From positions 2,170,001-2,234,000 of the forward strand of contig NZ_CP021251.1 of assembly GCF_002155265.1 (NCBI RefSeq): a stretch of 64,000 nucleotides of DNA. The letters run 5' to 3'. The stretch's first letter is position 1. Each line of letters begins with the position of its first letter. The notes beneath the pieces were generated by a model. The model was not told the origin of the DNA. It did not search any database and worked only from the letters and a program-made list of their open reading frames with translations. Shown here one piece after another: positions 1 through 64,000 of the stretch. Position numbers and translations under genes: made by a program. The stretch comes from Corynebacterium pseudotuberculosis (GTDB lineage Bacteria > Actinomycetota > Actinomycetes > Mycobacteriales > Mycobacteriaceae).

Positions 1-1087
1 GGGAGATCACCGAGTTAGCCGCGTTAAGGATCGTTTGTGTCGACCGGTAGTTCTGCTCCAAGAGAACGGTCGTGGCGTTGGGATAGTCCCTCTCAAATTC
101 CTCAATGTTGCGTATAGTTGCGCCCCGGAAGGCATAAATGGACTGATCTGAATCTCCGACAACGCATAATTCACTAGCGGTTTCCCCAGTCCCTACCAGT
201 TCATGAATAAGGACATATTGTGCGTGGTTGGTGTCCTGGTATTCGTCGATAAGCACATGGCGGAATCTGCGCCTGTAATATTCGGTTACTTGGGGGTGCT
301 CTTTGAATATACGTACTGTCTCTCCGATGAGGTCATCAAAATCGACCGCGTTAGCTTGTCTTAAGCGTCGCTGATACTCAACGTATACGGCAGCTACCGT
401 CGTCTCATACGGATTCTTAGTACTTTCGGCTTCTGCGACTGCCGTGGCGGGAGAAATCAACTCATTTTTGAGGTTAGAGATTCCCGCCCCCAATAAGCGC
501 GGCGTGAACTTTTTGATGTCTAAGTTCATATCTTTAGAGATCATCGCGAGTAATCGCTTTGAATCATCTGAGTCATAGATGGTGAAATTGCTGTTTAATC
601 CAGCAACCAGCTGAGCCTGTTCTCGCAAGATGCGTACGCACGTGGAGTGGAAGGTAGACACCCACATTCTGCTGGCGATCGGCCCCACGAGATGAGCCAC
701 GCGCTCTCGCATTTCAGCCGCAGCCTTATTGGTAAATGTGATAGCTAAAATCTGTCCTGGCTGCACGCCTCGTATGCGCATGAGGTAGGCGATACGGCGC
801 GTAAGTACTGCTGTCTTGCCTGAACCTGCGCCGGCCACAATAAGTAACGGGGAGCCACTGTGTTCTACTGCTTGCTGTTGTTGCGGATTAAGCCCCTGGA
901 CCAAGTCATCAGCCGGTGCAGACGTGCTAGCAGGCTGCTGATCCTTTGCTGTAGTCCAGGTCCTGTGCTCTTCTTGTCTGTAGGTATGAGAGCTAAACGG
1001 AGATGGTTCAGCTGGCGTCTTTTTGGCGGTAGCCCAATCGCCAAAGTCAAAACCTTGTTGGGTTGGAAAATCGTCAGAGTTATTCAT
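1..1087 (-). CDS. pcrA: ATP-dependent DNA helicase PcrA/UvrD (partial, C-terminus outside window)
   Basis: The frame stays open from an ATG at 1087 down to the window edge, about 362 codons, so only the N-terminal half is here. After a low-complexity Gln/Ser/Pro-rich head of about 65 residues comes the UvrD Q-motif (LNPQQQQAV), Walker A (AGAGSGKT), motif Ia (TFTNKAAAEM), DEYQDTN (motif II), GDSDQSIY (motif III) and QNYRS (motif IV). These identify a superfamily 1A 3'-5' helicase of the PcrA/UvrD type, which acts in nucleotide excision repair and clears proteins from replicating DNA. The start ATG gives a protein beginning MNNSDDFP. The divergent chorismate mutase gene begins 139 bp away. UvrD1/PcrA is more likely than UvrD2 because of the motif spacing, but the C-terminus needed to decide is missing. 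Confidence 0.93.
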   Translation of the reverse strand, partial: MNNSDDFPTQQGFDFGDWATAKKTPAEPSPFSSHTYRQEEHRTWTTAKDQQPASTSAPADDLVQGLNPQQQQAVEHSGSPLLIVAGAGSGKTAVLTRRIAYLMRIRGVQPGQILAITFTNKAAAEMRERVAHLVGPIASRMWVSTFHSTCVRILREQAQLVAGLNSNFTIYDSDDSKRLLAMISKDMNLDIKKFTPRLLGAGISNLKNELISPATAVAEAESTKNPYETTVAAVYVEYQRRLRQANAVDFDDLIGETVRIFKEHPQVTEYYRRRFRHVLIDEYQDTNHAQYVLIHELVGTGETASELCVVGDSDQSIYAFRGATIRNIEEFERDYPNATTVLLEQNYRSTQTILNAANSVIS

Positions 1088-1226
1088 CGCTATCAAACCT
1101 ACAACGTTGCCGTGACATCGCCACTGCTATGACTAGTCTGAGGATTGAGAGCAGAGGAAAAGACCTTTTCTTGTTTTCCTATAGTTTTCTATCCCCCAGT
1201 ACACGCATTCATGGCACAATATCTCC

Positions 1227-1529
1227 ATGAATTCTGAGAAAAACTTTAAAGTACGAACCCCTACGGGAACCGATGATCCCCTTTCCGATGCGGAAATTCA
1301 GCAATACAGAAAGGAGATCGACCGCCTGGATAAAGAGATTCTTGCCGCAGTTAAGCGCCGTACCGAAATCTCTCGGGCCATAGGAAAAACCCGCATGGGC
1401 TCTGGTGGAACCAGACTTGTGCATACCAGAGAGGTAGCCATCATCAACCAATTCCGTGAGGAGATTGGAGAGGAAGGACCTGCTCTCGCAGCTATCTTGC
1501 TCAGGCTTGGCCGAGGCAGGCTCGGCTAG
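1227..1529 (+). CDS. Chorismate mutase (AroQ class)
   Basis: The 100-residue protein is an all-helical AroQ-fold chorismate mutase that converts chorismate to prephenate for Phe and Tyr synthesis. Visible family features are the N-terminal helix pattern YRKEIDRLDKEILAAVKRRTEIS (about 27-49), with the catalytic Arg near 28 and the Lys/Arg of the KRR segment, and IGKTR near 52-56. The length fits the small stand-alone actinobacterial enzymes, which are often activated by complex formation with DAHP synthase. No good Shine-Dalgarno sequence precedes the ATG and an AT-rich CAATAT lies only a few bases upstream, so a leaderless transcript is possible. It is divergent from pcrA and convergent with the aldehyde dehydrogenase gene. 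Confidence 0.9.
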   Translation: MNSEKNFKVRTPTGTDDPLSDAEIQQYRKEIDRLDKEILAAVKRRTEISRAIGKTRMGSGGTRLVHTREVAIINQFREEIGEEGPALAAILLRLGRGRLG

Positions 1530-1578
1530 GGCTAACAAGACAGTGTTCGCCGAGAGCACCTACAGAGCACCTACAAGG

Positions 1579-3066
1579 TTAAAGAGGCAAAGCAATGAGC
1601 TTTGACTCTAGGAATTCGTGGATCCCTTCAAAACCGCCTTCTCGCCCTACACCTGACTCTTTGATTCCGCCAAAGGGGGCGGAGGGGTCTGAAATCCCGC
1701 CTTTATTAACGCCCACCATGCCGGCCTCAACGCGCTCAGCGACGCTCAAGGCATGCGTTATCTGTTCGCTGAATACATATGCGGCTAATCCGAAGGGAGT
1801 GTTATTAGCCATCGCTATGGCTTCCTCATCATCCCTGAAGGTGGAGATAGCAACCACGGGACCAAATATTTCTTCATGAACAATACGAGCGTCTAGAGGT
1901 ACGTTGTCTAGTACCGTCGCCGGATAGTAAAAACCGCCCTCTGGAAGTCCTGCCGGCAGCGATTCTCCCAGAACCCGAGTAGCACCGTGAGCGAGGGCGT
2001 CGTTAACAAGCTCAGTAACCTTTTCTAGCTGATCTGCACCAGAAAGAGCAGCAAAATCCACGCCCTCTTGTGTTGCGGGTCCTTGAGTAAAGGATTTCAT
2101 GGTGTCAATAACGCGGTCTAAAAACTCGTCTTTAATCGATTCATGAACCAAGAACCTGTTGGCAGCAATACATACCTGCCCGGCCCCGCGCATCTTGGCT
2201 GTGGCAACGGCCTGAGCTGCAACAGATATGTCCGCATCTTCCATCACCATATACGGCGCATTCCCGCCAAGCTCTAAGGATACTTTCATGGAATGTTGAG
2301 CAGCGCGTGCCGCAAGTTTTTGCCCGACTTCAGTCGAGCCTGTGAAGGTGAGCTTGCGTAACCGTGGATCATCCAGCAGATCAGAAATCACCGAAGAATC
2401 CGCTGTGGGTAAGACAGAAACCACACCCTCCGGAAGCCCTGATTCTTTGAGAATGCGCGCCAGATAAAGCATGGTCAAAGGGGTTTTAGATGCGGGTTTG
2501 AGGATCATTGTGCATCCGGCGGCCAACGCTGGTCCCAGCTTGCGGGTTCCCATAGCTAAGGGGAAATTCCATGGAGTGATGGCCAGAGACACTCCCACCG
2601 GTTGTTGATGAACAATCAATCGTGAGTTTCCCGTGGGACTATGCCGATAGTCTCCCCGTATTCTTACGGCCTCCTCCGCAAACCATCGAAAAAACTCCGC
2701 CGCATATGCAACCTCTGCGCGTGAATCAGGCAATGCACGACCCAATTCCAGTGATTGAATCACAGCTAACTTTTCCGAGTTCTCCAGAAGAGATTTGTAG
2801 GCATTCCAAAGAACGTCTGAGCGCTCGCGCGCCGAAGTAGCTGCCCACAATGGCTGCGCTTTCGCGGCCTTATTCAGTGCCTCCTCCGCATCATGTTTGC
2901 TTGCCGACGCCACCCGAGCCAGGATGCTGCCATCGGAAGGATTCAGGACTTCAAAGGTTTCTCCCTCATGTCCATCGGTGAACTCGCCGCCGAGAAAGAG
3001 CTGCGTAGGTGCGCCCTCGGGGAGCGTCGTCTGCATAATCTTGTTCTCTTTTGAACCGTCAGTCAT
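1579..3066 (-). CDS. gabD: NAD(P)-dependent aldehyde dehydrogenase, succinate-semialdehyde type
   Basis: This 495-residue protein is a full-length aldehyde dehydrogenase. It has the cofactor motif TPWNFP (164-169), FTGSTEVG (241-248), the general base Glu265 in ELGG, and the catalytic Cys299 in GQVC. The pattern is closest to the GabD/succinate-semialdehyde dehydrogenase group, which oxidises succinate semialdehyde to succinate in the cytoplasm; the exact substrate is inferred. The start could be the ATG at 3066 or an internal ATG ten codons in (MQTTLP), since the N-terminus is not conserved. It is divergently placed from pgi with 177 bp between them and stops 49 bp from the convergent chorismate mutase gene. 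Confidence 0.88.
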   Translation of the reverse strand: MTDGSKENKIMQTTLPEGAPTQLFLGGEFTDGHEGETFEVLNPSDGSILARVASASKHDAEEALNKAAKAQPLWAATSARERSDVLWNAYKSLLENSEKLAVIQSLELGRALPDSRAEVAYAAEFFRWFAEEAVRIRGDYRHSPTGNSRLIVHQQPVGVSLAITPWNFPLAMGTRKLGPALAAGCTMILKPASKTPLTMLYLARILKESGLPEGVVSVLPTADSSVISDLLDDPRLRKLTFTGSTEVGQKLAARAAQHSMKVSLELGGNAPYMVMEDADISVAAQAVATAKMRGAGQVCIAANRFLVHESIKDEFLDRVIDTMKSFTQGPATQEGVDFAALSGADQLEKVTELVNDALAHGATRVLGESLPAGLPEGGFYYPATVLDNVPLDARIVHEEIFGPVVAISTFRDDEEAIAMANNTPFGLAAYVFSEQITHALSVAERVEAGMVGVNKGGISDPSAPFGGIKESGVGREGGFEGIHEFLESKLIALPL

Positions 3067-3180
3067 ATCTCCACTATGCGCCTGTTAAAAAATTCTCGCC
3101 ATGATGTGACCAACGCGGCCCTAAGGCAGCAGGCATGTTCGGGGTAGTTTAGATACCGTTGAGTTGTGTAACTTTCCGAG

Positions 3181-3200
3181 CGGACACAAATTGTTGTCCG
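3181..3200. promoter_or_regulatory. Imperfect palindrome upstream of pgi
   Basis: The 20-bp sequence CGGACACAAATTGTTGTCCG has matching outer arms (CGGACA/TGTCCG). It sits 44 bp before the pgi start, between the divergent gabD-like and pgi genes. The position and symmetry suggest a dimeric repressor or activator site; I do not recognise the protein that would bind it. Confidence 0.35.
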
Positions 3201-3243
3201 TCCGGTTACGGCCACGTATAAAGCCAAAAGAACGGAGCAAACC

Positions 3244-4887
3244 ATGTCCTTCGATGTCACTGCTACCCCAGAGTGGACCGAGCTTTCCCGATGCTATGAA
3301 ACAGCGGCTTCTACGTCGCTGCGAGAGCTTTTTGCTTCTGACGCCGACCGGGCGCGGAAATTCAGCTTCGACGCCGCCGGTTTACATGTTGATCTTTCCA
3401 AGAACTTCCTCGATGACACCACTGTCGAAGCATTTGTGAAAACTGCCAAAGCCGCACACTTGCACGAGCGGATTAAATCCATGTTCGCAGGAGAGCATAT
3501 AAACAATACGGAAGATCGTGCAGTCCTCCATACCGCGCTGAGGATCCCTGTCGAGGCCGATTTAGTTGTCGACGGCCAAGACGTAGCAGCCGACGTGCAC
3601 GAAGTTCTGGGACGTATGCGCGACCTTGCGACGGCACTACGCAGTGGCGCATGGCGCGGGTATAGCAACCACACGATCAAGACGGTAGTTAATATCGGCA
3701 TTGGTGGCTCGGACCTGGGACCTGCCATGGCGACCAAGGCCCTGCGCACGTACGCAACCGCGGGAATTTCCGCAAAGTTTGTATCCAATGTAGACCCCGC
3801 AGATATGCATTCAGTTCTTGATGAATGCGACCCCGAATCCACTCTGTTTATCGTCGCATCCAAGACCTTTACCACCCAAGAGACCCTAGCCAACGCTCAC
3901 GCGGCAAAGCGCTGGCTGCTTGACGCTGCCAATGGCGATGAATCTGCAGTGGCCAAGCACTTTGTTGCGGTATCCACGAATGCGGAAAAGGTTGCCGAGT
4001 TTGGTATTGATACCAAGAATATGTTCGGTTTCTGGAACTGGGTGGGCGGTCGTTACTCCGTCGACTCAGCCATTGGATTATCGCTCATGGCCGTGATCGG
4101 CCCTATGGACTTCATGCGTTTCCTCGAAGGCTTCCACGCTATGGACGAGCACTTCCGCACCGCAGAGTTCCACGAGAACATTCCGGTCCTTATGGGGCTA
4201 CTCGGAGTTTTCTACAATGACTTCTTTGGGGCAGAAACCCACGCCGTGCTCCCCTACTCTCAGGACCTTGGCAGGTTCCCGGCGTATCTGCAACAGCTCA
4301 CGATGGAATCTAATGGTAAGTCTGTCCGCCGCGATGGTTCTCCAGTTTCTACTGGAACTGGAGAGATCTACTGGGGAGAACCAGGCACTAACGGCCAGCA
4401 TGCGTTCTTCCAACTTATCCATCAAGGAACCAAACTAATCCCTGCCGATTTCATCGGTTTTGCGCGTCCAAAACAGGATCTTCCTACCGCAACCGGCGAA
4501 GGCTCTATGCATGATTTGCTGATGAGCAACTTCTTTGCCCAAACCAAGGTTCTTGCTTTTGGCAAGACTGCTGAAGAGATTGCGGCTGAGGGCGTTCCGT
4601 CCGAACTCGTTGCTCACAAAGTCATGCCAGGTAATCGCCCGACAACAACGATCTTGGCAGAAGAGCTCACCCCCGCAGTTCTCGGTGCGCTTATCGCTCT
4701 GTACGAGCACATCGTCTTTGTCCAAGGCGTGATCTGGGATATCAATTCCTTTGACCAGTGGGGAGTGGAACTTGGCAAACAACAGGCCAATGATCTCGCT
4801 CCCGCAGTGGCCGGCGCTAGCGCCATCCAATCGGGAGATTCTTCTACCGACGAGCTGATCAACTGGTACCGCGCTCACCGCGGTTAA
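3244..4887 (+). CDS. pgi: Glucose-6-phosphate isomerase
   Basis: The 547-residue protein interconverts glucose 6-phosphate and fructose 6-phosphate in glycolysis and gluconeogenesis. Family signatures are clear: [10 protein letters not shown] (151-160) and SKTFTTQET (206-214) bind the phosphate, [11 protein letters not shown] (268-278) is the PGI signature, and the [13 protein letters not shown] segment in the C-terminal half contains the catalytic Glu/His region. Length matches bacterial PGI of about 550 residues. The ATG at 3244 is preceded by GGAGCAAACC, a reasonable ribosome-binding site. A strong stem-loop follows the stop codon. Confidence 0.98.
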
Positions 4888-4905
4888 TCGCAATTAATAC
4901 AGCGA

Positions 4906-4956
4906 ACAAGGCCCTATGCACTGCTTTATTAGTAAAGAGAGTGCATAGGGCCTTGT
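4906..4956. terminator. Bidirectional terminator between pgi and yccF
   Basis: A perfect 17-bp stem (4906-4922 with 4940-4956, arms ACAAGGCCCTATGCACT) and a 17-nt AT-rich loop separate the convergent pgi and YccF-family genes. AT-rich flanks on both sides suit termination in either direction. Confidence 0.85.
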
Positions 4957-4963
4957 AAATTAA

Positions 4964-5419
4964 TTACATTTTTACCATCGGCTCGTAGCCAAAAGGAATC
5001 GCATCGCTATCAACGATCCTCTTACCAAAGGGGAAGCAGGTAACAGGGATCATCTTGATATTTGCGATAGCAAGCGGAATGCCAATGATGGTAAGTGCTT
5101 GTCCCGCTGCAGTGGTCAAGTGGCCCAAAGCTAGCCAGAGTCCCGCAACAAGGAACCAAATCACGTTACTTACTCCGGCAAGCACACTGGAGCTCCCTGT
5201 GGACCGCACAACAGTTCTACCAAATGGCCACAGCGCGTACTCAGCCATCCGGAAACTCGCAACCCCTGCGGGGATAGTAACGATAAAAATGCATGCAAGA
5301 GCACCAAAGATAATGTAGCTGAGAGCTAACCAGATTCCACCAGTAACGAGCCAGAGAAGATTAAGAATAAGCCGCATGCTTCCTACCTTAATCGCTTCTG
5401 AGCCAAGACGCTTGGGCAT
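4964..5419 (-). CDS. yccF: YccF-family inner-membrane protein
   Basis: The 151-residue protein contains two tandem copies of the YccF unit. Each has a hydrophobic hairpin ending in a conserved ALWPFGR or CFPFGKR motif (around residues 62-68 and 128-135). It begins with the typical start region RLILNLLWLVTGGIWLAL and has four predicted membrane segments. The molecular function of the family is not established. The stop codon of the neighbouring nei-like gene abuts this start region, so the two minus-strand genes are probably co-transcribed. The true start may be the later ATG (MRLILNLLW), since the first 15 residues are not typical of the family. Confidence 0.85.
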   Translation of the reverse strand: MPKRLGSEAIKVGSMRLILNLLWLVTGGIWLALSYIIFGALACIFIVTIPAGVASFRMAEYALWPFGRTVVRSTGSSSVLAGVSNVIWFLVAGLWLALGHLTTAAGQALTIIGIPLAIANIKMIPVTCFPFGKRIVDSDAIPFGYEPMVKM

Positions 5420-6240
5420 TAAGGTTCAGAATAAAATGGCTGGCAGTGCGGACACCACCAAATAATTCGCTCTAATTCTGAGGAGGGGTCGTCGACAAGC
5501 GTGCTCTGGAGGATTCGAGTACCGCACCTTCGGCAGGGCTTATGGTTACGCCCGAACACATAAGTGGTTTCGCCTAGTCGTTTGATTCCTGTTGTAACCC
5601 GAACTGTGGAAAGGCGATTTGCCCACATCAGCCGGCGTGTTATGAGAAGTATGCGGTCCACATCGACGTCACGTACCCGGGTTGCAGGGTGCACTCCACA
5701 AAGAAAACAGATCTCCGCCCGATACTCGTTACCCACTCCTGCCAGGTTCCTTTGATCAAGTATGGCTAACCCTATGGCGCGGTCAGGATCCAAGAGTATA
5801 CGTCGCCGGGCTTCACTATGACCGGTATTCTCCCAAGACTGTCCCAGCACGTCAGGCCCTAGATGGGCTATAGCGCCAGGGTAATCACAAGCAGGAAAGA
5901 TACGGACAAATCCTAAAGAAAATCCCACCACCTCAATAGAGCGCTTCTGTGGCGTTCCATCCAGCAGTAACTGTACGCGGGCTGTGTGAGCAGGCTTGGA
6001 CCATCGATCGCCTTTCCTATACACGGCCCATGCGCCCTCCATTTTCAGATGGGTATGCAGTATGTCCTCCCCTATCTGCATAAACAGGTTCTTCCCATAG
6101 GGCCATACTCGTTTCACAGTGCGCCCGGTAAAAGTGGCAAGGGCCAACTGCGGCACTCGAATGCTGGTTCCAAGGACCTTTCGGCCTTCCATAAAACGCA
6201 ACCTATGGGATAGCTGGTAAATGGAGTCTCCTTCGGGCAT
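5419..6240 (-). CDS. nei: Fpg/Nei-type DNA glycosylase/AP lyase
   Basis: This base-excision repair enzyme removes oxidised pyrimidines and cleaves the abasic strand. I set the start at the ATG at 6240 because the product then begins MPEGDS. After Met removal Pro1 is the catalytic nucleophile and Glu2 the general acid in this family, so the longer frame from 6264 would bury the active site. A helix-two-turn-helix region (NLAGVGNEYRAEI) lies mid-protein. The C-terminal zinc finger has the Cys pairs CRRCG and CPHC around a segment ending in IIWW. It lies in a repair cluster with mug and lhr. The length of about 273 residues is normal. Confidence 0.92.
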   Translation of the reverse strand: MPEGDSIYQLSHRLRFMEGRKVLGTSIRVPQLALATFTGRTVKRVWPYGKNLFMQIGEDILHTHLKMEGAWAVYRKGDRWSKPAHTARVQLLLDGTPQKRSIEVVGFSLGFVRIFPACDYPGAIAHLGPDVLGQSWENTGHSEARRRILLDPDRAIGLAILDQRNLAGVGNEYRAEICFLCGVHPATRVRDVDVDRILLITRRLMWANRLSTVRVTTGIKRLGETTYVFGRNHKPCRRCGTRILQSTLVDDPSSELERIIWWCPHCQPFYSEP

Positions 6241-6313
6241 AGCAGCATTGTAGACGTGATCCACATGCTCTTGCGTTCAACCGTATGAGTAACTATCAGG
6301 TACAACGGAAAGC

Positions 6314-6949
6314 ATGAGTACTGCACACCCTTCTCCCCTCGGGGGTCGTCGACCTACGCGCGCGGAGCTCGTCAATTTTAAAAACAAAACGGTATCGGAC
6401 AGGTTTCCTCCTCCCGGCAGCGCTCTCCGATTGCTGATCGTGGGAGTCAATCCGGGCCTGTGGACTGCAGCGGTCAACGCCCCTTTTGCCTATCCGGGTA
6501 ATAGATTCTGGCCTTCCCTAGACAGAGCCGGCATTGTATCTCCGGTATTCGAAGTATCCGAGGGGATGAGCGATGCCCAGGAGCTCATCCTCTATGAGCA
6601 AGGTATCGCTATGACCAATTTGGTCTCCCGTGCCACTGCTCGAGCAGATGAATTAGAAAAAGACGAGTTGATGGCCGGCGCCCACCGAGTCGTAGGCTTG
6701 GCGAGTGAGCTACGACCACAGGCTGTGGCAGTAGCCGGTATCACGGCCTTTCGTATAGCTTTTGAAATGAAAAAGGCAGTGTTAGGTCTGCAAGACACTA
6801 ACTCGATTAAGGGGTGGCCCGAAGACGTCTCTTTGTGGGTTGTCCCTCAACCGAGCGGGCTTAACGCCCATGAAACAATCGACTCACTTGCCGCTAAATG
6901 GCGAGCGGTGTGGGATTCCACTATTCCCCCGCAACAATCGCACTGTTAG
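6314..6949 (+). CDS. mug: G/U mismatch-specific DNA glycosylase (Mug family)
   Basis: The 211-residue protein shows the MUG signatures: GVNPGLW (about residues 44-50, with the active-site Asn), the NRFWPSL substrate-recognition segment, and the C-terminal QPSGLNAH loop equivalent to the helix-intercalating loop of uracil glycosylases. It removes U or ethenocytosine opposite G. The gene is divergent from nei, and its stop codon overlaps that of the convergent lhr gene by 4 bp. Confidence 0.93.
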   Translation: MSTAHPSPLGGRRPTRAELVNFKNKTVSDRFPPPGSALRLLIVGVNPGLWTAAVNAPFAYPGNRFWPSLDRAGIVSPVFEVSEGMSDAQELILYEQGIAMTNLVSRATARADELEKDELMAGAHRVVGLASELRPQAVAVAGITAFRIAFEMKKAVLGLQDTNSIKGWPEDVSLWVVPQPSGLNAHETIDSLAAKWRAVWDSTIPPQQSHC

Positions 6950-9900
6950 CGGTATCCACCAGACCTAAAACCACGATGCGGAGGCTTTTTGTGCTGTCCA
7001 CTCCCAGGCTCTGATTCTAAGGAAGACAACGAGTCCAATGCGGATGAAAGGCTGCGTCCCCTACGTGCTTGGCCTTGGTTACTCAAGTCTCCTGATATCC
7101 GTGCCCCACGGGGTGTTATCCCAACGCCTAAGATTCTTAACATCTCTAATTCGGGCGAACGCAATACCGCCACTCCGTTTATTTTTTCTACAATCAACGG
7201 CTGAATCTTTCCTGTTAGCACGGATTCTGCAAGCGCGCCAAGAACGATACCTAAGAATTCTTGTTGTTCAACTCCCGTAGGCGGTGAAAACAACGTGAGG
7301 TTTCTTCCGCCTCGTGTAAGGTGCGCGGCGAGGAGGCCGTCGATAAGCACAACAACAGCACCAGCTGCCCGCGTTGGCCCTGGTTCCGGCCACGGTAGCG
7401 CCGCCCCATAGGGGTTAGCGGGATCCGCAGCAGCCAGCACGTATACGCGTGGTGAACTCGCCCCAGAAGGCCAACCAGCAATATCGGGAGTATCTGCTAG
7501 CCCCCGAAGTCTGTCGATTACCGCTGATGTGGAAAACTGAGCGGCCCCCAACCCCTCAATAAGGTAGCCGCGTAGGGCTTTACCGGATTCCTCAAAACCA
7601 GAAAGCACCTTGTAGGCGAGGGCAAAACCGCCAACAACGTCCTCTGATACAACGGCGCCTCGGGTAACCACACCATATCTGTCTAACCACGCCTCCCCAT
7701 GCGCGACTGACCTAGCGGTAGCGTTGTCCTCTGCTGCCGCTGTTGTTGCCCAGCGTCCTATTACGTCCGGTGGTTGTGCCAATCTGTGACTATGCGCAAA
7801 ACTCGTGCGTCCCATCCGTATTCTGCTGCGGTTGGGACGCCGTGAGGTTCTATGTGCGGTCTTGGTCCCCGAATGCGCCGCGAGCCGCGCACGAATCGGC
7901 GCGAACCCATCCGGGCTGACTAGCCCTGCCTCAAAAAGATCCCACAACGCAGAACCAAGCTCTGGCACAAACGATTGTTCCGGGGAAGTTTCATGTTCTG
8001 ACACAGTTTCTCGGTAAATATCGCTAAAAAGAAAGCCGCCACCGCGAGAAAGCACAGCCATAATTTTTTGCTGGGTTTCGGATAATGTCTCTATATCCAC
8101 GTGAGGAATCAACTCTGCCGCGTAATCGGTCGGGAGAAGCATCACCCACGGGTCATGCGCGCCGGCGCGTCCTGCCCCGACAACAATCACCTCGCCATTA
8201 TTTGTGAGCTCGTCAAGGTCTAGCGGCGAATAATTCCGGACCCGTTGAGGCAACACCAATGTTTCCCACGCAGAAGCCGGCAAACGCACGCCTGCTAGTT
8301 GCTCTACAACGTTAAATACTCCATCAGGACCGGCGAGCTCGGGCGTCTCTCCTACTGACGCAACGTGCTGCCATTCAGGCAGGAAGCGCCCGAATGCGGC
8401 ATGACTCACCGGCTGAGTTTGCTCTCTCACCGCAGCCAGGGATCGGGCCCTTATGATTTTTAAGACCTCAGTAGCCACATATTCTTGTACGTCGCTATCT
8501 TGTCTAAAACGCCCCGCTACGAGCTTGGATTGTGCGCATAGCTTCTCGACGACCCCATGGGCGATCCCCGCAGCCAATCCAAAGGAATGCTGCACATCCA
8601 TGAGGGTAAAAGGACCTCGCACCCGCACCCACCGTGAGACGAGTTGCTCCAGGGCATCAGTGATCGTCTCCACCTGAGCAGCAACTCCCGGAGGAATGGG
8701 TATGCCTAACGCGTCTCTCAGTAGTGGCGCATCCAACGTTTGCGCGAGATGCGAGACTCCCGCTATCCGCACTTCCATCACTCGCCCGCGCAGCTGAGCC
8801 ATAACCTGCTCCCGATTCATCGGAGGTTCCGTAATCGCCGGGAGATCGCTCAACGGCACAGGGCCTAAAACGCGAAGAGCGTCAACGAGTTCTTCTGTGG
8901 TCTTCGCCCTGCGGTGAGGGGCTTTGCGTTGCATGGTGTCATGTACTTCCGCGATGATTTCTGGATCTAAAAGATCACGTAATTCCACGGTCCCTAGAAG
9001 ACTTGCGAGCAGCGCGGGGTCTAGGGATAAAGCAGCAGCACGCTTTTCTGCGAGAGGACTGTCTCCCTCATACATAAAGGCACCCGTGTAGCTAAAAAGT
9101 ATGGAGGCAGCGAATGGGCTGGGTTGAGATGTAACAACCTCCGCGATTCGTATCCGCCGTTGCTTGATTTCTTGCAAGAGCTCGACCAAAGCTGGCAGGT
9201 CATACACGTCCTGGAGGCATTCTCGGACGGTCTCCAAAATTATGGGGAAGGATGGGTATTTACGGGCGACGTCGAGAAGCTGCGCAGCGCGCTGGCGTTG
9301 TTGCCATAAAGGGGCGCGCTTGCCGGGGTCACGTCGCGGCAGTAACAAAGCGCGAGCAGCGCATTCACGGAACCTGGAAGCAAACAGCGCGGAGTTTCCC
9401 ACTTGTTCGGCCACTAGTGCCTCAATATCATCCGGGTCGATCATAAACAGATCAGCTCCCGGCTCCTCGTCGGATTCTGGAAGACGCAATACGATACCGT
9501 CATCGGAGGCCACCGCCTGAGCGTCTATGCCCGTGCGTTCAGATATTCTTGCTCCCACTGCAAGTGCCCATGCAGCGTTAACTCCCCTGCCATAAGGAGT
9601 GTGCAAGACTATTCTCCAATCGCCGAGCTCATCATGAAACCGCTCTAAAACCAATGTTTTTTCATCGGGGACTATCCCCGTAGCTTCCTGTTGGTCGTGT
9701 AAAAACTGCACGAGATTCTGGCGAGCGAATGCATCGAGACCGAGTTCTTCCAGTTCTAAGAGATCACCACCATGATTCTCCTTCGCGTTGTCTTCTAAAG
9801 ATTGACAACGCGCCAAAGTCCTACGGCGGAACTCTCCTAGAGCTTTACCTAATTCTGCGAGGCGCCCGACCTGATCACCCGTCCAAAAAGGAAGCCTTCC

Positions 9901-11967
9901 CGTGTGCCCCGGCGCGGGAATCACCAGCACCTGGTCTCGAGTAATCTCTTCGATCCTCCAGCTAGAGGCACCAAGCGTAAACACGTCGCCTACGCGTGAC
10001 TCATATACCATCTCCTCGTCGAGTTCCCCCACTCGCCTGGGGACCGAGCCTGTACCCGTCTGAACTGCTAAAAAGACACCAAACATGCCGCGATCGGGAA
10101 TAGTTCCGCCGCTTGTTACTGCTACCCGCTGGGCTCCAGGTCGAGCAGTCAGCCTGCCGGTGATCCGGTCAAACACCACGCGTGGCCTCAGCTCAGCAAA
10201 ATCTGTCGAGGGATACACCCCACTTGCTAAATCAATGACTGCATCAAATACCGATCGTGATAAATCCCGATAGGGATACGCGCGCACAACAGTGGCATAC
10301 CACTCTTCTACGTCAAGGTCTTCCACGGATACCGCTGCTACGGTTTGCTGCAATAACACATCGAGTGCGTTCCTGGGTACCTTCAATTCCTCGATCGCGC
10401 CTTCATCCATGCGCCCCACAACCACGGCAGTTTGGATTAAGTCAGCACGATGCTTCGGATAAAAGACGCCTTTAGAAAGCGCACCCACCATGTGGCCGGC
10501 ACGCCCCACCCGCTGTAGCCCTGAGGCAACTGAAGGCGGGGACTCCACCTGAACAACGAGTTCTACGGCACCCATATCGATACCAAGTTCAAGGGAACTG
10601 GTGGCTACTACGGCCCGGAGACTCCCCTCTTTGAGCATCCTTTCTGTCTCTGCTCGCTCATCTTTAGAGACGGAACCGTGGTGTGCTCTCGCAATAACCG
10701 TGGGAGCTAATCCTGCCACGTCACTAGCCTTCATCAGCTGCGCGGGTGTTCTGCGTAGCTGCGGGGAGAGCGATTCTGGGTCGTGTTCTTCTGCGTAAAT
10801 CTCATTGAGACGGCTAGTGAGCCGTTCCGCAGTCCTCCTAGAATTCACAAAGATTAACGTAGAGCGATGCGTCATCACGTCGTGATAAACGCGTTCCTCA
10901 ATAAACGGCCATATCGACCCCTGCGTAGGAAGGGCAGATTCTGATAAAAGCTCCGTATCAGGTAGATCAGATAGCACTGATCCGAGGTTGTGTGCGCCGT
11001 TGTACGTAGCTTCCCCGGCGGTGGAATCAGACCGCGTGGTGGTCCCATCGCTCATGTCTGCAACAGGCACCCTAACGCTAAGCTCCCACTGCTTGTCTAT
11101 GCGTGGATTTACAATGTCTACGGGGCGGTCCCCCGCTAAAAAGTGCGCTACGGCGTCGATCGGGCGCGCTGTTGCCGATAACCCCACCCGTTGAATAGTA
11201 CGACCTGCCAGCCGTTCCAGTCGTTCTAATGTTAGGGAAAGATGGGCTCCCCGTTTTGTTCCAGCCACCGCATGAATCTCATCCACGATGACGGTCTCAA
11301 CATTTTTAAGAATCGCTCCCGCTTTAGACGTCAGCATGAGATACGCGGACTCGGGTGTGGTGATCAAAATGTCTGGAGGTTTTCTCACCTGTCTAGCCCG
11401 TTCTGCCGCCGGGGTATCCCCGGAACGGACTGCCACACTGATGTCGGAATATTCCAGTCCTAAACGAGCAGCTACGTGGTTGATGCCCGTCAATGGTGCA
11501 CGAAGATTGTTTTCTACGTCCACACCCAGCGCCTTCAGTGGTGATATATACAGCACCTTGACGCCTTGGTTTGTCTCTTTACCAGCTAAAGGCTTGTTTT
11601 TAGGAGCTGGAAAAGCCACGGTTTGACCACTTGCTACGCTCAAACCATTGATTGCCCACAAGAAAGCGGCGAGTGTTTTACCAGATCCAGTCGGGGCAAC
11701 GATGAGGGTGTTTCCGCCCAATGAAATCTTTTCCCACGCAGCCTTTTGCACAGGTGTAGGTTCTGCAAAAACCTCCGCAAACCATGTTGCTATCTGAGGG
11801 TTAAAACGCGACAGCACCGACGCTTGTTCCGCAGATCCGCCGCGGGCAAAGCCACAGGCGGAGTCCTGATGGGCTGAGCTTGGGCGGGCTGAGCCCGGAT
11901 AAGCGGCGGCATAAGACGTCTGTAGCTGATAAGACCGTGGTTGCTCGTGGTGTTCATCCGACGACAT
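6946..11967 (-). CDS. lhr: Lhr-type ATP-dependent DNA helicase (Lhr-Core plus long C-terminal domain)
   Basis: This 1673-residue superfamily 2 helicase has the size of the large bacterial Lhr enzymes. Walker A APTGSGKT is at 91-98, followed by TPESAYLML, the DEIH box (VDEIHAVAG), SATARP (motif III), SSLELGIDMG (motif V) and QRVGRAGH (motif VI). A DEAD/DEAH-associated Lhr region follows and then about 700 residues of the Lhr C-terminal extension. Lhr is a 3'-5' translocase induced by DNA damage in mycobacteria. The N-terminal 50 residues are low-complexity and the exact start is uncertain. The gene sits with nei and mug, suggesting a DNA-repair neighbourhood. Confidence 0.95.
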   Translation of the reverse strand: MSSDEHHEQPRSYQLQTSYAAAYPGSARPSSAHQDSACGFARGGSAEQASVLSRFNPQIATWFAEVFAEPTPVQKAAWEKISLGGNTLIVAPTGSGKTLAAFLWAINGLSVASGQTVAFPAPKNKPLAGKETNQGVKVLYISPLKALGVDVENNLRAPLTGINHVAARLGLEYSDISVAVRSGDTPAAERARQVRKPPDILITTPESAYLMLTSKAGAILKNVETVIVDEIHAVAGTKRGAHLSLTLERLERLAGRTIQRVGLSATARPIDAVAHFLAGDRPVDIVNPRIDKQWELSVRVPVADMSDGTTTRSDSTAGEATYNGAHNLGSVLSDLPDTELLSESALPTQGSIWPFIEERVYHDVMTHRSTLIFVNSRRTAERLTSRLNEIYAEEHDPESLSPQLRRTPAQLMKASDVAGLAPTVIARAHHGSVSKDERAETERMLKEGSLRAVVATSSLELGIDMGAVELVVQVESPPSVASGLQRVGRAGHMVGALSKGVFYPKHRADLIQTAVVVGRMDEGAIEELKVPRNALDVLLQQTVAAVSVEDLDVEEWYATVVRAYPYRDLSRSVFDAVIDLASGVYPSTDFAELRPRVVFDRITGRLTARPGAQRVAVTSGGTIPDRGMFGVFLAVQTGTGSVPRRVGELDEEMVYESRVGDVFTLGASSWRIEEITRDQVLVIPAPGHTGRLPFWTGDQVGRLAELGKALGEFRRRTLARCQSLEDNAKENHGGDLLELEELGLDAFARQNLVQFLHDQQEATGIVPDEKTLVLERFHDELGDWRIVLHTPYGRGVNAAWALAVGARISERTGIDAQAVASDDGIVLRLPESDEEPGADLFMIDPDDIEALVAEQVGNSALFASRFRECAARALLLPRRDPGKRAPLWQQRQRAAQLLDVARKYPSFPIILETVRECLQDVYDLPALVELLQEIKQRRIRIAEVVTSQPSPFAASILFSYTGAFMYEGDSPLAEKRAAALSLDPALLASLLGTVELRDLLDPEIIAEVHDTMQRKAPHRRAKTTEELVDALRVLGPVPLSDLPAITEPPMNREQVMAQLRGRVMEVRIAGVSHLAQTLDAPLLRDALGIPIPPGVAAQVETITDALEQLVSRWVRVRGPFTLMDVQHSFGLAAGIAHGVVEKLCAQSKLVAGRFRQDSDVQEYVATEVLKIIRARSLAAVREQTQPVSHAAFGRFLPEWQHVASVGETPELAGPDGVFNVVEQLAGVRLPASAWETLVLPQRVRNYSPLDLDELTNNGEVIVVGAGRAGAHDPWVMLLPTDYAAELIPHVDIETLSETQQKIMAVLSRGGGFLFSDIYRETVSEHETSPEQSFVPELGSALWDLFEAGLVSPDGFAPIRARLAAHSGTKTAHRTSRRPNRSRIRMGRTSFAHSHRLAQPPDVIGRWATTAAAEDNATARSVAHGEAWLDRYGVVTRGAVVSEDVVGGFALAYKVLSGFEESGKALRGYLIEGLGAAQFSTSAVIDRLRGLADTPDIAGWPSGASSPRVYVLAAADPANPYGAALPWPEPGPTRAAGAVVVLIDGLLAAHLTRGGRNLTLFSPPTGVEQQEFLGIVLGALAESVLTGKIQPLIVEKINGVAVLRSPELEMLRILGVGITPRGARISGDLSNQGQARRGRSLSSALDSLSSLESEPGSGQHKKPPHRGFRSGGYR

Positions 11968-12147
11968 GCCCCCTATTTAACACCGCATGGGAGAAATACG
12001 ACGGCATTATGGTGTGGTGGTTTGATGTGGTTGTTTCCCAATGGATTTTCTTGTCGCTGTAAACAAAACACAATGAAAAACTCACAAAATCGATACGCTG
12101 ACGGTCTAGTAGTGCGAAACGCCCGTGCTCCATTAAACTTTAGAGTC

Positions 12148-12906
12148 ATGACTGCTCACTTTGACGACGCGACCCTAACCAAGCGACTTGCCCAGGGAAC
12201 GGGCGAAATCCTCAAAGGGGTAAGAAACGTAGGTCTTTTACGCGGGCGTGAACTAGGCGACGCCGGAGATGATCTGGCACAGAACTGGATTGCACGTGTG
12301 CTGGAACAACACCGACCCGATGATGGATTCCTTTCTGAAGAAGCCGCAGATAACCCAGAACGCCTAGGAAAAGATCGTGTCTGGATTATTGATCCGCTTG
12401 ACGGCACCAAAGAGTTTGCCACAGGGCGCCAAGACTGGGCTGTACACATCGCTTTGGTGGAAGACGGAACGCCGACCCACGCCGCAGTTAACCTTCCCGA
12501 CTTGGGGGTTGTGTTCCATACCTCTGAAGTTCGTGCAGTACGCGGCCCTTATGCCAAGAAGATCGCGGTCTCTCACAACCGTCCTCCCGCTGTAGCCAAC
12601 CACGTCGCTGAAAAACTAAGTTTTACTGCTGAGCCTCTCGGTTCTGCCGGAGCGAAAGCCATGCACGTGCTTCTCGGCGACTATGATGCCTACATCCATG
12701 CTGGCGGCCAATATGAGTGGGACTCCGCAGCTCCCGTTGGTGTCAGCCTAGCGGCTGGACTGCACTGCTCGCGTCTCGATGGCTCCCCGCTGACTTATAA
12801 CAACAAAGACACCTATCTTCCGGATCTTCTTGTCTGCCGTCCCGAGCTTGCCGACGATATCCTTTCCATGGTGGCCGCCTTCCGCGAGGAAAACGGCTCG
12901 TACTAA
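12148..12906 (+). CDS. cysQ: Inositol monophosphatase-family phosphatase, CysQ-like 3'(2'),5'-bisphosphate nucleotidase
   Basis: The 252-residue protein has the Mg2+-binding motifs of the IMPase superfamily: EE at 64-65, DPLDGTKEF (82-90) and the distal EWDSAAP. The form DGTKEF is typical of CysQ enzymes, which convert 3'-phosphoadenosine 5'-phosphate to AMP in sulfate assimilation. The start at 12148 is chosen over the longer frame from 11941 because homology begins there. A TAAACT -10-like hexamer (12133-12138) lies 9 bp upstream with no Shine-Dalgarno, which fits a leaderless mRNA. A terminator follows the gene. Confidence 0.88.
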   Translation: MTAHFDDATLTKRLAQGTGEILKGVRNVGLLRGRELGDAGDDLAQNWIARVLEQHRPDDGFLSEEAADNPERLGKDRVWIIDPLDGTKEFATGRQDWAVHIALVEDGTPTHAAVNLPDLGVVFHTSEVRAVRGPYAKKIAVSHNRPPAVANHVAEKLSFTAEPLGSAGAKAMHVLLGDYDAYIHAGGQYEWDSAAPVGVSLAAGLHCSRLDGSPLTYNNKDTYLPDLLVCRPELADDILSMVAAFREENGSY

Positions 12907-12931
12907 TTCTCTTTAGTTCCCGTTTTAGCTC

Positions 12932-12962
12932 CCCACTCGGATTATTTTCGAGTGGGTTTTCC
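12932..12962 (+). terminator. Intrinsic terminator after cysQ
   Basis: An 8-bp GC-rich stem (CCCACTCG at 12932-12939 with CGAGTGGG at 12949-12956) and a 9-nt loop are followed by TTTTCC. Confidence 0.85.
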
Positions 12963-13018
12963 TATGCTTGCTCCTGGGAGGTCCCATAATAACTGTAAGT
13001 GGACTAGGATCAGGCATC

Positions 13019-13816
13019 ATGATCTCCACACCCTACGAGGACCTCCTGCGCAAAATTCTTTCCGAAGGATCTCACAAGGACGACCGCACCGGCACCGGAA
13101 CCACGAGCCTTTTTGCGCAGCAAATGCGCTTTGATTTGAGTGAGTCTTTCCCTCTGATCACTACAAAGAAGGTTTATTGGAGGGGCGTTGTGGGTGAACT
13201 CTTGTGGTTCCTGCAGGGCTCATCAAACATCACATGGTTGCAGGACAATAACATCCATATTTGGGATGAATGGGCATCCGAAGACGGTGAGCTAGGACCG
13301 ATCTATGGCGTGCAGTGGCGCAGCTGGCCTACGCCCCATGGCGCCCACGTCGATCAGATTAGCGGCGCTTTAGACATGCTTAAAAACAATCCAGACTCTC
13401 GTCGCAACATTGTTTCAGCATGGAACGTTGCCGAGTTAGACAATATGGCGCTTCCTCCCTGCCATCTCTTGTTCCAGCTCTACGTTGCAGATGGAAAACT
13501 TAGTTGCCAGCTGTATCAGCGCAGCGCTGACATGTTCCTAGGGGTACCATTCAACATCGCCTCCTACTCAGCGCTCACGCATATGTTTGCTCAGCAGGCA
13601 GGCCTGGAGGTCGGTGAGTTCATCTGGACCGGTGGGGATTGCCATATCTACGATAACCACCGCGAACAAGTGGAAATTCAGCTCTCCCGGGAGCCTCGCC
13701 CCTACCCACAGTTAGAGCTAGCCAAGGCAAAGGACCTATTCTCCTATGACTTTGCAGACTTCCAGGTCATCGGCTATGACCCGCATCCAGCAATTCGCGC
13801 TGAGGTCGCGGTCTAA
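13019..13816 (+). CDS. thyA: Thymidylate synthase
   Basis: The 265-residue protein methylates dUMP to dTMP using methylenetetrahydrofolate. It has DRTGTGT near 22-28, the catalytic Cys148 in [22 protein letters not shown], and the dUMP-contacting HIYDNH. The start ATG at 13019 gives the usual N-terminus; the open frame upstream is not conserved. TAGGAT at 13005-13010 lies 8 bp before the ATG and suggests a leaderless transcript. The stop codon overlaps the folA start, so the two folate-cycle enzymes are coupled. Confidence 0.97.
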
Positions 13817-14343
13817 TGTTGCGGGCAATTTGGGCACAATCCCGCGACGGGGTCATTGGCAATGGAAGCGATATGCCCTGGCATCTGCCCGAGGATCTCG
13901 CCCACTTTAAAAAGACCACTCTGGGCTGCCCAGTGATCATGGGACGCAAGACGTGGGAATCGCTGCCCCCAACTTTTCGGCCTCTTCCTGGGCGCCAAAA
14001 CTATGTGCTGTCCCGCTCAGCAGCCGGCCCGTGGAGTACCGGTGCTTGCGTGGTGAGCACGTTACCCGATGTAACAGGCGCGTGGATCATGGGAGGCGGA
14101 CAAATTTATGATGCGACGCTACCAAAGGTTAAGGAGGTAGTGCGCACTATCGTGGACGTTGAGCTTCTCGACGTCCTCGGCGAATCCGCGGTTTCCGCTC
14201 CTGCGCTTGGCTCCGAGTTTGAGATCGTATCGGAAACTGAGTGGATGGCGTCGATAAGCGGAAAACTGCACCGAGAATACCAGGACTCGGCCTCCTCACA
14301 ACCACTGCGCTACAAATTCCAAAGTTTGCGACGCACTGCCTAA
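13816..14343 (+). CDS. folA: Dihydrofolate reductase
   Basis: The 175-residue enzyme regenerates tetrahydrofolate after the ThyA reaction. Recognisable features are the N-terminal strand LRAIWAQS with GVIGNGSDMPWHLPEDL (substrate and cofactor loop), IMGRKTWESLP, and WIMGGGQIYDATL in the NADPH-binding part. The ATG overlaps the last base of the thyA stop codon, so translation is coupled. The mycoredoxin gene follows after 18 bp. Confidence 0.96.
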   Translation: MLRAIWAQSRDGVIGNGSDMPWHLPEDLAHFKKTTLGCPVIMGRKTWESLPPTFRPLPGRQNYVLSRSAAGPWSTGACVVSTLPDVTGAWIMGGGQIYDATLPKVKEVVRTIVDVELLDVLGESAVSAPALGSEFEIVSETEWMASISGKLHREYQDSASSQPLRYKFQSLRRTA

Positions 14344-14361
14344 ACCAGCCATGATGGTGGA

Positions 14362-14616
14362 ATGAAAGAACAACACGTAACTGTCTACGCTGCCGACTGG
14401 TGCCCCTTCTGCCAGCGGCTCATCAGTGCCCTTAATCGCACCAATACTCCGTTCGTGCTTGTGGATGTAGAGGCCGATGATCAGGCCTCTGAGTGGGTCA
14501 AATCCGTTAATAACGGCAACCGCATCGTCCCCACCGTCAAGTACTCAGATGGAAGCACCGCGACCAATCCTCCAGCTTCCGATGTTCGTCGCAAGCTAGA
14601 GGAACTCACCGCTTAA
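14362..14616 (+). CDS. mrx1: Mycoredoxin-1 (glutaredoxin-like)
   Basis: The 84-residue thioredoxin-fold protein has an active-site C-P-F-C at residues 14-17, a cis-Pro in the IVPTVKYSDG segment, and a C-terminal NPPASDVRRKL resembling actinobacterial Mrx1. Mycoredoxins reduce mycothiol mixed disulfides in actinobacteria, the role glutaredoxin plays elsewhere. It is the third gene of a thyA-folA-mrx1 unit and converges with cobF, with stops overlapping by 4 bp. Confidence 0.9.
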   Translation: MKEQHVTVYAADWCPFCQRLISALNRTNTPFVLVDVEADDQASEWVKSVNNGNRIVPTVKYSDGSTATNPPASDVRRKLEELTA

Positions 14617-15368
14617 TCCGTCATTTCACGGAGCAGATAGGTATCCATAATCCACCCGTGTTCGGCGCGCAGCGTTTGCTTCAACTCGGCAACCTGCGCG
14701 CCGATCTCTTTGACATATCCTTCCCGAATGATCTGCTGCGGAGTACCCAGGAAGGCTCCCCACCACATGTAGGTGTGCTCAGTGGCAACGTCCATCCATG
14801 CGGAGTTTCCGTCAAGCATGACCACGCAATTACGACGATCCTTTTCCGACGTAGAGGCAAGATTACGTCCCGTGGTTATATGAATGGCCTCACCGATGCG
14901 ATTAAGTAAAATTCCATGCGCCGCAGTGAGAACCTGCACCGCCGTGATCCCCGGGATCACTTCTACAGCGCACTCAAGCCCCTCTAACTCCCTCATATGA
15001 TCGATGATCCGCAGCGTAGAGTCGTAGAGTGAGGGGTCTCCCCATACAAGAAAGGCCACGGTTCCGTCTTCTGAGGAGGCCCCCCGGATCGCTTCTGCAA
15101 GCAGGTTCGCGCGTTCTTTGTGCCAACGCAGCACTTCTGCGTCATAGTCCTTGGGAGCTCTGTCCCGTTCCGGGTCAGTCACTGCCACAATTGGTGTCCC
15201 TGGCGCGTGTGTATCCACGATCCCCTGGCGCAGAGCCAGTAGGTCCGATTTGGTCTCCCCTTTGTCCAGCGCCACCACTGCTTGAGCACGACGCAGCCCC
15301 GAGATTGCTTGTAGGGTCAAGAACTCGGGGCTACCTGCACCTATTCCTATAACAAGTATCGTGCGCAC
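14613..15368 (-). CDS. cobF: Precorrin-6A synthase (deacetylating), CobF
   Basis: The 251-residue protein is a SAM-dependent tetrapyrrole methylase. It starts TILVIGIGAGSPEFLTLQA (methylase motif GxGxG), has the FLVWGDPSLYDST loop and VIPGITAVQVL, and its long form with a C-terminal HTYMWWGAFLG segment matches CobF. CobF methylates C1 of precorrin-5 with loss of acetate in aerobic cobalamin synthesis. No other cob gene occurs in the window, so its role here is uncertain. Confidence 0.88.
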   Translation of the reverse strand: MRTILVIGIGAGSPEFLTLQAISGLRRAQAVVALDKGETKSDLLALRQGIVDTHAPGTPIVAVTDPERDRAPKDYDAEVLRWHKERANLLAEAIRGASSEDGTVAFLVWGDPSLYDSTLRIIDHMRELEGLECAVEVIPGITAVQVLTAAHGILLNRIGEAIHITTGRNLASTSEKDRRNCVVMLDGNSAWMDVATEHTYMWWGAFLGTPQQIIREGYVKEIGAQVAELKQTLRAEHGWIMDTYLLREMTD

Positions 15369-15374
15369 AGTTGT

Positions 15375-15653
15375 TTATTCGTCATCCTCATCATCGTACA
15401 AAGCAGCGCGATCAACCTCTGTGAGAAGAGTGTTCACGTTGGCATAATCTATGGAATTCTGCTGGTGCAGATAGCGATCGCACACTGCAGAAAGCTGCTT
15501 AGCATCAAATTTATTAAGCGTTAAAATCCGGCGGCTGCTTCCGTCCTCTGCGGCCTCATCTAGAGCAAGAACAGCAGTTCCGTTCTCCTCAACCACAGTC
15601 GCGATAACGGGACGACGCTCAACGTCGTGAAAAATAGGGTGTTTGTCAGCCAT
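15375..15653 (-). CDS. Small conserved acidic corynebacterial protein of unknown function
   Basis: A 92-residue product starts at MADKHPIF; the frame opens four codons earlier at 15665 (MEEN). It is acidic, ends in a run of Asp and Glu (YDDEDDE), and contains TLNKFDAKQLSAVCDRYLHQQ, a likely helix. No domain is recognised. The gene ends 7 bp from the start of cobF on the same strand, so the two are probably co-transcribed. Codon use and the tight spacing support a real gene. Confidence 0.7.
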   Translation of the reverse strand: MADKHPIFHDVERRPVIATVVEENGTAVLALDEAAEDGSSRRILTLNKFDAKQLSAVCDRYLHQQNSIDYANVNTLLTEVDRAALYDDEDDE

Positions 15654-15825
15654 GTTTTCCTCCACACTTTGATTCTCTCAACGAGCAACTGTTTCCAGCA
15701 TAGAGGGCAAAGTGCGATTACGGGAAGCTTTTCGCTTCCCCGCACCAGCCAATTCTTAACTTCCCAGTCATGTGCGGTATCCTTTTCCCGGAGGCTCTTA
15801 GCTCATAAGTGAGCGGATGCCTTGC

Positions 15826-15898
15826 GCCCTAGTAGCTCAGTGGATAGAGCACGGCTCTCCTAAAGCCGGTGTCGGAGGTTCGATTCCTCTCTGGGGCA
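15826..15898 (+). tRNA. tRNA-Arg (anticodon CCU)
   Basis: A 73-nt cloverleaf can be folded by eye. The acceptor stem pairs GCCCTAG with CTGGGGC, the D-arm is GCTCAGTGGATAGAGC, the anticodon stem is CGGCT/AGCCG (15852-15856/15864-15868) around loop CTCCTAA with anticodon CCT at 15859-15861, and the T-arm loop is TTCGATT. The discriminator is A and CCA is not encoded. It reads AGG codons. It sits at the left border of the accessory stretch. Confidence 0.97.
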
Positions 15899-15907
15899 CT
15901 TTTCTCT

Positions 15908-15956
15908 CCCCGTTAACTAGCGTTTTTGCAGGTTATCGGGGTTTTTCTTATTTTTC
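15908..15956 (+). terminator. Terminator after tRNA-Arg
   Basis: The stem CCCCGTTAAC/GTTATCGGGG (15908-15917 with 15932-15941) has one mismatch and is followed at once by TTTTT and further T-rich sequence. Confidence 0.85.
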
Positions 15957-16704
15957 CTGTGGTTGTCTCTCGTTTCCTGTGGGTTTGCATGGCTCTCCGT
16001 CAAAGATAAGCCACAAAACCCAGGTCGCCAGCACCGAATTCGGACTACTTTTCTGCAGCCTAAATCATTGTATTTACACACCGCGTAAGCATGGAATGAA
16101 GTCCTCCTAGCCTAAAATCAGCCTCTACTAGTATCAATGTGGACTGTTCTTTGGTGAGGGATACTGAAATGAAAGTCATATGAGCCGGTGAAACTAGATT
16201 CTGGAAATTGAAATCGTCCCGTTGAGCAAGGTGGGTCACAATGGTGGTTATACCCGGCTGTTATTACATGTTTTTCGCGTTGGCCTCAATTTATGTGCTT
16301 GATTGCCGCCTTGCGCATAAGACAAAGAACTATAACTACTGCATCACTATCAGTGCCTAAACCGGCGAATACGAAACTGCAAAGCTTACACTTGACTACA
16401 AGCTCAAGAAACAATAGATAAAAGAGAGGCCAAGGTTGGGGGGCCTCTCGTGTCATTGCATACAGCCTTGCGGCACTCCCCTTCGCAGTACTCACAACAA
16501 AAACACGGCCGCTTTCTCTCCCTCAAGCCTGCTTTTCCATAGACAAAGTCCTCACATCATGCCTCAAAATCCCCTTTTGTCTATGGAAATGCAGGCTGCG
16601 GCGCCCCACCCCGCCCCCCCTTAAATTAAAAACGCTAGAAATCCCCACCCATTTTTTGGGCCGCTGCTCTCTAGCAGTTCTCAAAAACGACAATAAAGCA
16701 ACCA
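15957..16704. other. Gene-poor region with stem-loops between tRNA-Arg and the ABC importer
   Basis: No convincing gene lies here; the short open frames lack start signals and recognisable sequence. Two structured elements stand out: a hairpin at 16425-16450 (GAGAGGCC/GGCCTCTC) and a long imperfect inverted repeat at 16526-16597. A C-rich tract lies at 16606-16620. The rest shows nothing I can name and may be decayed DNA at the edge of an inserted block. Confidence 0.5.
16526..16597. repeat. Long inverted repeat (about 23-bp arms)
   Basis: Left arm 16526-16548 (AGCCTGC, then TTTTCCATAGACAAAG) pairs with right arm 16574-16597 with only one mismatch and a one-base bulge, leaving a 25-nt loop. 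No T-tract adjoins either end, so it is not a simple terminator. It could be a small-RNA stem, a degraded mobile-element end pair, or the 3' end structure of the ABC importer transcript. Confidence 0.6.
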
Positions 16705-18153
16705 TCAGAGGAAAACTCTGCTGTTTTCTTCACAATGTTCTTCTACGAGTTCTTGATCGTGGGTAACAAAAATGACTCCGATCCCGCTGCGACACAAGTC
16801 ATGGAGCACCGCCATCACACGCGCCGCAGATTCTGGATCAAGAGCAGAGGTTATCTCGTCACATAGGAGAACTATCGGTTGCGTGGCTAGGGCGCGGGCA
16901 ATCGCAACCCGTTGTCGTTGCCCGCCAGAAAGCCCCGAAGGCAACCGGTAAGCAAGTTCCTTGGATATACCTACGCGTTCCAGTAGCTCTAATGCCTGTC
17001 GCACAGCCTCTTGGCGTCCGATCGTCCGCCGTTTCCCGATCTTCTTTAGCCTTCTCTTCTGCGTATGTGCGTCACGCACAGCACGGGCGACAGCGTCAAT
17101 GACTCGCATTTTGGGATTAAGAGTGGATGCCGGGTCTTGAGGAATTATTTGTAATTTTTTCGCATGCGTTCGCGGCCATGGCATAGAAGCCTCACGACGT
17201 GCACCATGGCATTCCACTACCCCTACGCCTTGAAGGTTACTTCCTGCCAGACATCTCAACAGCGTAGATTTTCCGCTGCCAGAGGCCCCCATAATCGCCA
17301 GGATGCGCCCAGGAACAACGGCAAAGGATAGATCTGAAAAAAGAGGAGTCCCCTCGTCCGTTGCGTAACTCAGGCCAGATGCCTGCATGCATAACGCCGT
17401 TTCCTCCCCTAACGGCTCATTATCTGCCGCAGCGCCTTGGGTTCCCAAAGTCGCCTGCGGTTTCCGTCCCTGATCCGCCGCCAGTTCAGCATTGTCGGCG
17501 TCCGTGTCACCGACACAAACATGGGCATCCAACAGATCTGGGAAAACCCCAAGTCTGTGACCTGTAATAATGATGGCAACCCCTGAGTCTGCCACGCTGC
17601 GTAGGAGGGACGCGATGGTCTTGGCTGTCACCGGATCGAGGCCGGCAAAAGGCTCATCTAGCGCGATGACGCGGGGGTTCCTAGAGAGGGCGCGGGCTAA
17701 GGCTACCCGCCGCTGTTGTCCGCCGGAAAGCTGATGCAGGCGCTTTGCGGCAGTATCCACGGTCAAGCCCACGCTGTGCAGAAGCCCTGGTACATCCGCT
17801 GTGGGGGCCAGCTCGGTAAGCATCGTATGGACCGTCATAAGTGGCGGAAGCTCTGCACCTGGGTCTTGTCCGACAAAGGCAACTTGTTCACGGCGAAAGC
17901 GCGCAAGTTCAGCAGCCCTTAGGCTTATGGGATCGACTCCGCATACAGAAAGCTTTCCAGTCACCGTAGATCCGGCTGGCACTTCACCGATCAAAGCAAG
18001 CAAGAGAGTGGTCTTTCCACATCCGCTAGGGCCAATGAGTGCTGTGATGCTGCCAGCTTGAGCCTGTACCACAGTGGCAGGAACGAGCTCGATAGCGCCC
18101 AGCGTCACCTTAATGTCTGCTTGGATAAGAGGACCGCTTGTTTTCATTGTCAC
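16705..18153 (-). CDS. ABC transporter ATP-binding protein with two fused nucleotide-binding domains (Dpp/Opp type)
   Basis: This 482-residue protein carries two complete ABC ATPase domains. The first has Walker A GPSGCGKT (41-48), signature LSGGQQRRVALARA and Walker B VIALDEP. The second, after a linker near residue 235-255, has GASGSGKST, LSGGQRQRVAIARA and VLLCDE. It is equivalent to DppD and DppF joined in one chain and should power the two permeases encoded upstream. The start overlaps the end of the preceding permease gene by 4 bp. The ASALDPES-type D-loop of the second domain is typical of oligopeptide, nickel and metallophore importers. Confidence 0.92.
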   Translation of the reverse strand: MTMKTSGPLIQADIKVTLGAIELVPATVVQAQAGSITALIGPSGCGKTTLLLALIGEVPAGSTVTGKLSVCGVDPISLRAAELARFRREQVAFVGQDPGAELPPLMTVHTMLTELAPTADVPGLLHSVGLTVDTAAKRLHQLSGGQQRRVALARALSRNPRVIALDEPFAGLDPVTAKTIASLLRSVADSGVAIIITGHRLGVFPDLLDAHVCVGDTDADNAELAADQGRKPQATLGTQGAAADNEPLGEETALCMQASGLSYATDEGTPLFSDLSFAVVPGRILAIMGASGSGKSTLLRCLAGSNLQGVGVVECHGARREASMPWPRTHAKKLQIIPQDPASTLNPKMRVIDAVARAVRDAHTQKRRLKKIGKRRTIGRQEAVRQALELLERVGISKELAYRLPSGLSGGQRQRVAIARALATQPIVLLCDEITSALDPESAARVMAVLHDLCRSGIGVIFVTHDQELVEEHCEENSRVFL

Positions 18154-18926
18154 CGGGCCTCCTTCTGCTTTATTAAAGCCATAACCGCGATAGACGCCAC
18201 TGCAAGCATTGCCGCCGGGGCCAGTACGGCAAGGGGATTGAGCGTGATGCCCCCGGCATTGTCACGCACCATCGCGGACCATGCAAACTCGCCCAGCTTG
18301 GCGCCAACGCCAAGGAAACTTGCTACAGCCAATAAGTGCAACGCCTCCACAACTCTCAGCCCCCATACTGAACGCAAAACTGTAGATATGTTGGGGAGGA
18401 TGTCGCGCATAATCACGGAGATATCGGAAGCCCCCGCATTACGCGCAGCTTGGACATAACCAGAATGAGCTACCGGGTACGCCGCAGCAGCGATCACTCG
18501 CGCGGCGTAAGGTGAGCCAACTGCCACGGCTACTACCACTAAAAGCCAGAGGCCAGAATTCGGATAGAGCACAGAAACAAGGAGCAATACTATAACGGCC
18601 GGAACGAGTATCGTAGCGTCGGCGCAGGTCTCTACAACAAATCCCATTTTTGGCCTTAAGACGCCAAAACATCCCACGATGGCTCCCACCACAGTGGTTA
18701 ACGTGCCCGCTGCCAAGGCCGTGAGGATAAGCGCTTGCCCTCCGTGTAATACAGCGCTAACTACGCTACGTCCTAGATGATCAGTACCCAGCAATGCGCC
18801 GTTTCCTGCTGTATCAAAAGGCAGTCCCGCCGCCGCATTTGGAGTGGGAAGCTGAAAAAGCTGGGCAACCAACGGCCCACATATAGATATAGCTAATACA
18901 AGCAGCGCAAATATTTTTCGTGTCAT
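18150..18926 (-). CDS. ABC transporter permease, DppC-like
   Basis: This integral-membrane subunit of about 258 residues has a first membrane segment at the N-terminus (KIFALLVLAISICGPLVAQL), the family-typical LLGTDHLGRSVVSAVLHGGQ near residue 50, and the EAA-loop segment AARNAGASDISVIMRDILPN. I set the start at the ATG at 18926, which gives an ATGA overlap with the upstream permease stop; the open frame begins 7 codons earlier. It forms the channel with the DppB-like subunit. Confidence 0.9.
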   Translation of the reverse strand: MTRKIFALLVLAISICGPLVAQLFQLPTPNAAAGLPFDTAGNGALLGTDHLGRSVVSAVLHGGQALILTALAAGTLTTVVGAIVGCFGVLRPKMGFVVETCADATILVPAVIVLLLVSVLYPNSGLWLLVVVAVAVGSPYAARVIAAAAYPVAHSGYVQAARNAGASDISVIMRDILPNISTVLRSVWGLRVVEALHLLAVASFLGVGAKLGEFAWSAMVRDNAGGITLNPLAVLAPAAMLAVASIAVMALIKQKEAR

Positions 18927-19879
18927 ACATTCACTTTCGGGGTGCACACGATTTTGAGAATATCCGCCATCGTCAGTAGGAGGAGAATAAGCGCACCAGT
19001 AGCCGCAAGGACTGCAAGAAGCACAGAAACATCGCGCTGAGAAACTGCAGTGGCAACGAGTAATCCCACACCCGGATGATTAAAGAGTGCCTCTACTGAG
19101 ACTGTGCCAGCAATTAAAACGCCCGCCGATGTTGCCATTGAGGTAGCAAAACTAGGGATTGCCAGCGGTAATACGTGCCGTCGTAACAGGCTTGTGCCCG
19201 TGACACCAGCAAGCATGGCACTTTGTACGGGTCGAGTGGCGGTGGCGTCGATAAGCGCTGCGCGTAACACTCTGGAATTCCATGCTACCTGGGGTATTAC
19301 AAGTGCTAGCACGGGTAATATGTACATGGTCGTCGAGCTGGGTAGACCGCCGTCGATAATCGTCACGGCCGGCAGCACGCCCAGCCCTAGCGCAAACACT
19401 GCCACCAAAAAGACACCGATCACAAATTCTGGGAGCGCAATGATGCTTGTCGACGCCCACTCTAGTGTGCGAGACATCCCCGACCGCGGTGACCTCTGAA
19501 CCCACCAGATAGAAGTGAGAATCGATAAGACCGCGGTGAGGATAAAAGCAATTCCCGTTGTGGTTATGGTTACCGGCAAAGCCGTGGCCAAGAGCTCAAC
19601 AATAGGTCTGCCATGAACGGATACCCCGAAATCACCAGTCAGGGCATGCCCTAGCCAGTACAAAAATCTTGTCGCGGGGGGCCGATCCAGCCCCAGACTT
19701 TGCTCAAGGCTAGCGATAGCCTCAGGAGTACGGTTTGCGCCCAGGAGGGCAGCAGCCGCATTACCTGGAAGTTGATCGATAGCAAAAAAGACAAGACCTA
19801 AAACCACGAGCAATGCACCCGCGCGAATAGCGAGCCGTGGGAAAAGCCAGTCACAAGCACGGGAAACTGCTTTTGGCAC
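18923..19879 (-). CDS. ABC transporter permease, DppB-like
   Basis: The 318-residue membrane protein has an N-terminal segment, then FFAIDQLPGNAAAALLGANRTPEAI and the SLGLDRPPATRFLYWLGHALTGDFGVS motif diagnostic of DppB/OppB permeases, and a C-terminal ALFNHPGVGLLVATAVSQRDV. Six membrane spans are plausible. It sits between the substrate-binding lipoprotein (3-bp gap) and the DppC-like gene (4-bp overlap), so the four genes form one operon. Confidence 0.92.
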   Translation of the reverse strand: MPKAVSRACDWLFPRLAIRAGALLVVLGLVFFAIDQLPGNAAAALLGANRTPEAIASLEQSLGLDRPPATRFLYWLGHALTGDFGVSVHGRPIVELLATALPVTITTTGIAFILTAVLSILTSIWWVQRSPRSGMSRTLEWASTSIIALPEFVIGVFLVAVFALGLGVLPAVTIIDGGLPSSTTMYILPVLALVIPQVAWNSRVLRAALIDATATRPVQSAMLAGVTGTSLLRRHVLPLAIPSFATSMATSAGVLIAGTVSVEALFNHPGVGLLVATAVSQRDVSVLLAVLAATGALILLLLTMADILKIVCTPKVNV

Positions 19880-19882
19880 GCT

Positions 19883-21415
19883 TTAAGCCTTCTTTACGGT
19901 TTCTAGGAGAACACGTCCATAGCCGGGAGCTTTAGGCAAACCGGATAGGCCCTTGGCCGCAATATCCACGCCGTCTGAGGCTCCCCATACCAGGTAACCA
20001 CCACGCTCGAATTCAATCTTTTGGAGTTTTTTGCTGAGCTGATCAATCTTTGATTGATCGGTAGACGCCAGCAATTCAGCATAAACCGCATCGAACTCAG
20101 CATCATGGAAGTTGGACTCGTTTGATTTAGCTGCACCGTTGAGCACTTTTCCAGCGAAGAAGAGCACTGAATCATTGGTTCCCCAGTAGCCGCAGTATAG
20201 GTCCGCTTTAGTCCAGGTGTTGTCATAAAATTGGCCAGATTCCTGCTGCACCACTTTAATCTGCACGCCTATCTCACCCAGTTGTTCAGCAATAACTTTC
20301 ATAGCTTCAACTTGACCAGGCGCCTCTGGAGTAACAAAAAGATCATATGTTTTAGAGGTATCAAAGTGGGCTTGAGCTAGCAGTTGCTTTGCTTTTTCTA
20401 CGTCACGGTGGCGCATCAGGGAAGAATCAATATTAGGGTCACCGGTACCCAGAATGTCATACGCAACAGTGCCGTATCCCGATAATGCTCGCTGTACTAC
20501 CTGCTCACGGTCAACACCCAACCGCAGCGCTTCACGGACTTTCGGATCAGCAAAGGGACCGTCAGAGGTGCGCATAATCAGTGGGATTACGGAGTCATGG
20601 GAGCGCTTAATAATCTGCACATTTGCGTTGTTTTCCGCAGACCGTGCTGCAATAGGCCCTACGGCTTGAGCAAGATCAATTTGCCCAGCAAGCAATGCAT
20701 TAGTCATCGCTGTGGTGTCTTCAAAAGGAACCACGTGGACTTCCTCAAAGCCGGCAACCGTGCCATGGTAGTCGTCGAAACGCTGCAGCTTTGCAGAGCC
20801 GTTATCCCAGCTCATCAGCTTAAATGGCCCTGATCCTACAGGCTTTTCTGGTGAGGACCCCTCCTTCATCACAAAGGTCATCAAACGCGCAAGCATAGGC
20901 AGTTGACTGTTAGGGGTCGCCGTCTTCATCTGCACGGTGCGCTCGCCAGAAGCAACGATGGACTTGGGATCCACGGGGAGCCTAAAGCCGTTGGCCTCAT
21001 CTGAAAGCATCTTAGTCAGCGACCACACCACGTCCTTAGGGGTGACCTCTGAACCATCATGGAATTTTGCGCCATCAGCGATAGTGAACTCCCACTCCAT
21101 CGGATTGAGCTGTTTCCACTGCTTCATCAGACGCGGGGCAACAATTTTGTCTTCACCAGGGACGGTTAGAGCCTCCCAGATAAGGGAGCAAATGAGCATG
21201 TCAGAATCATTTGGCAGCAGTTTATAGGGGTCACGCTGTGCGCTTGCAGCCTTACCCAGTGCGCCAACCTTAAGGACCTTTCCTGAGGCCTCCGAAGTCT
21301 TCTCGGACGAGCCATTGCCTGAGGTGTTGCCCGAGGTGCAGCTTGCTACAGCAAAGGTACCGAGACCGAGCGCCGCAACGCTGGTTAAAAACTGGCGACG
21401 AGAAAGGTTGCTCAT
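19883..21415 (-). CDS. Solute-binding lipoprotein, family 5 (DppA/NikA/CntA-like)
   Basis: The 510-residue secreted binding protein begins MSNLSRRQFLTSVAALG. The twin Arg at 6-7 indicates Tat export, and VASC with Cys26 is a lipobox, so it is probably a Tat-exported lipoprotein. The mature part has family-5 features such as WEFTIADGAKFHDGSEVTPKDVVWSL near residue 110 and GSGPFKL. The family binds peptides, nickel, haem or opine-type metallophores; the ligand cannot be read from sequence. The divergent position next to the SbnA/SbnB-like operon suggests uptake of that pathway's product or its metal complex. Confidence 0.92.
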   Translation of the reverse strand: MSNLSRRQFLTSVAALGLGTFAVASCTSGNTSGNGSSEKTSEASGKVLKVGALGKAASAQRDPYKLLPNDSDMLICSLIWEALTVPGEDKIVAPRLMKQWKQLNPMEWEFTIADGAKFHDGSEVTPKDVVWSLTKMLSDEANGFRLPVDPKSIVASGERTVQMKTATPNSQLPMLARLMTFVMKEGSSPEKPVGSGPFKLMSWDNGSAKLQRFDDYHGTVAGFEEVHVVPFEDTTAMTNALLAGQIDLAQAVGPIAARSAENNANVQIIKRSHDSVIPLIMRTSDGPFADPKVREALRLGVDREQVVQRALSGYGTVAYDILGTGDPNIDSSLMRHRDVEKAKQLLAQAHFDTSKTYDLFVTPEAPGQVEAMKVIAEQLGEIGVQIKVVQQESGQFYDNTWTKADLYCGYWGTNDSVLFFAGKVLNGAAKSNESNFHDAEFDAVYAELLASTDQSKIDQLSKKLQKIEFERGGYLVWGASDGVDIAAKGLSGLPKAPGYGRVLLETVKKA

Positions 21416-21502
21416 TTTCCACCCTGATTATTTCGAAATTACGACAAGTATTTTTAATTTGACTTAAAAGAACCGGAAATCATCTTCCCATGTTCAGAAT
21501 GA

Positions 21503-21521
21503 CCTGGCAAGGCTGTCCTAA
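21503..21521 (-). promoter_or_regulatory. Weak DtxR-like site before the binding-protein gene
   Basis: Read on the minus strand, TTAGGACAGCCTTGCCAGG matches 12 of 19 positions of the DtxR/IdeR consensus TTAGGTTAGCCTAACCTAA, including the left half TTAGG and the central AGCCT. It lies about 90 bp before the start of the importer operon. The match is weak and may be chance. Confidence 0.3.
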
Positions 21522-21585
21522 ATCTACCCGTCTCACCAGCAAAGTTGGAAATAAATCTCATTTAAGACTTTACGCATAGCTCTAA

Positions 21586-21604
21586 AAAGGTTAGCCTCAC
21601 CTCC
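21586..21604 (+). promoter_or_regulatory. DtxR (iron repressor) box overlapping the start of the biosynthetic operon
   Basis: AAAGGTTAGCCTCACCTCC matches 14 of 19 positions of the DtxR consensus, with an unbroken 10-base core GGTTAGCCT and the right half ACCT. It directly abuts the ATG at 21605. TAGCCT (21592-21597) inside the box fits a TANNNT -10 element 7 bp before the ATG, so transcription could be leaderless and be blocked by iron-loaded DtxR. DtxR control is an inference from motif and position. Confidence 0.7.
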
Positions 21605-22573
21605 ATGCAAAAAATCTTTATGGATGAAGCACTATCGCACCGATTAATTAAATCCGCTGACGAGCTCGCAGCAGTCTCATCAGTTAATGATCCCGAATCT
21701 GCCGCCGCTATCGATGCACTTCTCGAGGGTGAACTCGCCGATCTCCGAGACGTCATCTGCCCCGATCCGCGTCAACACGCTACCCTCATCGCTGGGCTCC
21801 CCTTCCCCGCAGTCAACGGGCCCACCCCTGCTTCATGGAAAGAATGCCGTGGCAAGGTCCGCACGTGGCGATTCATGCTTGCCATAGTGACATCCGTCGT
21901 GGGACGCCCCTTCGGATGGCTCGGCCAACAAGAAGGCCGGCTCATCACAGATCTCGTGCCAACCAAAGGACAAGAAGCACAACAGGTGGGCGCGAGCAGT
22001 AGCACTCCCCTCACGCTGCACACCGAAGATGCTTTCCATCCCCGGCGTTCTACCCACTTTGCATTGTTTGGACTCCGTAATCCCAAAAAAGTTGGGACAA
22101 CTTTAGCCCCTCTCGATCAAGCATGGAAACATCTAGATTCGGATTCTCGTAAGGTCCTCATGACTCCCGGCGCGGTGATTCTGCCCGATGATTCTTACTC
22201 TGATTTTGAAAACTCCGCCCCGGAATCCATGACCGCCGTCTGGGAGCGCGAGCATGGCTTAGGATTGCGCTTTGATCCCTCTTACACGGATCACTCAACT
22301 GGGTCACAGCGTTGGTGGCGAGCCTATGAAAAACTCGCCGCAGCACTCGATTCAGTAACGTATTCAGTGCCCATCGCACCAGGACAAATAGTGATTATTA
22401 ATAATGACACCTGCGTGCATGGTCGTGTTCCCTTCACTGCAGACTACAACGGCACTGATCGTTGGATGCTCCGTATTAATATGATGGAACAGGATACCCA
22501 GCGCTTGAGCTCTGAATTAGCGGAACCAGGCTATGGGCAACAGATCCGTTGCATCGATGGGCAGGTCCTATGA
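21605..22573 (+). CDS. Fe(II)/2-oxoglutarate-dependent oxygenase, clavaminate synthase-like (VioC/AsnO type)
   Basis: The 322-residue protein has the facial triad typical of the clavaminate synthase-like group: HTE at 139-141 (His139, Glu141), distal His272 in CVHGR, and a downstream Arg (286 or 290 in DRWMLRIN) for 2-oxoglutarate. Glu instead of Asp in HxE is characteristic of enzymes such as VioC and AsnO that hydroxylate free amino acids at C-beta. The substrate here is unknown. Family members and the gene context suggest it hydroxylates an amino acid building block or the finished scaffold. It is first in the operon, with a DtxR-like box on its start. An alternative ATG at codon 6 exists. 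The next gene starts in an ATGA overlap. Confidence 0.85.
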   Translation: MQKIFMDEALSHRLIKSADELAAVSSVNDPESAAAIDALLEGELADLRDVICPDPRQHATLIAGLPFPAVNGPTPASWKECRGKVRTWRFMLAIVTSVVGRPFGWLGQQEGRLITDLVPTKGQEAQQVGASSSTPLTLHTEDAFHPRRSTHFALFGLRNPKKVGTTLAPLDQAWKHLDSDSRKVLMTPGAVILPDDSYSDFENSAPESMTAVWEREHGLGLRFDPSYTDHSTGSQRWWRAYEKLAAALDSVTYSVPIAPGQIVIINNDTCVHGRVPFTADYNGTDRWMLRINMMEQDTQRLSSELAEPGYGQQIRCIDGQVL

Positions 22574-23556
22574 TCAGCTCACTCCGTATACTCCGCAACG
22601 CGGACCTCTCTCATGTTGCAGTCGCTCCCCAATCAGTTCTCAACGCCGTACGCACTGCTCTCACAGAGCTGGGGCATGGAGCCGCCGAATGCCCCGAAAA
22701 GATCACGGTCAAAGTTCCCACAAGCGTGAACTATTCAATGCTAGGCCGCAGCTCAGCATTGTCCACTGTGGGATTTAAAACATCTTTTACCCACTGGGGG
22801 CCACACAACGCAGAGGGACACCGCGAAAAATCGTACGCAACCACCCTCACGCTTTATGACGACACCACTGGTGCGCCTATCGCCATGATGGATGGTGCTC
22901 CTATCGGCGCGTTAAGAACTCCTGCTGTATCTGCAATTTTGGCGCAAGCAGTCGGTTGCAATCCCACGACCGCACTAGTTATCGGCTCAGGAGTCCAAGG
23001 GCAGCAAGCTGCGCCCTTCCTTATCACGGAATTTCCCGCATTGTCCCGGCTCATACTCTCTGGAAATCACCCAGAAGGTTTGGAAAAGGCAAAGGATCTT
23101 GCGCTCAAGACAGCGGCAAGATTGGGAAGGGAGATCGTCATTGATCTGGTCCGCGATCCTGCACCAATAGCATGCGAATGTGACCTTATTATTGGGGCAG
23201 CCGGGCCCGATACCTCAGCTGTGGTTACTGCACATGATCTCAAAGAAAATGCCACCGTTGTGGTTGTGGGCTACGGCATCGATGCCAGCGTATGCCATCA
23301 AGCAGAGCGGGTTGTCACTACAAGTAAGCAGCAGATGTATCTCACCGGAACAGATTTTGCAGATGCTCAGGGCATTATGCCGGAAGTAACTGCAGAGCTC
23401 CCCGCGCTTTTGGCGGCACAAACCCCCTTGCGGGCGTCGTCAGGCATTACTTTCTGTTACAACAGCGGCCTTGTCCTTACAGACATCGCAGTAGGTTCTG
23501 TCTTTGCAGCCGCAGCCATAGAACAAAACCTCGGAGTGGAGGTGGATCTGTGGTAG
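22570..23556 (+). CDS. sbnB: SbnB-like N-(carboxyethyl)-amino acid dehydrogenase (ornithine cyclodeaminase family)
   Basis: The 328-residue protein belongs to the ornithine cyclodeaminase/mu-crystallin family, with Rossmann motif VIGSGVQGQ (137-145) and the ALRTPAVSAI segment. Starting at the ATGA overlap removes a non-conserved 7-codon extension. In staphyloferrin B synthesis SbnB oxidatively cleaves N-(1-amino-1-carboxy-2-ethyl)-glutamate to L-2,3-diaminopropionate and 2-oxoglutarate. Because an SbnA-like gene lies in the same operon, this role fits better than ornithine or alanine metabolism. The 2-oxoglutarate released could feed the oxygenase. The assignment is inferred from family plus context. 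Confidence 0.8.
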   Translation: MISSLRILRNADLSHVAVAPQSVLNAVRTALTELGHGAAECPEKITVKVPTSVNYSMLGRSSALSTVGFKTSFTHWGPHNAEGHREKSYATTLTLYDDTTGAPIAMMDGAPIGALRTPAVSAILAQAVGCNPTTALVIGSGVQGQQAAPFLITEFPALSRLILSGNHPEGLEKAKDLALKTAARLGREIVIDLVRDPAPIACECDLIIGAAGPDTSAVVTAHDLKENATVVVVGYGIDASVCHQAERVVTTSKQQMYLTGTDFADAQGIMPEVTAELPALLAAQTPLRASSGITFCYNSGLVLTDIAVGSVFAAAAIEQNLGVEVDLW

Positions 23557-24908
23557 CTGCCCCCCTGTGCCGTATGCCAATCCCACATTGGCAGGAAGAA
23601 TTAGCACACTCATCAACATTGGAAAGCATCGCCCATGCCGCCCGCGGTCCCTTCCACGTTCTGTATCCGCAAAATTTCACGGATACAGCGAGACTCTGGC
23701 TTGATACCGCCGCAGATACGGGAATCACCTTTGGGCTGCGATTTGGCAAGAAGTCCAACAAAGCTGGATGCTTTGCGCGGAACCTCGCCGATTTATACGC
23801 GCAGGGGAACAACGCTGGAATCGACGTTGCCAGCACCGATGAACTACGTGCTGCACTATGCGCAGGACTGCCTGGAGAACAACTCGTGGTTACGGGTCCT
23901 ACCCCTACCGCTGAACTCATCCGGCTGGCTTCTTATCACGGCTCTCTTATCACGATCTCCCGCCCCGAAGATATTGACGTTATAGCCGGGACCATCTACA
24001 ACATAAAGCCAACAAAAAGTCTCAGGATACTGCTCCGTCTTAGCTCGGATGGTGTACATACGCGCTTTGGCATGAGCCTCGAACAAAGTTACGCCGTGGC
24101 ACAGACGTTGGAGTCTGGTCGCTATCAAGATCTTCCATTAGACATCGCTGGTGTGAGTTTTCATTGCAATGGCTATGACCTAGACGAGCGCATCCGGATG
24201 GCCCATAAGGCGACAGATGCTGTGCTAAAACTCCGAGAATGGTCTTCGGCCTCCATCGTATCTATCGGTGGTGGTTTTCCCACGTCGAGTATTTCTCCGG
24301 AGTTATGGAACGCCGTGACCGAGCAACTTACGCCTTCTATGTTTGTCACCGGCAGAGTTCCTGGCGATCAATATCCGTTTGCCGCAAATTGCGCAGGCGC
24401 AGAAGCACTCCGCTACATCTTGACTCAAGGAACAACGAGCCTGAAAGATAAGGCGATTTCTCATGGAATCACGATATTGGCTGAGCCGGGGAGAAGCTTG
24501 TGCCAAGCAGCCGGAGCAAGCTATTTTCCAGTGCTTTCATGCCACGAACTCCCTAATACTGAAGGAAACGTAACCGTTGTAGAAGGCACCAGTCTTAGCT
24601 TGTCTGAGCAGTGGTTTGACTCAGAGTATTACCCGGACCCATACCTCATCCGCGCAGGCAAGATCCTAAGCCAAGGTAATCCCACTGATTCCGCTGTAGC
24701 AGGGTCTACTTGTTTGGATAGCGATTATCTGAGCAGAAGATTTATCCGTTTCCCAGATCGCCCCCAACCCGGCGATATCCTGGTTTATCCCGATACTGCG
24801 GGCTATCAAATGGATTCCAACGAGTCCTCGTTTCATGGCAAAGAGCCTCCCAAAAAGTTTGTCTTTTCCACCACCCCACACCATCACTTCACTGAGGATT
24901 TTTCATGA
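23550..24908 (+). CDS. sbnH: SbnH-like PLP-dependent decarboxylase (fold type III, DAP/ornithine decarboxylase family)
   Basis: The 452-residue protein has an alanine-racemase-like PLP barrel followed by a C-terminal beta domain. The PLP-lysine region is FGLRFGKKSNKAGCF (61-75). Later come SIGGGFP (phosphate-binding glycine loop) and AEPGRSL, which contacts PLP. It begins with GTG and overlaps the SbnB-like gene by 7 bp. In staphyloferrin B assembly SbnH decarboxylates a citryl-diaminopropionate intermediate; related enzymes decarboxylate meso-diaminopimelate, ornithine or lysine. With SbnA and SbnB homologues on both sides, an SbnH-like role is favoured but the substrate is unproven. It is distinct enough from LysA (no usual YAVKAN motif) that it is unlikely to be the housekeeping enzyme. 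Confidence 0.78.
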   Translation: MVAAPLCRMPIPHWQEELAHSSTLESIAHAARGPFHVLYPQNFTDTARLWLDTAADTGITFGLRFGKKSNKAGCFARNLADLYAQGNNAGIDVASTDELRAALCAGLPGEQLVVTGPTPTAELIRLASYHGSLITISRPEDIDVIAGTIYNIKPTKSLRILLRLSSDGVHTRFGMSLEQSYAVAQTLESGRYQDLPLDIAGVSFHCNGYDLDERIRMAHKATDAVLKLREWSSASIVSIGGGFPTSSISPELWNAVTEQLTPSMFVTGRVPGDQYPFAANCAGAEALRYILTQGTTSLKDKAISHGITILAEPGRSLCQAAGASYFPVLSCHELPNTEGNVTVVEGTSLSLSEQWFDSEYYPDPYLIRAGKILSQGNPTDSAVAGSTCLDSDYLSRRFIRFPDRPQPGDILVYPDTAGYQMDSNESSFHGKEPPKKFVFSTTPHHHFTEDFS

Positions 24909-25975
24909 CCAACACCGTTGTTACCCGCGTATCACAGCTCATCGGAAATACCCCGCTATTCGAGCTCGTAGCCACGCCTTCAGGAAGCCGAGTGCTGCTC
25001 AAACTCGAGCAGTTTAACCCATCAGGAAGCGCAAAAATTCGCATGGCCGAGTCCATGATTGACGCAGCAGAGGCTGACGGCAGACTCCAGGCTGGAGGTA
25101 CGATCGTAGAATCAACCTCAGGAAACACTGGACAAGGCCTGGCTATCCTTGCGGTCGAGCGCGGTTATGAATTTGTGGCTGTCGTGGATAATCACTCCTG
25201 CAAAGACAAACTCAATGCCATGAGTGCAATGGATACCAAGCTCGAATATGTGGCTGCAGAAGGTGATGATGCGCTTGCCACCTCGGCTCGCGAGGATTAT
25301 GCCGAAGAACTGGGACAACAACCCGGATGGGTATTTATGAAGCAGCACGATAACGAGGCCAACTCCAAAGGCTACTACCCAGCCGCAGACGAAATCATAG
25401 AAACATTGGGGCATTGCCCGTCTCACCTGATTAGTGCCGTAGGCACAGGTGGAAGTCTCTTCGGTGTTACGGAACGCCTTAATGAGCTGGGCTATCGACC
25501 ACACACAATAGGAGTAGAACCTGAAGGCTCTATCGCCTTTGGTGGCCCGGCGCATGATTATCGACAATCAGGCACCGGTACTCCCGAGGGAGCCGTTATC
25601 GGAACTGCAGTGCGCTATGATCTACTCGATCTGGGAGCAAAGGTCTCTGATATCGCTGCCTTTGCAGCTTGCCGGACAATAGCAAAACACACTGGACTCT
25701 TACTCGGAGGATCTGCCGGTGGTGCCGTTGTTGCCGCACTAGAGTTGCTTCCTACATTGCCTGCTGGCTCCACATCAGTAACTATGGTCTGCGATGGCGG
25801 CGAAAAATACTTGGATACTGTTTTCAATGACTCGTGGATGCGATCGCATAACCTGCTCGATTCCGACCTTGAGGAACAAATCTGGAAGCATATAACGACG
25901 TTGCGTGAGGGTAGAACTCCCACTCCTCTCAAACTCACCCGTATCTCTTGGTCAAAGGAAAAAACGTGCGTCTAA
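24905..25975 (+). CDS. sbnA: SbnA-like PLP synthase (cysteine synthase family, predicted diaminopropionate pathway)
   Basis: The 356-residue protein is a fold type II PLP enzyme. It has IGNTPL (13-18), NPSGSAK with PLP Lys44, TSGNT (71-75) for the substrate carboxylate, and AVGTGGSLFG for the PLP phosphate. Canonical cysteine synthase has NPGGSVKDR; here the D is replaced (KIRM), as in diaminopropionate-forming relatives. SbnA condenses O-phospho-L-serine with glutamate to give the substrate of SbnB. The gene starts in an ATGA overlap with the decarboxylase gene. A housekeeping cysteine synthase is the alternative, but the SbnB-like partner argues against it. Confidence 0.82.
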   Translation: MTNTVVTRVSQLIGNTPLFELVATPSGSRVLLKLEQFNPSGSAKIRMAESMIDAAEADGRLQAGGTIVESTSGNTGQGLAILAVERGYEFVAVVDNHSCKDKLNAMSAMDTKLEYVAAEGDDALATSAREDYAEELGQQPGWVFMKQHDNEANSKGYYPAADEIIETLGHCPSHLISAVGTGGSLFGVTERLNELGYRPHTIGVEPEGSIAFGGPAHDYRQSGTGTPEGAVIGTAVRYDLLDLGAKVSDIAAFAACRTIAKHTGLLLGGSAGGAVVAALELLPTLPAGSTSVTMVCDGGEKYLDTVFNDSWMRSHNLLDSDLEEQIWKHITTLREGRTPTPLKLTRISWSKEKTCV

Positions 25976-27384
25976 TTAGCTCTGGTTCACAAGATCTCAG
26001 CTCTTTACACAGACAGCTTCTCCGGCTTTCACTCCCGTTAGCGGGAACCCAACTGGCCAACATTGCGTTATCCGCCACAGATACCATCGTGATGGGCTAC
26101 CTCAGTGTTGCAGCACTAGCAGGTGGCGGCCTGGCCGTGATCTGGTTTAACCAAATTCGCACGATGGCAGTCGGGCTTCTCACTCCCCTGGGAAACCGTA
26201 TCGCGCAAGTTCATGCACAATATGAGCAAAACCCCAGCAGTGAATTGCAGCAAGACATCCGCAACCTCACACGTACAGGGCTGTTCTTGGCAACGGCAAG
26301 TGGCATCATCGGTGCAATTCTTCTGGTTCTGATTAGCTACGCGCTACCGCTCTTTGGCCAGCCGTCAGAAGTTACCGACGCCGCTATCCCCATGATGTGG
26401 GCCTTAGCCCCTGGGCTTATTCCGTGCTTGTGGTTCCAAGTGTCAAGGCAATTTTGTGTAGGCCTAGGCAAACCACAATCGCTACTGGGAATTACTCTCG
26501 CAATGGTAGTTGTCAACGCCTTGCTAAACTTCGTTTTTGCCTTTGGGTATGGGCCTTTCCCAGAGCTTGGTCTCGTAGGTATTGGGTTATCCACAACGCT
26601 CGTGCACTGTGCATCTGCTGCGGCCTATTTTGTTTTAATCAACAGAAATCCTGAAATTAACGAGTTCCATGCCATCGACTTTTGGCGTCGCGACGCAACC
26701 GCCTTCCGTTCCCAACTCCTTCCGCAGCTGCGTACTCAACTGCGTTTAGGTGCTCCGGTCTCAGCCACGTATGGCGCGGAAGCCGGCATGTTCTCGGTCT
26801 TAGCCCTCATCATGGGGTCTTTCGGCGCAGATGCTCTTGCGGCTCACAATGTTGTGTATCAAGTTACGTTCATCGTTTTCCAAATCGGAATCGGTTTTTC
26901 CCACGGAAGCTCAATATTAGTCAGCCGTGCATACGGGCTTCACGACATCCCACTCTCCCGCCGTATCGGACTACAAGCGCTAACCATCATGATGGTCGTG
27001 GTTTCTGTGGCTGCGATTTTCTTCCTTTTCACTCCCGAACTAGTACTCCGGCCATTCATGCGTGATGCGACCCCCGAGGCGCTGGCGCTCGCCGTGTCTT
27101 TGCTGATGATCGGCGCGCTCATGGAGTTTGTAGATACTGGACAAAACCTGGCTATCGGTGCTTTGCGCGGTATCAATGACACGTCAACAGGGCTCAAGGC
27201 CTCACTCTTGGGCTATTGGGTTGTAGGACTTCCCGCTGCTTTAGCCTTTGCCTATGGGTTTGATCTCGGCCCCCATGGAATCTGGTGGGGTTTAGTCACT
27301 GGGCTAGCAACGTCAGCGTTCCTTTTATGGGCCACCTTCCTGCGGAAAACCCAAGATCCAGAAAGTAATAGATTAAGTACTTAG
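25966..27384 (+). CDS. MATE-family multidrug/metabolite exporter
   Basis: The membrane protein of about 472 residues has 12 predicted spans in two halves, with MATE-family patterns such as LPLAGTQLANIALSATDTIVMGYL at the start and GAPVSATYGAEAGMFSVLALIMGSFG at the start of the second half. I prefer the GTG at 25966 because AAAGGA stands 6 bp before it; the frame is open from a TTG at 25948. It overlaps the SbnA-like gene by 10 bp and is the last gene of the operon, followed by a terminator. The context suggests export of the small molecule made by the four enzymes. Confidence 0.9.
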   Translation: MRLISSGSQDLSSLHRQLLRLSLPLAGTQLANIALSATDTIVMGYLSVAALAGGGLAVIWFNQIRTMAVGLLTPLGNRIAQVHAQYEQNPSSELQQDIRNLTRTGLFLATASGIIGAILLVLISYALPLFGQPSEVTDAAIPMMWALAPGLIPCLWFQVSRQFCVGLGKPQSLLGITLAMVVVNALLNFVFAFGYGPFPELGLVGIGLSTTLVHCASAAAYFVLINRNPEINEFHAIDFWRRDATAFRSQLLPQLRTQLRLGAPVSATYGAEAGMFSVLALIMGSFGADALAAHNVVYQVTFIVFQIGIGFSHGSSILVSRAYGLHDIPLSRRIGLQALTIMMVVVSVAAIFFLFTPELVLRPFMRDATPEALALAVSLLMIGALMEFVDTGQNLAIGALRGINDTSTGLKASLLGYWVVGLPAALAFAYGFDLGPHGIWWGLVTGLATSAFLLWATFLRKTQDPESNRLST

Positions 27385-27400
27385 CAAGTATCCATAACCC

Positions 27401-27448
27401 AAGATTGGTAGCTGTCCTTTTATATCAGGGATAGCTACCAATCTTTTT
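27401..27448 (+). terminator. Terminator of the biosynthetic operon
   Basis: A 13-bp stem (AAGATTGGTAGCT at 27401-27413 with AGCTACCAATCTT at 27433-27445) ends in TTTTT. It closes the five-gene operon. Confidence 0.9.
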
Positions 27449-27732
27449 GTTCCCATCACCCCAAAAAATTACGTCTAAAACCCCAACACATTTCAGCTAA
27501 AAAATTACCATTTGAGCTGGTACAGGCCATATATTTTTCTTTTTTTCGAACAATCCATCGTAAGTCGCGCAGCCAATGTCACGGGGGCTTCATATCTTCT
27601 ATATCAGATAAGCACCGCAGTCCAGAATCTTGCGGAAACCGCGACCTATACCTTCCGCGGATACTGTGCTTGCGGTGCTTGTCGCCCCTCATAGTCTGAT
27701 GTATTCCCTCATAGTTCATATTCAAAGGAGCA
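27449..27732. other. AT-rich intergenic region before the Ltp-like pseudogene
   Basis: About 280 bp with no credible gene. It should contain the promoter of the following secreted protein; AAAGGAG at 27724-27730 is the only clear signal, the ribosome-binding site of that gene. Confidence 0.4.
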
Positions 27733-28316
27733 ATGATGCCCGAGCCCACCCCTCAGCCAACGCATAACCCGTACCCTCAACAACTCCCCGCAAAAAAGAA
27801 AGGCGGGTGCTTTAAGTGGGGCGCCATCGTGGGAGGCTGTCTTCTCGTTCTTCAAATTGCTTCCATGCTGGGCGACGGCGATAGCACCGATATCTCTGCG
27901 GTATCCCCCACAACTCAGCAGCAAGCCATAAAAAACATCGCTGCGGCTCCACAGGAAACCAAGGCCGCAATTACTCCTTCGCCCGCCAACGCTGCAACTA
28001 CTCCCAGCGTCCCTCGTGAATTCAAAAATGCATTGCGCAGCGCCGAACAATATTCAAAACTCATGCATATGTCTAAGGCCGGTATTTATGATCAGTTAAC
28101 ATCTGAGTACGGGGAAAAGTTCAGCGCGGAAGCCGCGCAGTATGCAATTGACACGATCAAAGTCGATTGGAACAAAAACGCGCTGGAGTCAGCAAAAAAT
28201 ATCAAGATTCTATGGCGATGTCTTCTGATGCAATTTACGACCAATTAGTCTCCGAATACGGAGAAAAATTTACCCCTGAGCAGGCCAATTATGCTATTAG
28301 CAACCTTCCACAATAA
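27733..28316 (+). pseudogene. Ltp-family surface protein with frameshift in second repeat
   Basis: The frame begins MMPEPTPQPTHNPYPQQ, a Pro-rich head, then a single hydrophobic segment (GAIVGGCLLVLQIASML), a Ser/Thr/Ala/Pro linker, and an Ltp-type repeat (FKNALRSAEQYSKLMHMSKAGIYDQL then SEYGEKFSAEAAQYAI). A second repeat starts ALESAK, but after six A at 28194-28199 the frame ends early at 28248. With one more A the second repeat reads on as YQDSMAMSSDAIYDQL and SEYGEKFTPEQANYAI to a stop at 28314-28316. So a one-base deletion in a homopolymer breaks an otherwise intact two-repeat protein. Ltp-type domains occur in phage superinfection-exclusion and surface proteins of Gram-positives. It may be real decay, phase variation or a sequencing error. 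Confidence 0.85.
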
Positions 28317-28340
28317 GATGTGTAGGTGAGGTAGTAGCCC

Positions 28341-28393
28341 GGTATAGAGCCACCTTGTCCAGACAATAGTCTTTTGGGCAAGGTGGCTCTACC
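28341..28393. terminator. Stem-loop between the Ltp-like pseudogene and the antiporter gene
   Basis: A stem of about 14 bp (AGAGCCACCTTG paired with CAAGGTGGCTCT) with a 21-nt loop lies after the intact-frame stop at 28316. The tail is only weakly T-rich, so termination strength is uncertain. Confidence 0.6.
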
Positions 28394-28402
28394 ATTTACC
28401 TC

Positions 28403-29677
28403 ATGTTGTACGCTTCTTCCGCGTCTTCTGCGGAGATTATTTTGGTGTCTGAAGTAAACCAGACCGACACACTTGTGTCCTTCGTATGGATCATGGCAGC
28501 CGCACTGGTAGCCCCGCTGATTTCCTATGCCACTGGAAAACGTATCCCCGCCGTCGTGCTTCTTATTGCCTTCGGATGTCTCATCGGCCCCCACGTGCTG
28601 GGGCTAGCATCTGAAGCCGGAGGCGTTGGATTAATCAAAGAAATCGGCCTAGGCATGCTCTTCCTTCTTGCCGGCTATGAGATTGATCCGGAAACGCTCC
28701 GAGGAAAGGAAGGACGCTCCGGCCTTTCCACGTGGATTATTTGTGCGGTGTTGAGCTTTCTCGGAGCTTTTGCCATCTTGGGCTTTGATAACTCTTCCAC
28801 AGCAATCGTGCTTGCCATCGCAGTTACCTCCACAGCGATCGGGACGCTGCTACCGATTATGAAGCAACAGAACCTGCTTAACACTCCTGTGGGATCCTCC
28901 CTTATGATCCACGGAGCGATCGGAGAGATTGCGCCTATTCTGGCTATGGCTTTATTGCTATCCGCTCGCTCAACCTGGATGACCGCCGCTGTCTTGTTTG
29001 CGTTCTTCCTCGTAGCCATAGTGGTAGGGATTCTCCCCAAGACCGTTAAATTATTTCTCCCGTGGATGGGACGGGCAATGGTTGATGGAGCTGGGTCAAC
29101 CAACCAGACAGTCCTTCGTCTCATCTTGTTAATGCTGGCCATCCTGATGGCTGTTGCAGCAGTTTTTGAATTAGATGTGGTGCTTGGGGCCTTTGCAGCA
29201 GGGTTTATCCTGCGACAAATGGTCCCCCAAAAGTATCGAACAGCGTTAGAACAGCGCCTAGATGTTGTTGGCTATAGCCTGCTTATACCCGTATTTTTCA
29301 TTTGCTCGGGTATGTCCATCAACCCTGCGGCGGTAGCAGAAAAACCCTGGTTCCTCCTGGTTCTTATCCCGCTCATCTACATCACGCGCGGCCTTCCAGT
29401 CTTCCTCCGGGAGATGTTCTTTAGTACTGGCTCAGGACTTAAAGACTGGAGAGAAAAATTGCAGCTGAGTTTGTTTGCAGCAACTGCCCTACCAATCATC
29501 GTGGCAGTTACGGAAGTCGCCACGGCTTCCCACATTTTGAGTCATGAGAATGCATCGATCATGGTAGCTGCCGGCTCTATTACGGTTCTTCTCTTTCCTC
29601 TGCTTGCGAGTCACCTTAAGCCAGCAAAAGCTTATATGGAGTCAGAGCAACAGGGCCCGGATGCCTCACGGCCCTAG
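28403..29677 (+). CDS. Cation:proton antiporter (Kef/CPA2 family)
   Basis: The 424-residue protein has about 12 membrane segments and typical CPA2 features: GCLIGPHVLG near residue 55, GLGMLFLLAGYEIDPE, NSSTAIVLAIAVTSTAIGTLLPI with the TSTA pattern, and a second-half DVVLGAFAAGFIL. It lacks a C-terminal TrkA-N domain, so it is a membrane-only exchanger for Na+ or K+ against H+. No Shine-Dalgarno precedes the ATG, while TACCAT lies 7 bp upstream, consistent with a leaderless transcript. Ion specificity cannot be read from sequence. Confidence 0.9.
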   Translation: MLYASSASSAEIILVSEVNQTDTLVSFVWIMAAALVAPLISYATGKRIPAVVLLIAFGCLIGPHVLGLASEAGGVGLIKEIGLGMLFLLAGYEIDPETLRGKEGRSGLSTWIICAVLSFLGAFAILGFDNSSTAIVLAIAVTSTAIGTLLPIMKQQNLLNTPVGSSLMIHGAIGEIAPILAMALLLSARSTWMTAAVLFAFFLVAIVVGILPKTVKLFLPWMGRAMVDGAGSTNQTVLRLILLMLAILMAVAAVFELDVVLGAFAAGFILRQMVPQKYRTALEQRLDVVGYSLLIPVFFICSGMSINPAAVAEKPWFLLVLIPLIYITRGLPVFLREMFFSTGSGLKDWREKLQLSLFAATALPIIVAVTEVATASHILSHENASIMVAAGSITVLLFPLLASHLKPAKAYMESEQQGPDASRP

Positions 29678-29915
29678 CTAGGGCCCACTTCTAGCGGAGA
29701 AAAGCTACCTCGATTTATAAAACCCCTCGTCCTTCATCGCCTAAGGTGTTACTGTAGTTAAAACTATTGCCTGTAGCATCAAAATTCACCTCATGAGGTT
29801 TAAACACACCCAAAAGCCTCACTTGTATCATGTGTCCGAGTTTTGCTGCCGCCTGCATCTCTCCAATCGACCCCAGCACTTGCGCGCTGTTTTAAAGACA
29901 GGAAAGTCATTTAGC

Positions 29916-30824
29916 ATGCCCAATTTTGATACTCCTATTTCCAGACGTAGGTTCCTCAAGGCATCCGCTGCACTCATGAGTGGCGCTGCTGCACTGGCCG
30001 TAGCGCCTACCGCCTCTGCTACACCCGGCCCAATCGTGGGTACCGTCATCGATTTTGCTGCCGGAGTTCCCCGTGCACACGACATCAAAGCGGCAGGCCA
30101 TATTGGAGCTGTTCGATACGTCTCTCAACGTCGTCCCGGTACCGAAGGTTGGATGCTCGGCAAGCCGGTCACGCTTGCAGAGACCAAGGCAAATGCTGAT
30201 TTAGGACTCGCCACTGCGTCCGTTTATCAATTTGGTAAGGATGCCACTGCGGACTGGAAGCAAGGAGCCGCCGGTGCAGTAGTCCACGCCCCACAAGCTA
30301 TTGCGCTCCACATCGCTGCAGGCGGCCCTAAAGGACGCCCCATCTATGTGGCTATTGACGATAACCCAACGCGCGCCCAATACGACCATCAGATCCGCCC
30401 ATATTTGCAGGCTTTTGGTACAGCCCTTAACGCTGCTGGATATAGCCTCGGCATCTATGGCAACTACAACGTCATCGACTGGGCTCTTGCTGATCGCCTT
30501 GGTTCTTTCTTCTGGCAGCATGATTGGGGTTCCAATGGCCGGATCCACCCACGCACTACGATCCACCAAAAAGCTGGGTATGCAGGAAAAATCTCTGGGG
30601 TTGGAGTAGACATCAACAACGTGTACGCATCGGATTGGGGCCAGTGGGTCCCCGGCGTAGCCCCGGCAGCACCGCCTGTATCTCCAGGAAACCCGGCCCC
30701 TGTAGTACCTGGCCTCCCCGATCTTCAGCAGCTCTCATCTCAACTTCCTGCCAATATTCCTACGCCAAGTCAAGCGCAAATTAATGCTGCGCTGGACTTG
30801 ATCAAAATGTTTAGCCCTCGCTAG
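29916..30824 (+). CDS. Tat-secreted DUF1906 protein (Rv2525c-like glycoside hydrolase fold)
   Basis: From the ATG at 29916 the 302-residue product begins MPNFDTPISRRRFLKASAALM, a classic twin-arginine signal with an Ala-rich cleavage region (ASATPG). The mature domain starts IVGTVIDFAAGVPRAHDIKAAGHIGAVRYVS and contains YVAIDDNPT and YGNYNVIDWALA, matching DUF1906 (glycoside hydrolase-like, Rv2525c). The C-terminus is Pro-rich. The upstream 41 codons of open frame are rejected because they would hide the signal peptide; AGGAAAG before 29916 is the ribosome-binding site. Rv2525c homologues are Tat substrates linked to the cell envelope; the catalytic role is unknown. Confidence 0.88.
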   Translation: MPNFDTPISRRRFLKASAALMSGAAALAVAPTASATPGPIVGTVIDFAAGVPRAHDIKAAGHIGAVRYVSQRRPGTEGWMLGKPVTLAETKANADLGLATASVYQFGKDATADWKQGAAGAVVHAPQAIALHIAAGGPKGRPIYVAIDDNPTRAQYDHQIRPYLQAFGTALNAAGYSLGIYGNYNVIDWALADRLGSFFWQHDWGSNGRIHPRTTIHQKAGYAGKISGVGVDINNVYASDWGQWVPGVAPAAPPVSPGNPAPVVPGLPDLQQLSSQLPANIPTPSQAQINAALDLIKMFSPR

Positions 30825-30834
30825 GAAAGACATG

Positions 30835-30864
30835 AAGCGGCGACCTTGTACGAGGTCGCCGCTT
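30835..30864. terminator. Bidirectional terminator between the DUF1906 gene and the serine hydrolase pseudogene
   Basis: A perfect 12-bp stem AAGCGGCGACCT/AGGTCGCCGCTT (30835-30846 with 30853-30864) with a 6-nt loop lies between two convergent genes. Confidence 0.85.
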
Positions 30865-30866
30865 AG

Positions 30867-31686
30867 CTATTTTCCCAAGAATTGGTGTTGAACCAGATCA
30901 GTCAAGTCTTTTTGTGTTCCCACCACAGCTGCCGCTACAACAAAATCAGAGCCAAAAGACACCGAGGAATGCAGTTTAGCGTCGTTTGACCAGCCAAGTT
31001 TGGTACCTTTCACCCCAGGGAGCGTGTACGTACCAAAATCCTGCACGGTACCGTCGCTCGCTTTGTTTGCAACAGATCTCATGGCGGAAAGAACCTTAGA
31101 CTCGGGATTCTCCCTTAGCAGTTGCACAATAAAATGAACCACATCATACGTTGAGGTATATGAGTAGCCCCAACGCCCAACAGTTTTTGTGGCCTCTAAG
31201 CCGTATTTCCGGGCTGTTGCATCTATGCATTCCGGATAGGCGTCGAAAAGCTCGTCCGCTATGTCATCGTCCGATTTTTGGATCATCCGCACAGCTTTTA
31301 TTCGTTCTCTGCGCGATCCATGCTCAAAAACATAGTCGGCGATATTACAGCTTGCTCAGGCTCAGCGCCGGACGTGCGGTTCTTTCTGCCGCAGTCCCAC
31401 GATGCTCGCCTGTACGCACATTCACATATGTCACTTGATCCCGCAGCCAATCAACGCCCGGCGATTGCAATGGCTCCGCCGTATCAAATACCAGCGAAGC
31501 ACGGGGAATACCTGCTGCTGAGGCCTTTGGCTGGCCTAGAGAGGCAAGAGCCGAATCACCAGAAGGTCCCTCCCCCGATACGAGGGGAAGGGACACGAGA
31601 GCCGCCGTGGAAACAACTAAAGGCAGATACTTCCACCGTGGTAGATACGGCGCGCAATACTCTCTCGCACCCGAATCACTATCCAT
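30867..31686 (-). pseudogene. Serine hydrolase (beta-lactamase/PBP-like), frameshifted
   Basis: The N-terminal frame starts at 31686 (MDSDSGAREY), with a hydrophobic export segment and, near its end, SLSK, the SxxK active-site motif of penicilloyl serine transferases. It stops at 31345-31347. Removing one A there restores LYIADYVFEHGSRRERIKAV and joins the second open frame (30867-31292), which continues MIQKSDDDIADELF and later KLGWSNDA, a KTG-like region. The reading frame across both parts would give about 272 residues. So a single-base insertion disables an exported serine hydrolase or carboxypeptidase-like enzyme. The break could also be a sequencing error. Confidence 0.85.
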
Positions 31687-31832
31687 GCGGACAATAATAG
31701 TGTCCGACGCTGATCACTCAACGCCGGACACCACCAGATACCCCGAACACCGCGGCAAGCTCTGGTGAGGACTCACCACGGAGGTCTAAAACGGAAATCC
31801 GTTAGTTTACGGGGACGCGACTAGGTTCGGGA

Positions 31833-33476
31833 CTAGTGATCCACTGGGGCTTCAACGCCCACGCCGGTGAGAGAGCGAACTTCCATCTCCGCCTGCAAGT
31901 CATCAAAGTTATCGGGCTTGCCCACCAAAGTTCCGATATAACCAGCCAGGAAGGCCAGCGGGATCGAGACGATACCCGGGCTGGTGAGCGGGAACCAAGC
32001 AAAGTCAACACCCGGGATCATCGACGTAGGCGACCCCGATACTGCTGGGGAGAAGACAATCAGCAACAGCGCTGCACCGAGCCCCGTGTAGATCGAGGCA
32101 ATGGCACCTGTGGTGTTGAACTTCTTCCAGTACAGCGAGTACAGAATGGTTGGCAAGTTTGCCGAAGCAGCGATAGCAAAGGCAAGAGAGACCAAGAAGG
32201 CCACGTTTTGCTGCATTGCCAGGATGCCCAGAGCGATAGCCGCGACACCAATAACGATGACAGTGATGCGAGAAACACGCACTTGCTCTTCCTCGGTGGA
32301 CTGTCCGTTGCGAAGCACCGCATCATAAATATCGTGGGCCACCGATGCAGAAGCTGTGATAGCCAGGCCAGCTACCACGGCGAGAACCGTAGCAAAGGCA
32401 ACTGCAGAGATTAAGGCCATGAAGACAGGACCTGCGAGTTCTAGAGCCAGGAGTGGGGCTGCCGCGTTAGCCGTACCCGGCGCGGACATAATGCGGTCAG
32501 GACCAACGAGAGCAGCTGCACCGAACCCGAGAACCAGAGTCATCAAGTAGAAAGCGCCGATCAAGACGATTGCCCAGGTGACTGAGCGGCGCGCCTCCGT
32601 TGCGGTAGGAACCGTGTAAAAACGCATCAAAACATGCGGAAGGCCAGCGGTTCCCAGGACCAACGCAATACCCAATGAGAGGAAGTCAAGTTTGGAGGTT
32701 GCAGTAGCGCCATATTTCAGTCCTGGTTCCAGAATCTGAGAGGCGTCGTAACCTTTCTTGGCCAAGTAATCGGAAGCTGCGTGTGTGGAAACAGCCTGAT
32801 CGAAGAGATTTGAGAAACCACCCTTTACCATGACAAAAACCAGAACCGTCATGATGGTCACGCCACCGACAAGGAGCACCGCCTTGATCATCTGGACATA
32901 GGTGGTGCCTTTCATGCCGCCGATCAAAACATAGACGATCATGATAACGCCCACGACGGCAACCACGATCGACTGCGCTGCCTTGCTGTGCAGATCAAGA
33001 AGCACGGAGACCAAGGCACCAGCGCCGGCCATCTGGGCAATCAAATAGAAGAGGGAGACAAATAAGGTGCCAAAGGCCGCAGCCACGCGAACTGGCTTCT
33101 GCTTAAGTCGGAAGGAAAGAACATCGGCCATAGTAAACCGGCCAACGTTACGCAGTGGCTCTGCAACCAGGAGCAAAGCGACGAGCCAAGCAACGAAGAA
33201 CCCAATGGAATAAAGGAACCCGTCATAACCGCTGAGTGCAATAGCCCCGACAATGCCTAAGAAGGAGGCAGCCGAAAGATAGTCGCCCGCGATAGCCAGG
33301 CCGTTCTGTTTTCCGGAAAATGTTCCGCCACCGGTGTAGAAATCGGAGGCTTCTTTTGTGGTTTTTCCGGCACGCAGCACAACAGCCATCGTAATCACGA
33401 TAAAAGCGACGAAGACAACGATATTAAGGACTGGGTTTCCCGCAGACGATTCCGCTGCTACATACGAGGTAGTCAT
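31833..33476 (-). CDS. mctC: Monocarboxylate/cation symporter (MctC/ActP, SSS family)
   Basis: The 547-residue sodium:solute symporter has 13 or so membrane spans and family patterns SDFYTGGGTFSGKQNGLAIAGDYLSAASFLG (about 40-70) and TAGLPHVLMRFYTV. The closest function known to me is MctC of C. glutamicum, which takes up acetate, propionate and pyruvate. A DUF485 gene lies immediately upstream with a 3-bp gap, the usual ActP/YjcH-type pair. In C. glutamicum mctC responds to RamA; whether that applies here is not visible. Confidence 0.93.
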   Translation of the reverse strand: MTTSYVAAESSAGNPVLNIVVFVAFIVITMAVVLRAGKTTKEASDFYTGGGTFSGKQNGLAIAGDYLSAASFLGIVGAIALSGYDGFLYSIGFFVAWLVALLLVAEPLRNVGRFTMADVLSFRLKQKPVRVAAAFGTLFVSLFYLIAQMAGAGALVSVLLDLHSKAAQSIVVAVVGVIMIVYVLIGGMKGTTYVQMIKAVLLVGGVTIMTVLVFVMVKGGFSNLFDQAVSTHAASDYLAKKGYDASQILEPGLKYGATATSKLDFLSLGIALVLGTAGLPHVLMRFYTVPTATEARRSVTWAIVLIGAFYLMTLVLGFGAAALVGPDRIMSAPGTANAAAPLLALELAGPVFMALISAVAFATVLAVVAGLAITASASVAHDIYDAVLRNGQSTEEEQVRVSRITVIVIGVAAIALGILAMQQNVAFLVSLAFAIAASANLPTILYSLYWKKFNTTGAIASIYTGLGAALLLIVFSPAVSGSPTSMIPGVDFAWFPLTSPGIVSIPLAFLAGYIGTLVGKPDNFDDLQAEMEVRSLTGVGVEAPVDH

Positions 33477-33479
33477 GGT

Positions 33480-33821
33480 TTAACCCTCCATTTCTTCGCG
33501 AATCGCACGTGCACGCGGCTCGATGTTCTTATTTGCGTACTTGATATAAATCCACGTGATCACAAAGGTGGTCACAAACTGCGTTATTCCTAGAACCACT
33601 CCTAGGTTTATCGAGCCAACTACTTTCGTCCCCATAAAATCTGGAGCATAGGTAGCTGCAATGACGAATACGAGGTACCAGACGAAGAACGCGATGCTCA
33701 TCGGGAAGGTGAAGGAACGATACGTTCGCTTCAATTCCTTGAACTGGGGGCTCACTTGCATGGCGCGAAACTCTGCAGCAGTTGGCTGCCGTACGCCATG
33801 CGCCTCAGTTGGTGCACTCAT
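33480..33821 (-). CDS. DUF485 membrane protein (YjcH-like partner of the symporter)
   Basis: The 113-residue protein has two membrane segments, FPMSIAFFVWYLVFVIAATY and INLGVVLGITQFVTTFVITWIYIKYA, and ends with a charged ANKNIEPRARAIREEMEG. This is the DUF485 pattern of proteins encoded upstream of acetate permeases. GGAAAGGAGC just upstream of the ATG gives a good ribosome-binding site. It is the first gene of the symporter operon. Confidence 0.9.
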   Translation of the reverse strand: MSAPTEAHGVRQPTAAEFRAMQVSPQFKELKRTYRSFTFPMSIAFFVWYLVFVIAATYAPDFMGTKVVGSINLGVVLGITQFVTTFVITWIYIKYANKNIEPRARAIREEMEG

Positions 33822-34222
33822 CTCGAATGCTCCTTTCCTCTGAAGTGTTCGGGGGTTTCAGACGTTGAGAGTCCAACCCGTGAGAGGCGGGTCACAAACT
33901 CAATGGGTAAAAGTTACCCAAGTCACAAGATATTTGGATAGTGAATTTCCTGAACCCGCTCTTTTTTACTGCACAGCAGCTACCCCCTAATGAGACTTAC
34001 TGCAGTAATGCCTTCACAGTTCCACCCCCAAATTTGAAGCAGTCAGGATTTTGCAAATTTTGTTAATCACACATCCGCAAGTTTTCGCGAGTTTTATCTC
34101 TGCTATTTCGCCTTCCCAAAGACATATCTCACCAAGATTCGCCATCATTTTTCCGGCAACAAAAAAGACAGGCTCACTATAGGAGCCCGTCTTTACACAG
34201 CATTTCAATGTTTATCCCAGCT
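33822..34222. other. Intergenic region upstream of the symporter operon
   Basis: About 400 bp without a gene. On the minus strand, TTTGTGACCCGCC and TTGTGACTTGGG (around 33885-33935) contain TGTGA half-sites of the GlxR/CRP type, but neither has a full TCACA partner. A terminator for the enoyl-CoA hydratase pseudogene occupies 34164-34194. Confidence 0.4.
34164..34194 (-). terminator. Terminator after the enoyl-CoA hydratase pseudogene
   Basis: Stem AAAGACAGGCTC/GAGCCCGTCTTT with one mismatch (34164-34175 with 34183-34194), followed on the minus strand by a run of T. Confidence 0.8.
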
Positions 34223-35146
34223 TTATCGCCCCTTAAATTGGGGAACTCGTTTCTCCAGTCTCGCCTGTCGTGCTTCCCGCATATCCTGGCTAGACCAACA
34301 CTGGGAAAATAAGGATTGCGAGCGCTCATCCAGCGAGTAATTAGCTTCCCCCTGGTTAAGCGCCGACTTGAGCTACCGTACAGAAAGAGACGCCAATCCG
34401 GCAACTTCATGAGCAAAAGCAACTGCTGCAGCATGGTCGCCCCGGATTGCAACAAAACCACTAGACAGAGCCGCATCCGGGGTCAATGATGCACCGGCAA
34501 GCAACAAATTCCTAGCAAAAGCACCGCCACAGAGTTTTTGAGCACGCCCTATAGTCCATCCATCCAGCGCAAACCCCAAAGAAACAGCGGGGACTTTAAA
34601 CCATGCAGACTCTCCAACAACACGGAGATCACACGCCAAAGCAAGCTGCATCCCAGCACCTACCGCAGCCCCTTGCACATTAGCTATTATCGGCACCTCT
34701 GCCTGAATAATCGAATGCAACATAGCAAAGAGCGCATCATGGAAACCGGCGCCATACACCGCCCCATCCGAGGAATGTTCCCCACCTTCTCGCACAGACG
34801 ACCCCAGATCAGCACCTGCGCAAAAGGCTCGTCCTACTCCGCTAATCATGATCGCACGCACTGATGCATTATCGACGGCCGCAGCAGAAGCTTCAGTCAC
34901 GGCGTGTGCGATAGCTCGGCACATATCACCCGAAAGAGCGTTCCGGCGATCATCTCTATCCAAAACGATATGACGCACAAAACCATCGGAGGATACCTTG
35001 ACAGTTTCTATCTCTTTCAAAGCCCGCGAGGCATCATCGTCTCGAGTTTGTTCAAACAATCCCGTCTCTCCTCTTCCCGACTTTTCACCTTCACAGCACG
35101 TATCTGGCGAGCACTTAAAAATACCTAGCCTTTTAAACCTGGCCAT
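34223..35146 (-). pseudogene. Enoyl-CoA hydratase/isomerase with in-frame amber stop
   Basis: The frame carries crotonase-fold signatures: IVLDRDDRRNALSGDM at the start of the fold, GVGRAFCAGADL (oxyanion hole) and NVQGAAVGAGMQLALACD. It is stopped by TAG at 34373-34375. Without any frame change the coding pattern continues for 49 more codons (LKSALNQGEANYSLDERSQS to FKGR) and ends at 34223-34225. That tail has the typical C-terminal helices of the family (ALNQG, then EGR/KR-rich end). So a point mutation, probably CAG or TGG to TAG, truncates the enzyme. The first 40 residues are unusual and the real start may be internal. Its stop overlaps nothing, and the aldo/keto reductase gene lies just upstream. 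Confidence 0.82.
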
Positions 35147-35991
35147 TCGCGAGGATCAGGAAACAGCCTCCCACCAGTCTCATCCAGTGCAGTCAGCGCC
35201 TTGAGTTCCTCCTCGTTGAGCTCAAAATCAAAAATATCAATATTTTCACGCTGCCTATCGGGGTGAGCAGACTTAGGAACAACTGAGCACTCCAGCTGAA
35301 CGAGCCACCGCAGGATAACCTGAGCGGGAGACTTGCCATGGTTCTTCGCAATCGCGACCACCGTAGGTTCACTCAAAGATTCCCCGCGCCCCAATGGTGA
35401 CCATGCCTCCGTAAGTACCCCAAGCTTGCGATGAACCTCTCGTTGATCAGGTTGAGAAAATCCCGGATGCAATTCAACCTGGTTCACTGCAGGAGCAATC
35501 CCCGTCTCGCGGGTTACCTCTTCAAGCACTTCAGGGTGAAAATTAGCCACAGCCACCGATCGCAGTTGTCCGAGGCCTTGCAGTTTTGCCACGGATTCAA
35601 ACGTCTCCACATACAGCCCCTTCTGCGGACACGGCCAATGAACCATATAGCAATCGACATAGTCGAGACCAAGTCTCGTGAGGGAATCTTGGAATGCGCG
35701 CTGCACCTTATCCGCGCCATGCATGTCATTCCATGCCTTAGTGGTGATAAATAGCTCGTCTCGAGTCACATCACCGGAAGCAATCGCATCATGAATAGCT
35801 CGCCCCACCTCCTGCTCATTTTTATAAAGCGCGGCGGTATCTATATGGCGATATCCCAAATCAATTGCGGTACGCACTGCAGTGACGGCACCCTCGCCAC
35901 GCAACTCCCACGTCCCGAGACCAATAACAGGCATCTCGGTGGCATCATTGAGCGTCACGGTAGGAACGGATTGTGCATCAATCATCATCAT
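35125..35991 (-). CDS. Aldo/keto reductase (2,5-diketo-D-gluconate reductase-like)
   Basis: The 288-residue NADPH-dependent oxidoreductase has the AKR signatures GYRHIDTAALYKNE (with catalytic Asp and Tyr), the Lys in TTKAWN, MVHWPCP (catalytic His), and the cofactor-binding VVPKSAHPDRQRENI near the C-terminus. Family members reduce 2,5-diketogluconate, methylglyoxal or other carbonyls. It overlaps the start of the enoyl-CoA hydratase frame by 22 bp, suggesting joint transcription. The start may be the second or third Met (MMMIDAQ). Confidence 0.92.
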   Translation of the reverse strand: MMMIDAQSVPTVTLNDATEMPVIGLGTWELRGEGAVTAVRTAIDLGYRHIDTAALYKNEQEVGRAIHDAIASGDVTRDELFITTKAWNDMHGADKVQRAFQDSLTRLGLDYVDCYMVHWPCPQKGLYVETFESVAKLQGLGQLRSVAVANFHPEVLEEVTRETGIAPAVNQVELHPGFSQPDQREVHRKLGVLTEAWSPLGRGESLSEPTVVAIAKNHGKSPAQVILRWLVQLECSVVPKSAHPDRQRENIDIFDFELNEEELKALTALDETGGRLFPDPREWPGLKG

Positions 35992-36423
35992 TCACCTCTC
36001 AGGAGTGGCACAAGCTCAAACGTTAAAGACGTTAATCAGCGGCTCACCAGAGGACCGCCCGTTTAGCGTCGCAATACTGCCTTGAAGCCGATCTTAGGGA
36101 AAACCTCGAGTCTTCGCTTAGCATCCATCCAATCTTTAGCGCATCCAGAGCCAATTACCATGACCTAATCGATCGCCCTCTTTCCAATGCTTTTACCTAT
36201 ATTTTTTGACATTCATCTCAGCCTTTAAAAACTTTCTTGACAATAAAACCCCAGTTCAAGACCCTACTTTTTCAACATAGCGCCATTAAAGCAATGGGTA
36301 ATATATATACAATTCTCAGTTTTCGCTACAATGTATCCAACAGCTATCGCGCACGCGCATACTGTCTTACTAACCACAACCCTGGTTAGGCCTTTAATAG
36401 GTAATTTCCACGAAAGGAAAAAC
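35992..36423. other. Intergenic region between the aldo/keto reductase gene and sodC
   Basis: About 430 bp, AT-rich towards sodC, without a credible gene. TACAAT at 36327-36332 is a good -10 candidate for sodC, giving a leader of about 85 nt. Two TTGACA hexamers (36207-36212 and 36237-36242) lie further upstream without well-spaced -10 partners. Confidence 0.4.
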
Positions 36424-37044
36424 ATGTCTCGCACATTGGCACTCCGCGCTGCAGTAGCACTGGTCGGAGTTTCAAGCATCGCAGTCCTGAGCGCTTGTTC
36501 AAGCTCGACAACAACAAAGGACTCCGCAGACAAAGCCATGACTTCCGCGGCTTCTACAGCATCCAACTCACATGCTTTTGCCACCGCCGAGCTCAAGAAT
36601 CAATCCGGCGAAGGTGTAGGCATGGTCGAGTTCTCCAAGACCGCCGCGGGCACCAAAATTACAGTAGATGCTAAAGGTCTTACCCCTGGCTTCCATGGCT
36701 TCCACGTTCATGACAAGGGGGTCTGCGAAGGTAACTTTAAATCTGCCGGCGGACACCTTCACGGTAAGAACCAGCCACACGGTGATGGCTACCACCCACA
36801 TGCAGGCGACCTTCCTTCCCTGCTGGCTAACGCAGACGGCACAGCGCATCTTGAGGTAGTTACAGATGCTGTTGATGAGGATCTACTTTTTGGCGCAGAT
36901 GGCACCTCCCTGATTGTTCATGAAGGCCGCGACAACTACGCCAACATCCCACAGCGCTACGCCCCTAACGGCCCAGATGAGGAGACTCTCAAGACCGGCG
37001 ATGCCGGCGCACGCTTTGCCTGTGGTGTGATCACCAAGAAGTAA
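36424..37044 (+). CDS. sodC: Copper/zinc superoxide dismutase lipoprotein
   Basis: The 206-residue product from the ATG at 36424 has a lipoprotein signal with lipobox LSAC (Cys25) and a Ser/Thr-rich spacer. The SOD domain contains the copper-binding FHVHDKGVC, the zinc-loop histidines in GGHLHGKNQPHG and YHPHAGD, and the distal His in IVHEGRDNYAN. It detoxifies superoxide outside the membrane, a trait often linked with survival in phagocytes. AAAGGAAAAAC before the ATG is the ribosome-binding site; 31 upstream codons are rejected. Confidence 0.95.
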   Translation: MSRTLALRAAVALVGVSSIAVLSACSSSTTTKDSADKAMTSAASTASNSHAFATAELKNQSGEGVGMVEFSKTAAGTKITVDAKGLTPGFHGFHVHDKGVCEGNFKSAGGHLHGKNQPHGDGYHPHAGDLPSLLANADGTAHLEVVTDAVDEDLLFGADGTSLIVHEGRDNYANIPQRYAPNGPDEETLKTGDAGARFACGVITKK

Positions 37045-37075
37045 AACTTCTCGCCTCGCGTTCTGCCCCAGCAGC

Positions 37076-37121
37076 AAGCCCGTGTACAGGACTTCCCCGT
37101 TCTCATGTGTGCACGGGCCTT
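37076..37121 (+). terminator. Stem-loop after sodC
   Basis: AAGCCCGTGTACA (37076-37088) pairs imperfectly with TGTGCACGGGCCTT (37108-37121). It is followed by TCGCG rather than a clear T-tract, so terminator strength is moderate. Confidence 0.6.
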
Positions 37122-37221
37122 CGCGTACCCAATCCCATTCCGCTGCTGCTTCTATCACCCCCGGTAAATTTTTGCCTGTATTCACGTCTCCTTTCCTTTT
37201 TAAAACCGTTATCGTGGTCAC

Positions 37222-38727
37222 ATGACGCGCACATCTGCACACCAGTTGATTACTGATGTTTTAGACCACAACTCTTTTTGTTCTTGGGATACTCCCCCAC
37301 GTTATGGAAAAATTTCCGCAAGTTATCAGCAGGCTCTGGCTAACGCATGTGAAAAATCTGGTGTAGATGAATCAGTTATCACGGGAGAAGGGACCGTCCA
37401 CGGGCATCGTGTCGCCGTTATTCTCAGCGAATTTTCTTTTCTCGGTGGTTCTATCGGCGCGGCCACCGCGCGCAGAATCATCAATGCCATCAATCGTGCT
37501 ACTGCTGAGCGTCTCCCTCTTCTGATTTCTCCGTCTTCAGGAGGAACACGGATGCAGGAGGGCACTCCGGCTTTCGCGCTTATGGTGTCCATCACCACTG
37601 CGGTCTATCGCCACAAAGATGCGCATCTTCCGTTTTTGGTGTATTTGCGCAACCCCACCACCGGCGGAGTAATGGCTTCGTGGGGATCCGCGGGGCATTT
37701 TACTTTTGCCGAACCAGAAGCTCTCTTGGGTTTTCTAGGCCCCCGGGTGGTAGAGCTCACCACAGGAACACCGATCCCCAAAGGGATCCAATCTGGAGAA
37801 AACCTTGCGGCTAAGGGCGTTATAGATGGAGTAATCTCTCCCCAGCAGCTGCGAGCAGCGCTTAATAAGATAGTTAACGTACTGCTCATCCCATCCACTA
37901 ACAGCAGCCATTCTCACCCCCCAATTTCCAAAGAAATCCCCATCCCCAGCGCTTGGGAAGCTATCACAGCTACCCGTAAGAGAGACCGCCCCGGGATTCA
38001 GGCATTGCTCTCTGCGATAGGTGATGCAAATTATATTGAGTTATCCGGAAGCGGCGACGGAAGGATCTCGCCGTCCGTTGTCGTCGCGTTAGCCCGAATT
38101 GAAGGGCGTACGGTGGTGATTGTTGGGCAAGACAGGCACTCGCAGCCCCCTTTCGCAGACTCTCAGCTGGGAACAGAAGCCTTAAGATTTGCCCGGCGGG
38201 GCATTCAACTAGCGCACGATCTCCAATTACCGCTACTTTCAGTCATTGATACTCCTGGAGCCGAGCTTAGTGCTCATGCTGAAGAAACCGGTATGGCCGG
38301 TTCAATTGCACGCACGCTGGGAGAAATCGTCTCCGTTGATGTTCCCACGGTCTCCGTTATTTTGGGCCAGGGGTGTGGTGGAGGGGCACTAGCGCTGCTT
38401 CCTGCAGATAAAGTTTTGGCTTCTAGCCATGCCTGGCTGAGCCCGCTGCCTCCCGAAGGAGCATCTGCCATTATTTATCGCGATATTGACCATGCTCCTA
38501 CGATGATGGAAGAGCAGGGGGTCTCCGCCTTCGCATTAGCAGCAACAGGCATCGTCGACGCAATCATCCCCGAGTTGCCAGACGCAGCTGACGAACCTCT
38601 TTTGTTCTCTGAACGGGTACTTCGTAGTATCTCCGACGCCTTCACAGAACTACAACTCGCACCCCAGAGGGTAGGAAGAGAACAGCGCCTACGCCACTAT
38701 GAAAAGCTTGCCGACGCCCTCAGCTAA
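37222..38727 (+). CDS. accDA: Acetyl-CoA carboxylase carboxyltransferase, fused beta-alpha subunits (AccDA)
   Basis: The 501-residue protein joins an AccD-like half (about 1-225; SSGGTRMQEG, NPTTGGVMASW) and an AccA-like half (about 245-480; TPGAELSAHAEETGMAGSIA, LGQGCGGGALAL). It transfers carboxyl from carboxybiotin to acetyl-CoA to make malonyl-CoA. The AccD part lacks the usual N-terminal four-Cys zinc ribbon. TATCGT (37210-37215) lies 7 bp before the ATG with no Shine-Dalgarno, which suggests leaderless transcription. In C. glutamicum a homologue also sits by fkpA and gltA. The biotin carrier partner is encoded elsewhere. Confidence 0.88.
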   Translation: MTRTSAHQLITDVLDHNSFCSWDTPPRYGKISASYQQALANACEKSGVDESVITGEGTVHGHRVAVILSEFSFLGGSIGAATARRIINAINRATAERLPLLISPSSGGTRMQEGTPAFALMVSITTAVYRHKDAHLPFLVYLRNPTTGGVMASWGSAGHFTFAEPEALLGFLGPRVVELTTGTPIPKGIQSGENLAAKGVIDGVISPQQLRAALNKIVNVLLIPSTNSSHSHPPISKEIPIPSAWEAITATRKRDRPGIQALLSAIGDANYIELSGSGDGRISPSVVVALARIEGRTVVIVGQDRHSQPPFADSQLGTEALRFARRGIQLAHDLQLPLLSVIDTPGAELSAHAEETGMAGSIARTLGEIVSVDVPTVSVILGQGCGGGALALLPADKVLASSHAWLSPLPPEGASAIIYRDIDHAPTMMEEQGVSAFALAATGIVDAIIPELPDAADEPLLFSERVLRSISDAFTELQLAPQRVGREQRLRHYEKLADALS

Positions 38728-38738
38728 TACCCCATAAA

Positions 38739-38774
38739 CAAAACCGCGCTGTCTCTTAAAACAGCGCGGTTTTG
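38739..38774. terminator. Bidirectional terminator between accDA and fkpA
   Basis: Stem CAAAACCGCGCTGT/ACAGCGCGGTTTTG (38739-38752 with 38761-38774), 14 bp with an 8-nt loop, flanked by A and T runs that suit both strands. Confidence 0.9.
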
Positions 38775-38800
38775 TGTTTTCAGCATCTATGCAGAAGGGA

Positions 38801-39160
38801 TTACCCAACGTTGAGCAGGTCAATCATAAACACCAACGTACGTCCGGACAATGGGTGTCCGCCGCCCGCTGGGCCGTACGCTGCCTCTGGCGGGATGGTG
38901 AGCTGACGACGCCCGCCCACTTTCATCCCAGGGATTCCTTCTTGCCAGCCTGCAATCAGACCAGACAACGGAAATTCGATGCTTTGACCACGATCCCACG
39001 AGGAATCGAATTCTTGGCCGGTTTCAAAGTCCACACCCACGTAGTGAACCTCGACGAGTCCACCAGGCTGCGCTTCCGGACCATCACCTTCGACGACGTC
39101 AAGGATGACAATGTCCTCTGGCGCCGGACCTTCGGGCACCTCAATCTGGGGCTTTTCCAT
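38801..39160 (-). CDS. fkpA: FKBP-type peptidyl-prolyl isomerase
   Basis: The 119-residue cytoplasmic FKBP has the domain in full: VEVHYVGVDFETGQEFDSSWDRG (35-57), PLSGLIAGWQEGIPGMKVGGRRQLTIPPEAAYG, and the final LVFMIDLL. No signal peptide is present. It catalyses cis-trans prolyl isomerisation. It lies downstream of gltA on the same strand, with a terminator between them. Confidence 0.95.
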   Translation of the reverse strand: MEKPQIEVPEGPAPEDIVILDVVEGDGPEAQPGGLVEVHYVGVDFETGQEFDSSWDRGQSIEFPLSGLIAGWQEGIPGMKVGGRRQLTIPPEAAYGPAGGGHPLSGRTLVFMIDLLNVG

Positions 39161-39250
39161 GGATCTCTAACTCCTAGGATCGTTGAATGGGGATGACTCG
39201 GGTTTCACGTTTGCCTCGACCATCTGAGGACAGGACGAGACACGCGAAAA

Positions 39251-39293
39251 CCGAGCGCGTTTATTCCACTTTACTGGGAATTCGCGCGCTCGG
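39251..39293 (-). terminator. Terminator after gltA
   Basis: Read on the minus strand, CCGAGCGCGCG pairs with CGCGCTCGG around a loop of about 21 nt, followed by TTTTC. Confidence 0.8.
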
Positions 39294-39342
39294 CCTCAAC
39301 ATGCAGCTCAGCAACCTTTGTTGCTAGCGGGTTATGCGTCGC

Positions 39343-40638
39343 TTAGCGCTGTTCACGTGGCGTCACTTTGCGCAAAGTCTCGCCGGTGTAGATCTGACGA
39401 GGACGGTTGATCTTAGTAGTGGTTGCCAGCTGTTCACGGTACTGAGCGATCCAGCCTGGGAGGCGACCAATGGCAAACAGTACGGTGAAGAAGTCCGTTG
39501 GGAAGCCCATAGCCCGGTAAATTAATCCAGTGTAGAAGTCCACGTTGGGGTAAAGCTTACGGGAGACAAAGTAGTCATCAGAAAGCGCAATCTCTTCCAG
39601 CTTCATAGCCAGATCCAGCAACTCGTCGCCGCCTAGGTGCTCCAGGATCTCATGTGCAGTTTCTTTAACGATCGCAGCACGCGGATCGTAGTTTTTGTAT
39701 ACGCGATGGCCGAAGCCCATGAGGCGAACGCCTTTTTCTTTATTCTTCACGCGGTTCATAAAGTCGGTCGCATCGCCGCCGTGATTCTGAGCGATATCGT
39801 CCAACATTTCCAACACGGCTTGGTTCGCGCCACCATGGAGTGGGCCAGAGAGTGCGTTGATGCCACCTGCGATAGCAACGAACATGTTTGCCTGCGCAGA
39901 TCCAATCATACGGACTGTCGATGTGGAACAGTTTTGCTCATGATCCGCATGCAGGATAAGAAGTTTATCCAGGGCCTTAGCCACAACTGGATCGACCTCA
40001 TAGGGTTCTGTGGGATAACCGAACATCATGCGCAGGAAGTTCTCACGCGCATTGAGAGAGTTATCTGGGTATAGGTACGGAGCGCCTTTAGAGGCACGAT
40101 ATGCATACGCCGCGAGCATCGGAACCTTAGCCAGCAAACGAACCGTTGCTTTATCAAGCTGAGCTTCATCCAATGGATCCAGCTGATCTTGATAATAGGT
40201 AGAAAGAATATTCACCGACGATGCAAGAACCGACATTGGGTGGGCATTCCGTGGGAAGATATTAAATTGTGCTTTGAAATCCTCATCAAGGAGGGTGTGG
40301 TGGCGGATCTCAGAGTTAAAGCTGTGGAGCTCATCTAGGGTAGGAAGATGGCCTTTAATGAGCAAATAAGAAACCTCATTGAAAGTCGCGTTCTCCGCGA
40401 GATCCGCAATGTCATAGCCGCGGTGGCGCAAAATACCGTTGTCGCCGTCAATGTACGTAATTTTCGACTCGGTCGAACCGGTGCTGACGTAACCGGGATC
40501 GAATGTAACGAGACCGGTCTCAGAGAGCAGTTTGTCTAACACAACGCCGTCGTTACCCTCGGATGCGTGAATGAGATCCATCTCATACTCGCCACCCGGG
40601 TAGTGGAGTACAGCTTTGTCTTTGTTGTCAGTAGCCAC
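39343..40638 (-). CDS. gltA: Citrate synthase
   Basis: The 431-residue enzyme condenses acetyl-CoA and oxaloacetate. Signatures include HADHEQNCSTSTVR with catalytic His and the substrate Arg, GPLHGGANQAV, and GFGHRVYKNYDPRA. It has the N-terminal extension with GDNGILRHRGYDI typical of type I bacterial enzymes. The region upstream to serC is over 600 bp and should carry its complex promoter. Confidence 0.98.
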   Translation of the reverse strand: MATDNKDKAVLHYPGGEYEMDLIHASEGNDGVVLDKLLSETGLVTFDPGYVSTGSTESKITYIDGDNGILRHRGYDIADLAENATFNEVSYLLIKGHLPTLDELHSFNSEIRHHTLLDEDFKAQFNIFPRNAHPMSVLASSVNILSTYYQDQLDPLDEAQLDKATVRLLAKVPMLAAYAYRASKGAPYLYPDNSLNARENFLRMMFGYPTEPYEVDPVVAKALDKLLILHADHEQNCSTSTVRMIGSAQANMFVAIAGGINALSGPLHGGANQAVLEMLDDIAQNHGGDATDFMNRVKNKEKGVRLMGFGHRVYKNYDPRAAIVKETAHEILEHLGGDELLDLAMKLEEIALSDDYFVSRKLYPNVDFYTGLIYRAMGFPTDFFTVLFAIGRLPGWIAQYREQLATTTKINRPRQIYTGETLRKVTPREQR

Positions 40639-42440
<1,802 letters not shown>

Positions 42441-42527
42441 CAGCAGCTCTCCGGGGAGGGCGTCGAAAAGCCTAACCACGCAGCCCCAAACACCCTAGCT
42501 TTCCTATGCATCCCCACAAGCATTCGC

Positions 42528-42566
42528 CCCACATGCCGGCCAAGCGCCGGCCTTTGGGGGCGTTGC
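42528..42566 (+). terminator. GC-rich stem-loop after serC
   Basis: GCCGGC-CAAGC-GCCGGC forms a short stem nested in a CGCCCC/GGGGCG outer pairing. It is likely the serC terminator, although no long T-tract follows. Confidence 0.55.
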
Positions 42567-42617
42567 TGCGTTAAAGTAGAAGATGGTTATGTCCATCATC
42601 ACAGCAAAGGAGTACTG

Positions 42618-43703
42618 ATGCAGGAGCTCGTTCTCATACCAAGCGAGTCCACGAAGACATCTCTTGTCTTCCACGCCGCTGAGTCCCCTGAGGATCAGTA
42701 CTTCCTCGTGGTAGACGACTCCTTGCGCGCGGCTCTGCTAGGAAAAACCTCCGAGGACTCCTCCCCTATGCCTGCGCCCCCGGACAGCGCTGCAGATAAT
42801 GCTGAAACAGATTCCCAAGTGGATAAGGTAGAGCCTCCTTGCGAATCAGAGGAAGCGCACCCTGCTGATAATGCTGTAGCTTCCATAGCTCCAGGCGCAA
42901 ACGGGCAACGAGAACTGCGCACCAAGGAAATGGATCCCCGACTCTCCACACCATTAGCCATGCGGCCACGAGAAATCCAGGACCGCATCCGTGGAGGGGC
43001 AACCGTGGCCCAACTCGCAGAGGAAAACGGAGTCACAGAGTCTCGTATTGAGCCCTACGCTCATCCAGTCTTATTAGAGCGCGCACGCATCGCGGATATG
43101 GCTAAGCAATCGCATCCCGTACGCGATGATGGACCGGCGCGTCTTACATTATGGGAAGTATTGGCCACGGCTTTTGCGGCTCGCGGCCTTGACCTATCCA
43201 CAACGCAATGGGATGCCTATCGCGATGCATCCGGCCAGTGGATTGCTACGGTGTCCTGGAAATCTGGGGTCAGCGATCTCACCGCTGAATGGTCTTATCA
43301 TCGCAATAGCATGTCTTCCACCACCGCGATCGCTCGAAACGGGATTGCTGCAGACCTCATCGACCCCGATTTTATCCAACCTGTGCGGACCATCTCCCCC
43401 GTGGGAAGGCCACGTGCAGTCGATGTCTTTGAAAACACCCAAGACTTCGAGCCAACCAAGGAAAAACACGCTGAATCAGATATAGAAAAAACGCGTGATG
43501 ATCTTCCCCCAGTCACAGAAGTACAAGAGCCCCACCGAGAAGTCTCCGCTCAAGACTCCTTAGAGGTTTCTGGAGAAGAATTCCTCCAGCATCCGGACCA
43601 ACAGCCCAAGGCTCCCTCTAAACGTCGCCGCAAAGCTGTAACTCCGCATTGGGAAGATGTTCTGCTTGGTGTACGCACCAATACAAAACGACCTCGCTCT
43701 TAG
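42618..43703 (+). CDS. sepH: Septation protein SepH
   Basis: The 361-residue protein has the SepH (DUF3071) N-terminal domain. The start is MQELVLIPSESTKTSLVF, then after an acidic linker come LAMRPREIQDRIRGGATVAQLAEENG (helix-turn-helix-like), VLLERARIADMA, and WEVLATAFAARGLDL to TVSWKSG. The C-terminus is disordered and ends in a basic KRRRKAVTPHWEDVLLG. SepH promotes FtsZ ring assembly in Streptomyces and mycobacteria. AAGGAG stands 6 bp before the ATG. Confidence 0.9.
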   Translation: MQELVLIPSESTKTSLVFHAAESPEDQYFLVVDDSLRAALLGKTSEDSSPMPAPPDSAADNAETDSQVDKVEPPCESEEAHPADNAVASIAPGANGQRELRTKEMDPRLSTPLAMRPREIQDRIRGGATVAQLAEENGVTESRIEPYAHPVLLERARIADMAKQSHPVRDDGPARLTLWEVLATAFAARGLDLSTTQWDAYRDASGQWIATVSWKSGVSDLTAEWSYHRNSMSSTTAIARNGIAADLIDPDFIQPVRTISPVGRPRAVDVFENTQDFEPTKEKHAESDIEKTRDDLPPVTEVQEPHREVSAQDSLEVSGEEFLQHPDQQPKAPSKRRRKAVTPHWEDVLLGVRTNTKRPRS

Positions 43704-43764
43704 TCATTCCCACTCCGTTTTATCGCTTTCCCTGTTTATTTCTTTGCGTTAAGGAACGGTTCTT

Positions 43765-44667
43765 ATGAACGCACCCGATTATGGAGATCCCTCAACTCCG
43801 CGTCACGACGCCGTAGTGACGTTGTGGTTTGTCACAACCGCAGACCCCGGCGCGGTCATAGCAAAGCAGCCCCGAGCCGACCGGGGGTTTGGCCGAAAGC
43901 TGTTAGCCCAACTCAATCCGCGCTGGCCGATTACTCCCATCGGTCAGTTTTCTTTGAATCGTTCGGCTCAGGCTTCCCCACAAGAATTTTATATTGCAGG
44001 TTTTGAGGGGCTTTCGATCATCCAAACAGGTGTAGCAGACGCCACTAGGCTATCCGAGCTTAATCCAAAGCTTCATTCTTGCATCCCCGCGGCAGATGTC
44101 TACGCCTTTGCTATCAATGAGGAAACTGGGCTAGGTGCTTTTGCACATTGGACTGGCGATACCTTGCGACGGTCCTTTTCCGCCCGCAGAGAACGAGTGT
44201 ATGAGGACTTAGGGCTTCCAGAGCCCTTTGAAAATCCCTATTGGGCAGGAGAAAAAGCAGAGGACAGTGGAGGAATTACTCTGCCTTTCTGGCCAATTGA
44301 ATTGGTGCGCGAGGCTCAAAGACAATGGCTCGGTTTTGATGTAGAAGGGGCATCTGACATCAATGTGGCGGCCTTTGCGATTGATGGAAGGCCTGAGCCG
44401 AAGCTTGTGGATCATCCTTCTGATCAGAAAAAGAGCATTCAGTCTTTAGTCACTACGGCGTCTTCCAAACTCGGTTTGGGAGAGTCTCGGAGTGACTATG
44501 ACGACTATGAACAGCATGGCTCCGAGCCAACGGTCGCTGCAGAACTGGCTCGTTACGCAGAGGTATCAAAGGATGTGGCCCAGAACCTCGCCGTTACAGC
44601 GGGAAAAAAGATTCGGGTATTTTCTCATAAGCTAGCTGAGAAGCTGCGTCATACCGACCGCCCTTAA
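43765..44667 (+). CDS. Conserved actinobacterial protein, probable DUF6928 family
   Basis: The 300-residue protein starts MNAPDYGDPSTPRHDAVVTLWFVTTADPGAVIA, followed by a mixed alpha/beta region with FYIAGFEGLSIIQTGV and YAFAINEETGLGAFAHW, then a charged, Asp/Glu-rich C-terminal part. The opening and the GLSIIQT-AFAINEETG pattern resemble DUF6928 proteins, whose function is unknown. AAGGAACGG lies before the ATG. It follows sepH by 61 bp and its stop abuts the convergent methyltransferase gene. Confidence 0.7.
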   Translation: MNAPDYGDPSTPRHDAVVTLWFVTTADPGAVIAKQPRADRGFGRKLLAQLNPRWPITPIGQFSLNRSAQASPQEFYIAGFEGLSIIQTGVADATRLSELNPKLHSCIPAADVYAFAINEETGLGAFAHWTGDTLRRSFSARRERVYEDLGLPEPFENPYWAGEKAEDSGGITLPFWPIELVREAQRQWLGFDVEGASDINVAAFAIDGRPEPKLVDHPSDQKKSIQSLVTTASSKLGLGESRSDYDDYEQHGSEPTVAAELARYAEVSKDVAQNLAVTAGKKIRVFSHKLAEKLRHTDRP

Positions 44668-45540
44668 TTATCTAAGCGACCTGTCACGCTCATAGAAAGC
44701 AATCGCTGCAGAGGTAGCAAGGTTAAGCGAGTCGGTTCCAGGTGCCATAGGTATACGAGCTCTCACATCAGTTGCACGCATAGCGTGTTCGGTTAGCCCA
44801 GGACCTTCGGCGCCCACCAAGAGCGCCACTTTGTCATACGGCTGCCCGGTAGCGTCGACAAGCGCATCAGCAAGGTGCACGGCCTCAGGGTGCGGCGTAA
44901 GGGATACCAGGTGAAAGCCAGCCGCTTTTAGTCCCTCTAGTTCTCGCTGCCACGTGGTTCTTTTTCCGCCGAAATGCGCAAATGGTGTTCGAAGCACGTG
45001 CCCCATGGAAACACGTACTACCCGGCGGTAGAGAGGATCTGCGCAACCATTGCCAAACAAGATGGCGTCAACGCCCATTCCTGCAGCATTACGGAACATC
45101 GATCCGATATTCTCATGGTCACCTACCCCCTCGAGTATCGCAACGGTACGCGCTGTAGACACTGCTTCTTCAATGGATAGCCCCGCCACGCGGTCAGCCG
45201 CCGCAAGCAGTCCCCGGTGCATGTCAAAGCCAGCCACACTCGCCAATGTTTCCCGGTCCAAGGAGTAGACGGGGATGTCCCGCACCAGCTCGGCCATCGC
45301 CGGATCGCTAAGAAACGACTCAAGTTTGGCGGGAAAGCCAATAAGACACCGAACAGGAAAACGCGACTGTAAAAGCCTGCCAACCACCAGCGGCCCCTCA
45401 GCGATAACCAGGCCTTTGCCGCCAGGAAGATCTGGTCGATTATCGGAATGATTCAGGTCTCGAAAATCATCCAGGCGCGTGTCTTCAGCGTCTGCGATGT
45501 GCACGATGTTAAACGCCGGTGGAGTTGGTTGTTCAGTCAC
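44668..45540 (-). CDS. TrmH/SpoU-family RNA 2'-O-methyltransferase
   Basis: The 290-residue SPOUT methyltransferase has an N-terminal substrate-binding part and the three SpoU motifs: GDHENIGSMFRNAAGMG (motif 1, Asn and Arg), LLVGAEGPGL (motif 2), and IPMAPGTDSLNLATSAAI (motif 3), which form the SAM-binding knot. Such enzymes methylate ribose in tRNA or rRNA; the target here is unknown. Confidence 0.93.
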   Translation of the reverse strand: MTEQPTPPAFNIVHIADAEDTRLDDFRDLNHSDNRPDLPGGKGLVIAEGPLVVGRLLQSRFPVRCLIGFPAKLESFLSDPAMAELVRDIPVYSLDRETLASVAGFDMHRGLLAAADRVAGLSIEEAVSTARTVAILEGVGDHENIGSMFRNAAGMGVDAILFGNGCADPLYRRVVRVSMGHVLRTPFAHFGGKRTTWQRELEGLKAAGFHLVSLTPHPEAVHLADALVDATGQPYDKVALLVGAEGPGLTEHAMRATDVRARIPMAPGTDSLNLATSAAIAFYERDRSLR

Positions 45541-45559
45541 ACATTACATGTTAAAGCAA

Positions 45560-45598
45560 GGCTCCCGATCGGGCAGAGATATGCCGCAATCGGGAGCC
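45560..45598 (-). terminator. Terminator after the NCS2 permease gene
   Basis: GGCTCCCGAT/ATCGGGAGCC (45560-45569 with 45589-45598) forms a 10-bp stem; on the minus strand it is followed by TTGCTTT. Confidence 0.8.
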
Positions 45599-45626
45599 TC
45601 AGAGGGACAAAGCTATCCCCTAACGA

Positions 45627-47105
45627 TTAGCCAAGAGCCGACATGATCGGGTCTATGGAGAAGTACACCACGAACAACGCAGAGACCAACCACATAATCC
45701 AGTGGATTTCTTTGGCTTTGCCTGCAAATAGAGTCATCAGTGTGAAGGCAATGAATCCTACACCGATACCATTAGCGATCGAATAGGTAAATGGCATGAT
45801 GACGATGGTAAGGAAGGCAGGAAGAGCAATGTTGAACTTTGTAAAGTCAATCTCGCTCACCTGTCCGATCATCATCGCGCCAACCACAACAAGAACAGGT
45901 GCAGCTGCTTCAATCGGCACTACCTCATACAACGGGGTGAGGAACATTGCCAGTAGGAAGAGAAGGCCGGTTACCACGTTAGCCAAACCAGTACGAGCAC
46001 CGTCTGCGATGCCAGCAGCAGAGTCAACGTAGACCGTCGCGGAGGACGCCGAGGCACCGCCGCCGATAATTGCGCCTGCGCCCTCAACAACCAGTGCTTT
46101 CTTCATATCTGGGAGTACACCATCGTCGTTGACCAGGCGTGCCTGCTTTCCCAGCGCTGTCATAGTACCCATCGCATCAAAGAAGTTAGCCAGCACGAGG
46201 GTAAACAGCAGCAAGGTAGCAGCCAGAACGCCAACTCGGGCAAAAGCCCCAAAGATAGAAACGTTACCGATGAGAGACAGGTCTGGTATTCCACCAAATC
46301 CCTCTGGGATCATCGGGATTGCTAGGCTCCAGCCCCCGGTGGGATTGTTCACGGAAGAGCCCGCACCAGTCAGGGCCTCTACGATCATGCCGATAATCGT
46401 GGTTGCCACGATGCCGATAAAAAGGCCACCACGAATGTTGCGGATTACCATGAAGCCACAAATCAGCAGGCCAATGATAAAGACAAAAGTGGGCCACGAA
46501 GCAATCGAACCATTAGTGCCCAACCCAACCGGGACGGTAGTGTGCGCGGCATCTGGAAGGCGGCGTACAAAGCCGGCGTCGACAAGCCCGATAAGCGCGA
46601 TGAACATTCCGATACCAACGCTCATGGCGGCGATCATTGGCTTGGGAATGGCATCGAACACCGCCTGGCGGAAACCGGAAATCGCCAGGATGACGATGAT
46701 CACACCATCGAGGACTACTAGCCCCATTGCTTCTGACCAGGTCAGCCCCTCGGTTGCAACCATAGAAACCGCGACAAGGGTGTTAATGCCAAGGCCAGCT
46801 GCGATGCCAAAGGGATACTTGGCTATAACGCCAAAGAGAATCGTCATTACGCCGGCCACAAAGGCAGTAGCTGCGGCCACCTGCGGAATACCAAGTACCG
46901 TTCCCTCGGAGTCCGGACTCGTCCCTAGGATGAGGGGGTTAAGGATGATGATGTAGGCCATCGCAAAGAACGTGACCACGCCTGCACGAACTTCGGTTCC
47001 AATTGTTGAGCCACGCTCACTGATCTTGAAATAGCGATCGAACGCGCCGCGAGACTTCTCCGTCTGTTTCGGCGCTGCTTGATCAGAAATAGGCATAGAA
47101 GCCAT
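45627..47105 (-). CDS. NCS2-family purine permease (guanine/hypoxanthine type)
   Basis: The product of about 492 residues has 13-14 membrane segments. Features include the TEVRAGVVTFFAMAYIIILNPLILG start and GLGINTLVAVSMV of AzgA-like permeases, and the later ANFFDAMGTMTALGKQA and ATVYVDSAAGIADGARTGLA. I prefer the ATG at 47105 because TTTGGAGCGAATCAG precedes it; the open frame starts 22 codons upstream. It should import guanine, hypoxanthine or adenine by proton symport. Confidence 0.9.
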   Translation of the reverse strand: MASMPISDQAAPKQTEKSRGAFDRYFKISERGSTIGTEVRAGVVTFFAMAYIIILNPLILGTSPDSEGTVLGIPQVAAATAFVAGVMTILFGVIAKYPFGIAAGLGINTLVAVSMVATEGLTWSEAMGLVVLDGVIIVILAISGFRQAVFDAIPKPMIAAMSVGIGMFIALIGLVDAGFVRRLPDAAHTTVPVGLGTNGSIASWPTFVFIIGLLICGFMVIRNIRGGLFIGIVATTIIGMIVEALTGAGSSVNNPTGGWSLAIPMIPEGFGGIPDLSLIGNVSIFGAFARVGVLAATLLLFTLVLANFFDAMGTMTALGKQARLVNDDGVLPDMKKALVVEGAGAIIGGGASASSATVYVDSAAGIADGARTGLANVVTGLLFLLAMFLTPLYEVVPIEAAAPVLVVVGAMMIGQVSEIDFTKFNIALPAFLTIVIMPFTYSIANGIGVGFIAFTLMTLFAGKAKEIHWIMWLVSALFVVYFSIDPIMSALG

Positions 47106-47318
47106 CTGATTCGCTCCAAATGTGTAAAAGAGGGATACCTCGGAAAAACTTCCGCAAAAAGATATTCCCACTCAGGAGCAATTCGATCAAACCGAAAATA
47201 GCCGCCACACAGCGTTTTCATCCCCGCAATGAGTTATTTTTGTCGTTTCTTTCATCCCCAAAGGGATAAAATTTGCGGTAAAGCCGCTGCCCAGGGGTGG
47301 GGGTTAAAACCACCATAT

Positions 47319-48053
47319 TTATTGGTTAGCACCAGATGGAAAAATTTCTGGTTTTTCATCATCAAAGGGGCTATTTTCCACTACTCCAAGTGGCTCAGCA
47401 GGAGGCGTATCGGTATGAGCGCCGCACCCATAAGTCGTATGCACCACGCGTCCATCCGCTGAATATTCGTTAACACATACGCCAAAATCTTTTCCTACAG
47501 GCTCTGCAAGCGGAAAATAAAACGCACATCCGCCACAATTGTGCACGGCTTTTCTTGCATACTCCGACGAGGGGCCAAAGGCGCCGTCCTTCCACCGTTC
47601 TGAGGCAGTCTGAATTCCCACCTTTGTCAGCTTCTTCAGCGTCCCAAAATCATAGGCGGCCTGATCCGAATCATCAGTGAGGCGGGGATCATCTGGACGG
47701 GGTGGCATGAAGTCATTTGGGCCGAGGTCTCCCGGTTGAACCCGTTGGTGGTACGGAACCCAATCAGGCGCCCGTAAGGCTTCTTGTCCAGGTAAAAGAG
47801 CAAGTTCGCTTACAGTCACCCAGCGAGAACCACTCGCGCATGCGAGTACCACGTTCCATTCCCACCCGTTATACCCGGGTAGGTCGGCAACAAAACGATG
47901 TGTCGCGGAGGTTTCATTAACGTTTCTTACCCCAATGTGGGCTCCGACTTCGCCCTCCCCCAGTTCTTCTAGAGCATGTCGTGCGATTGAAAGCGCCTTG
48001 GCACTCAATAACGGGCCGGACTGGCTATTTTTAGTATTACGTCTGTTCGGCAC
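47319..48053 (-). CDS. DUF3027 protein
   Basis: The 244-residue protein has the actinobacterial DUF3027 pattern: ARHALEELGEGEVGAHIGVRNVNET, HRFVADLPGYNGWEWNVVLACA, WVTVSELALLPG, and the metal-like CGGCAFYFPLAEP followed by VCVNEYSADGRVV and YGCGAH. The Cys cluster (CGGC, C, C) may bind a metal. Function is unknown. A glutaminyl cyclase gene diverges from it with 56 bp between. Confidence 0.85.
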   Translation of the reverse strand: MPNRRNTKNSQSGPLLSAKALSIARHALEELGEGEVGAHIGVRNVNETSATHRFVADLPGYNGWEWNVVLACASGSRWVTVSELALLPGQEALRAPDWVPYHQRVQPGDLGPNDFMPPRPDDPRLTDDSDQAAYDFGTLKKLTKVGIQTASERWKDGAFGPSSEYARKAVHNCGGCAFYFPLAEPVGKDFGVCVNEYSADGRVVHTTYGCGAHTDTPPAEPLGVVENSPFDDEKPEIFPSGANQ

Positions 48054-48109
48054 TCCTCTATTATCCAGTATCTACCCACAATCAACACATTGAGGGCACA
48101 ATAACTGCC

Positions 48110-49051
48110 ATGCGATTGCACCGTTTCGCCCGCGCGATGAGTTCCTTTAGCCCCCTGCTGGCTCAGATACGACGACCACATACTCTGCATAAAAACAGAA
48201 TCAGTATCAAGGTTTTTTCGGTTGGTTTTCTATCCATCACATTCGGTATTACGGCGTGTGCTTCTCCCCCTAAGCCTTCTCAACAATCCGAAGAACTATT
48301 AGAGCGCCCAGTGGAGCTGCAAGCCGAAATAATCTCGCGCCATGATTTCGACGCACAATCTTTTACCCAAGGACTCGAAGTAGACGGCGAGGGGTTAGTC
48401 GTGGGAACAGGAGGATACGGAACTAGTTCGATCTACCGGACTTCTGTGGACAATATCCAGGCAACACGCACACAACTTCCCGAGTCTTTTTTCGGTGAAG
48501 GCATTACGGTAACTAAAGGAAGTTCACGGAAAATATGGCAGCTTACATGGAAAAATAATGTTGCAATCCAACGAGACCCGGACTCCTTAGAAGAAATCAC
48601 ACGGGTAACGTATCAGGGCGAAGGTTGGGGGTTATGCGCGTTTTCAGATCGCTTAATCATGTCTGACGGCACAAGTGATCTACGCGTTCTCAACCCCGTG
48701 ACTTTTCAAGAGATAAAACGAATCCCCGTTCGTATGATCAACGCCCAGGGACGACCTATGCCAGTAGAAGGAATCAACGAGCTGGAATGTGTTCCTTCCG
48801 GCCCAGGAGCACAAACCGATACCGTTTATGCAAATAGGTTCTTGTCCACAGACATTTTAGGCATCGATGCAGCCAGCGGGAGCGTCAAAAAGCTTATCGA
48901 CGCCTCCCGTATTCCTAACAACGCCCAACCGGATATTGACAACGTACTCAACGGCATCGCCCATATACCGGGTACAGACAATTTTTATATCACTGGCAAA
49001 CGCTGGCCTGATCTCTATCGTGTCCGGTTTGTCCACCACGTGTCCCCGTAA
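48110..49051 (+). CDS. Glutaminyl-peptide cyclotransferase lipoprotein
   Basis: The 313-residue protein has an N-terminal hydrophobic segment ending in ITAC, a plausible lipobox with Cys near 51, then the bacterial glutamine cyclotransferase propeller: FTQGLEVDGEGLVVGTGGYG, GEGITV, YQGEGWGLCAFSDRLIMSDGT, INELECV, LNGIAH. Such enzymes cyclise N-terminal Gln to pyroglutamate outside the cell. The first 40 residues are long for a signal peptide, so a later start is possible. Confidence 0.88.
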   Translation: MRLHRFARAMSSFSPLLAQIRRPHTLHKNRISIKVFSVGFLSITFGITACASPPKPSQQSEELLERPVELQAEIISRHDFDAQSFTQGLEVDGEGLVVGTGGYGTSSIYRTSVDNIQATRTQLPESFFGEGITVTKGSSRKIWQLTWKNNVAIQRDPDSLEEITRVTYQGEGWGLCAFSDRLIMSDGTSDLRVLNPVTFQEIKRIPVRMINAQGRPMPVEGINELECVPSGPGAQTDTVYANRFLSTDILGIDAASGSVKKLIDASRIPNNAQPDIDNVLNGIAHIPGTDNFYITGKRWPDLYRVRFVHHVSP

Positions 49052-49070
49052 TTCTCCAGGAGAGGTAATA

Positions 49071-49607
49071 TTGCTCACCATGGCTAGTCGCAAAACTCGA
49101 CGCAGAAACCTCATCCAGATTGCTGCCCTTATCGCGGCCGTAGCAGTAGTGGTGGCAGGGTCGATAGCATTCCAAACTTGGTGGAATAAACGTCCGGAAA
49201 AAGAACCACGTGATATCGCGATCGAGTTTTCCTCCCCCACAGCTAGCCAAGAGGTTTTCCCTTTTAGCATCTGCGAACCAGGCGTCGAATGCCCGGAAAA
49301 CTCAGTTCCAGTTATAACTATGAGCGCGGATCAGGAACTTACCGTTAAAGTTCCACCACAAGTTTCCGACCACGACTGGTCTTTATTGAAAATTTACGAT
49401 GATCCCGCCGCAAACGATCAGTCCTTTTACGCCGCACACGACGCGAACGAGATAAAAGTTTCGGGTTCGGCATCCTTGAAAAAGGACGCTCAGTCTCTTG
49501 CAAAACTTGTTGTCGTGGAGGTCTCTTCAGTACTGATCGGCCATGACGATAAGGGCGACGAGACCCCTTACACCGTTACCTGGTCTGTACACGTCACGGT
49601 CACTTAA
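49071..49607 (+). CDS. DUF2771 protein, membrane-anchored
   Basis: The product starts with TTG at 49071 (MLTMASRKTRR), because AGGAGAGG (49058-49065) lies 5 bp before it; the ATG at 49080 would have a spacing of 14. It has a basic head, one membrane segment (LIQIAALIAAVAVVVAGSIAFQTWW) and an external domain with SICEPGVECPENSVPVI, typical of DUF2771. Function is unknown. It follows the cyclotransferase gene by 19 bp, so the two are likely co-transcribed. Confidence 0.82.
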   Translation: MLTMASRKTRRRNLIQIAALIAAVAVVVAGSIAFQTWWNKRPEKEPRDIAIEFSSPTASQEVFPFSICEPGVECPENSVPVITMSADQELTVKVPPQVSDHDWSLLKIYDDPAANDQSFYAAHDANEIKVSGSASLKKDAQSLAKLVVVEVSSVLIGHDDKGDETPYTVTWSVHVTVT

Positions 49608-49622
49608 AAACTTCTAAATGCA

Positions 49623-49666
49623 CAAAACCGACTATAAAGGCATCCGTTTCTTTATAGTCGGTTTTG
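49623..49666. terminator. Bidirectional terminator between the DUF2771 and cold-shock genes
   Basis: Perfect 17-bp stem CAAAACCGACTATAAAG/CTTTATAGTCGGTTTTG (49623-49639 with 49650-49666), 10-nt loop, A and T runs on both sides. Confidence 0.92.
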
Positions 49667-49675
49667 CTTGTGTGC

Positions 49676-50068
49676 CTAGGAATCGAGTTCCTTTGCCACC
49701 GCACGCAGGATTCCAGCAATCTGTCGGCCATCTTTACGCTCTGGGAATCGCCCGCTTCTCAGGCTGGGCTGCACCTTAAGTTCCAAAATGGTCACAAGGT
49801 CCGACACCATGCCGTGAAGTTCTTCAGGACTGTGTTTGTGTCGATGCTGTGGCCTACGGGTCTTGGGAGTCTCAAGAATTTTTATACGCAATGCCTGGGG
49901 TTTCTTCCCCACAGCCGCAAAATCAAACTCAATCCGCTGACCTTTTTCAAGCTTATCGACGCCCGCCGGCAACACATTCTTACCTACGTAGCAGTCTTCG
50001 TCTCCAGGATTAGAAACGAATCCGTAGCCCTTTTCGGGGTCGTACCACCGAACTCTGCCAATCGGCAC
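49676..50068 (-). CDS. cspB: Cold-shock domain protein with C-terminal extension
   Basis: The 130-residue protein has the CSD in residues 1-64 (GRVRWYDPEKGYGFVSN with RNP1, then DCYVGKNVLP and GQRIEFDFA), which binds single-stranded nucleic acid. Residues 65-130 are a basic then helical extension (RRPQHRHKHSPEELHGMVSDLV) not found in the 67-residue CspA proteins, typical of actinobacterial long forms. It is probably an RNA chaperone. A strong terminator separates it from the convergent DUF2771 gene. Confidence 0.92.
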   Translation of the reverse strand: MPIGRVRWYDPEKGYGFVSNPGDEDCYVGKNVLPAGVDKLEKGQRIEFDFAAVGKKPQALRIKILETPKTRRPQHRHKHSPEELHGMVSDLVTILELKVQPSLRSGRFPERKDGRQIAGILRAVAKELDS

Positions 50069-51516
<1,448 letters not shown>

Positions 51517-51526
51517 AATACATCTC

Positions 51527-51580
51527 AAAGATAGGTCCCGCTACCGCTGAGTTATTCAGCAGCAGCGGGACCTATCTTTT
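51527..51580 (+). terminator. Terminator after rpf
   Basis: A 16-bp stem AAAGATAGGTCCCGCT/AGCGGGACCTATCTTT (51527-51542 with 51564-51579) with a TTTT end. Confidence 0.92.
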
Positions 51581-51638
51581 GCAGGAACAGACACAATACC
51601 GGTCCCCCCTGGTCTGAAAACAAGCCTTGGAGACAAAT

Positions 51639-51674
51639 ACGGCGCCTTCTCTTGTTACACAAGGAAGACGCCGT
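51639..51674 (-). terminator. Stem-loop after the 62-residue gene
   Basis: ACGGCGCCTTCT (51639-51650) pairs with AGACGCCGT/AAGACGCCGT near 51665-51674 with one bulged base. It is downstream of the small minus-strand gene. Confidence 0.6.
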
Positions 51675-51692
51675 ACGTAGTGGAGCTACAGA

Positions 51693-51881
51693 CTATTTAT
51701 TCACCCGGGTATAAGGATGGACATAACCGGTCTCTTCTGCAGGAACAGGTAGTTCAATGTCGCCCCACGGGCTATTAGCACCGGCGACTTTAGCCACAAG
51801 CTCGGTCACAGCGTGCCCGCCGCCCGGGACGTGCGCAGGCCAGCCCGGATCAACGTATCCTTTTTTCTCCATGTTTGCCAT
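51693..51881 (-). CDS. Small conserved protein of unknown function
   Basis: A 62-residue product, MANMEKKGYVDPGWPAHVPG followed by GGHAVTELVAKVAGANSPWGD and a Pro/Gly-rich tail ending YTRVNK. No membrane segment or known domain. A good stem-loop lies downstream, and the frame is antisense to the rejected N-terminal extension of the adjacent helicase-associated gene. I recognise the type from other corynebacteria but not its role. Confidence 0.6.
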   Translation of the reverse strand: MANMEKKGYVDPGWPAHVPGGGHAVTELVAKVAGANSPWGDIELPVPAEETGYVHPYTRVNK

Positions 51882-51948
51882 GTGCCCTATTGTTTCAAAC
51901 TTTAAGGGTAAAAGTCATCTGAAAGAGCAACTAAACTGGAATACCATC

Positions 51949-54255
51949 ATGTGCTCTTCTCCTGCCCCTTATAAGTGGCCCATCAATTTCCGGGAGTGGC
52001 TAAGTTCACTCAACGAAGAAAACCTCACGGTCATCCTGAAAAATAGGCCCGATGTCACCCATCCAATTCCTCCCGGAATATCCTCATTAGCTGCCCGTTT
52101 ACAGTTGAGAGCTTCATTGGCACGTGCGTTGATGTCCCTCAATGCATTTGAGCTTTTGACGCTTGAGGCAGCCAGCTTCCTTGGCGCAGAACTCGAACCT
52201 GTGATTGCCCCCAATCTGGTGGATGCACTACGTCAATATCTTGGCGCGCAGACCCCAGACAATCTTGATCTGCTCGTCGAAGAAGCTGTTTCTGAGCTTT
52301 TATCGCGCGCACTCCTGTACGGTTCCACCGTATCTTTTAAAGTTGTTCCTGAGGCAATAAATGCCCTCCCCACTGGATGGCAGTTATTTGGGGTAAGAGC
52401 GCAAGAAGAAACTGATTTCCAGCACGCCTTGGCTTCAGTCGATGAACGTGACAGGAAGGTCCTCAACACTCTTGACCAATCCGGCGGTACGGGAATAACA
52501 AAGGATGCTGCCCCTGATGCTGATCCTCAACGACCAATACCTAGGATGATCGCACAGGGGCTCCTTATACGAATTGACGATACAACCGTCCGACTCCCTA
52601 TGCCCGTGAGGTATCTCCTCAGAGGCCAACAGCCACCGCTCATTCCTGTGCTGCCGAACCCCCGCGTGGAGTTCTCTGCGTCCAGCAAAAATGATGAGAA
52701 CAGCGCTGGGAATGGTCTAGAGATAGTACGTCTCATGAGGATACTTCTGCGTGGCCTCGGGCATGATCCCATGCCGCTTTTAAAAGATGGAGTTCTGGGA
52801 GTGCGCAGTGTCACTGCACTCACCCGGATTCTGGATTCCAACGAGCTCACGGCTCTCCGGGTCTTGTCGCTGGCGTTGTCCTGCAACTTGGTCGCCCGCG
52901 GAGTGCCGGACCCGCTTCCTAGCGACGACACAGGAGGCGACTATCTTTGCCCCACCCACCACGCCGATACCTGGCTCGTTTCTCCGCTATCTCACCAATG
53001 GTCGCAGTTAATATACGGTTGGTATTTTCATGGGACCTTGCGCCCCTGGGTAGTCAATACCCTGGACGATAGGGGAAAGCCTCAACGCTTTCTTTCTCCA
53101 GCCACGTGGAATGAAAAGCTACCGACGCTGCGCAAATTAACGCTGAGTACTGCAGCACAGCATTGTACGTCTTCAGGCATTTCTGATCATTCACTCCGCG
53201 CGAATATTGGCTTTGCCGCCCCACTGCGGGTGTCTAGGGTCTCTCCTGAACATATTGACCAGCTTATTGCAGAAGCCCGTTGGCTCGGCGTACTCACTGC
53301 GAATAATGGCACTACTTCTGTGTTGGATGCCTTGGTCAAAGAAACTGAAGCTACTGCGCTTTCGCGCCTTGATCAGATAACACAATCATTAACTCCGGCA
53401 GAAGTCACGCAGCTGATCCCACAGGCCGATATGACGATCCTCGCACCAGGTCCCTTGCCTCAGCTCCTTATGCAGGAGATGACCCTCGTGGGAGAGGCTG
53501 AGTCGATGGGTTTAGCTAGCGTCTATCGCATCACGGAATCAAGCATACGGCGTGCATTAGATGCAGGGCGTACGCCTGAAGAGCTCACGGGTTTTCTCAA
53601 AGCCCATGTCCTTGGTGAGCTTCCGCAGTCTATTGCATACCTCATCGCTGACGTTGCGCGTCGTCACGGCTCCTTAAGAGGCGGGCCCGCTATGAGTTAT
53701 TTACGATGCTCCGATGAGGCTTTGTTACTAGAGGCAAGTAGAACGCCCGCTGCAGAAATAATTGGGCTTAGACTCATCGCGCCCACTGTCGCTGTGTCAC
53801 AGGCCCCTCTGGTTCGAGTACTCCAAGCGCTGCGTGAGGAGGGCTTCCATCCCGTTGCTGAAGATGCCAACGGCATCAGCATCGATATTCGCCCCGCCCC
53901 CTCTCGTGTGTCCGCGACTCTTCCTCAACAGCATCCAGATAAAGACAATGAATCACACATTGCCGCTGCCATAGCTTCTATTCTTCGGCATGATGCTGCC
54001 AAGGAAGCCGCGGCGACGGGCACAAAGGCTACTGTCCATGATTCAGGAGTCCTAAGCGCATTACAATCGGCGATCCGCGCTAAACGCACAGTCACACTGG
54101 GTTTTGTAGACAAGCATGGCCAAGCGGCGCAAAGAGTGGTCACCCCTATCACTGTTTCTAGTGGCCAGCTTTCTGCCGTAGATCCTATCGATGGTGCGAT
54201 GCATCGCTTTACTATCCATAGGATCACTGAGGTAGTGATCAATCAGCCTGAGTAG
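51949..54255 (+). CDS. Helicase-associated (Helicase_C_3/XPB-like) protein
   Basis: The product of about 768 residues starts MCSSPAPYKWPINFREWLSSLN; the upstream 64 codons overlap the antisense small gene and are rejected. The N-terminal half has repeated helical/WHD-like segments (LRASLARALMSLNAFELLTLEAAS, YGSTVSFKVV). The C-terminus (near 690-768) carries a WYL-like end: AIRAKRTVTLGFVDKHGQAAQRVVTPITV. No ATPase motifs are present. Such proteins are found just upstream of XPB-type helicase genes in actinobacteria and probably work with them. The next gene starts 116 bp downstream. Confidence 0.82.
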   Translation: MCSSPAPYKWPINFREWLSSLNEENLTVILKNRPDVTHPIPPGISSLAARLQLRASLARALMSLNAFELLTLEAASFLGAELEPVIAPNLVDALRQYLGAQTPDNLDLLVEEAVSELLSRALLYGSTVSFKVVPEAINALPTGWQLFGVRAQEETDFQHALASVDERDRKVLNTLDQSGGTGITKDAAPDADPQRPIPRMIAQGLLIRIDDTTVRLPMPVRYLLRGQQPPLIPVLPNPRVEFSASSKNDENSAGNGLEIVRLMRILLRGLGHDPMPLLKDGVLGVRSVTALTRILDSNELTALRVLSLALSCNLVARGVPDPLPSDDTGGDYLCPTHHADTWLVSPLSHQWSQLIYGWYFHGTLRPWVVNTLDDRGKPQRFLSPATWNEKLPTLRKLTLSTAAQHCTSSGISDHSLRANIGFAAPLRVSRVSPEHIDQLIAEARWLGVLTANNGTTSVLDALVKETEATALSRLDQITQSLTPAEVTQLIPQADMTILAPGPLPQLLMQEMTLVGEAESMGLASVYRITESSIRRALDAGRTPEELTGFLKAHVLGELPQSIAYLIADVARRHGSLRGGPAMSYLRCSDEALLLEASRTPAAEIIGLRLIAPTVAVSQAPLVRVLQALREEGFHPVAEDANGISIDIRPAPSRVSATLPQQHPDKDNESHIAAAIASILRHDAAKEAAATGTKATVHDSGVLSALQSAIRAKRTVTLGFVDKHGQAAQRVVTPITVSSGQLSAVDPIDGAMHRFTIHRITEVVINQPE

Positions 54256-54370
54256 TAACTCAAACTATCGCCCCAAAGCGTAGTTCCTGCATAAAAACTG
54301 GGACGCCACGAAGCCCCAAGGCCATAATGGACAGTCTGTATTTACCTTGAGGGTTTAGGAGTGTTTCCCT

Positions 54371-56020
54371 GTGGCATTTGGTGACGGACCGCTGATCGTT
54401 CAGTCGGATAAAACCGTTTTGTTAGAAATCGATCACCCCCAAGCAGACCCAGCACGAGCGGCGCTAGCGCCCTTTGCGGAGCTTGAACGTGCACCAGAGC
54501 ACATTCATACGTATCGGATCACTCCTTTAGCTTTATGGAATGCACGCGCTGCAGGCCACGATGCAGAAGGCATTGTTGATGTATTAGAGACTTTCTCGCG
54601 TTTTCCCGTTCCCCAGGCTTTGCTTATCGACGTCGCAGAGACCATGTCTAGGTACGGTCGAGTGCGCCTGCACAAGCATCCTGCACATGGTCTCATTCTT
54701 GAGTCCGCAGAACCGGCAATTCTCGCCGAGCTGATACGCCATAAGAAAATTCGTCCCATGCTAGGCGCACAAATCGACGAGGAAACAATCGTTGTGCACC
54801 CTTCAGAAAGAGGGCGTCTCAAGCAAGAGCTTCTCAAGGTTGGCTGGCCGGCCGAAGACCTTGCGGGCTATGTGGATGGCGAGGCTCACCCTATTGCGTT
54901 GTCTCAAGAACATGAGCATTGGGAGCTCCGCGACTATCAAAGGATGGCGGCGGATTCTTTTTGGGAGGGAGGAAGCGGCGTGGTTGTTCTCCCCTGCGGA
55001 GCTGGAAAAACCATGGTGGGAGCCGCTTCTATGGCCCGGGCGCAAGCTACCACCCTTATTTTGGTTACTAACACAGTAGCCGGACGACAATGGCGCGATG
55101 AGCTACTGCGACGCACAACGCTAACGCCAGAAGAGATCGGCGAGTATTCCGGGGAGAAAAAGGAGATTCGACCAGTTACTATCGCAACGTATCAAGTGGT
55201 CACACGCAAAACCAAAGGAGAATATCGAGCTCTTGAGCTCTTTGATTCTCGCGACTGGGGACTCATTATTTATGATGAAGTCCACCTGCTTCCGGCACCG
55301 GTCTTCCGGATGACCTCAGATCTCCAGTCTCGCAGACGCCTAGGGCTTACCGCGACGCTCGTTAGAGAAGACGGTCGGGAAGGCGATGTATTTAGCCTGA
55401 TTGGCCCCAAACGCTATGACGCCCCGTGGAAGGACCTAGAGCAACGCGGATTTATCGCTACCGCGGAATGCACTGAAGTCCGCACCACCATGACGCACGA
55501 AGAGCGCATGCTCTATGCCACGGCAGAGAACCAAGATCGGTACCGCATTGCCGCCTGCGCGGAGTCCAAGCTTCGTGCCGTCGATACGCTATTACACCGA
55601 CATCAAGGCTTACCCACGCTCATCATTGGTGCATACATTGACCAATTAGAAGAACTCGGCGCGCGCTTTGATGCCCCTGTGATCGAAGGAAAAACAAGTA
55701 ATAAAAAGCGTGAGGAGCTATTTAACAAATTCCGCGCTGGCCACATCACCACGTTAGTTGTAAGCAAAGTGGCTAACTTCTCTATCGATTTGCCAGAAGC
55801 CGCCGTAGCTATCCAGGTCTCGGGCACCTTTGGGTCACGGCAGGAGGAGGCGCAAAGGCTAGGCAGACTATTACGTCCAAAGGCTGACGGCTCAGAGGCG
55901 CACTTCTATAGCGTTGTAAGCCGCGACAGTCTCGATAGCGAGTATGCGGCACACAGGCAACGATTCCTGGCCGAACAGGGCTATGCATACCGGATTGTTG
56001 ACGCAGCCGACCTAGGCTAG
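54371..56020 (+). CDS. XPB/Ssl2-type DNA repair helicase
   Basis: The 549-residue superfamily 2 helicase has an N-terminal damage-recognition-like region, then LRDYQRMAADSFW (Q-motif region), Walker A PCGAGKT, DEVH box (YDEVHLLPAPVF), LTATLVRED, and C-terminal SKVANFSIDLPEAAVAIQ and QRLGRLLRPK. These fit bacterial XPB, a 3'-5' helicase that works in nucleotide excision repair. GTG at 54371 is the start; TTTAGGAG lies upstream. The gene pairs with the preceding helicase-associated gene. Confidence 0.93.
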   Translation: MAFGDGPLIVQSDKTVLLEIDHPQADPARAALAPFAELERAPEHIHTYRITPLALWNARAAGHDAEGIVDVLETFSRFPVPQALLIDVAETMSRYGRVRLHKHPAHGLILESAEPAILAELIRHKKIRPMLGAQIDEETIVVHPSERGRLKQELLKVGWPAEDLAGYVDGEAHPIALSQEHEHWELRDYQRMAADSFWEGGSGVVVLPCGAGKTMVGAASMARAQATTLILVTNTVAGRQWRDELLRRTTLTPEEIGEYSGEKKEIRPVTIATYQVVTRKTKGEYRALELFDSRDWGLIIYDEVHLLPAPVFRMTSDLQSRRRLGLTATLVREDGREGDVFSLIGPKRYDAPWKDLEQRGFIATAECTEVRTTMTHEERMLYATAENQDRYRIAACAESKLRAVDTLLHRHQGLPTLIIGAYIDQLEELGARFDAPVIEGKTSNKKREELFNKFRAGHITTLVVSKVANFSIDLPEAAVAIQVSGTFGSRQEEAQRLGRLLRPKADGSEAHFYSVVSRDSLDSEYAAHRQRFLAEQGYAYRIVDAADLG

Positions 56021-56086
56021 ATAGTTAAGCTTAGAAGCGTCCAGGGCTGCTTTTCACGTACTTTCTACCAAGGAACCTGACTCATC

Positions 56087-56728
56087 ATGCAAAAGTTTTC
56101 TTTTCCCATTAACGCCGATTACGCCAAAAAGAACAATGAGTTGTTAAAAGACACCAAACGTCTACAGCTTTCAGCTGGTCTTTTTGGGCTAATACAGGTC
56201 CTCATCGGCGTCGCCTTATTCCTAGTCCTAGGCGGAATCTTTGGTGGAATAGTCTTTACTCTTTTTATTGTCATGGCTCTGATTAGCTTTGCGATGATAG
56301 CTATCATCCCTAAAAAAGTGGGAACTGCAGAAAGTCTCTACCAAAATTACCCTTTAGCGGCAGGAATGATCGCCGAAGTTAACCCTCGTGATTTTGTTGT
56401 CATGGCACTAGTCAACGCAAATGTTGACGAGCAAGCCCCTCCCGCATGGGCGTTAGCCACTCGGAGTATCACCAATCTTGAAGGCGTAGAACGCGCCGTG
56501 GGCGTGCGTATCCCCGTAGTGGCGGTTGCAGGGCAACGATCTGTACATAGCCAAGACACTTGGGATCAAATTTCTCCCATGCCTATCGGATGGGCTACAA
56601 CTGACCCCACCGTTGTTGAGCGCGCTATCGAGGAGATCCCTGATGAGCAGTGGAAGATACTAGAAAAAAACCTCACTCGGTTGGAAGATGTCAAAGAAAC
56701 CAAATTTGATTTGCTGGTGATCGACTAA
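56087..56728 (+). CDS. DUF3239 membrane protein
   Basis: The 213-residue protein starts MQKFSFPINADYAKKNNELLKD, has a hydrophobic hairpin (GLIQVLIGVALFLVLGGIFGGIVFTLFIVMALISFAMI at 34-71), and a soluble C-terminal domain with YPLAAGMIAEVNPRDFVVMALVNANVD and a WDQISPMPIGWAT segment. This matches DUF3239, a family of unknown function in corynebacteria. Its stop overlaps the next gene start by one base, indicating coupling. Confidence 0.85.
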   Translation: MQKFSFPINADYAKKNNELLKDTKRLQLSAGLFGLIQVLIGVALFLVLGGIFGGIVFTLFIVMALISFAMIAIIPKKVGTAESLYQNYPLAAGMIAEVNPRDFVVMALVNANVDEQAPPAWALATRSITNLEGVERAVGVRIPVVAVAGQRSVHSQDTWDQISPMPIGWATTDPTVVERAIEEIPDEQWKILEKNLTRLEDVKETKFDLLVID

Positions 56729-57896
56729 TGAGACACACTCCCGGCGTACAGCGCCTTGATCAATTCGGCCAGACCATCTTTGCCACGATGAGCGCAAAGG
56801 CAGCAGAATTTCAGGCTATCAATCTCGGTCAAGGTTTTCCTGAAAGCAATGGTCCTTTAGCCATGTTGCAACGTGCTCAGCAAGAAATAGCTAAAGGCAA
56901 CAACCAATACGCGCCGGCCCGCGGTATTCCTAGTTTGCGTCAAGCCATCGCCCGTGCCCGCGAACGGAACTTCGGTGTCTCCTACGATCCCGATACCGAA
57001 GTACTTGTGACGGTAGGGGCTACCGAAGCAATTTCCGCCACAATATTGGGACTTGTAGAACCAGGCGAAGATGTCCTGGTCTTTGAGCCTTATTATGACT
57101 CTTATGCTGCTTCCATAGCACTTGCAGGAGCACAGCGTATAGCTGTTCCGCTCATTCCAGACGGACGCTCGTGGACACTTGATCTAGATGCTTTTGCAGC
57201 TGCAATTACGCCTCGTACATCAATGGTGATTATCAACTCACCGCATAATCCAACGGGAACTGTTTTTGATGAGCAAACACTCAAGGCCTTCGCCGCCATC
57301 TGCGCTGAGCGTGATCTCCTTGTTCTTTCTGACGAGGTTTATGAACACTACACCTTTGCCAGCCACCCCATGTGCCGATAGCCAGCCTTCCAGCTATGAG
57401 AGAACGCACCATTACGGTTTCCTCCGCAGCAAAAACATTCAATGTAACCGGATGGAAAACTGGATGGGCGCTAGCACCTGCCCCGTTGCTCGAGGTGGTA
57501 TTTAAGGCAAAGCAGTTTATGAGTTATGTTGGCGCGACCCCGTTTCAACCAGCTATCGCCTACGCTTTAGAACACGAAGAAGCTTGGATACGAAAAACCG
57601 TCGCAGATACCGAAGCTAAAGGTATCTGCCTTTCCGACGGCCTACGCCAAGCCGGATTCGATGTCTATGACACTCACGGCGCCTTCTACGTTGTCGCCGA
57701 TATTTCTTCTGTTACTGACAAAACTGGCAACCAATTCTGTCTCGACCTCCCCCGAGAAAAAGGCGTAGCTGCTATCCCTATAGAACCGTTTACAGATTCT
57801 TCTCCTGAGTGGAACAGCATGATTCGTTTTGCGTACTGCAGAGACCAAGAAGAGATCCTTACAGCAATTGAACGCCTCATTGCGTCTACGCGCTAA
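56728..57896 (+). pseudogene. PLP-dependent class I/II aminotransferase, frameshifted
   Basis: The first frame (56728-57381) has the aminotransferase pattern NLGQGFPESNGP, NQYAPARGIPSLRQAI, VTVGATEAI, and NSPHNPTGTVF, ending with HPMCR at a TAG. The second (from a GTG at 57372) continues VPIASLPAMRERTITVSSAAKTFNVTGWKTGW, containing the PLP lysine in SAAKTF, and runs to 57896. The C-run at 57366-57369 has four C; five would give HPHVPIAS and a continuous product of about 390 residues. Thus a one-base deletion removes the PLP lysine from the first frame. Family members include DapC and methionine/glutamine aminotransferases. This may be a real mutation or a sequencing error. Confidence 0.87.
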
Positions 57897-57907
57897 AAGG
57901 TTTTCTG

Positions 57908-57944
57908 TGGGGTGCCCCCTGTTTGCTAGCAGAGGGGCACCCCA
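57908..57944 (+). terminator. Terminator after the aminotransferase gene
   Basis: TGGGGTGCCCCCT pairs with AGGGGCACCCCA (right arm 57933-57944); a strong 11- to 12-bp stem. Confidence 0.8.
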
Positions 57945-57973
57945 CCACCAACACCCTATAAACGCAAAAAGGG

Positions 57974-58017
57974 GAGGGTGGGTGAATGAAAACACACGTT
58001 CTCATTCACCCACCCTC
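57974..58017 (-). terminator. rRNA operon terminator
   Basis: A perfect 16-bp stem GAGGGTGGGTGAATGA/TCATTCACCCACCCTC (57974-57989 with 58002-58017). Read on the minus strand it is followed by CCCTTTTTG, as expected after the 5S gene. Confidence 0.93.
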
Positions 58018-58031
58018 ACCAATATCAAGTT

Positions 58032-58150
58032 TTGTGGTTGGCGGCGACCTACTCTCCCACACCCTCCCAGGTGCAGTACCATCAGCGCAATCGGGCTTAG
58101 CTTCCGGGTTCGGAAAGGGACCGGGCGTACCCCCGACACAATAACCACCA
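58032..58150 (-). rRNA. rrf: 5S ribosomal RNA
   Basis: On the minus strand the sequence carries the 5S landmarks: the terminal stem GTGGTTATTGTG to CCACAA, GAACCCGGAAGCTAAGCCC and GGTACTGCACC-type loops, and GAGAGTAGGTCGCCGCC near the 3' end. Ends are estimated from the terminal pairing. Confidence 0.93.
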
Positions 58151-58267
58151 ACACATCCATACAACACAACACATCACATGTCATGTCAGACACTGCACAG
58201 TGAACACAAGCAACAACACAAACACTCTTTTTTCAAACGCTCCAGGCACAACACATCCACACACAAA

Positions 58268-63236
<4,969 letters not shown>

Positions 63237-63673
63237 AAAATCAGTCCAATAAAAGACCAACCAGGCTTCGTGAAAAGCCCAACCAAAACTGGCAAAAAAC
63301 AAACAACCAACAAAAAAAAACATTTCATTGATCATTCAACAAAAAACAATGAAAAAAGTACAACAAAACAGTGACCATCGATGCCTTGACGAGACAACAC
63401 AACAATCACCCAACACCCACACCACAACACCCCAAGCACAACACCCAGAGCATCACAGCACAAGCATCACACGTTTCCACAGCCACCAACACCCACACAA
63501 CACAACATCATGCACGCATCAGCACCATAACAACGCCTCATGTCAACAACATTTTTTCCACAAACAGCACAATCTTTTACAAGCAAGCCACACTTGCCGG
63601 TCGATACTGCACCATCGTGATCATCACACAACCATGTAACAAAACATATTGCTGCCACTACACAACGTAGCTA
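63237..63673 (-). promoter_or_regulatory. rRNA leader immediately upstream of 16S
   Basis: About 440 bp of A/C-rich plus-strand sequence, i.e. a G/T-rich transcribed leader, without credible genes. It should hold the RNase III processing stem around 16S and rRNA promoter elements. Confidence 0.5.
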
Positions 63674-63732
63674 CCGCCATGTCAACCATAAAAAATATTA
63701 TAAGTACATTGGCACACTATTGAGTTCTCAAA
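63674..63732 (-). repeat. 59-bp leader module, copy 1
   Basis: On the minus strand this reads TTTGAGAACTCAATAGTGTG, an actinobacterial rRNA antitermination-like element, then TATAAT in an AT-rich tract, and ends with TTGACATGGCGG. It is identical over 59 bp to 63942-64000. The TTGACA could be a -35 box for a promoter entering the 16S leader. Confidence 0.75.
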
Positions 63733-63941
63733 CAACACACCCACACCCACACACACCAACCACAAAGCCAGCATGTACTGAATGTAAGAATAATTTTTGT
63801 TTATCGCCTGCTCGTTTTCCTCTCGCCTTACACTCACTAATCAACAACCACTGTGTGGTGTTTGCCTCTGTGAGGGGCGCTGTCGGTCGCGGCGACTCAC
63901 ATAAAGTTACACACCCTCAACACAACACACAAATCCCCAGG

Positions 63942-64000
63942 CCGCCATGTCAACCATAAAAAATATTATAAGTACATTGGCACACTATTGAGTTCTCAAA
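63942..64000 (-). repeat. 59-bp leader module, copy 2 (reaches window edge)
   Basis: Identical to 63674-63732 with the two copies 268 bp apart. It runs to the last base of the window, so the repeat may extend further. The 209 bp between copies hold no gene I can support; AT-rich and CA-rich stretches alternate. Confidence 0.75.

Follow-up and report, generated by a model that had tools for sequence, protein, structure and literature searches.

A predicted EDHA-type siderophore cluster with a DtxR-type iron box in Corynebacterium pseudotuberculosis

The siderophore cluster of Streptomyces scabiei for EDHA (ethylenediaminesuccinic acid hydroxyarginine) was reportedly described by Spohn et al. 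in 2018. The EDDS zincophore cluster of Amycolatopsis japonicum is said to be zinc-regulated and to lack the hydroxyarginine arm; EDDS-type four-gene clusters consist of an operon without an oxygenase, and we assume that the A. japonicum cluster shares the logic of its four-gene core with the locus analyzed here. In the passages of the literature that we drew on, S. scabiei 87-22 is reported to make EDHA from an 11-kb, iron-responsive cluster, scab_5231-5311 (PMC8914351, PMC10702961), which is MIBiG entry BGC0002567 (PMC11888242). The passage citing Spohn 2018 also reports the EDHA cluster in C. pseudotuberculosis and C. ulcerans, and gives the operon as four genes, AesA-D, with the oxygenase unmentioned there (PMC8914351, PMC10702961). 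In its section on the cluster, the genome paper of C. pseudotuberculosis FRC41 predicts DtxR regulation of ogs, ocd, odc, tsb, mdtK and stsABCD (PMC3022926). EDHA-type siderophore clusters are already known, Corynebacterium included.

Here, we analyzed a 64,000-nucleotide stretch of C. pseudotuberculosis DNA (the window). Judging from its gene content, the nine-gene block that it carries is very probably the Corynebacterium version of the EDHA aminopolycarboxylate siderophore cluster. The initial annotation knew of no characterised equivalent, which was wrong: the S. scabiei EDHA cluster matches the block in size and gene content, and Corynebacterium clusters were already in print. All nine open reading frames that it claimed were found at the same coordinates and on the same strands, and Pfam and NCBIfam matches agreed with the families proposed for them, i.e., ABC importer parts, oxygenase, OCD, decarboxylase, PALP and MATE (Table 1). 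Its overlaps of 4 to 10 bp in the plus-strand operon hold for ogs/ocd (4 bp, ATG start at 22570), ocd/odc (7 bp, GTG start at 23550) and odc/PALP (4 bp, ATG start at 24905), while mdtK and PALP overlap by 10 bp only with the GTG start at 25966 and by 28 bp with the TTG start at 25948. As the annotation had stated, the Pfam listing gives no NRPS or IucA/IucC family among the nine genes; the genome holds only two IucA/IucC domains, both in one open frame ~0.4 Mb from the block. For an EDHA-type product, neither an NRPS nor an NIS synthetase would be needed, also elsewhere in the genome.

Table 1. Predicted features of the nine-gene block and its upstream box (positions within the window)
Feature	Position	Strand	Evidence
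stsD-like, fused double ABC ATPase of importer	16705..18153	-	two ABC_tran stretches in one protein
stsC-like, importer permease, NikC/OppC type	18150..18947	-	PF00528 (BPD_transp_1); NCBIfam Opp/Nik C models below cut-off
stsB-like, importer permease, NikB/OppB type	18923..19879	-	PF00528 (BPD_transp_1); NCBIfam Opp2B/NikB models below cut-off
stsA-like, importer substrate-binding protein	19883..21415	-	SBP_bac_5, E 3.1e-67
DtxR-type iron box AGGTTAGCCTCACCT (predicted)	21588..21602	+	1 mismatch to AGGTTAGSCTAACCT; 2 bases 5′ of ogs ATG
ogs, Fe(II)/2-oxoglutarate amino-acid hydroxylase, VioC/CmnC/GntD type, TauD fold	21605..22573	+	CmnC E 2.8e-39
ocd, SbnB-like NAD(P)-dependent dehydrogenase/imine reductase, OCD/mu-crystallin	22570..23556	+	best model TIGR03944, below cut-off
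odc, Y4yA/LysA-type PLP decarboxylase (Orn/DAP decarboxylase-type)	23550..24908	+	PF02784; Y4yA-family relatives
tsb/PALP, SbnA-like beta-replacement PLP synthase	24905..25975	+	best model TIGR03945, below cut-off
mdtK, MATE exporter	25948..27384 (start may be 25966)	+	PF01554 and TIGR00797, over cut-off

Two EDHA-type features are found in the operon itself: PALP, OCD-like, PLP decarboxylase and MATE genes stand together, and they are joined by a VioC-type hydroxylase gene whose product is nearest to CmnC/VioC and keeps its metal ligands. That such an oxygenase belongs to the EDHA cluster we infer from the name of the compound and from the locus of S. scabiei 87.22 (L061), in which the nine genes lie within ~11.0 kb and are arranged divergently as in the window. 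Conservation in related genomes, a check that the initial annotation had proposed, was found in three other Corynebacterium genomes, where the nine genes recur in identical order and orientation (some of them broken in G173). None of the eight flanking genes of the window lies within the 19.9-kb stretch examined in G100, and this, together with the constant order and orientation in three genomes, argues that the block is not a chance arrangement.

For a wider comparison, loci were found via the SbnB-like gene and the best 80 of 284 stretches were kept, so the counts describe the closest relatives; this set overlaps with the Corynebacterium genomes above (L014 is G100 and L015 is G173). Among these best 80 of 284, the complete five-gene operon was present in 70 loci, in Actinomycetota and Pseudomonadota, a divergent relative of stsA in 39 (L061 and 38 others, an arrangement shared by the window and S. 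scabiei), and all nine genes in 28. The 10 incomplete operons comprised six at contig ends (L030, L051, L065, L068, L069 and L088) and four with no mdtK match (L071, L077, L083 and L084). Corynebacterium accounted for 266 of 1,450 EDHA-family windows. Seven of the loci are proteobacterial: a TonB receptor lay directly 5′ of the operon in all five tested, FecCD was matched by the single downstream protein tested, and FecR by one of three upstream ORFs tested. A Nik/Opp-type importer, as encoded in the window, is unusual for ferric siderophores, which counts against the EDHA-type reading.

The predicted iron box is among the two best sites of the genome; a scan with the DtxR-type pattern at ≤2 mismatches returned 7 sites, against 1 with the reversed pattern. 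The box sequence is identical in G067 and G173 and differs by 2 mismatches in G100. Across 78 of the best 80 of 284 loci (L069, which lacks ogs, and L089, with a short upstream region, were left out), a box-like site at ≤3 mismatches occurred around the operon start in 52, compared with 14 of 2,804 other 500-base windows, these controls being mostly coding and hence imperfect. The remaining 26 of 78, including all seven proteobacteria, had no box at ≤3 mismatches. The box, the similar sites in relatives and the TonB/FecCD neighbors in proteobacteria support the initial proposal of an iron-regulated metallophore system, as far as the DNA itself can indicate. Antibiotic pathways, too, use VioC-type oxygenases and enzymes of diaminopropionate synthesis, which would suit a hydroxylated amino-acid antimetabolite or signal rather than a metallophore. 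We give that reading hardly any credence, as it has against it the iron box, the TonB/FecCD context and the EDHA assignment in passages of the literature (PMC8914351, PMC10702961). As a point against the EDHA-type reading, an RNA-seq study of iron limitation does not name the nine-gene cluster in its Table 1 or main text, and lists as lowered a "substrate-binding protein," Cp1002B_10210, which could be stsA (PMC6701010).

The enzymes had been described as SbnA-, SbnB- and SbnH-like. The SbnA and SbnB models are indeed the best curated ones for tsb/PALP (TIGR03945, 218.2 bits; cut-off, 349.95) and ocd (TIGR03944, 68.4 bits; cut-off, 326.9), but both scores fall well under the cut-offs, so that likeness is supported but not equivalence. 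A profile search with ocd matched structures 6t3e and 4m54, the second of which (also second in rank) we take to be SbnB. The odc product belongs to the PF02784 decarboxylase family, with named relatives that are largely Y4yA-family proteins. Housekeeping CysK, LysA and OCD enzymes were considered and rejected; the genome has other, better-scoring PF00291 (PALP), PF02784 and PF02423 (OCD) genes. A tree covered the window, 22 five-gene loci out of the 80, the six loci with four genes, and two of the four other PALP matches of the genome; its branches are very long at these two paralogues, and it is used only for the grouping of the cluster enzymes. Staphyloferrin B logic would have the operon make L-2,3-diaminopropionate for assembly by a distant CiuE-like synthetase, in keeping with the top curated models and with the protein carrying two IucA/IucC domains. 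We regard this as very unlikely, given that the operon is a self-contained system with a wide distribution: it encodes both export and import, is found as one unit even in distant genera and adjoins TonB receptors in proteobacteria, and the ciu locus is reported to have an importer and exporter of its own (PMC3022926).

The ten best solved-structure matches of ogs were CmnC or entries labelled L-arginine hydroxylases. Alignment of 78 of the 80 oxygenases (loci being the best 80 of 284) showed that the Fe ligands H139 and E141 are kept in all 78 relatives and H272 in 77, that the 2-oxoglutarate Arg region is retained, and that D224, kept in 77 of 78, aligns with an Asp of VioC. We take this Asp to be a substrate-binding residue. 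Of the two guanidinium aspartates in VioC, ogs keeps only one, which counts against the reading. L-arginine is proposed as the putative substrate. A diverged oxygenase could instead hydroxylate another amino acid, giving an EDHA variant within the same class of iron-chelating aminopolycarboxylates: ogs is only 37–43% identical to actinobacterial oxygenases outside Corynebacterium, scores below the cut-offs of the curated VioC and GntD models, and has L at residue 289 (K in 68 of 71 actinobacterial relatives) and S at residue 226 (A in 69 of 71). With the Fe ligands, the Arg region and Asp 224 retained and the ten best structure matches of the CmnC or arginine hydroxylase kind, we consider such a variant rather unlikely.

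Within the genus, the cluster was found with the hydroxylase in 4 genomes and as a four-gene core with no oxygenase nearby in six other Corynebacterium genomes. The six four-gene loci were scanned with one DtxR pattern and three Zur patterns alongside nine reversed control loci. DtxR-like sites at 2 mismatches occurred in two of the six (L117, just 5′ of ocd, and L118, after mdtK) and twice in the nine controls; a Zur-like site at 2 mismatches occurred in one of the six (L117, before the binding-protein gene) and once in the controls. As a speculative possibility, gain or loss of the hydroxylase may switch the product between an EDDS-like zinc metallophore and an EDHA-like iron metallophore, the regulator box and importer shifting in step. 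Having oxygenase-bearing and oxygenase-free forms in one genus makes the role of the hydroxylase in metal choice testable.

For the EDHA-type reading, the following pathway can be envisaged. At low iron, DtxR would let go of the promoter and the oxygenase would hydroxylate free L-arginine. The SbnA-like PLP synthase would turn a serine ester into an aminoacrylate, to which hydroxyarginine (or aspartate) would add through its amino group to yield an N-substituted diaminopropionate, whose carboxylate the Y4yA-type decarboxylase would then strip to leave the ethylenediamine bridge. The SbnB-like dehydrogenase might reduce the imine joining a succinate arm from oxaloacetate or, alternatively, free diaminopropionate, as SbnB does; the reaction sequence and the part played by this enzyme may take more than one form. 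Reading its name, EDHA would have two amines, three carboxylates and one hydroxyl. The MATE protein would export the product and the divergent StsABCD importer would take up its iron complex. The EDHA-type assignment gives a concrete product to seek.

Compared with known systems, the block contains enzyme families related to those of SbnA, SbnB and SbnH in staphyloferrin B synthesis, but it scores far below the SbnA and SbnB cut-offs and is without NIS synthetases. It differs from an EDDS-type cluster in that its operon has ogs (21605–22573). The second siderophore cluster of FRC41 is apparently the same locus, sharing nine functions and DtxR as the predicted regulator, a likeness by functions rather than coordinates; the section on that cluster gives generic functions and names no product (PMC3022926). 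The S. scabiei proteins are only 38–57% identical to those of the window, whose product is predicted from genes alone. The EDHA cluster of S. scabiei shares with the window the nine genes, their order and the divergent importer, and L061 agrees with the reported scab_5231-5311 in its size of 11 kb and, provided that locus tags rise in steps of ten, in the number of genes. The analysis thus assigns to a described family a locus that is probably the second predicted one for a siderophore in an animal pathogen.

The nine ORFs described in the initial annotation of the window (positions 2170001-2234000 within the 2,337,763-base genome) were recovered as a block. Specifically, Pfam and NCBIfam models assigned the minus-strand genes to a fused double ABC ATPase (stsD), two Nik/Opp-type permeases (stsC and stsB) and an SBP_bac_5 protein (stsA), and the plus-strand genes to a TauD-fold oxygenase (ogs), an OCD-family protein (ocd), an Orn/DAP decarboxylase-type protein (odc), a PALP enzyme (tsb) and a MATE exporter (mdtK). 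The best NCBIfam models for the oxygenase were GntD (198.5 bits; cut-off, 345) and VioC (179.1; cut-off, 418.6), while the ocd protein scored 68.4 bits against SbnB (cut-off, 326.9) and the PALP enzyme 218.2 bits against SbnA (cut-off, 349.95), with the cysteine synthase A model lower at 202.8. Among the adjoining features, the tRNA-Arg gene and its gene-poor stretch are a possible insertion edge of the block.

Coordinates of the block and associated features (window positions unless another locus is named)
Feature	Coordinates	Strand	Remark
tRNA-Arg gene and ~600-800 bases without a clear gene	15826-16704		Adjoins the block
Nine-ORF block	16705-27384	Minus and plus	stsDCBA minus, ogs to mdtK plus
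Candidate DtxR-type box	21588-21602		AGGTTAGCCTCACCT
ocd start (ATG)	22570	Plus	Most likely start; 328-aa form P0241
Gene for a protein with a Lipoprotein_Ltp domain ("host cell surface-exposed lipoprotein")	27733-28248		Directly downstream of the block
CiuE-like protein	8164-11562 of locus L010		1132 aa, two IucA/IucC domains

The block is most likely a Corynebacterium cluster for a siderophore of the EDHA (ethylenediaminesuccinic acid hydroxyarginine) type and ordinary in kind. All nine genes lie across ~11.0 kb in Streptomyces scabiei 87.22 (locus L061), which we take to be the 11-kb cluster scab_5231 to scab_5311, linked to EDHA in the available part of PMC8914351, because strain, size and gene number (rather than tags) agree. 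The initial annotation knew of no characterised equivalent; an EDHA-type cluster is, however, already recognised in the accessible portion of PMC10702961, which defines the EDHA operon by four genes, AesA-D, and, citing Spohn et al. (2018), reports the siderophore cluster in S. scabies, S. avermitilis, C. pseudotuberculosis, C. ulcerans and N. brasiliensis. In excerpts of PMC11888242, the EDHA family comprises 1,450 windows across 24 genera, Corynebacterium contributing 266 of these windows, and excerpts of PMC3022926 name ogs, ocd, odc, tsb, mdtK and stsABCD in C. pseudotuberculosis FRC41 as DtxR-regulated.

The ten top solved-structure matches of the oxygenase were CmnC or labelled L-arginine hydroxylases, and we infer that this enzyme would make the hydroxyarginine part of EDHA. 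H139, E141 and D195 were conserved in 78/78 relatives, and H272, R286, R290 and D224 in 77/78, with a gap in the remaining row; D224 and D195 are presumably counterparts of substrate-binding aspartates of VioC. For the ocd profile, the first structure match was 6t3e (pyrroline-2-carboxylate reductase) and the second 4m54, which we take to be SbnB. In the printed alignments, neither the ocd family nor 4m54 had a counterpart of the stretch of ornithine cyclodeaminase that holds its presumed catalytic Asp. Better-scoring PF00291, PF02784 and PF02423 genes exist elsewhere in the genome.

The candidate DtxR-type iron box ends two bases ahead of the ogs ATG and differs from the DtxR core at a single base, as does just one other site in the genome; seven sites with ≤2 mismatches were found genome-wide, compared with one for the reversed pattern. 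It is identical in two of the other Corynebacterium genomes with the block (G067 and G173) and has two mismatches in the third (G100). Scoring the best match from −350 to +150 bases around the called ogs start, we found a box with ≤3 mismatches in 52/78 relatives' loci versus 14/2804 windows of 500 bases taken elsewhere in these loci; the contrast is large, although the loci are related rather than independent and the control windows mostly coding. No such box was found near the ogs start in the proteobacteria (0/7). Against the EDHA-type reading, the available main text of PMC6701010, an RNA-seq study of iron-limited C. pseudotuberculosis, does not name the block genes; ciu and fag genes are likewise not differential there, and a "substrate-binding protein," Cp1002B_10210, whose tag number would fit the stsA region, is down ~five-fold under low iron in strain T1. 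The CiuE-like protein marks the other siderophore locus in this genome; its gene neighbours resemble, by eye, a ferric-siderophore importer and an exporter.

Scanning with an alignment of 21 ocd relatives (A1) yielded 284 encoding stretches, the best 80 of which were retained, mainly from Streptomyces and Nocardia, with seven from proteobacteria. Among these best 80 of 284, BLAST found ogs-ocd-odc-PALP-mdtK complete in 70, divergent stsA in 39 and all nine genes in 28. No StsABCD-type importer was seen among seven ORFs at two sampled Nocardia loci; stsA does occur in two N. cyriacigeorgica loci. A TonB-dependent receptor gene precedes the operon in 5/5 proteobacterial loci tested (of seven), the single downstream protein tested carries FecCD, and FecR is present in one of the three upstream ORFs examined. 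All four proteobacterial oxygenases displayed in the alignment (L026, L037, L050 and L063) have the metal motif HNEEAF, not HTEDAF, and a further one (L043) scores 323 bits against GntD and 276 against VioC, both above the window oxygenase; because of this motif and these scores, a variant product is possible in proteobacteria.

Within Corynebacterium, checking conservation of the block gave the same genes, order and orientation in G067 (81-97% identity to the window), G173 (several genes matched as separate fragments) and G100 (50-76% identity, with 0/8 flanking window genes within the stretch examined). Among named ocd relatives, the closest belongs to C. silvaticum (84% identity over 54% of the query); there (L012/L015) the block is present with its ocd, odc, stsA and stsB matches in pieces, as if several block genes were decaying. 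A near full-length oxygenase occurs in 4/201 genomes, and 6/201 have an oxygenase match at E ≤ 0.001, the extra two being weak and partial; L005, L006 and L007 are weak partial relatives (31-33%) in two genomes besides these four, with an internal stop in one of the frames. The ocd family was found in 10/242 genomes. At the six ocd loci outside the four oxygenase genomes (L113-L118), tblastn matched ocd, odc, PALP and mdtK and no oxygenase within 18-20 kb; Pfam placed SBP_bac_5 and Peripla_BP_2 near both of two loci checked and FecCD near one. The genus holds loci of both kinds, with the hydroxylase and with none nearby, a pairing that the cited passages do not discuss. In a tree of 31 PALP sequences, including those of these six loci and two further PALPs from the genome, the block's PALP joins those from C. 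silvaticum and C. minutissimum (100/100), the six form one group (93/90), and the two further PALPs lie outside, though their branches are very long. These six loci may be EDDS-like metallophore loci, that is, of the related type with a four-gene core and no oxygenase; an EDDS-like cluster is reported in C. striatum in the accessible part of PMC10486106.
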